Shown here: positions 1 to 27,627 of the stretch, in pieces
Layout: each line of letters begins with the position of its first letter
Numbering within the stretch: the stretch's first letter is position 1
From: Natrinema soli
Lineage (GTDB): Archaea > Halobacteriota > Halobacteria > Halobacteriales > Natrialbaceae
Reading direction: 5' to 3'
NCBI RefSeq assembly: GCF_028618695.1
Contig: NZ_JAQIVI010000521.1
Coordinates: 1 to 27,627, forward strand
DNA length: 27,627 bases
Notes under the pieces: model-generated
Databases searched by the model: none
What the model was told of the DNA's origin: nothing
Seen by the model: the letters and a program-made list of their open reading frames with translations, nothing else
Position numbers and translations under genes: made by a program

Positions 1-642
1 CGGACCGACAGCGGCCGGCCGGCGCTGTCGAAAGGGTTCGTCGACGCCGCCCGCGACGCGATCGAGAAGAACGTGGCCGAACTCGAGCCCCGCATTCGCG
101 ACGGCTGGGACATCGTCGTCGCCGAGCCCTCCGACGCCGTGATGTTCCAGTCCGACGCGCTGGATCTGCGCTCGGGGACGTCCGCCGAGTCGTTCGCCGC
201 AAACGCCTACGGCCTCTGTGAGTACCTGGACTCCTTCAGACTCGACGAGAACGTCGCATGGGCGGCCCCCGCCGAATCGGTCGTCTACCACGGCCACTGT
301 CATCAGAAAGCGGAGAAGAAAGACCACCACGCGGTGGGCGTCCTCCGACGAGCGGGCTACGCCGTCGATCCGCTCGATTCGGGCTGTTGTGGCATGGCCG
401 GTACGTTCGGTTACGAGGCCGAGCACTACTCGCTGAGTCAGTCGATCGGCGATATCCTCGTCGACCAGATCGAGGACAGTGGTGCCGACGTCGTCGCCGC
501 GCCGGGAACGTCCTGCCGGACCCAACTCGGCGACAGCCGGATCGACCCGGTCCCGGCCGAGAGTTCGCTCGCCGGCACCTCCCTCGACAGCGAGTCGCCC
601 CCGACGCCGGTCGAACTGCTCGCACAGGCTCTCCCGCGATAG
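1..642 (+). CDS. FAD/Fe-S oxidoreductase, C-terminal part (cysteine-rich CCG domain); 5' truncated by window edge
   Basis: The reading frame is open from base 1, so only the last ~213 residues are visible and the GTG at 73 is not a real start. The visible part is a cysteine-rich (CCG) domain: a GHCHQKA segment, then SGCCGMAGTFG, then AAPGTSCRTQLGD. This domain is typical of GlpC, glycolate-oxidase Fe-S subunits and the long haloarchaeal D-lactate-dehydrogenase-like proteins, which fuse an FAD-binding oxidase to Fe-S domains. In that family the cysteines bind Fe-S or heterodisulfide-reductase-like clusters and pass electrons to the membrane. A role in oxidising lactate, glycolate or another 2-hydroxy acid is inferred from family; the substrate cannot be read here. 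The SLC13-type carboxylate transporter 400 bp downstream fits that idea. Confidence 0.8.
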   Translation, partial: RTDSGRPALSKGFVDAARDAIEKNVAELEPRIRDGWDIVVAEPSDAVMFQSDALDLRSGTSAESFAANAYGLCEYLDSFRLDENVAWAAPAESVVYHGHCHQKAEKKDHHAVGVLRRAGYAVDPLDSGCCGMAGTFGYEAEHYSLSQSIGDILVDQIEDSGADVVAAPGTSCRTQLGDSRIDPVPAESSLAGTSLDSESPPTPVELLAQALPR

Positions 643-773
643 ACCCGAACGGCGGCCCGTTCCCATTGTCATCGACCGAACGGACGTCCCCGACGGCGCC
701 CCGAACGGATGGTCCCACCTGGTTCGGCGGCAGTAGGTAGACTTTTGAGACGACCCTCACAAGTTCGCGCACG

Positions 774-939
774 ATGACAGACGACGACTCGTTCGATATC
801 TCCCCGCGCGATATCGGCCCTCGAGGACAAGTGACGACAGATGGAGGACGTCGGGGTTCCGACGTTCGATACGCCGGAACGCGGGGCTGGAGCCGTTGCA
901 ACGCTCATCGAATCGATATCGGGCGAGAAAAACCAATAA
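774..939 (+). pseudogene. Gene relic between the oxidoreductase and the SLC13 transporter
   Basis: The 397-base gap 643-1039 has no intact gene. A TATA-like TTTTGA lies ~30 nt before an ATG at 774 that opens MTDDDSFDISPRDI. One frameshift later the frame reads ALEDK and stops at 832-834. A separate short frame from the ATG at 841 reads GVPTFDTPERGAGAV and stops at 937-939. This resembles the end of the alpha (CoA-binding/ligase) part of ADP-forming acyl-CoA synthetases, where a VP-x-F-x-x-PERA-type motif is common. I infer an internally deleted gene: a start fused to a distant tail. The acyl-CoA synthetase match rests on about 30 residues and is tentative. Confidence 0.3.
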
Positions 940-1039
940 TAGGATTCGGAGGCGAGCGATGTCGTGACCCGGTGCAAAATTCCGAAGTGAAGACGCAAAA
1001 CCAGGACGGCTTTACCATGGTACTGACAATCAGTTTCCA

Positions 1040-2431
1040 ATGAAGCAATCGGAGGCAATAGAGAGGGTTCGATCACCGACGTTCGCGTTTCTCCTCGCCG
1101 CGGCCGTCGCCGTCGCAACGTGGCTGCTTGCCACGGGAGCGACGGCAACAATGCTCTCGATCACGCTCTTCTGTATCGTTCTCTGGGTCCTGGCCCCAGT
1201 ACCGCCCTCGTATACAGGGTTGATCGGACTCGGGCTGATCGCCGTTACCTTCTCGACGGAGTTAGCGCTCGCCGGGTTCCAGAAACCCGCGACGTGGCTC
1301 ATCGGCTTCGGCTTACTGATGGGCGAAGCGACCCGCCAGAGCGGTCTCGCGACCGGGGTCGGACGGTGGGTCGCGACCAGAACGATCGGCGAGTCGGCCG
1401 ACACCGATTCAGTCCGGACGTACCGGCGGCTGTTGGTCGCGCTCTCGATCGGTGCTCACGCCCTGGCCTTCCTCGTCCCGTCGGCGCTCGTCCGCATCCT
1501 CGCGCTCGCGCCCATCCTCCGAGAGCTCGGGTCGCTGTTCGACTCTCGAGAGGCCCGGGTAGGTCTCTATCTGGGCCCGCTGTTCGCCACGTTCTACGGC
1601 TCCGCGGGGATCCTGACCGCGGACCTGCCCAATATCATCATCTCCGGATTCGCAGAATCGATCGGCGGCCACACCATCTCCTGGTCCAACTGGTGGCTCC
1701 ACATGTACCCCGTGATGGGGTTCCTCCGCGTGATACTGGTCGTCGGCATCATCTATGCCCTCTTTCGGCCCCCGGTCGAATCGGGTTTCGAGCTCCCCGA
1801 GAACGAGGGATCGACCGAGACGGGCACCCAGCGACGGATGCTCGCGTTCCTGCTAGTCGGTGCGCTGATCTGGGCGACCGACTTCGTCCACGGATTCCAT
1901 CCGGTGGTCGGTGCGGTCGCCGTTGTCATCATCGCGTTTCTGCCGAACGTCGGCGTCGCCGACTTCGAGACCGCCGGGAGCGACGTCGACTTCTCGATCC
2001 TCTTTTTCATCGCCGCGGTGTTCGCCATCGGTGACGGCCTGACCGAAACCGGATTCACCGACGGGGCAGCGACCCATATGCTCGACCTCGTACCGACCGA
2101 TGGACCGCTCGTGGTCGTCCTCGGTGCCGTCTTCCTCGTCACGTTCGGGCTCACCTTCCTGATGGAGGGACTGGCCGTCGCGAGTGTCCTGACTCCGATC
2201 CTAATTCCGTACATAGACGCGGCCGGTCTCCCCTTTACGCCCGTTTTGCTCGCGGAAACACTGGCGCTGAGTTCGTACTTCTTCCCCTACCAGTCGGCGG
2301 TTCTCATCGTCATTCTGAACGAGGCAGACATCGAAACGCGGGAGTTAATCGTCGCGACGGTCACCTGTTCAACCGCGACGATCCTGCTCTTGCTCCCGCT
2401 GCAATTCGGCCTATTCAGTGTCTTCTACTAG
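1040..2431 (+). CDS. SLC13/DASS family sodium:carboxylate (or sulfate) symporter
   Basis: A 463-residue, very hydrophobic protein with about 11-12 membrane segments, the usual size for the divalent-anion:Na+ symporter family. Family-like features are an N-terminal transport half running through PATWLIGFGLLMGEA, a central re-entrant region around FYGSAGILTADLPNIIISGF, and a C-terminal half with FLVTFGLTFLMEGLAVASVLTPILIPY and the FFPYQSAVLIV segment. Members import dicarboxylates, citrate, lactate-like acids or sulfate with sodium at the cytoplasmic membrane. ATG at 1040 was chosen because the first hydrophobic segment begins about 15 residues later. It lies downstream of an oxidoreductase for small organic acids, which suggests uptake of a related substrate, but specificity is not readable. 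Confidence 0.85.
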   Translation: MKQSEAIERVRSPTFAFLLAAAVAVATWLLATGATATMLSITLFCIVLWVLAPVPPSYTGLIGLGLIAVTFSTELALAGFQKPATWLIGFGLLMGEATRQSGLATGVGRWVATRTIGESADTDSVRTYRRLLVALSIGAHALAFLVPSALVRILALAPILRELGSLFDSREARVGLYLGPLFATFYGSAGILTADLPNIIISGFAESIGGHTISWSNWWLHMYPVMGFLRVILVVGIIYALFRPPVESGFELPENEGSTETGTQRRMLAFLLVGALIWATDFVHGFHPVVGAVAVVIIAFLPNVGVADFETAGSDVDFSILFFIAAVFAIGDGLTETGFTDGAATHMLDLVPTDGPLVVVLGAVFLVTFGLTFLMEGLAVASVLTPILIPYIDAAGLPFTPVLLAETLALSSYFFPYQSAVLIVILNEADIETRELIVATVTCSTATILLLLPLQFGLFSVFY

Positions 2432-2523
2432 CGAGTTCGCATTCGGCTTCAGTTCCGCAGGCCTCGAGTCTAACAGCGGACTACTACGCGTTGTAGGAGA
2501 CAGAGATCCCAATATTGCCCGAA

Positions 2524-2643
2524 ATGGAACGCGCTATTACTGTCCTCGTCGACGCGGTTGAGGAGCGGCTCGCTGCGACACCTTCATGGCGGCGAGCGTG
2601 CAAGAAGTGATTCGATGAGCTGAAAGCGAGATTAATAGGATAG
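2524..2643 (+). pseudogene. Small ORF interrupted by one in-frame TGA
   Basis: From the ATG at 2524 the frame gives MERAITVLVDAVEERLAA and continues to ...WRRACKK. A TGA at 2608-2610 follows, and the same frame goes on as FDELKARLIG to a TAG at 2641-2643. The two halves join into a plausible 39-40-residue acidic helical peptide, so a point nonsense mutation is the simplest reading. The final stop overlaps the 9-bp target duplication of the adjacent IS element. No family is recognised. Little else is visible between 2432 and 2647. Confidence 0.3.
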
Positions 2644-2647
2644 AAAC

Positions 2648-3584
2648 GGCTCTATTGAATCCGCAGAGGGCGACAGGATTCATTGTTTGACGGCTTGTTC
2701 GACGTTGTAGACTGCGGTTGCGAGAGTGATTTCACGGAACTGGCGATACCATGCACGCGCTCGGACGGTGGAGCCGTACGAGCGCTTGATCACTGAGTTC
2801 ACGGTTTCACAGATCGAGCGCTGGTTGTAGAGTTCATCCTCGATCCGCGCATTGTGCGCGTGATCGTAGGGGGCGAAGACGCGATATTTGATCAGTGGTC
2901 TTACGCCTTCAGCACGAAGTTCTTCGCGGAAGCTCATGTCGTCGTAGCCTTTGTCAGCTGCGAGGCTGAGCAGGTCGCCGGCGTTGCGCCGAGCGACCTG
3001 CGGCCCGATGTTGGTTCCATTCGGCCACTTCGTGCTGCAGTGAACATCGATAACCGCGCCCTGCGCGGTATCGACGAGAAACGTCGCTTGTATCGTCCGT
3101 ACGTTTCGGTCACAGCGGTTGAGGTAGTGGGTCGATGCTTGTCGACGGTCGAAGTACGTGGCGTCAATGGCGGCGTGACCGGACTGCTCGAGCAGCTCCG
3201 ACGAGAGTCGGAGCAGCTCTCGCCAGATCCGCATCGGCGCTCGGTCAAACGACTTGCAGAGCGCGGATGGGCCGGGGAACCCGCCGCGCTCGAGAACGAG
3301 CGCGGCTCGTACCCGCTCCATCTCCTCGGCCCAATCGAGGACTTCAACGAGTGTCGCTTCCATGTGGAGCCGGAGAAAATGCAGGACAGCATGCTTCCAG
3401 CCCGCAACTCCGTTGCCGGCAGGATGGCTGATCTGCATCACCGCTGCATCAGTAAGTTTTCGTGTGATCGAGACAGCCTGTTTAACGAAGCGGAAGAGAA
3501 CCTTTTGCACAAACTGGCCTCTTCCGCTTCAATTCAATCATTCTAACGACTTGTCCCGACGCCGTCGGCGGATTCAATAGAACC
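2648..3584 (-). mobile_element. Complete IS5-type insertion sequence with 9-bp target duplication
   Basis: The 937-bp element has terminal inverted repeats: GGCTCTATTGAATCCGC at 2648-2664, and the reverse complement of the right end reads GGTTCTATTGAATCCGC (one mismatch). Similarity continues further inward. It is flanked by the exact direct repeat GATAGAAAC at 2639-2647 and 3585-3593. Intact ends plus an intact transposase frame suggest a recent and possibly still active insertion. It sits between the small 2524 relic and the DMT transporter and interrupts no recognisable gene. Confidence 0.92.
2680..3510 (-). CDS. IS5-type transposase
   Basis: 276 residues, full length for this haloarchaeal IS5-type group. 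The DDE catalytic core is visible: first Asp in HAAIDATYFDR, second Asp in LAADKGYDD, and Glu in ICETVNSVIKRSYG, the YREF-like helix characteristic of IS4/IS5-type (DDE_Tnp_1) transposases. The C-terminus VYNVEQAVKQ matches that of the second copy at 18725-19561 (VYNIKRAVKQ). The two proteins are clearly homologous but much diverged, so they came from different IS lineages. The plus-strand ORF at 2854-3546 is its antisense shadow. Confidence 0.92.
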   Translation of the reverse strand: MQKVLFRFVKQAVSITRKLTDAAVMQISHPAGNGVAGWKHAVLHFLRLHMEATLVEVLDWAEEMERVRAALVLERGGFPGPSALCKSFDRAPMRIWRELLRLSSELLEQSGHAAIDATYFDRRQASTHYLNRCDRNVRTIQATFLVDTAQGAVIDVHCSTKWPNGTNIGPQVARRNAGDLLSLAADKGYDDMSFREELRAEGVRPLIKYRVFAPYDHAHNARIEDELYNQRSICETVNSVIKRSYGSTVRARAWYRQFREITLATAVYNVEQAVKQ

Positions 3585-3682
3585 GATAGAAACCAATATC
3601 GAACGAAGTGAGCCGTTCACATATTGCAGATATAATGAAATTTTAATATAGTAGAGATATATAAATATGCTTGTGTTCTTGT

Positions 3683-4597
3683 TTACCCACCAGAAAGAGT
3701 TATGATAATCACTCCGATGACGACGACCGTCGACGCGGCGGTAAGCTTCCAGGTTATTTGTTCCAAGTGCCGTGGCATAAACAGGAACGAGAACACGATA
3801 ACGAACAGTGTACTGGTGATGTGAAGCGGAACGACGATACTTACGGGTGCGAGCTCAAGTGCGAGATAATAACAGAGTAAAAATAGGGTATTCGTGATAC
3901 CAGCGAGGACGAACCACTTCGTATTGTTCGAAGCAAGACTGATCGATGGTAGAACTGTACCACGATATCGGCGGTACAGAAGAAATCCAGCCGTCGCTGC
4001 AACTGTCTTAATGACGAGGCCAACTGGGGCCGGTGTCTCTGCTTCGAACCCGTAAGACGCATAGATTGGTTCAGTACCGTATGCAACCGCAGCACCGAAC
4101 GGAATGAGTAATCCAGCGATCAATTTCCGACGAGGAAGCTGTTTCGAATCCTGACTCGCTTCCCAAGCAATCATACTCACGCCGGTAACAGTAAGAAGAA
4201 TCCCTACCAGATGTGCAGCGGTAAGGGACTCGTCGAGGAGGATGACACCGAGTGCCGTTGCAACGATCGCTTGGGTGGCGACGATCGGTGCCGTTCTGCT
4301 CGCCCCCATTCGTTCTATACTCGTATACATTAACGCACGACCCAGTAGCGTTCCGAGTATTCCGGCAGCGATGAATGATATCACAGAAACTGTAGATATC
4401 TTAAATTTGGGATAATAAGCGACGAGAACGATTGGGAGAAGTATAGTAATATTCGTCAGCATTACGATGAGGACTGCATCAGTGGTTTTCCCTCGAGTCG
4501 TGCCAATACGAAGGCACAACTGGGACATCGCATTCGTAATTGCGGCTCCGAGCGCGAGAAAAACTGCTATCAAATGTGTGGAGTCGATAGATACCAC
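3683..4597 (-). CDS. DMT superfamily (EamA-type) transporter
   Basis: A membrane protein of about 304 residues with ten predicted helices in two repeats of five, the classic DMT/EamA layout. The first repeat includes TNAMSQLCLRIGTTRG and ASRTAPIVATQAIVATALGVILLDE; the second includes AYGTEPIYASYGF and ends PRHLEQITWK. The EamA-type acidic residue near a repeat end is seen in LLDESLTAAHLVG. An upstream ATG would add 54 polar, non-family residues, so I prefer the GTG at 4595-4597, which starts VVSIDSTHLIAVFLALG and gives the usual family length. Members export amino acids, nucleotides or other metabolites; the substrate is unknown. It lies alone between an IS element and the MATE pseudogene. 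Base composition is lower in GC than in the first 2.4 kb. Confidence 0.8.
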   Translation of the reverse strand: MVSIDSTHLIAVFLALGAAITNAMSQLCLRIGTTRGKTTDAVLIVMLTNITILLPIVLVAYYPKFKISTVSVISFIAAGILGTLLGRALMYTSIERMGASRTAPIVATQAIVATALGVILLDESLTAAHLVGILLTVTGVSMIAWEASQDSKQLPRRKLIAGLLIPFGAAVAYGTEPIYASYGFEAETPAPVGLVIKTVAATAGFLLYRRYRGTVLPSISLASNNTKWFVLAGITNTLFLLCYYLALELAPVSIVVPLHITSTLFVIVFSFLFMPRHLEQITWKLTAASTVVVIGVIIITLSGG

Positions 4598-4873
4598 GAT
4601 AAGACGATATAGCGCATTTGATAGAGTTAGTTTATTGGATACCGGTAATAGTGTGTTACGGAAAACAGTTCTCAAATGCACGTGAGCGTCATTCACCACC
4701 TCTAGCGCCGCCTGACGATCGAGTCCGGTATGCGAAACACGGCGGTAAGGACCTCGCATTCCGACTAGTTCCAGTAGTAATCGTCTATCTGTACGGACGA
4801 TAAGCGATCAACAGCCGAATCGCTCATACCGATCACGCCTCACGGCCGACTAAACGTCGTCGTTCTCCCATAT

Positions 4874-4900
4874 GCGAACAATTATTACGCGTGTTCGTAA
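4874..4900. promoter_or_regulatory. Nested dyads in the promoter region of the MATE pseudogene
   Basis: Two overlapping inverted repeats lie 12-38 nt before the ATG at 4912: CGAACA ... TGTTCG (4875-4880 and 4892-4897) and TTACG-N6-CGTAA (4885-4900). An A/T-rich TATA-like stretch (AATTATTA) sits between the half-sites. A repressor bound here would cover the TATA box. Drug exporters are commonly repressed in this way; that role is inferred. Confidence 0.35.
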
Positions 4901-4911
4901 CGTATCGATAA

Positions 4912-6376
4912 ATGAGTACTCGGCTATTCAGAGCTCTCTTTTGGGTGCTCGCAGAGCTATTGGAGTGTGCACACGTCATTCAACGCTTACGGCTGCGGGC
5001 CACGGCCGATCTCGCGTGGCCGCGCATCATCACCGGGTTAGCTCGGATGTCAAAGCAGACTGCCGACATCGCGATGGTTGGCCTCGTCCTCGGACTGCCG
5101 GCCATCGCGTGACTCACGCGTATTGGCAACTCGGCAATCGCGTTTCACTCGGGCTCTCTGGCGGTTCAATCAGCTTCATCTCCCAGCACTACGGGGCCGA
5201 CGACATCGAGCTGGCCAATAGGGCGATTACCCAGAGCTACTTGGTCGCGACGGTGCTATCGATGTCACTGGTCGTGCTCTTCCATTGGCAAGCGGAGTTC
5301 CTGATCGGGATGATGAGCGACGATCCGGCGGCGATCGAGTAGGTTAGCAGTACCCACTGGTCGTCGCGCCGGCGATCGTTTTCGAGTTTTACAACAAGGT
5401 CGCCAGCCGTATTTTCGACGGTGTTGGCGATACGTTCACGCCGATGGTGATCCGCGGTGGCGGTGCGGCAGTTAACATTGTGCTCAACGTGGTCTTGGTA
5501 TTCGGTTTCGGAATGGGTGTCGTCGGTGCCGCCATTGGCACCGCCTTCTCGATCGTGCTCATCACGGTCGGACTCGTCTGGGGACTCCTCGGAAAGCCGT
5601 ACTCGACAAGACGTCCGCTACCCGCTCAGCTTTCGCTTTCGAGACCATACGTCGATCCGCCACCGCTGCGATCGATCGTCTCCGTAAGCACGCCGATAAT
5701 GTTCCAGCAGCTCGCTCGAACCGCAGTTGCGTTCCCGCTGCTGGCTATCGCGGACGTCTCCGGTTCCGTTGCGGTTGCCGGCTACGAGATCGTCCGCCGA
5801 ACGCGTGACCAGATCAATAGCCTCTCGTGGGGTTCTCGATCGCCTCAAGCAGCCTCGTCGGGCGACACCTCAGCAGCGAGAAGCGAAGAATGTCGCCGCC
5901 GCATGCGGCGACCACGTCTTCCTTATCGCTGCTCACTTACGTCATTGCCGCTGTGTTTGTAATCGTCTTCGCGAGACAGATCGCGCGACTGTTCGTCACC
6001 GATCCAGCGGCCATAAATCTAGCTGCAACGTTCGTCGCGGTCACTGCCGTCGCGACGATCGGACTCGGCCTCGGCGAGGGGCCATCGGCGCGCTACGCGG
6101 CGCAAGAGATACACACTAGTCGTTTTACACTGCTCTTATCGATCTCTACGGGTTTGCGCTGCCGATCGCATATCTCGGTATCGTCACCCCGCTCGGCGTC
6201 ATGGTGTTGTATCTCTCGTAGTCGCAGAAATGTTCGTGCCCGCACTGATCACGCTCTATCGGTACTACACCGGTGCCTGGCACGAGGTAAGTCGATCGCT
6301 ACACGAGCGCTCGCAGAGCGCGATCGACTGTCGCTTCGGCATCGGATTCCGTTCGAGATATTGTCTATACCGGTAG
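4912..6376 (+). pseudogene. MATE family multidrug exporter, multiply frameshifted
   Basis: The pieces of one MATE-family sodium or proton:drug antiporter (normally ~480 residues) appear in order but in different frames. The N-terminus is at 4912 (DLAWPRIITGLARMSKQ, GLVLG). A second piece follows after a stop at 5110-5112 (YWQLGNRVSLGLSGGSISF, SQHYGADDIELANRAI) and ends at a stop at 5340-5342. A third frame runs from ~5348 (VAPAIVFEFYNKVASRIF, GGGAAVNIVLNVVLVFGFG, TPIMFQQLARTAVAFPLL). From ~5827 comes FSIASSSLVGRHL, then LLTYVIAAVFVIVFA, and the tail shifts again through GAIGALRGARDTH and ALPIAYLGIVTPLGVM to RYYTGAWHEVSRSLHERSQ. At least five frame changes or stops mean it cannot make a working protein. 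It reads as long-term decay, not sequencing error. Confidence 0.88.
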
Positions 6377-6458
6377 AGCACGAATATAACTACAAATATT
6401 AAACACTCTGATGGTTGAAATGGCCTGGATTTTTACTTACCGGAGTCGGAGTCGACGT

Positions 6459-7463
6459 ATGCCCCTCGAACTGTCGATGGCAATCGGGGATTACGACCGC
6501 GTTCGACCGCTTCAAACCGGCGAAGTAACACCCAATGGGATAGATCTTACGAGTGTTAACCGTCCTCCGGGAGAACTGTTCAAGCAAGTAGTTCGGGATC
6601 AACAGTTCGATATTACGGAGATGAGCCTTTCAACGTACACTCTCTGGGTTTCAAAAACCGACGTTCCATATGTTGGTATTCCCGTATTCCCGTCACGGCT
6701 CTTCAGACACTCTGCCATCTACGTCAACACGGAATCGGGTATCGACGAGCCGTCAGATCTCTATGGAAAATGCATCGGTGTGCTCCCGGAGTATCAGATC
6801 ACGGCTGCAACGATGGCCCGAGGGATGCTCGAAGAGGAATACGGCGTCTCTCCTGAGAATATGACGTGGTACGCCGCTCGAGAAGAAAAGATGCCGACCG
6901 ACTTACCGGCCGACGTAGATAAACACGTGATCAATCCGAACAGGGATCTCGAGTCGATGCTCGAGAGCGGCGAAATCGATGCGCTGCTGTCGACGCTGAT
7001 ACCGAACAGTCTTGGAAACGGTGTTGAACGACTCTTCAGTGACTTCAAACGGGTCGAAAAGGAGTACTACAATGAAACCGGTGTGTTCCCGATAATGCAC
7101 ACTATCGTCGTTCACGAAGATATCTACGAGCGTCATCCATGGGTCGTGAACTCGCTGTACGATGCGATGGAGCGAGCGAAGGAACTGGCAATCAGACGGC
7201 TGTACAATACAGATGCGCTACACGCAACGATACCGTGGCTCGTCGATCACGTAGAGGAAGCCCGTGCCGCACTCGGCGAGGACTTCTGGCCATATGGGTT
7301 CGAGCCGAACTACCACACGATCGATACGTTAACACGATACTCGTACGAACAGGGTCTCTCCGATCGAAGAGTCGAACCGGAAGAGCTGTTCGTAGACGAG
7401 TTACTGGATACCGGTTCCGAGACCCAAACTCGCGTGAAACCCGACGATGTCATCAATCCGTAA
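6459..7463 (+). CDS. 4,5-dihydroxyphthalate decarboxylase-like protein (periplasmic-binding-protein fold)
   Basis: 334 residues from the ATG at 6459. A TATA-like TTTTTACTT about 26 nt upstream supports this start over ATG 6411, which would add 16 basic residues. The sequence follows the Pht5/4,5-dihydroxyphthalate decarboxylase family closely: LELSMAIGDYDRVRPL at the N-terminus, FDITEMSLSTY near residue 50, then VGIPVFPSRLFRHSAIYVN, an acidic GIDEPSDLYGKCIGV segment and TWYAAREEK. Characterised members remove CO2 from 4,5-dihydroxyphthalate to give protocatechuate. The fold is that of an ABC solute receptor, but there is no signal peptide, so a cytoplasmic enzyme fits better than a receptor. 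It stands next to tctA (convergent), and TctABC-type systems often carry aromatic carboxylates. Exact substrate is inferred. Confidence 0.75.
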   Translation: MPLELSMAIGDYDRVRPLQTGEVTPNGIDLTSVNRPPGELFKQVVRDQQFDITEMSLSTYTLWVSKTDVPYVGIPVFPSRLFRHSAIYVNTESGIDEPSDLYGKCIGVLPEYQITAATMARGMLEEEYGVSPENMTWYAAREEKMPTDLPADVDKHVINPNRDLESMLESGEIDALLSTLIPNSLGNGVERLFSDFKRVEKEYYNETGVFPIMHTIVVHEDIYERHPWVVNSLYDAMERAKELAIRRLYNTDALHATIPWLVDHVEEARAALGEDFWPYGFEPNYHTIDTLTRYSYEQGLSDRRVEPEELFVDELLDTGSETQTRVKPDDVINP

Positions 7464-7528
7464 CGAAACGAGTCGTAGCCTGCAACATTGAAAACCCGAT
7501 TAGCAACAGATAGTCGATTAGCTCTCGA

Positions 7529-9058
7529 TCACGGTCCGACGATCGCTCGCCGCGACTGGTAAATCGAAACAGCGAGCATTAGGACCGTTATCAGAATGAG
7601 CGCGATTGAGAGCGGTTGCGTGAACAAGATCGCGTAGTCTCCCTGCGAGACCTGAAGCGAACGATGAAAGTTCTGTTCCGCGAGGGGACCGAGAATGAGC
7701 GCGACCACCACGGCGACTCTGGACATTCCGTATTTCATCATCAAGGCACCGATAACACCGAATCCGACTGCGAGGACGACGTCATTGATGTTACCTCGAA
7801 TCGCGAATGCACCCAAGAGCGAAATCATGACAACTATTGGCGCAACCGTGGTGATTCGGATCCGCGTGATCTTCGTCAGCGTGTTCGCGGTGAGCAAGCC
7901 GATTGTAGAGGTAAGGGCATTCGAGATCAACAGTGCGAATATGACGACGAATACGAGCTGAAGGTTTTCCTGGAACAAGAGCGGTCCCGGAGTGACGCCA
8001 TGAATAATAAACGCACCGAGGAGAACAGCAGTTGACGCCGAACCCGGAACACCCAGTCCCAGGGTCGGTATCATTGATCCACCGTCTTTGGAGTCGTTCG
8101 CAGCCTCGCTCGCAATCACGCCCTTGATGTTTCCTTCGCCGAAACTGGAGGACTCCGACGATCGCTGTTTCGCTGTCATATACGAGATGAAATTCGCGAC
8201 CGTTCCACCGGCACCCGGAATGATACCGATTATCCACCCGATAATCGAGCTCTGACCGACGAGCTTCCAGTTCGAGACGACTGAACGAGTTCCCTTCATA
8301 AGGCCTCCAGCGACTTTTGTATCGCCAGCGATCGACTGCTGCTCACCCATGAGTTTAATCATCTCAGCGATAGCGAACAATCCGATGATGAGCGGAATAA
8401 GTTGAATTCCGTCGAAGAGATACGTCGTACCGTACGTGAATCGCGCCGTTCCCGTAACGGGATTGAGGCCGTGGAACGCGAGCATCAGCCCGAAGGCACC
8501 GGCAATGAGATCCGTGAGGACCGATCCCCGCGTTGCAAGTGCGACCGTAGTCAGTCCGGCGATCGCGAGCCAGAACATCTCCGGGGAACCGAACGCTAGA
8601 GCAAGGGATCTGACGAACGGGATCGAAATCAACAGCAATGCTAATCCGAAGAACGCCCCGCTCGCTGAGGAAATGGCGCTCGCAGCGAGGGCTTCACCTC
8701 CCCTTCCCTGACGTGTCATGGGATAGCCGTCTAATAGCGTCGCTGCGTTGGGTGCGTCACCTGGTGTATTCAAGAGGATCGCCGTGATCGAACCCCCAAA
8801 TGCCGTCGCACCGAGCGTGCCCGACAGGATCATCACTGCAACGTTACCATCGAACTGAAACGTCACGGGGATCAAGAGGGCTAACGCGATAGGACCACCA
8901 AGCCCCGGGAGAATTCCAACTATCAGGCCTATCGCGACGGAGATCAATAGCAGAAGGAAATTGTAGGGGTCCGTGACGACGTCGAAAGCGATGAGCATCG
9001 CCTCCCACAAGTCACCTGTCTGCTGCAATACGATTGGCTCGAGAAGGAGTTCAGTCAT
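7529..9058 (-). CDS. tctA: Tripartite tricarboxylate transporter, large permease subunit TctA
   Basis: About 509 residues with ~12 membrane segments, the normal TctA length. The two family signatures are present: GILPGLGGPIALALLIPVTF near residue 50 with the following LLNTPGDAPNAATLLDGYP, and the internal repeat GIIPGAGGTVANFISY followed by GGSMIPTLGLGVPGSASTAV. TctA forms the main channel of the sodium-driven TTT carrier, which takes substrate from the receptor TctC. The start at 9056-9058 overlaps the tctB stop by the classic ATGA, so the pair is translationally coupled. An ATG three codons upstream is possible. The gene converges on the dihydroxyphthalate-decarboxylase-like gene with a 65-bp gap. 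Confidence 0.93.
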   Translation of the reverse strand: MTELLLEPIVLQQTGDLWEAMLIAFDVVTDPYNFLLLLISVAIGLIVGILPGLGGPIALALLIPVTFQFDGNVAVMILSGTLGATAFGGSITAILLNTPGDAPNAATLLDGYPMTRQGRGGEALAASAISSASGAFFGLALLLISIPFVRSLALAFGSPEMFWLAIAGLTTVALATRGSVLTDLIAGAFGLMLAFHGLNPVTGTARFTYGTTYLFDGIQLIPLIIGLFAIAEMIKLMGEQQSIAGDTKVAGGLMKGTRSVVSNWKLVGQSSIIGWIIGIIPGAGGTVANFISYMTAKQRSSESSSFGEGNIKGVIASEAANDSKDGGSMIPTLGLGVPGSASTAVLLGAFIIHGVTPGPLLFQENLQLVFVVIFALLISNALTSTIGLLTANTLTKITRIRITTVAPIVVMISLLGAFAIRGNINDVVLAVGFGVIGALMMKYGMSRVAVVVALILGPLAEQNFHRSLQVSQGDYAILFTQPLSIALILITVLMLAVSIYQSRRAIVGP

Positions 9059-9738
9059 CGCCACCACCCCCTCGGCGCTGCGAGGAGAACACTATTGAAG
9101 AGAGCTCCCTCCCAGAGCGGGAGGGAGAGAAACTCGACGAAGAAAATCTGCACGAACGCGAGCGAGAGTGTAGTGATTAGTGTCGCTCGAAGGAGGGACT
9201 GTTCGTAGGTGTAGACGAAGAGGAATAGGAACAACAGGAACGCGTTGAGAAATCCGAAGAAGTACACTACGGTCAGCAAGCTGACGACCCAGAGTACCAT
9301 TTTGAGCTCGCGTTGGACCCGTACCGTCGTCTCATCGCTCCCCTCGGCACCTTCATCACCAGCATCGGATAACGCTTCATCGGTAATACTATCGAAAATC
9401 CCGCTTCCCGAACCCGAATAGCGGGACGAAAACGTCAACACAAGGTAAAGGATGATCATCAGGATAAGCGGAACGCCGATCATGAACGGGAACAGTCGTG
9501 CATCGGACGAATAGGACCTAGCCTGGATAAGTAACCCGACCGTGTACACCAGCAGTACGACGAAAAACGCCGCCCTCCAGTACTTCGAAGAAACCCATGT
9601 AACGTATTTCGCGACCATATTGATCGGCTTCGCGATGGCGGAGACAAGCGTGAAATATATCGAATCGATCACTGACTTTATTTGGAAAAGTACGCTCCAA
9701 ACCATCGTCGAATAGTCGCTATAATCAACCATTGCCAT
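9055..9738 (-). CDS. tctB: Tripartite tricarboxylate transporter, small permease subunit TctB
   Basis: 227 residues from the ATG at 9738, preceded by a GGAGGA ribosome-binding sequence about 10 nt upstream; the longer ORF start at 9876 adds residues without family character. Four membrane segments are predicted: a pair around FFVVLLVYTVGLLIQA and FMIGVPLILMIILYLVLTF, and a pair around VLWVVSLLTVVYFFGFLNAF and TLITTLSLAFVQIFF. Between the pairs is a highly acidic soluble linker (ITDEALSDAGDEGAEGSDE), typical of halophilic surface exposure. Bacterial TctB is usually ~150 residues, so this copy is enlarged by its amphipathic N-terminus and the linker. Its upstream region is cut off from the rest of the locus by the IS1595-type element. 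Confidence 0.85.
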   Translation of the reverse strand: MAMVDYSDYSTMVWSVLFQIKSVIDSIYFTLVSAIAKPINMVAKYVTWVSSKYWRAAFFVVLLVYTVGLLIQARSYSSDARLFPFMIGVPLILMIILYLVLTFSSRYSGSGSGIFDSITDEALSDAGDEGAEGSDETTVRVQRELKMVLWVVSLLTVVYFFGFLNAFLLFLFLFVYTYEQSLLRATLITTLSLAFVQIFFVEFLSLPLWEGALFNSVLLAAPRGWWR

Positions 9739-9990
9739 ATGCCACCATCCTCCTCGACCGATATAAGACTTGCCAAAGTAATAATTATTTAGCATAGTTT
9801 GTGCGAAAATCCGACCTCTCCAAGAGCAGAATTCACAGTTACTTCCCGATATCCGAAGCCAAAGAATGCAGACCAATGACGATTAGACTCTTGATCATCA
9901 ATACCACTATTGAGATCAGTAAACAAAGACGCTCTTCTGTAGGAGATTGTTGATACTGCTCAGCTGTTGCTGTAGAATCGAAGAGAGCAA

Positions 9991-10012
9991 GGACACCGCG
10001 TCAGCGGTGTCC
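9991..10012 (+). other. Perfect hairpin just before the IS1595 transposase start
   Basis: GGACACCGC-GTCA-GCGGTGTCC is a 9-bp perfect stem with a 4-nt loop, ending 7 nt before the ATG at 10020. In a transcript running in from outside it would fold over the region just upstream of the start codon. Such structures in IS elements often limit transposase translation from read-through transcripts; that role is inferred. A second perfect stem, TTTCACAGC-TAC-GCTGTGAAA at 10885-10905, overlaps the stop codon at the other end. Confidence 0.5.
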
Positions 10013-10019
10013 GTTAGGC

Positions 10020-10903
10020 ATGATTCCGCTAGATGTGTTTGGATCGGAATCGGTCGCAGCGAACCTGCTCTAACAGATTCGCTGGCGTAACGGTGTTACT
10101 TGCCCTCGCTGCCGTTCTGACCTGTCGGTCAACAACGGCAGCTATGGGCACTTTCAGCGCTATCTCTGTAAGAATTGCGACCGCACGTTCAACGACAAGA
10201 CTGGCACGATCTTTGCCCATTCAAAAGTTGCATTCAGAAAGTGGCTGTTCTCGGTTTACGCGTTTCTCCGGTTTAACACGAGTCTTCGCCAACTTCAGCT
10301 AGATATCGACGTCCAGTACAAAACGATCTACCAGCGCGTCGAGCGCTTCACGAAGGCGCTCGACGCGCCTTCGCTCGATCTCGTCGGTCCCGTCAAAATC
10401 GACGAAGTCTATGTTTCTGCAGGGCTGAAAGGCCGCGAGCGCGACAAGAGTCGCGCTCGCGTGGCCTGTCCACACGTGGGCGAGGATCGTACGACCGGGA
10501 CAAACCGCCGGTGTTCACGATCGTCGATCGTGGCACCGGCGACCGATACGTGATCTCCGCGAAATCAGCCGACGAATCGATGATTCGGCTCCTACTCGCG
10601 AACCGCGAGAAGGTGCCACTGACCGTCTACACTGACGGATTTCGTGCCTACGATCCACTCAGCGAGGACGACGCATTCGACCGCGAATACGTCGTCCACA
10701 GCGACGGCGAATACGCTGACGAAAACGTACACGTCAACACCTGCAAGAGCCACGGATCGTTGCTGCGACCGTGGCTCTCGCCTCATCGAGGCATCTCAAA
10801 AGATAAACTCACACAGTATCTCCGAGCGTTCCAACTTCGACGAAAGTTACTGCGGAAACTAGGGAGAGAAGCGCTCAAACATGCTTTCACAGCTACGCTG
10901 TGA
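10020..10903 (+). pseudogene. IS1595 (ISXO2-like DDE) transposase with a nonsense codon and a frameshift
   Basis: The frame opens MIPLDVFGSESVAANLL, hits TAA at 10071-10073, and continues in the same frame as the zinc-ribbon N-terminus (CPRCRSDL ... CKNCDRTF) and helix-turn-helix (FNTSLRQLQLDIDVQYKTI). It reaches VKIDEVYV, the first catalytic Asp of the ISXO2 domain. Near 10446-10450 one base appears lost. The next frame resumes as SRSRGLSTRGRGSYDRDKPP, VYTDGFRAYDPL and NVHVNTCKSHGSLLRPWLSP, holding the remaining catalytic residues, and stops at 10901-10903. Apart from these two lesions the protein looks full length (~294 residues). The lesions make it inactive unless suppressed. Confidence 0.85.
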
Positions 10904-10929
10904 AATCAACAAAGTGCTACACAAGAGCG

Positions 10930-11372
10930 AACAAAGAATTTGGTTTTCCAGATAGGTAATGACCGAAACTCAGATTTTAAAACATTGTATTTAGTTAATA
11001 TGGTTTATAACTCTTCTGCGTCGAATGAACCAATCTTTTCTAAGGACCTAGCCAGTGATGGTTGCGTGAACTGCTTAACTCTATCATCGGTTGATTCGAT
11101 TCGGATAATCCAACAGTGGAATGAGGGTGTTGTAGAACAACTGTCCCACCTAAGAGCAGGTTGACTAGCTCAGGCTGCCCTGCTAGACAATTCTTCGGTG
11201 GAGTCGCTCTTCAATAAAGATCGATGAAGTGTATCCAATATCTCGATAGAAAGATCGAAGTTGGAGCACAAACAATCACCACAGCAATTCTACAGTATTC
11301 GCACCATTAGACTGGAGAAAGTAGACCCCAGTGTTAATAACTGTTATGTGGAGGGATACCAAATAATGTAGT
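10930..11372. other. AT-rich intergenic stretch with no recognisable gene
   Basis: After the IS target duplication there is a low-GC stretch to the alcohol dehydrogenase. A 54-74-codon frame ending at 11164 (inner ATG at 11000, preceded by TTTTAAAA) has no family resemblance and ordinary composition; it could be a relic of a regulator or chance. The dehydrogenase promoter probably lies at 11330-11370: GTTAATAAC ~36 nt before the ATG and GGAGGG about 18 nt before it. Confidence 0.4.
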
Positions 11373-12497
11373 ATGGAATCGACTGCTGCTGTGCTCGAAT
11401 CACCGACTGATGGCAATAATTTGTCAAAGGCCACACCTGCGGCCTTCAAGACGATCGAGATTGCTGATCCAACTGGCGAGGAGGTGCTTGTCGAAATCAC
11501 GGCAGCAAGTCTCTGTCACACCGATGTTGGAATTACTCGCGGCCAGCTTGAGGAATTATTCCCATTAGTAATGGGACATGAGGGCGCTGGCCGCGTGGCG
11601 GCCGTAGGCGAGGACGTCGAATCAGTTGACCCCGGCGATCAGGTGGTCCTCGGGCGGATCACCTGCGGCCGCTGTGAGTTCTGTCGCGAGGGGAACGGCC
11701 AACTCTGTTCCAAACGAACCGAGGCTCGTCGCAGCGGAACGCTCAGAACAGGCAACATCCGTTTCAGTAGGAACGGTGATCCGGTTCACCACTGTCACGG
11801 CGTGTCCTCGTTCAGCGAGTACACGCTCGTTACAGAAGAGGTCGCGATAGAGGTTGATGACAATCTCCCAGCGGAACAGGCGACGTTGCTGGGCTGTGGC
11901 GTCTTTACCGGGGCGGGTGCGGTCATGAACACCGCCGACATTGAAGCTGGATCGTCGGTCGTGGTGTTCGGTGCCGGCGGCGTCGGCCTCTCCGCAGTGC
12001 AAGGCGCCCGACTCCGCAGTGCAAGGGAGGTCATCGCTGTAGACATCGTTCAGGAGAAGCTCAAGATCGCCTCAGAGGTCGGCGCCACCCACACGATCAA
12101 CTCCTCCGAGGAGGACGTGGTGGATCGCGTCCGCGAGTTTACCGACGGCGGCGTGGATTACGCGTTCGAGGTCGTCGGGAATCCACACGTTACCGAACAG
12201 GCGATCGAGTGTCTCACTCCGACCGGCCAGGCAGTTCTGGTGGGCGTTCCACCGTTGGGGAAGAGGGATATCTCGCTCGATCTCTACGATATGGTAGTTT
12301 CTGAGAAGGGCGTCGTCGGCTCATTCAACGGCTCGTACAGCCTGCCGCTGGCCATCCCAAAGCTCGCGGATCTGGCCGTGAAGGAAGATCTCCAACTGGA
12401 GCCGCTAATCACCGACCGAAAACCCCTCACGCAACTCAATGAGGCGATGCATAAATTAGAGACAGGGGCCGGAGTTCGCCAAATCATAGAACCCTAG
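11373..12497 (+). CDS. Zinc-dependent alcohol dehydrogenase (class III / aryl-alcohol type MDR)
   Basis: 374 residues, full length for the medium-chain dehydrogenase/reductase family. Catalytic zinc ligands are C48 (ASLCHTD), H69 with E70 (MGHEGAG) and C175 (LLGCGVFTG). The structural zinc site is C98, C101, C104 and C112 (CGRCEFCREGNGQLC). The nucleotide-binding fold follows with GAGGVG at ~200-205 and an acidic residue after IAVD, pointing to NAD over NADP. Members oxidise primary or aryl alcohols to aldehydes. Its partner could be the aldehyde dehydrogenase now broken at 18159. It is transcribed convergently with the aldolase cluster and divergently from tctBA across the IS1595 element. 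The alcohol substrate is not readable. Confidence 0.9.
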   Translation: MESTAAVLESPTDGNNLSKATPAAFKTIEIADPTGEEVLVEITAASLCHTDVGITRGQLEELFPLVMGHEGAGRVAAVGEDVESVDPGDQVVLGRITCGRCEFCREGNGQLCSKRTEARRSGTLRTGNIRFSRNGDPVHHCHGVSSFSEYTLVTEEVAIEVDDNLPAEQATLLGCGVFTGAGAVMNTADIEAGSSVVVFGAGGVGLSAVQGARLRSAREVIAVDIVQEKLKIASEVGATHTINSSEEDVVDRVREFTDGGVDYAFEVVGNPHVTEQAIECLTPTGQAVLVGVPPLGKRDISLDLYDMVVSEKGVVGSFNGSYSLPLAIPKLADLAVKEDLQLEPLITDRKPLTQLNEAMHKLETGAGVRQIIEP

Positions 12498-12561
12498 CGA
12501 TCCCTCGAGAGTATTGTTTCGGATCGGAAAACGAGAACCGTTGACTGGGCGACCCTCGCGA

Positions 12562-12663
12562 CTAGTAGAGTTCCCGATCATGGATCGGTTCTAGATCGGC
12601 GAGGATGACCTCGTTCTCCAGCAATGTTCCGCAGCCCGGACAGTAGTATTTTCGGAACCCCAT
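12562..12663 (-). CDS. 33-residue zinc-knuckle protein resembling the tail of acetone carboxylase gamma subunit
   Basis: ATG at 12663 gives a 33-residue protein with one CPGCG knuckle (residues 8-12, KYYCPGCGTLLENEV) followed by an acidic tail ending PIHDRELY. The CPGCGTLLE-type sequence resembles the C-terminal zinc-binding end of acetone/acetophenone carboxylase gamma subunits, which are normally 70-170 residues. A stop codon lies in frame shortly upstream, so it is free-standing as seen. It starts 52 nt after the aldolase stop on the same strand and may be the last gene of that operon. It is either a true micro-subunit of a carboxylating or decarboxylating enzyme or the tail of a truncated gene. 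Confidence 0.5.
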   Translation of the reverse strand: MGFRKYYCPGCGTLLENEVILADLEPIHDRELY

Positions 12664-12715
12664 CGTAATTATTGGTGACTATTTTTAGTTGAGTTCGCCT
12701 CAGGTGTCGGATAAG

Positions 12716-13435
12716 TCACATCGAAGGATCGTTCGGTAATCGATCACAGAGATACGACCACATTCGGTCGATCGAGATATCGGCCAAGATCACGTCGTCG
12801 ACGGTCGCCTCGAGAGTGTCTTGCGGCCCATCGAAATACGACGGCGTTCCGAGTTGCTCGGCCTGTATCTGATATCGAGCGTTCATTACCAAGTACACAG
12901 TTCCGAGAACCGCTTCTTTGAGGGATTCGCCGACGACGTTTGCTCCGTGATTCTCGAGCAATTGTGCCCGTTTATCACCGAGCGCCGCAGCCATTCGATC
13001 GCCTTCAGCCTCAGTGACGATGAGCGGGCCCATTTCCGTATCGTAATCAGAGAAGGACGGGACGCCTTCGTGGAAGAGCGCAGCGAGATGAAAGACAGGT
13101 TTGATCTCCGTATCGGTTGCAACGAACGGCATCATATCCGGTGCGTGATGGTGAACGACTGCATCGACATCGTCTCGGTTGCGGTAGATCGCTCGGTGAA
13201 TCACCGTCTCGAGGTATGGTTGTTTGTCCTTGTTCTCGACGATAGTTCCGTCATACGTCATCGTCATGATGTCGTCTCGCGTAACGAGTTTCGGGCTCAG
13301 CGATCGCGAGATAAGCAACTTGTCGCCGTCAGGGTGTCGAACGCTTACGTGACCGAAACCCTCGATGATACCTTCGTTGGCGAGAACGCGATTGGCCGTT
13401 ACGAGCTGGTCTTTCAATTGGGTAGTATTCTGCAC
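12716..13435 (-). CDS. Class II aldolase/adducin family protein (aldolase or hydroxy-aromatic decarboxylase type)
   Basis: 239 residues, full-length single-domain class II aldolase/adducin. The metal and catalytic set matches the L-fuculose-phosphate aldolase pattern: E76 (YLETVIH), H95 and H97 in VVHHHAPD, and H163 in LLENHGANVVG, with the same E+19/E+21 spacing. The N-terminal GFGHVSVRHP replaces the usual phosphate-loop GNxS, arguing against a sugar-phosphate substrate. Members of this family include 3,4-dihydroxyphthalate decarboxylase and methylthioribulose-phosphate dehydratase. Given the neighbours (Rieske ferredoxin, amidohydrolase decarboxylase, TctC), decarboxylation or retro-aldol cleavage of a hydroxylated acid is the likeliest role. 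It is on the same strand as the Rieske gene, 267 bp downstream. Confidence 0.82.
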   Translation of the reverse strand: MQNTTQLKDQLVTANRVLANEGIIEGFGHVSVRHPDGDKLLISRSLSPKLVTRDDIMTMTYDGTIVENKDKQPYLETVIHRAIYRNRDDVDAVVHHHAPDMMPFVATDTEIKPVFHLAALFHEGVPSFSDYDTEMGPLIVTEAEGDRMAAALGDKRAQLLENHGANVVGESLKEAVLGTVYLVMNARYQIQAEQLGTPSYFDGPQDTLEATVDDVILADISIDRMWSYLCDRLPNDPSM

Positions 13436-13702
13436 GATACTCTATTGATAGCCATCACCTATCAAGATTTGGATGAGCGAATACTGTAATGGACCTATCG
13501 ACCGTATAGTCTGCCAATCGACCTGCCGAGTTATTCGCGACAAACCGTAAACAGAGGATCGCAGAGAAGACTATTGTGAGAGCTGTCCAACGGACCATGT
13601 GTCGAGAAGTCTATCAGTAGGCGAGCCGACGGTGCTAACTGGTGTCGGCGAGAATGAGTGGCACGCGATCGGTGGCTGAAGATTCCGAGAGATCGAAACC
13701 GG

Positions 13703-14056
13703 TTACACTTCGACCTTGATGTCGTCTCCGTCGACGGTAACGTCGAAGGTACGCATCTTCTTCCCGGTCGCCGGGTTCTCGCCGGTTTCGAGATCGAATT
13801 TCCAGTCATGGCCGGGACATGTCATCCAGCATTCCTCCTGGTTTATCACCCCCGGACCGTCGGTGATACAGTGTTCCTCGTTGATCCGTTCTTGAGTGGC
13901 CGTATGGAGTCGCTGTGCTCGATGAACGCAGACGTTCTGGATTCCGTAGAATTCGCCGTCAATGTTCACGATCGCGATCTCAATGCCGCCGACTTCCACA
14001 CCGAGGACGTCTCCTTCGAGGATTTCGTCGACGGATGCAACAGTGTGTTTCGTCAT
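13703..14056 (-). CDS. Rieske [2Fe-2S] ferredoxin with a long cluster-loop spacer
   Basis: 117 residues starting MTKHTVASVDEILEG at the ATG at 14054-14056, 32 nt after the amidohydrolase stop; the longer frame is antisense and intergenic read-through. Cluster ligands are C43-x-H45 (NVCVHRA) and C80-x-x-H83 (TCPGHDW). Between H45 and C80 there are 34 residues instead of the usual 15-17, including two extra cysteines (C63 and C76). The C-terminal strand KFDLETGENPATGKKM is standard. Rieske ferredoxins feed electrons to ring-hydroxylating oxygenases; no oxygenase alpha subunit is in the window. Likely co-transcribed with the amidohydrolase. A relic of a related protein lies at 22367-22468. Confidence 0.88.
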   Translation of the reverse strand: MTKHTVASVDEILEGDVLGVEVGGIEIAIVNIDGEFYGIQNVCVHRAQRLHTATQERINEEHCITDGPGVINQEECWMTCPGHDWKFDLETGENPATGKKMRTFDVTVDGDDIKVEV

Positions 14057-14088
14057 TGATAGCTGGTATTGGTGGTAGCTTGGTTGCG

Positions 14089-15234
14089 TTACAGCCGGTA
14101 GACTTCTTCGGCGTTCCCGCGGAACATGCTTTCCCTCAGATCGTCGCCGATGGCCGGATTGTCGAAGATCCAGGTCGGCGGATCGTTCGTACTGTGGGGC
14201 CAGTCCGTCGCAAACATCATCGTCTTTTCGGCCTGCTCGATCTCCAGCAACCACTCGTAATGGCGGGGATTGTCCGGGAGGCAGACTGGCTGCGTCGAGA
14301 AGTAAAAGTGATCGAACAGGTACTCGCTCGGCATTCGATCGAGGTACTTCTTGCCCTGATCGTACATCCGTTCGGCGAGTTGGATGTCTTCCGGCGTGTG
14401 CTGATAGAACTCGTCCAGTCGATACGCGACGAACGGAAGCCAATGATATCCGCCTTCCTGATAAACGACGTTAAGTTCGGGGTATTTATCGAATACTCCC
14501 GTCACGATCATGTTTACCGTGTTCATCATCGTGTGCATACAGGGAGCGAAACCGATCGCCTCGATCCACGTCCGAATCGAGCCGCCCATCGGCGTCGATG
14601 GATCGGGGTACGAGGCGACGTCCAGATGCATCGTCAACGGAAGGTCGAGATCGATCAGTTTCTCGAAGACTTGATCGTACTCCGGATCACCCAGCCGCCA
14701 GTATTTCCCAAACCACGCGTAGGCGCCGGCAACGTCTTTCTCGTCCCCAATTCGCTCTAGTTCTTCGACCGTCGCCTCGGGGTTCCAGAGCGGGATCATC
14801 ATCTGGCAACGAACGTTCTCGTGGACGTTCGTGACGTTGTCGAGAACGTAGTCGTTGTATGCCCGACAGACCTCCTCTTTCATTCGCGGATAGTTCACCT
14901 GAGGGAGACTGTTCATACCAGGAGTGACCAGCGGTACGTCAGTCCCCATCTGCTCCATCATCTCGAGAATGTCCTCCCCGTCTTTTGCGGCGCCGTTCGA
15001 GTCAACACCGACGCCGCCACCCTCATTCCCCCAAGTGGGAAGCCAGTCGATCGCTTCGAACTGGTAGTGACCCAACGGACGATCTAGTTTGTCGACGATT
15101 CGATCGTCCATGTACGGGTAGAGATCTTCCAGCATCGAGAGGTCCAGATGCACGTCAGTATCGATAATGAACTCATCGTGGACCTCGTCGGGGATACCGG
15201 TGTTTTCGTTCGGTTGGAATTTACGAACCGACAT
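14089..15234 (-). CDS. Amidohydrolase family protein of the ACMSD / 5-carboxyvanillate decarboxylase type
   Basis: 381 residues from the ATG at 15234 (MSVRKFQPNE), chosen because a TATA-like TGTTATAAGA lies about 31 nt upstream; a longer frame adds 38 basic residues. Fold signatures of the amidohydrolase-2 (COG2159) decarboxylases are visible: DTDVHLDL near residue 26 (D-x-H in place of the common H-x-H), LPLTMHLDVASYP in the middle, VVYQEGGYHWLPFVAYR, and FATDWPHSTND containing the metal-binding Asp. Members are Zn/Mn decarboxylases or hydratases acting on aromatic or muconate-type acids. First gene of a minus-strand group (amidohydrolase, Rieske), divergent from tctC across a 500-bp region with three palindromes. 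Substrate is inferred only. Confidence 0.87.
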   Translation of the reverse strand: MSVRKFQPNENTGIPDEVHDEFIIDTDVHLDLSMLEDLYPYMDDRIVDKLDRPLGHYQFEAIDWLPTWGNEGGGVGVDSNGAAKDGEDILEMMEQMGTDVPLVTPGMNSLPQVNYPRMKEEVCRAYNDYVLDNVTNVHENVRCQMMIPLWNPEATVEELERIGDEKDVAGAYAWFGKYWRLGDPEYDQVFEKLIDLDLPLTMHLDVASYPDPSTPMGGSIRTWIEAIGFAPCMHTMMNTVNMIVTGVFDKYPELNVVYQEGGYHWLPFVAYRLDEFYQHTPEDIQLAERMYDQGKKYLDRMPSEYLFDHFYFSTQPVCLPDNPRHYEWLLEIEQAEKTMMFATDWPHSTNDPPTWIFDNPAIGDDLRESMFRGNAEEVYRL

Positions 15235-15260
15235 AGCAGTTGTGAATGTGGACCATGTGG

Positions 15261-15270
15261 TCTTATAACA
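15261..15270 (-). promoter_or_regulatory. TATA-like box for the amidohydrolase operon
   Basis: TGTTATAAGA on the minus strand is centred ~31 nt before the amidohydrolase ATG, the spacing expected for a haloarchaeal promoter with a leader of only a few nucleotides. Confidence 0.5.
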
Positions 15271-15327
15271 TTTGGTTCTTTTCCTGATAGTAGAATGCCT
15301 CACGATACAAACAGAGGCACGATCACC

Positions 15328-15344
15328 ATTTCGCATTACCGAAT
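15328..15344. promoter_or_regulatory. Operator-like palindrome copy 1 (one mismatch)
   Basis: ATTTCG-CATTA-CCGAAT is a 6-5-6 inverted repeat, one base off the ATTCGG-N5-CCGAAT consensus of copies 2 and 3. It lies 94 nt upstream of the amidohydrolase start, in the divergent intergenic region. Confidence 0.45.
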
Positions 15345-15435
15345 GCAAATGCTGGCCGATGTTCGAATACCGGGTTGCTCTGATAGTCCTAACTCAGAAT
15401 GATTAGAAAACAATCATATAGGATGTGAGCAGATG

Positions 15436-15452
15436 ATTCGGTATGGCCGAAT
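15436..15452. promoter_or_regulatory. Operator-like palindrome copy 2
   Basis: ATTCGG-TATGG-CCGAAT is a perfect 6-5-6 inverted repeat, mid-way between the two divergent promoters and followed by a very A/T-rich segment. Its centre is 108 nt from copy 1 and 152 nt from copy 3. Confidence 0.6.
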
Positions 15453-15587
15453 GGCAATTTATATTATATTATTACAAAAGTATTGGTGTAAAACACGCGC
15501 CACCTCCTTGTGAGATATTCCCTACCGGGAGGCAATTGGGCCAATTTAAACGGCCGGGTATAAAGAAACCCGTCTTTTGAGGGAGTC

Positions 15588-15604
15588 ATTCGGTAATTCC
15601 GAAT
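15588..15604. promoter_or_regulatory. Operator-like palindrome copy 3
   Basis: ATTCGG-TAATT-CCGAAT is a perfect 6-5-6 inverted repeat identical in its arms to copy 2, about 110-120 nt upstream of the likely tctC TATA box (TTTTTTATG around 15708-15715). I found no other copy of both arms at this spacing in the window. Confidence 0.6.
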
Positions 15605-15741
15605 AGTACTGTAGAGGATTTTCTGAACATTGGTGCTGATGCACACTAACACCCTATCATATAGTGATATTTTCAATATTTATTCTCAGTGCTTATCTTC
15701 ATGGAAAGGTTTTTTATGTTCCTCGCAATATGACCACCAGT

Positions 15742-16812
15742 ATGGGTAATGATAGAACCGTTAATCGTCGGTCAGTACTTCAGCGATCAGTTGCACTCGT
15801 GGGTTCCGCGTCCGTTATTGGGCTAGCCGGGTGTTTAGGCGGAAACGGTGGTGACGTCGATCCGGACGACTATCCCAACGGAGAGGTTGAAATGATCGTA
15901 CCGTTCTCCACCGGTGGTGGATTCGACGAGTATACCCGACTTTCTGAACCGTACTGGGAAGAAGAATTAGGTGGCGATTTCGTCACCAGAAACATCGAAG
16001 GCGGCGGCGGAGCAACCGGCATCACGCAAGTGTACAACGCCGAACCGAACGGGCAAACATTCAGCATATACGACAGCTTCCAGGGAACGTCGCAGATGAT
16101 TGGACGGGACGTCCCCTTCGACATCACAGAGATGAGTTACATCGGTTCAATAACTAATACGCCCGGTGCGTTCGTCGTTACTGAAGACGCTGATATAGAC
16201 GACTGGGACGACTTCATCAACAGAATCGATGAATTCAACTTCGCAACGCAGGGCCAAGGTTCGTACGGACACACCGCAGTAGGAATACTGAGTCTGTATA
16301 TCGACGAGATAGACGGAACCGACATTAATTACGTTCATTTCAATGGGACCGGTGAAGTGATCGCAGGATTAGAGCGAGGAGAAGCCAACGTATTCTATAT
16401 TTCGACGATCACGTCGGGCGTCACCGTAGTCAAGTCCTTGGAAAACGCATCACTCTTTACGGTGTTCGAGACCGAGGACGAAATTGGAGGGTTCCTCGAG
16501 GAGGAAGGCGTCGAAACTGACTACTATTCGCCGGAATTAGACGTCGAGAACATCGAGGAATTCAACGAGTCCGCCTACGACCGCCGCTTCTTCTTGGGAC
16601 CACCGGACGTTCCCGAGGAGATCCTGAAGATCCAACGAGACGGCTTCCAGTCGTTCATTAATGACGACGGATTTCAGGAAGAAATGCGAAATAGCGGTCG
16701 ACCGATTATCAATCCTGGTGGACCAGACGCAGTCAAAGAATACGTGAATAACGCGTTCGAGACGCTTGATCAAGATGATCACAGGGAAATCCTCGAAAGC
16801 TATATGAACTGA
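15742..16812 (+). CDS. tctC: Tripartite tricarboxylate transporter solute receptor TctC (Bug family), Tat lipoprotein
   Basis: Starts MGNDRTVNRRSVLQRS. The twin-arginine motif (NRRSVLQ), hydrophobic core (VALVGSASVIGLAG) and lipobox cysteine (LAGCLGG) mark a Tat-exported, lipid-anchored receptor as usual in haloarchaea. The mature part follows the Bug/TctC pattern: NGEVEMIVPFSTGGGFDEYTR near residue 50, GGGGATGITQVYNAEPNG, NFATQGQGSYGHTAVGIL and the C-terminal GPPDVPEEILKIQRDGFQ. It binds a carboxylate outside the cell and hands it to TctAB. I chose ATG 15742 because a TTTTTTATG box lies ~30 nt upstream; ATG 15730 is possible. Unusually it is ~6 kb from tctBA, with catabolic genes and an IS between. 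An IS630 follows 110 bp downstream. Confidence 0.93.
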   Translation: MGNDRTVNRRSVLQRSVALVGSASVIGLAGCLGGNGGDVDPDDYPNGEVEMIVPFSTGGGFDEYTRLSEPYWEEELGGDFVTRNIEGGGGATGITQVYNAEPNGQTFSIYDSFQGTSQMIGRDVPFDITEMSYIGSITNTPGAFVVTEDADIDDWDDFINRIDEFNFATQGQGSYGHTAVGILSLYIDEIDGTDINYVHFNGTGEVIAGLERGEANVFYISTITSGVTVVKSLENASLFTVFETEDEIGGFLEEEGVETDYYSPELDVENIEEFNESAYDRRFFLGPPDVPEEILKIQRDGFQSFINDDGFQEEMRNSGRPIINPGGPDAVKEYVNNAFETLDQDDHREILESYMN

Positions 16813-16922
16813 TCACCCCGCACGAACGATCTCTCCTGTCCTCGATCGCGCCAGTCGGGTCCTCGTTTCACACTAGCGGTTGAGTTCCGTCAGTGCTTCA
16901 TCCAGCGGCAGATAATCAGATA

Positions 16923-18109
16923 TATTTGAACTTATAGTGATTAGCAAATCTTATTGAGAAATCCACTGAGGTGATTGTCAATCCACGATGCAGCGGAACT
17001 CAGTTTCTCGGTCAGTTGGTCGAACAGTTCGTCAAGGAGTCTCCGGTACTCGTCTTCGCCGTTAACAATCAACGGCGAAGACTCCCACTTGAGACTCTTC
17101 CAGACAGGTTCGATTGGGTTGAGGTCCGGGGAACCAACCGGAAGGAACACCAGATCAATCCCGAGTTCATGAGCACGCTTGCGCGTGTGCTTGCAGACGT
17201 GTGACGAAAAGTTATCCAACACGAGCAGAATCCGCTTGCCGGGATTCTGCTCGCGGATCTCCTCGAAACACCCGCAGATTTGTTCTTTCTCCTGGTTCGG
17301 TGGGAACGACAGCACGCTCTCTCCGTTGAGCGCATAGAACCCGGCCGCTGGTGTATCGATTTTCACCAGCGGCCGGGTGATATGTGGGTCATCGACCGTG
17401 TACAGTCGCTGAGAGTTGTCCCATGGTTGTGGATGCGAGATATCGAAAAATCCCACCACAGTCCCGCCATCAGTACAGATGTCCTCATCGGTGCGCCACT
17501 CCTCTTCGTCGTCATCGTCGTCACTGTCGCGCTTATTGTGTGGCTGGTCGTGAGCATCCTCGTCGAACGCGTACTCGACGCGTTCGTCGAGGATCTCTTC
17601 GGCGTTGGCGGGTCGATCAGGCCGTTTTGTCCGAGGAATGGCGTAGGAAAGGCCGAGGTTGGATAGGAACGTTGGGAGGTAGTGTGAATGATATTCGACA
17701 TCGAACTCCTCGTCGAGAAGGTGCTGAATCTCTTGTTTTTTCCACGGTTGTCTCTCACGCAGTCGATCGATGAATTCGTCTTGTTGGTCTTCGTCGAGCT
17801 TCGGGGGCCGACCGCCCCCGAAGTTCGGAGTGAGTTTGCCGAGGCCTCCTTCGTTCCAGCGGTTGACCCAGTTGGTGGCGGTGCCCTCAGATTTCCCAAC
17901 GTCATCGGCAGCCTCCTTCAGCGTGGCACCCTTGTACAGCCGTTTGATGAACACGAGGCGTTCGAATTCCTTCTGATCGTCTGCCTCGCCGAGCAGACGA
18001 TCCAGATCCTCTTCACTCAGGTGTCGCACAATTTTCTTCTCTCGGCCAGTCACTACACTAAAGAGATACTTCTGCTCAATAATTTTCCCGAATCACTATA
18101 GTTCAAATA
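16923..18109 (-). mobile_element. IS630-type insertion sequence with TA target duplication
   Basis: Both ends carry the same ~20-bp inverted repeat: left TATTTGAACTTATAGTGATT, right (reverse complement) TATTTGAACTATAGTGATT, differing by one inserted base. Each end is bordered by TA, the duplication made by IS630/Tc1-mariner elements. It landed between tctC and the aldehyde dehydrogenase and does not split either. The transposase frame is intact, so it may be active. Confidence 0.85.
16941..18053 (-). CDS. IS630 family transposase
   Basis: 370 residues. The N-terminal helix-turn-helix region (FIKRLYKGATLKEAADDVG ... GTATNWVNRWNEGG) is followed by a GGRPPKL linker and a second winged-helix-like part (WKKQEIQHLLDEEFDVEY). 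The DDE domain has Asp in VVGFFDISHPQPW, Asp in LLVLDNFSSHVCKH, and the final acidic residue in GSPDLNPIEPVWKSLKWE, all in IS630 order. A strongly acidic insert (DSDDDDDEEEW) before the first catalytic Asp is unusual. Several plus-strand ORFs across this span are shadows. Confidence 0.92.
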   Translation of the reverse strand: MTGREKKIVRHLSEEDLDRLLGEADDQKEFERLVFIKRLYKGATLKEAADDVGKSEGTATNWVNRWNEGGLGKLTPNFGGGRPPKLDEDQQDEFIDRLRERQPWKKQEIQHLLDEEFDVEYHSHYLPTFLSNLGLSYAIPRTKRPDRPANAEEILDERVEYAFDEDAHDQPHNKRDSDDDDDEEEWRTDEDICTDGGTVVGFFDISHPQPWDNSQRLYTVDDPHITRPLVKIDTPAAGFYALNGESVLSFPPNQEKEQICGCFEEIREQNPGKRILLVLDNFSSHVCKHTRKRAHELGIDLVFLPVGSPDLNPIEPVWKSLKWESSPLIVNGEDEYRRLLDELFDQLTEKLSSAASWIDNHLSGFLNKIC

Positions 18110-18158
18110 TATGTGACCAAAGATATATTATGAGGTGATTCCGTACTACACTGGTACC

Positions 18159-18692
18159 ATGGCACAAATCACGCCTTCGTTCGAGGAGCCGAAACTACTA
18201 ATCGATGGGGAACTCGTCGAAAGTAGCTCCGGGGAACGGTTCGAAACGATCAACCCTGCTACAGGAGAGCAACTCACAACGATTCCTCGCGGGACCGAAC
18301 AGGACATTGATCGAGCAGTGAGTGCAGCGTCTGCTGCGCAGGAAGAGTGGTACTGGGAGATGACGCCGAAAGAACGCGGCGAAGCGCTCTTCGAGTTCGC
18401 CGAGTTACTCCGCGAGAACGGGGACCGATTGGGCGCGATCGACGCGGCGGATAGCGGAAACCCGTATGGGTAAATGAAGAGTGATGCGGCGATGGCTGCC
18501 GAGATCATCGAGTACTTTGCTGGGGTCGCAACGGAGATCAAAGGCGATACGATCCCGGTTTCGAACGACAATCTGAATTATACACTAGAACAGCCGTACG
18601 GGGTCGTGGGTCGGATCGTCGCCTACAACCATCCGCTGTTGTTCAGGGCGAGTAAAATTGCCGCACCGCTGATCGCTGGAAACGGTGTCGTC
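18159..18692 (+). pseudogene. Aldehyde dehydrogenase, N-terminal third only: nonsense codon and IS5 truncation
   Basis: ATG at 18159 (MAQITPSFEEPKLLIDGELV) gives a clear NAD(P)-dependent aldehyde dehydrogenase N-terminus: ETINPATGEQLTTIPRG, AAQEEWYWEMTPKERGEAL, LGAIDAADSGNPYG. A TAA at 18471-18473 interrupts, and the same frame continues as MKSDAAMAAEIIEYFAG, QPYGVVGRIVAYNHP and APLIAGNGVVG, up to the IS5 end at 18693. The remaining ~310 residues with the catalytic Cys and Glu are absent on the far side of the IS. The gene would have oxidised the aldehyde made by the neighbouring alcohol dehydrogenase (inference). Two independent lesions show that this step is lost here. Confidence 0.92.
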
Positions 18693-19633
18693 GGCTCTGT
18701 TGAATCGCTGTAAGGCGGTGGATTTCACTGTTTGACGGCACGTTTGATGTTGTAGACGACACACATCAGAGAAATTTCACGGAACTCTCGATACCAGCTA
18801 CGCGCTCGCACGGCGTAGCCGAGCGAGCGCTTGACGGCTGAGTTGACGGTTTCGGCCATTGACCGCTGAGCGTACCGATCTTCATCAATGCGGGCGTTGT
18901 GTGCGTGATCGTACGGCGCGAAGATCCGGTGCTTGATCAGCGGGCGAATGTCGAGTTCACGGAGTCGTTCGCGGAGTTGTTGCTTGTCATAGCCCTTGTC
19001 AGCAGCCAGTGACTGCAGATCGCCCGCCGGAACGCGGGCGATCTGCTCACAAAGATCTGCGTCACTGCCTTCTAACGTCGTCGAACAGTGAAGGTCGAGT
19101 ACAGCCTGCGTTGCTGTATCGACGAGCTTTGTGACTTTGAGCGTCTGGACGCGATAATTCGTTCGCTGGCAGTAGTGGCGGCTCACATGATCTCGCTCGT
19201 AGAATGTTGCGTCGATAGCAGCGTGATCGGATGGATCGTGTAGCTGCGCCGACTGGCGCAGCAACACTCGACAGACGCTCATGCTGATCCGGTCGAACGC
19301 CTTACACAACGTGGATGGCGAAGGGAGATCGGCCGCGTTGAGGCCGATCTCCCCGGTTATTTGTGGCATCTCCTTAAGCAGGTCAATCGTCATTCGGTAG
19401 GACGTATCGAGGTAAATCCGCAGACAATGCAGGGAAACGAAGGCATAGTCGGCGAACCCGCCGCCACCTTCCGGGGCGGCGGATTCGTCTCCATCGCCAG
19501 TAACGTTTTGAGCAATCGGCACAACTGCCTCAATGAAGCGGGAGATTTGGGTCATGAACAACTGAAGTCTCCCGCTTCAAGACCTTCGATTTAGCGAACC
19601 ATTCCGCCGCCGTCTAGTGATTCAACACAGCCG
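18693..19633 (-). mobile_element. Second IS5-type insertion sequence, without target duplication
   Basis: Ends GGCTCTGTTGAATCGCTG (left) and GGCTGTGTTGAATCACTA (reverse complement of right), similarity continuing through the GGCGG stretch inward, define a ~941-bp element related to the one at 2648 but diverged. The flanks (GTGTCGTC before, GAGCAATC after) show no direct repeat, and the aldehyde dehydrogenase does not resume on the right. This fits a deletion or recombination between two copies that removed the DNA originally next to it. Confidence 0.85.
18725..19561 (-). CDS. IS5-type transposase (second lineage)
   Basis: 278 residues, uninterrupted. DDE residues are visible in HAAIDATFYERDH, LAADKGYDKQQL and MAETVNSAVKRSLG; the tail SWYREFREISLMCVVYNI matches the first copy. 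The C-terminal half is strongly alike in the two copies (PLIKHRIFAPYDHAHNARID against PLIKYRVFAPYDHAHNARIE), while the N-terminal ~100 residues have diverged widely. Start is ATG 19561 or the ATG two codons on. Confidence 0.92.
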   Translation of the reverse strand: MFMTQISRFIEAVVPIAQNVTGDGDESAAPEGGGGFADYAFVSLHCLRIYLDTSYRMTIDLLKEMPQITGEIGLNAADLPSPSTLCKAFDRISMSVCRVLLRQSAQLHDPSDHAAIDATFYERDHVSRHYCQRTNYRVQTLKVTKLVDTATQAVLDLHCSTTLEGSDADLCEQIARVPAGDLQSLAADKGYDKQQLRERLRELDIRPLIKHRIFAPYDHAHNARIDEDRYAQRSMAETVNSAVKRSLGYAVRARSWYREFREISLMCVVYNIKRAVKQ

Positions 19634-19730
19634 AGCAATCACACCTACTTCTGCAGTTTATTTACGAACTTTGTTGTGATCTCTTGAATAGGAAGCAACA
19701 ATTATACTGCTACGAGAGTATAAGACGAGT

Positions 19731-20096
19731 ATGAAGACAGATCTAGCAAGGAGGTTGCACAGGTATTTGTCTCAACAGGTCGATCGCGCACTCCTCGTAC
19801 TCTCCAACAAGTACTCTTCCACCGTCAAACGACGGTATTTCTTTGGGCGTGATCGCCTTTCGGTCCTACCGTTTGTCCCACACCGCCTCGATTGCGACGA
19901 TGGATGGTATATTTGTGACGGGTGTGGTGTTCGCCACTCTACACATGACATACGAGCAGTCTATCAGTCTAATGGGAAACGTTTTTGCTTCCACTGTCAC
20001 AAGAATGATCCTGAATCCTCACGACAGCACTATAAGCAGTTTTGGGAACCAGGTAAGTCTCCACGATGGCCCGAGGATCCACTTGGAGAAGACTGA
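19731..20096 (+). CDS. Hypothetical protein with a zinc-finger-like C-terminus
   Basis: 121 residues, basic N-terminal helix (ARRLHRYLSQQVDRALL), then two paired-cysteine knuckles: CDGCGVRHS and CFHCHKND, about 30 residues apart with intervening histidines, a likely single zinc site. A TATA-like AATTATACTG ~30 nt before the ATG suggests a real, short-leader transcript. I do not recognise the family. It is preceded by IS debris and faces the sodium:solute symporter gene. Base composition is lower in GC than in neighbouring metabolic genes. Confidence 0.6.
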   Translation: MKTDLARRLHRYLSQQVDRALLVLSNKYSSTVKRRYFFGRDRLSVLPFVPHRLDCDDGWYICDGCGVRHSTHDIRAVYQSNGKRFCFHCHKNDPESSRQHYKQFWEPGKSPRWPEDPLGED

Positions 20097-20208
20097 TAGC
20101 AATGATATTTCCATTTGCGTTCATCTCGATGTCGTTCGGTGCCGCCCGCTCTATTGACCTCAGTGTCTAGAAGCACTCGACCGATGATAGTTCTAATGCA
20201 CTGGAATT

Positions 20209-21693
20209 TCAACCGTCAGTGAATAGTCGGTCGTAGGCCCTGGTTCGATCTTCCGGTGGCTTCGGCGTCATCAGTGCAACGGTGACCATCGTAATGAGCT
20301 GAACGATAAGTACCGGCATGAACTGGAGGAAGCCGAATGTGTACGCCTGTGGGATGACGCCTAATTCGAACGCCCAATGTCCGAGAAATCCGATCACCAA
20401 GCCGGTACCGGAGGCGTACTTGTTCATTCGCTTCGAATAGATCGCGCCGATAATGGGGAAAAACATCAATGCGTATCCAGTAAATGTGAATATCGTTGTA
20501 TCGATTACCGATTCACGCGTGAGTTGAGCCCCAATGTACGCCGTAAGCAAAAGCAGCAAGATGAACCCGCGTGTAATGAGAACCTCGGCGCGTTCGGTTT
20601 CAAGGTCAGTAAACGGACGAAGGATATCCTCAGTAAACATCGTTCCAAGTGTGAGCGACTGACCGTCGAGCGTTGACATCATCGCAGCGAGAATACCTGC
20701 AAGTGCCAATCCGACCACCCAAGCAGGGAAGTTCTGTTGAATGAGCATCGGCAACACGAAGTCCGGAGTCGAGAGGTTAGGAAGTTGCCCTAGCCCCCAG
20801 AATCCGATCAACACAGCAGGAACCCACGCCAATATGATGATGATTGGATACACGATCGCCGTTCGATTCAACTGCTTCACTGACCTACCTGTCATATATC
20901 TAATAAATAAATGTGGGAGTATAAATGTTTCAATCGAAACGAGGATACCGACCGAGAAGTATTCCCTTGTTTGGAGAGGAGCAATATCGGACCGGTTGAC
21001 CATCTCGGGAGCCGTCTGTAATGTCGCATCGGTTGCTACTTCAAACCCACCAAGTCGCAATGGAATAAGGACAAAAAAGGCGAGAAGAACGATCAGGAGA
21101 ACCGCCCCTTGAAAGGCGTTCGTCCATCCAGTACCCCGCATTCCACCGCTGTAGACGTACATGAAGACGATAGCGACGATTATCAGCCCGCCTGCCCAGT
21201 ACGGGATAACGCCATCGGTTAGCGCTTCGAAGACAATACCTGCACCTTGTACGCCGACCAAGAGATATGGAACTGTCCAAAACGTGAACAGGACGGTCAC
21301 AAGGATACCAAGATATTTCGATTTCCAGCGGTGATTAATCAGTTGCGCCGGCGTGATGTGACCAAACTCTTTCCCGGCGAGCCAGATACGACGTCCGGCG
21401 GTTACTATCAACACGGAGAAGATGAACGGAAAGAGACCAACGAAATATCCGAATGCATTGGGTCCAATGTTGTATGAAAGCCCCGGTGCACCGATCATCG
21501 TCACAGCAGACATATTCGTGGCGAACAACGCGGCTATCAGTACGAGAGTACCGAAGGACCGGCTCGCCATGAGATAGTCCTCGCGCGAATTGCCGGTCTG
21601 TTGTGCAGCGTACCAGCCGACACCCAGTACGATAACAAGATAGATCACGACAATGGCCAATATCAACACGATGTCAGGTGAAAGTGCAGCCAT
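20209..21693 (-). CDS. Sodium:solute symporter (SSS/SSF family)
   Basis: 494 residues with about 13 membrane segments, the standard SSF length. Family landmarks are DYLMASRSFGTLVLIAALFA then TNMSAVTMIGAPGLSYNIG in the first part, VYSGGMRGTGWTNAFQG mid-protein, the signature-like GILAAMMSTLDGQSLTLGTM, and a long C-terminal membrane tail. It imports an organic solute (acid, amino acid or osmolyte) with sodium. It starts 3 nt after the stop of the small membrane protein gene at 21697-21993, an arrangement typical of SSF pairs such as DUF3311 or DUF485 plus symporter. The ligand is not readable. Confidence 0.92.
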   Translation of the reverse strand: MAALSPDIVLILAIVVIYLVIVLGVGWYAAQQTGNSREDYLMASRSFGTLVLIAALFATNMSAVTMIGAPGLSYNIGPNAFGYFVGLFPFIFSVLIVTAGRRIWLAGKEFGHITPAQLINHRWKSKYLGILVTVLFTFWTVPYLLVGVQGAGIVFEALTDGVIPYWAGGLIIVAIVFMYVYSGGMRGTGWTNAFQGAVLLIVLLAFFVLIPLRLGGFEVATDATLQTAPEMVNRSDIAPLQTREYFSVGILVSIETFILPHLFIRYMTGRSVKQLNRTAIVYPIIIILAWVPAVLIGFWGLGQLPNLSTPDFVLPMLIQQNFPAWVVGLALAGILAAMMSTLDGQSLTLGTMFTEDILRPFTDLETERAEVLITRGFILLLLLTAYIGAQLTRESVIDTTIFTFTGYALMFFPIIGAIYSKRMNKYASGTGLVIGFLGHWAFELGVIPQAYTFGFLQFMPVLIVQLITMVTVALMTPKPPEDRTRAYDRLFTDG

Positions 21694-21696
21694 AAG

Positions 21697-21993
21697 CTAT
21701 GTTTCCGTGGTTGATGGGGACTCGGATGTCGGTGATTCTTCCGTTTGGTCGGTCGGACTATACTCATCGGGAGTAGCAGAAACAACTGTCGTTATCCAGT
21801 AAACAATGACGGAACCGACGAGAAGAAAGGAAATGTCGTATGCGAGTTGTACGGGCAACCATCCGAACAGCAAGCCGGCATCCATGAGTCCGAGCAGCTC
21901 AGACTGATGCAGTATCACCATCAGTATCACAACCACTAGTACTGTGGCACGATCCGCTGACTGTGGGAACCACACGCTGTCTCCAAGTGGCAT
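21697..21993 (-). CDS. Small two-helix membrane protein partner of the SSF symporter (DUF3311/DUF485-like)
   Basis: 98 residues from the ATG at 21993 (MPLGDSVWFPQSADRATVL). A TATA-like stretch centred ~29 nt upstream supports this start as essentially leaderless; the ATG five codons earlier would fall too near that box. Two membrane helices are predicted (VLVVVILMVILHQSELLGL and ISFLLVGSVIVYWITTVVS) with an acidic, Ser/Thr/Pro-rich tail. The tight coupling to the symporter suggests a small accessory subunit. Family assignment is from layout more than from motif. Confidence 0.65.
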   Translation of the reverse strand: MPLGDSVWFPQSADRATVLVVVILMVILHQSELLGLMDAGLLFGWLPVQLAYDISFLLVGSVIVYWITTVVSATPDEYSPTDQTEESPTSESPSTTET

Positions 21994-22016
21994 GGGAGTC
22001 CGGTACAATTGTCCGG

Positions 22017-22028
22017 TGTAAAAACTTA
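22017..22028 (-). promoter_or_regulatory. TATA-like box for the symporter operon
   Basis: AATAAGTTTTTACA on the minus strand, centred ~29 nt before ATG 21993, is compatible with a leaderless haloarchaeal transcript. Confidence 0.45.
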
Positions 22029-22366
22029 TTGATTATTGTATGAGATGTTCCAGTGCTTCAGGAAGAGGAGCATGAGCACTCGGAGACCGTTTAGGGATTT
22101 GTCTTCAGCCTCGTTCGCTACTACGTTTGCTCCTAGCCGGTGGACATCAGTGGACGGTCGCGGACGATGGCCGTTCTGAGTAGGGCCTCTCGGTACACTG
22201 CACTTCGGTGAAATGCTATGCGACATGGAATGGTTTGTCGGATCAACACTGTCGAAGCGGTCAAAACGGAAGACAGGAAGACCGCCTCCAGAATCTCTCG
22301 TTGTATTGCTATTGATGTCGCGATTCCGATTCCGACGTCGGTTAGCAGCTCGGTACGACCAGGTGA
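22029..22366. other. Intergenic debris with no recognisable gene
   Basis: Both strands carry short open frames, but none shows a family motif, a good start region or acidic haloarchaeal composition. The minus-strand frame 22026-22382 is rich in Arg and Asn and looks like read-through of non-coding DNA. Confidence 0.4.
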
Positions 22367-22468
22367 TCAGATCCCAAGCCATCTCTCCCCGTCTTCGACT
22401 TTAACGTTGAGCGTTCCGATGTGTTTCCCGGACACCTGGTATTCGCCCGTTTCTAGGTCAATTGTCCA
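22367..22468 (-). pseudogene. C-terminal relic of a second Rieske ferredoxin
   Basis: 33 codons on the minus strand starting at a Trp codon: WTIDLETGEYQVSGKHIGTL, then NVKVEDGE, ending with TGA at 22367-22369. They align without gaps to the end of the intact Rieske protein at 13703 (WKFDLETGENPATGKKMRTF, DVTVDGDD). The cluster-binding CPxH that should precede the Trp is gone; upstream the sequence changes abruptly into the histidine-kinase relic on the other strand. Confidence 0.5.
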
Positions 22469-22796
22469 GAACCTGCTTGAGAATGACATCGAGTACAGCG
22501 GCGACGAGTCACCACGCGTCGACGCCTCAGCCAGCGGTCCGGCGACGAGTAGACCTTGTCGGTCACTAACGAGGATATCGGTATCGATCCCGAGGTCCAA
22601 GAGCGCATCTTCGAGGGTTCCAGCGGCTCCACACGGAGGACGAATACGCCAGCACGGAGTCGGCCTTGTGCTGTGCAATCGAATCGTCGAGCGTCATGGG
22701 GGCAAGATTAAGGTTGACTCGACACCGGGTGAAGTGCGACATTCTCGTTTACGCTCCAGAATTCGGACAAAGAATCGCCCGGTTCGAGGGACCTGA
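22464..22796 (+). pseudogene. Sensor histidine kinase relic (ATP-binding domain)
   Basis: Broken pieces of a HATPase_c domain run in order: the N box VQNLLENDIEYSGDESPRV from 22464; then in another frame, after a TAG where a Trp is expected, TLSVTNEDIGIDPEVQERIF (G1 box); then in a third frame FQRLHTEDEYAST; and finally GVGLVLCNRIVERHGGKIKV DSTPGE (G2 box and end). The dimerisation and sensor domains are absent. Several frameshifts and a stop show it is dead. The domain type is that of haloarchaeal PAS/GAF histidine kinases. Confidence 0.8.
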
Positions 22797-22882
22797 ATAG
22801 CCTATAGATAACTCTCTGCTGGATACAGTCTCTGTATTCAACACCCGACTCTTTTCATCCGAAGCCAAGCCTAACCCCGTCG

Positions 22883-23050
22883 ATGCGAGACCCACAAGAA
22901 GACTTGTTCCTCGTCGAAGCGCTGGCCGAACACCACACTGACCGAATGGACGGCCAACCAGAACGGGCGAGCAGAGCGTGGGCGCTGGCCGGTGAGATTG
23001 CCACAAGTCATGGACTTGAAATGGAGAATGTGCTTCGGAAGCAGAAATAG
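22883..23050 (+). CDS. Small conserved-looking hypothetical protein, 55 residues
   Basis: ATG at 22883 opens MRDPQEDLFLVEALAEHHTD and ends GLEMENVLRKQK at a TAG at 23048-23050. It is acidic and helical (RAWALAGEIATSHGLEMENV), with codon use like a real haloarchaeal gene. No function can be assigned. It survives intact among relics, 60 bp upstream of the small zinc protein on the same strand. Confidence 0.55.
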   Translation: MRDPQEDLFLVEALAEHHTDRMDGQPERASRAWALAGEIATSHGLEMENVLRKQK

Positions 23051-23110
23051 CTATAGACTGAATTCCCTCTTTCTCGATACTCACATACTGGTCAGTGCGA
23101 ATAGGTTTTA

Positions 23111-23308
23111 ATGCAGTGTGAACATCCCCATGAACTGTGTGAAACTTGTAACATAACGGCTGAATACTCGCTATCGAGATACGGGGAGTCAGAACGCTCA
23201 CTGTTTTTGCGAAGGCCATGCTCTCATGTGAATAGCGAACTTGAGGACGCCGAAGCCGTTGAAGTTCTTTCATCGAGCAAGTTCGAATATGTATCGCCGA
23301 AGGAGTAA
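23111..23308 (+). CDS. Small zinc-finger-like protein, 65 residues
   Basis: MQCEHPHELCETCNITAEYS gives a C-x6-C-x2-C cluster at the N-terminus; the expected second knuckle reads LFLRRPCSH, with one Cys where a Cys-x-x-Cys pair would complete a zinc site. It may be a haloarchaeal small zinc protein that has lost one ligand. The acidic tail (SELEDAEAVEVL) is typical of this type. A perfect hairpin overlaps its stop codon. Confidence 0.55.
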   Translation: MQCEHPHELCETCNITAEYSLSRYGESERSLFLRRPCSHVNSELEDAEAVEVLSSSKFEYVSPKE

Positions 23309-23323
23309 CTGCCGACTCCTTCG
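23298..23323 (+). terminator. Hairpin overlapping the end of the small zinc-protein gene
   Basis: CGAAGGAGT (23298-23306) pairs perfectly with ACTCCTTCG (23315-23323) around an 8-nt loop and is followed by TTT. The left arm includes the last codons and part of the stop codon. A terminator or mRNA-end structure is the simplest reading. Confidence 0.4.
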
Positions 23324-23456
23324 TTTCGCGTACGGTATCTAGAAGGTGTTTGACGTTAGTTTTCGGGAAGATCGTGCTGGTGGAAGGAGTGTTCATTTCT
23401 GTATAGCATTTTACACTTTATCGAACTTTGGCTACCTATCGCTCCTATACGGTATA

Positions 23457-24540
23457 TCTTGGTTGTCCACTATAGTAGTCATTAGAAATAATTACTCATC
23501 TTTGGGGTCGAGAGTTGGTTGAGGGCGTTGTCGATCGCTGTTGTAAGCTGAGTAAGTGACTCAAAGAATCGGTTACTGAGAGCCGCTTGCAGTTGTCTCC
23601 AGCACTCTTCGACCGGGTTTAGTTCAGGAGAGTACGCCGGTAACGTGACGAAGGCGAGGTCGTCACGGGCCGCTAGGTCCGTGACGGCCGACGCCTGGAA
23701 ATACGGCGCACCATCTAGTACGACGATCAAATCATCTTTAAACTCTTTACATAATGCGAGAATGAAATGTTTTGCGTGCTCGGCGGTCACGTACTCTTCG
23801 AACCGAGAGAAAAAGCGATCACCGTCCTCGGTGATCGCGCCCAAAAGGCACGTCCAGTCGCGTTGTCCGGATGATTTGACAGACGGTCGCGTGCCGCGAG
23901 GAAACCACGCGGCACGCGGGTCGACTTGGACGGATTTCTTGGTTTGATCGATACAGACTACCGTGGCGTCCATCTCCCACCGCTTTTTTTGAGCTCCTCG
24001 CGGAATGTCTCTTGCTCGTCAGCATCAGCCTCGGCGGCTGTACGGCGTGGATTTTGATGGCTCAATCCCGCTTCTTTGAGCAACCGCCGGCAACTCGGGA
24101 TTGAGTATTCGACGTCGTACGTTTCGTTGAGATACTGCTGGACGAGCGCCGGCGTCCACGCCGGCGCGTCGATACCAACTTCTTCGGGTGATTCGTGGAC
24201 AGTTTCTTCGAATTCTCGTTGCTCTTCTTCTGAGAGCTTCCGTTTTCTCCCAGATCGGTGAGCATCAGTTACGGCACGCTCAAGCGACTCGTCGGTGTCG
24301 AGTCGCTTGAGCCAGCTATAGATTGTCCGTCGCTGAACGTCGTACCACTCGGCTAGTTCAGTCTGCGTGACGCCGTTTTTGTACGCTATTGCCGTAAGAG
24401 TCGTTGCGTCGGCTTCTTTCCCTCCACGTTGTCGAGGGCATCTTGCAATTCCTCGACAGAGATCTTGTCGAGATGATCCACTACGTTTAGCAACACTCTT
24501 TGAGTAGAAAGTTTTAACGGTTACTATAGCGACAACCCAG
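23457..24540 (-). mobile_element. Second IS630-type insertion sequence
   Basis: Inverted ends share GGTTGTC then CTATAGTA: left GGTTGTCCACTATAGTA, right (reverse complement) GGTTGTCGCTATAGTA. TA dinucleotides border the proposed limits on both sides, but the exact outer bases are uncertain by a few nucleotides. It is a different lineage from the IS630 element at 16923. Confidence 0.75.
23482..24481 (-). pseudogene. IS630 family transposase in three frames
   Basis: From a GTG at 24479-24481 the frame reads VDHLDKISVEELQDALDNVE up to TQRLL. It then needs a one-base shift near 24394-24398 to continue TAIAYKNGVTQTELAEWYDV and the helix-turn-helix (RRTIYSWLKRLDTD). That frame ends ...REELKKSGGRW. 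A -1 shift on a run of seven A (23984-23990, minus strand) would instead give KKRWEMDATVVCIDQTKK, holding the first catalytic Asp. The DDE core follows: VVLDGAPYFQA and LPAYSPELNPVEECW, ending SNYF. The first shift looks like a mutation; the A7 one may be programmed or a lost base. Confidence 0.85.
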
Positions 24541-24587
24541 TACACGATATCTATTAGTGACTGTCATAAATACAGAGAAGTACGAAA

Positions 24588-24650
24588 ATGACGATCTTAG
24601 AATGCACCCAACCCGGAGTAAACGACCTTCTCAAGCGGGTGAGGCGATGA
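24588..24650 (+). CDS. Possible 20-residue leader peptide before the decayed integrase
   Basis: ATG at 24588 gives MTILECTQPGVNDLLKRVRR, ending at a TGA that overlaps the integrase ATG (ATGA at 24647-24650). The overlap is the arrangement used for coupled translation. The length is too short to exclude chance. Confidence 0.25.
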   Translation: MTILECTQPGVNDLLKRVRR

Positions 24651-25305
24651 GTAGCGAACGAATCCGCTGGTCACACAGATCTCTCGAGGAACTCCAATCG
24701 TTTTGGAACAAAGAAATCGAACCGAAGCTGCGACGCGCCGGCCACGATCTCGACGAGCGGCCGACCTATCAGGACTTACTCGAGGTGGGCTACGGCGGGC
24801 TAAGGATGCACTCCGCGAACAGCACGACACGACGCTTTCGGAGTTCTGCCGGTCGGTTGGCTACTTTGAAGCCGATGATTCGGGGTCCTACCCATGGGCA
24901 TCGACGACGAAACCGCCGTCGACGAACTCGAGTCCTACGTCCGCACGCTCGAACGATGTCGCAACCTCGCTGAAAGTACGGTGACGACGAAACGGTCCCG
25001 ACTTGCTACCTACACACGCTTCTATCGGGATATCCACGGCCGGGTCAACCTCGTTGATCGCCTTGGCGAGCCCACACCAGGCCGACGAGATTGAACACGT
25101 CCTCGCGGTGTTCGACGAACTCGACCGGGATCTCGAGAGCGCTGAGTCGAAGCTTCGATACCTCGGTGATGTCTCGCAGTTCTACGAGCACCTCCAGCGT
25201 TGCAGGAAGGCCACGTACAACCCCGCAGATATGATTGAATGGAGTACACGGGTGGGAACGCACAGAACCCAATAACGCCGCCCTCTCAAGCGCTACACCG
25301 ACCCT
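24647..25305 (+). pseudogene. Tyrosine recombinase (phage-type integrase), N-terminal half, frameshifted
   Basis: Pieces of one integrase N-terminal and SAM-like core-binding region run in order but in changing frames: MSSERIRWSHRSLEELQSFW, DERPTYQDLLEVGYGGL (from 24647), then ALREQHDTTLSEFCRSVGYF, then GIDDETAVDELESYVRTLER and TVTTKRSRLATYTRFYRDIH (from ~24894), then VFDELDRDLESAESKLRYLG and VSQFYEHLQRCRKATYNP, and finally EPNNAALSSA near 25265. The catalytic domain with R, H-x-x-R and Tyr is missing. At least four lesions. It is a dead copy unrelated in detail to the intact recombinase at 25650. Confidence 0.8.
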
Positions 25306-25649
25306 GACCTCGAGTCCAAAAACGACCGTCGCGGCTGGCTGGGGCTGTGTTTGGGTGGGTTCGGGGATGACGGACTCGTGAATCAGATATCGCTAGCGAA
25401 TGGCCGCTAGAGGTCGGGTTACTTTCTGTTTAGACGATGAAAAGTGTCTCATGGCCTCGTGCGAGCGTGAGGAGTGCCTCAACGAAGACACGCATGTGAT
25501 GATCTACAATCCTGTGGGTCATGAGCGATCGACCAAGTATTACTGCGAGACTCACGCGGAGGTGGCTGCCGACGAAGCGATAAATGACAGTGCGGCAATC
25601 TCTTCCACGGTCCTGAGCCGTTCGGTTGTGAAAACTGTCGCCGACAGAC
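25306..25649 (+). other. ORF debris with a Cys-rich fragment (from ATG 25451)
   Basis: A short frame reads RYTDPDLESKNDRRGWLGLC and stops near 25410. Another, from the ATG at 25451, reads MASCEREECLNEDTHVMIYN then PVGHERSTKYYCETHAEVAA, which looks like a genuine small zinc-binding protein (C-x4-C ... C-x-x-H). It has no stop before running antisense into the recombinase gene, so its true C-terminus seems lost. I treat the stretch as truncated remnants near the recombinase end. Confidence 0.4.
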
Positions 25650-26756
25650 TCATTCGTTTTCGAACACACTCGTATTGTCTTCACCCAGCTCGCTCGCTTC
25701 GATGTGCGAGTACATTTCGGAGGTCGTTTTCGGGTCGGCGTGTCGAAGTGTCCGTTGGGCGCGTTGCGCACCATGTTCCTTATACAGTGTCTCACCGACG
25801 CCACGACGAGCGCCATGCAAGGTCAGATACTCGCCGTCGTCGACATCCAGACCTGGCACCTTGGCCTCTTTTGAGAGTCGTTTCAACAGCGTTCGCGTGC
25901 CGGAGGTGCTCATCGACGGCGGTTCGATCTCGTGTTCGAAGACGAACGCCAACGGGTTGCCGTCTGGACGGTCGTGCTCCGATGTATCAATCCGATCATA
26001 CAATGACGGCGGATGACGGGAGGGAAAAACCGGCCACGATTCGGCGGGCGGGTCGACGAGCGTTCGCAGCCGTTGTAGCGGGCCGATTGTCTGGCCCGTA
26101 AGTCCGACCTCTTCTCTGTCCTGACTCTTTCCGAAGACTTCGATAATGCCGTTTTCAAAGTCAACGTCTGACCATCGAAGGCCGTTGCGTCGGTCTACAC
26201 GCCTGTCGGCCAGCACCTCCGCACCACGGACGCCCGTGTACGCGAGGACGTAGACCAGTGCCCGATCGCGCACTTCTTCGAACGCAGCGGTGCCGTCGGT
26301 GTCGATCGCTGCTCGAGCGCGTTCGTCGACGTAGTCGGTGATCGCCTGGCGCTGTTCGGGTGTCCAGAACTGTTGGTCGCTGCTACTCGTCGTGGCCGAC
26401 GGGAGCGGGCCTTTCGCTCGCTCTTTCTCTGCTGGGTTCTCCGGGAGATACTCGACTTTCACGGCCCACGAGAGCAGCGCCGAGACGTAGTTGTAGTATG
26501 TGCGGGCCGTCGACTCGGCGATCCCGGTGTCTCCGCGAGCCCGTCGCTCAAGATACGAGGCGTAGTGACGCATCGTCAGCGGCGTCACATCGGCCAGCGT
26601 CTCCTCGTCACGGCCGTCGAGCCAGTCGTCGGTCCACTTTTTGAGGATGTACTCGAGGTTTGACCCATAGTTTCCTTTCTTCTCGGCTACGAACTCTTTC
26701 CGGGCGGCTACGAGGGTGATTTCCTCGGTTGAACCCTCGGAGTTGCTGTTTATCAT
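25650..26756 (-). CDS. Tyrosine recombinase / integrase (XerD-like)
   Basis: 368 residues from the ATG at 26756 (MINSNSEGSTEEITL). The first ATG at 26804 lies inside a palindrome and is less likely to be the start. A core-binding SAM-like domain (~25-115; ILKKWTDDWLDGRDEETL, ARTYYNYVSALLSWAV) precedes the catalytic domain. The catalytic set is complete: R177 (TGVRGAE), H314 and R317 (LHGARRG), H339 (RHADPKT) and nucleophile Y349 (EMYSHIEA). It would integrate and excise a mobile element or resolve multimers. No tRNA target is visible next to it. The decayed integrase 300 bp away suggests repeated use of this site. Confidence 0.9.
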   Translation of the reverse strand: MINSNSEGSTEEITLVAARKEFVAEKKGNYGSNLEYILKKWTDDWLDGRDEETLADVTPLTMRHYASYLERRARGDTGIAESTARTYYNYVSALLSWAVKVEYLPENPAEKERAKGPLPSATTSSSDQQFWTPEQRQAITDYVDERARAAIDTDGTAAFEEVRDRALVYVLAYTGVRGAEVLADRRVDRRNGLRWSDVDFENGIIEVFGKSQDREEVGLTGQTIGPLQRLRTLVDPPAESWPVFPSRHPPSLYDRIDTSEHDRPDGNPLAFVFEHEIEPPSMSTSGTRTLLKRLSKEAKVPGLDVDDGEYLTLHGARRGVGETLYKEHGAQRAQRTLRHADPKTTSEMYSHIEASELGEDNTSVFENE

Positions 26757-26798
26757 CGACTCGGCTTCCCAGAGGGCGTGGACCCTGAAAATAGTACC

Positions 26799-26820
26799 GT
26801 ACATTATTGGTCTAATGTAC
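26799..26820. promoter_or_regulatory. Perfect 8-6-8 palindrome upstream of the recombinase gene
   Basis: GTACATTA (26799-26806) and TAATGTAC (26813-26820) flank TTGGTC. It lies 43-64 nt before ATG 26756 and overlaps an alternative ATG. It could be an operator for the recombinase promoter or a recombinase binding site; arms of 8 bp with a 6-bp core also fit a crossover site for a tyrosine recombinase. Confidence 0.5.
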
Positions 26821-27030
26821 TGTGCCGTTTCAGACAGAACAGACTAGAGTTACAGGCTATGAGAGTGGATATATCGGGAGATACTGGGTGTTTTCACATT
26901 CTCATAAACCGGATAGCGCTGTACAGACTGTGCGCGAAAACTCCACAACTTCGGGATCTCAAGTTCTACAAACCACCATACAGCTGACACCCGTTACGAT
27001 CGTCCTCAGAGAAGCTGTTTGAAAAAGAAT

Positions 27031-27378
27031 CTATTCTTCGTCTTCCGAGGCAACAGCGCTCATAGCGTCCATTCCTTGCTGAATCGGATGCTCTTCGTAG
27101 AGCTCCTCGCTTCGCAGAAACCCATCTGAGAGAATGTTATCTTCCATACCGCTCTCGTAGACAACCCTCCAGCCGTGACCTGCTTCGTAGGTCACGGCTG
27201 TCACCCAGTCGTAGCCAATAAACATCGCAGTGTCCATAACCATCCCGTGTTCTGGATCAAATTTCGTCGTCTGAGGCATTATTGACTGGATGCTCTCGTG
27301 TCGTTCGAGTGCGTCACGCTCAGTATCCTTGAGTGGGCGGTCTGGAAGCGATTCAACAAGGGATCCATCTTGAGCCAT
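27031..27378 (-). CDS. Hypothetical acidic protein, 115 residues
   Basis: From the ATG at 27378 (MAQDGSLVESLPDRPLKDTE). The ORF could start 16 residues earlier but that stretch is basic and unlike the rest. It is acidic with a compact middle (FIGYDWVTAVTYEAGHGWRV) and ends SAVASEDEE. No family recognised. It faces away from the end-of-window gene and is on the same strand as the recombinase, 226 bp upstream of it; the interval holds only the palindrome and no other gene. Confidence 0.6.
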   Translation of the reverse strand: MAQDGSLVESLPDRPLKDTERDALERHESIQSIMPQTTKFDPEHGMVMDTAMFIGYDWVTAVTYEAGHGWRVVYESGMEDNILSDGFLRSEELYEEHPIQQGMDAMSAVASEDEE

Positions 27379-27483
27379 ACTCCAAGTAGCTCTTGGCGCG
27401 TAAATAACCGTTTGGCGTGGGTCCAAATGTGGTGCCCTAATGGGGAGTCTCTCCTTCGGTTTCAGTATCTGGACTGACTGTTA

Positions 27484-27627
27484 ATGGTATCTAACATCAC
27501 TCCTGCAGGTGACGACGATGCCCCCGCTTTGGCGGGGGCGATCGTCATCCACGCCAAGAAGGTCTGTGAAACAGCTGATCATCTCTGGCGTGTACTTGGA
27601 GACGTCTCGATTCCCGTGGATGGACTA
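27484..27627 (+). CDS. Start of an unidentified gene, 3' truncated by window edge
   Basis: ATG at 27484 opens an uninterrupted frame to the window end: MVSNITPAGDDDAPALAGAI, then VIHAKKVCETADHLWRVLGD. Composition is acidic and haloarchaeal-like. A strong G/C hairpin lies inside the first codons. No family can be named from 48 residues. Confidence 0.4.
   Translation, partial: MVSNITPAGDDDAPALAGAIVIHAKKVCETADHLWRVLGDVSIPVDGL
27514..27546. other. Very strong GC-rich hairpin
   Basis: GCCCCCGC-TTTG-GCGGGGGC (27520-27539), extended outward by GACGAT ... ATCGTC (27514-27519 and 27541-27546) with one bulged G. The 14-bp stem lies inside the 5' end of an open frame; it may be a terminator for transcription from the left, a translation control element or a plasmid/element feature. 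Confidence 0.5.

What the first reader, a model, noticed from the sequence alone, without database searches (positions are those of the whole stretch)
6459..18692. Haloarchaeal aromatic/organic-acid catabolic island: decarboxylases, Rieske ferredoxin and a TctABC importer together
Within 12 kb lie a 4,5-dihydroxyphthalate-decarboxylase-like protein, an ACMSD-type amidohydrolase, a class II aldolase/decarboxylase-type protein, a Rieske ferredoxin, a Zn alcohol dehydrogenase, a (broken) aldehyde dehydrogenase, TctA/B and TctC. In bacteria, TctABC systems, Pht5-type decarboxylases and Rieske ferredoxins recur in phthalate-type degradation. This combination in an archaeon, with no oxygenase large subunit, may be an undescribed pathway for a carboxylated aromatic or hydroxy acid. 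The role is inferred from family and context.
Basis: partly seen in the sequence, partly recalled or inferred. Interest (0 to 1): 0.75.

Follow-up and report, generated by a model that had tools for sequence, protein, structure and literature searches.

The report
Haloarchaeal oxygenase cluster misread as decarboxylase
A salt-loving archaeon carries a recurring gene set that probably imports and breaks down a carboxylated compound, and the gene read as a simple decarboxylase looks more like a relative of unusual two-metal oxygenases paired with its own electron donor.

The parts
14089..15234 (-). AibH2-like amidohydrolase-fold protein (ARO candidate), 381 aa; ligands D27 H29 H203 E260 D344 H347; Thr349 at the AibH2 Asp342 place
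13703..14056 (-). Rieske [2Fe-2S] ferredoxin, 117 aa, 32 bp downstream of the ARO candidate; proposed electron donor
   Evidence: PF00355 1.7e-13; gap; same neighbour after 33 of 33 related genes
12716..13435 (-). Class II aldolase/adducin-family protein, probable carboxyl-removing enzyme
   Evidence: PF00596 4.7e-32; best solved relative 2z7b Mlr6791 1.6e-33; relatives of 55% or more identity in 3 of 391 genomes, all in the same cluster
6459..7463 (+). Pht5-like protein (4,5-dihydroxyphthalate decarboxylase family), no signal peptide seen
   Evidence: PDB 9jp7 1e-70; N-terminus; Pfam only weakly, as binding-protein families
7529..9067 (-). TctA, large membrane subunit of a tripartite tricarboxylate transporter
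   Evidence: PF01970 1.2e-128
9055..9876 (-). TctB, small membrane subunit
   Evidence: PF07331 3.8e-09
15664..16812 (+). TctC, solute-binding protein; twin-arginine stretch and LAGC motif; real start probably a later in-frame Met
   Evidence: PF03401 2.9e-08; N-terminus
11373..12497 (+). Zn-dependent alcohol dehydrogenase; not part of the shared core
   Evidence: PF00107 7.5e-32; no match in L001
18135..18713 (+). Aldehyde dehydrogenase remnant, in-frame stop, truncated at an IS5-type element
   Evidence: PF00171 1.4e-17 on the first piece
9929..10930 (.). IS1595-type element, transposase frame broken
16916..18116 (.). IS630-family element with inverted ends
   Evidence: NF033545 3e-84; ends
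18691..19634 (.). IS5-family element with inverted ends, at the cut end of the ALDH remnant
   Evidence: NF033579 2e-70; ends
4872..6402 (+). MatE-type exporter gene split over frames; a MatE gene also lies by the core in L001
20209..21693 (-). SSF symporter, 76% identical to the one beside the ARO of Haloarcula sp. JP-L23
   Evidence: PF00474 5.4e-39
21697..22008 (-). Small protein next to the SSF symporter, 53% over 70 residues to its counterpart in Haloarcula sp. JP-L23; no Pfam match
1..636 (+). C-terminal part of an FAD/Fe-S oxidoreductase, 73% identical to one in the same Haloarcula neighbourhood; runs off the window edge
1040..2431 (+). Na/sulfate-dicarboxylate-type symporter, 51% to one in the same Haloarcula neighbourhood
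   Evidence: PF00939 1.3e-26

Best explanation
The island encodes uptake and first breakdown steps of a carboxylated, probably (hetero)aromatic compound. TctC binds it outside the cell and TctAB imports it (inferred from family). The amidohydrolase-fold protein is an AibH2-like monooxygenase, probably with a dinuclear Fe/Fe or Mn/Fe site, fed electrons by the small Rieske ferredoxin encoded directly downstream; a reductase, not seen in the cluster, would feed the ferredoxin (fold, six ligand positions and gene pairing shown; metals and catalysis inferred). By analogy with known AROs it attacks a C(sp3)-H bond such as a ring methyl, O-methyl or N-methyl (inferred). The Pht5-like and class II aldolase-type proteins then remove carboxyl groups (inferred). 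The window copy is interrupted and partly eroded by insertion sequences (shown).
For: Sequence and fold rank ARO and AibH1H2 entries above decarboxylases. Six AibH2 ligands align. A Rieske gene directly follows 33 of 33 related genes, also in loci where no RO alpha was hit. Seven-gene core together in 3 of the 27 genomes that have a related ARO, in differing orders; close aldolase relatives in exactly those 3 of 391 genomes. Aromatic context; TTT importers known for terephthalate and isophthalate (passages).
Against: Thr, not an acidic residue, at the AibH2 Asp342 place in the window and in 33 of 33 matches; Hibi et al. say that residue is conserved only in binuclear enzymes, and AibH1, which has the other six residues and lacks it, is a mononuclear zinc protein. 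Pht5 relatives show no significant genome-level overlap with AROs (p 0.12), and in G071 two lie by ABC-transporter genes. RO alpha genes exist elsewhere in G001 and G289 and inside the G098 cluster. The Rieske protein matches dioxygenase-ferredoxin models weakly (51 bits against a cut-off of 113). No reductase and no ring-cleavage gene were found in the window. No substrate is shown.
Confidence: 0.5

Rival explanations
1. The amidohydrolase is a non-redox or mononuclear (AibH1-like or decarboxylase-like) protein, and the Rieske ferredoxin serves a conventional ring-hydroxylating dioxygenase encoded elsewhere.
For: No acidic residue at the AibH2 Asp342 place, as in mononuclear AibH1. RO alpha genes exist in G001, G289 and G098, one of them in the G098 cluster. 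Rieske protein weakly HcaC-like.
Against: Rieske gene directly after 33 of 33 related genes, while RO alpha was hit in few of those loci. AibH2 scores better than AibH1 (6.1e-26 against 2.9e-20). No second amidohydrolase gene in the window to serve as catalytic partner. In AibH2, D342A still takes up metals. Asp-x-His, not the His-x-His of ACMSD, at the N-terminus.
Confidence: 0.2
2. Same oxygenase module, but for a branched aliphatic acid: methyl hydroxylation, oxidation to a malonate-type acid by ADH and ALDH, then decarboxylation, as in the aib operon.
For: Known ARO reactions are on C(sp3)-H bonds. Window has Zn-ADH and an ALDH remnant; G098 has an ALDH. An Amdase-family gene (PF17645) lies by several haloarchaeal AROs.
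Against: ADH and ALDH have no match in L001; only a distant ALDH hit (33%) lies farther out in G001 (L082). Pht5-like protein and the aromatic genes in G098 and G289 point to aromatics.
Confidence: 0.2
3. Chance gathering of unrelated genes by insertion sequences.
For: Several transposase regions and an integrase in the window; GC falls from 0.65 to about 0.5; broken MatE and ALDH genes.
Against: The same seven genes lie together in three other genomes in other orders, at moderate identity for most.
Confidence: 0.07

Closest known systems
AibH1H2-AibG-AibF, 2-aminoisobutyrate monooxygenase of Rhodococcus wratislaviensis
   Different: One amidohydrolase gene instead of two; no AibF-like reductase seen; Thr for Asp342; other neighbours; about 24% identity.
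SfbO and the other candidate AROs (8SM6-8SM9; two-metal structures)
   Different: 22-29% identity; natural substrates unknown there too; the aligned 8SM6, 8SM7 and 8SM9 sequences are acidic at the Asp342 place, the window is not.
ACMSD and gamma-resorcylate-type decarboxylases
   Different: Lower sequence and fold scores; ACMSD has His-x-His zinc ligands, the window has Asp-x-His.
Bacterial phthalate pathways with Pht5-type or PhtC-type decarboxylases and TTT importers
   Same: Pht5-like protein (9jp7, 1e-70), class II aldolase-type protein, TTT importer; a Microbacterium sediminis plasmid has Pht5-like and two class II aldolase genes by an RO.
   Different: No RO alpha subunit and no dihydrodiol dehydrogenase recognised in the window; an ARO candidate instead.
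Mlr6791 (2z7b), recalled as a pyridine-dicarboxylate decarboxylase of vitamin B6 breakdown
   Same: Best solved relative of the aldolase-type protein (1.6e-33); H-x-H and a later His align.
   Different: Substrate of the window protein unknown; NF053537 (dihydroxyphthalate decarboxylase) scores 78 bits against a cut-off of 200.

Membership tests
AibH2-like AROs (criterion of PMC10401708) | PF04909 protein with all six AibH2 ligand residues | tested here: met
   Caveat: AibH1, mononuclear, also has these six, so the criterion alone does not prove two metals.
AibH2-like AROs (criterion of PMC10401708) | At least 24% identity to AibH2 | tested here: inconclusive
   Structural alignment gives 24%; Foldseek 22-24%: at the border.
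AROs (sign of two metals, PMC7782822) | Acidic residue at the AibH2 Asp342 place | tested here: not met
   Thr in the window and in 33 of 33 matches. So the two-metal claim is lowered to 'works like'.
AROs (rule of PMC10811679) | Small Rieske gene within three coding regions | tested here: met
   Next gene, 32 bp away.
AROs | Dinuclear cofactor and O2-dependent C-H oxidation | not testable with these tools
   Needs purified protein.
ACMSD-type decarboxylases | His-x-His, His, Asp zinc ligands | tested here: not met
   Asp27-x-His29 instead of His-x-His.
Tripartite tricarboxylate transporter | TctA, TctB and TctC all present | tested here: met
   All over the Pfam cut-offs.
Pht5-type 4,5-dihydroxyphthalate decarboxylase | Full-length similarity to a solved member | tested here: met
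   9jp7, 1e-70, residues 16-333 of 350. The enzyme name of 9jp7 is the depositors'.
Pht5-type 4,5-dihydroxyphthalate decarboxylase | Activity on 4,5-dihydroxyphthalate | not testable with these tools
   Needs an assay; catalytic residues were not examined.
PhtC equivalog NF053537 | Score over the curated cut-off | tested here: not met
   78.2 bits against 200.
Bacterial phthalate dioxygenase pathway | RO alpha subunit in the cluster | tested here: not met
   Window: none among ORFs scanned and no tblastn hit. It is met in the related G098 cluster.

The most novel reading that the evidence does not exclude
Haloarchaea have a Thr-type clade of amidohydrolase-fold, Rieske-fed oxygenases that serve as the entry oxygenase for carboxylated (possibly methylated or methoxylated) aromatics, taking the place that a Rieske dioxygenase has in bacterial phthalate-type pathways, with a metal site that works without the acidic second-shell residue of AibH2.
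Probability: 0.27. Interest if true: 0.8.

Novelty: new variant of a known kind. Interest (0 to 1): 0.55.

Why it matters
AROs are a young oxygenase class with few known substrates; Powell et al. note that neighbourhoods gave few clues to function. A haloarchaeal cluster with an importer and two decarboxylase-like proteins, found in four arrangements, narrows the substrate to something carboxylated and probably aromatic, and makes that testable. The Thr in place of Asp in 33 of 33 matches is a natural test of what that residue does, and of whether these proteins hold two metals at all. It also warns that an amidohydrolase beside a small Rieske gene should not be called a decarboxylase without a look at its ligands.

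Tried and rejected
ACMSD or gamma-resorcylate-type decarboxylase for 14089-15234: disfavoured on ligands and ranking. Own-genome search for an RO alpha subunit: impossible, no genome is held; G001, G289 and G098 were searched instead and each has one or two. Zn-ADH and ALDH as core steps: weakened, no match in L001, though an ALDH lies in the G098 cluster. Pht5 as a marker of ARO genomes: overlap not significant. Plasmid megablast with 6000-19600: 65 records, of which 20 were listed; listed places cover at most 11% of the query and their annotated features are mainly transposases; no record covers 80%. Shared-neighbour clustering with my own ORF caller was incomplete, since antisense ORFs displaced real genes in GC-rich loci (ARO recovered in 24 of 33), so it is not used for counts. 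Literature: searches found no paper on this cluster; besides the ARO papers cited, the listings named nothing on haloarchaeal AROs. Subscription papers and preprints are not held.

LigM/DesA-like genes and ARO genomes overlap more than expected (9 of 22, expected 1.5), but kinship was not controlled: a lead only. Limits of the genome counts: genomes were a sample of a larger group, at most four candidates per genome were scored, and three fetched loci were cut short by contig ends, so counts are lower bounds. G289:C15 (424,210 bases) has the contig length given for Halobellus captivus. Shared contig lengths between ARO and aldolase hits are suggestive only; one (2,463) may be chance.
Full report
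What is there. Between 6459 and 18713 lie a Pht5-like protein, TctA, TctB, a broken IS1595-type element, a Zn-ADH, a class II aldolase-family protein, a Rieske ferredoxin, an Amidohydro_2 protein, TctC, an IS630 element and an ALDH remnant ending at an IS5 element. The Pht5-like protein shows no signal peptide to the eye; TctC has a twin-arginine stretch and an LAGC motif. GC falls from 0.65 in the first kilobase to 0.47-0.56 between 6001 and 19000. The ALDH gene has an in-frame stop and aligns only to residues 34-197 of a 509-aa ALDH from G098.

A variant, and the main doubt. Where AibH2 has Asp342 the window has Thr349. So do 33 of 33 haloarchaeal matches and one truncated extra copy, while 7 of 7 more distant ARO-like sequences have Asp (two rhizobial genes, two haloarchaeal plasmid genes, three database proteins; one of them, from L012, has Tyr for the first ligand His in my alignment); a quick tree separates the two groups. 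Among 60 database hits: Thr 49, Ala 4, Ser 3, Asp 3, Asn 1. The matches were chosen by similarity to the window protein, so this describes its clade, not every haloarchaeal ARO. Against my reading: Hibi et al. state that the acidic residue is conserved only in binuclear enzymes, and AibH1, a mononuclear zinc protein thought noncatalytic, keeps the other six residues and lacks it. For it: D342A of AibH2 takes up the full set of metals, with diminished activity; the window protein scores better with AibH2 than with AibH1; and I recognised no second amidohydrolase gene in the window that could be a catalytic partner. Two metals are therefore likely, not shown.

Pairing with Rieske. Of 391 genomes in the class of G001, whose locus L001 is titled Halobellus inordinatus, 27 have a match at 1e-50 or better, 33 matches in all. 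Regions around all 33 were fetched as 32 loci. A C-x-H...C-x2-H frame follows the gene on the same strand in 32 of 32 loci, and the second match in L062 has its own Rieske gene. The pair was also seen in the six closest haloarchaeal plasmid hits (four are the same records as four of the 27 genomes) and in the two rhizobial hits that I opened. Powell et al. report 90% co-occurrence for AibH2-like proteins and name haloarchaea in the legend of their tree (section 7 read).

The core cluster. Against L001 the window proteins have these identities: ARO 87, Rieske 83, class II aldolase 75, TctA 65, MatE piece 53, Pht5-like 45, TctC 41, TctB 34; ADH and ALDH have no match there; a distant ALDH hit (33%) lies farther out in the same genome (L082). 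The set of seven lies together in G001 (L060), G289 (L061, L080) and G098 (L058), 3 of 27 ARO genomes. The four loci, window included, have four different gene orders. Class II aldolase relatives of 55% or more occur in exactly those three genomes (6 of 391 at 1e-30 or better). Pht5-like relatives occur in 18 of 391, 3 of them with the ARO (p 0.12), so Pht5 alone is no marker; in G071 two of them lie near ABC-transporter genes. The G098 cluster has an ARO of another branch (about 40% identity): the module is kept while the ARO branch changes.

Clues to substrate. G098 carries in the same stretch RO alpha and beta, an HcaB-like dehydrogenase, an extradiol dioxygenase, an HpaI-like aldolase and an ALDH (best NCBIfam matches all below their cut-offs). 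G289 has three LigM/DesA-like genes in or beside the cluster (below cut-offs; one compared with the PDB, LigM 2.5e-61), and such genes near its two other ARO loci (L056, L066). LigM/DesA-like genes occur in 22 of 391 genomes, 9 of these among the 27 (expected 1.5), kinship not controlled. The aldolase-type protein's best solved relative is Mlr6791 (its function is recalled, not from a call). TTT importers are known for terephthalate and isophthalate (passages). A Microbacterium sediminis plasmid has a similar set with a true RO. The window also holds a symporter 76% identical to the one beside the ARO of Haloarcula sp. JP-L23, and part of an FAD/Fe-S protein 73% identical to another gene of that neighbourhood. 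These point to a carboxylated, probably aromatic substrate; none proves it.

Counter-evidence on the ferredoxin. It matches dioxygenase-ferredoxin models, though under their cut-offs (51 bits against 113), and RO alpha genes exist in G001 (1), G289 (1) and G098 (2, one in the cluster). It could serve those as well. The invariable place after the ARO gene argues that the ARO is its main partner.

Papers. PMC10811679: parts 1 and 2 of 3 read. PMC10401708: passages and section 7. PMC7782822, PMC6362003 and PMC13040137: passages. Others: search listings only.

Verdict. The gene list holds and the island is a recurring module, but the central enzyme was misread: it is more likely the oxygenase than a decarboxylase. 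New variant of a known kind; interest 0.55.

Noticed in passing
L062 (G098:C33), 1-17057: Three ARO-Rieske pairs on one contig of 23,610 bases, one ARO truncated.
   Followed up: partly
L083 (G071), 10343-18514: Two Pht5-like genes near ABC-transporter genes and an ornithine-cyclodeaminase-family gene, in a genome without a related ARO: the Pht5 family may have other roles in haloarchaea.
   Followed up: partly
L003, L005, L006, L007 and L071-L077: An Amdase-family (PF17645) gene, annotated Asp/Glu racemase, often with a Gate or SSF permease, lies close to several haloarchaeal ARO-Rieske pairs.
   Followed up: partly
L061, L080, L056, L066 (G289): LigM/DesA-like GcvT-fold genes lie near all three ARO loci of this genome; 22 of 391 genomes have such genes, often several.
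   Followed up: partly
L009 (Sinorhizobium meliloti pSymA), 7998-10934: ARO-like and Rieske genes directly before a betaine-aldehyde dehydrogenase gene, hinting at a methylated-amine substrate there.
   Followed up: no
L011 (Halobaculum halophilum plasmid), 3544-8264: Two ARO-Rieske pairs about 2 kb apart, one annotated amidohydrolase being only a short piece.
   Followed up: no
window 2680-3510, 23482-24545, 25650-26804: A further DDE transposase, an IS630-type transposase split over two frames and a phage-integrase-family gene: the flanks look mobile.
   Followed up: no
L048-L079: An IclR-type regulator gene was hit in 18 of 32 ARO loci with one IclR query; none was hit in the window.
   Followed up: partly
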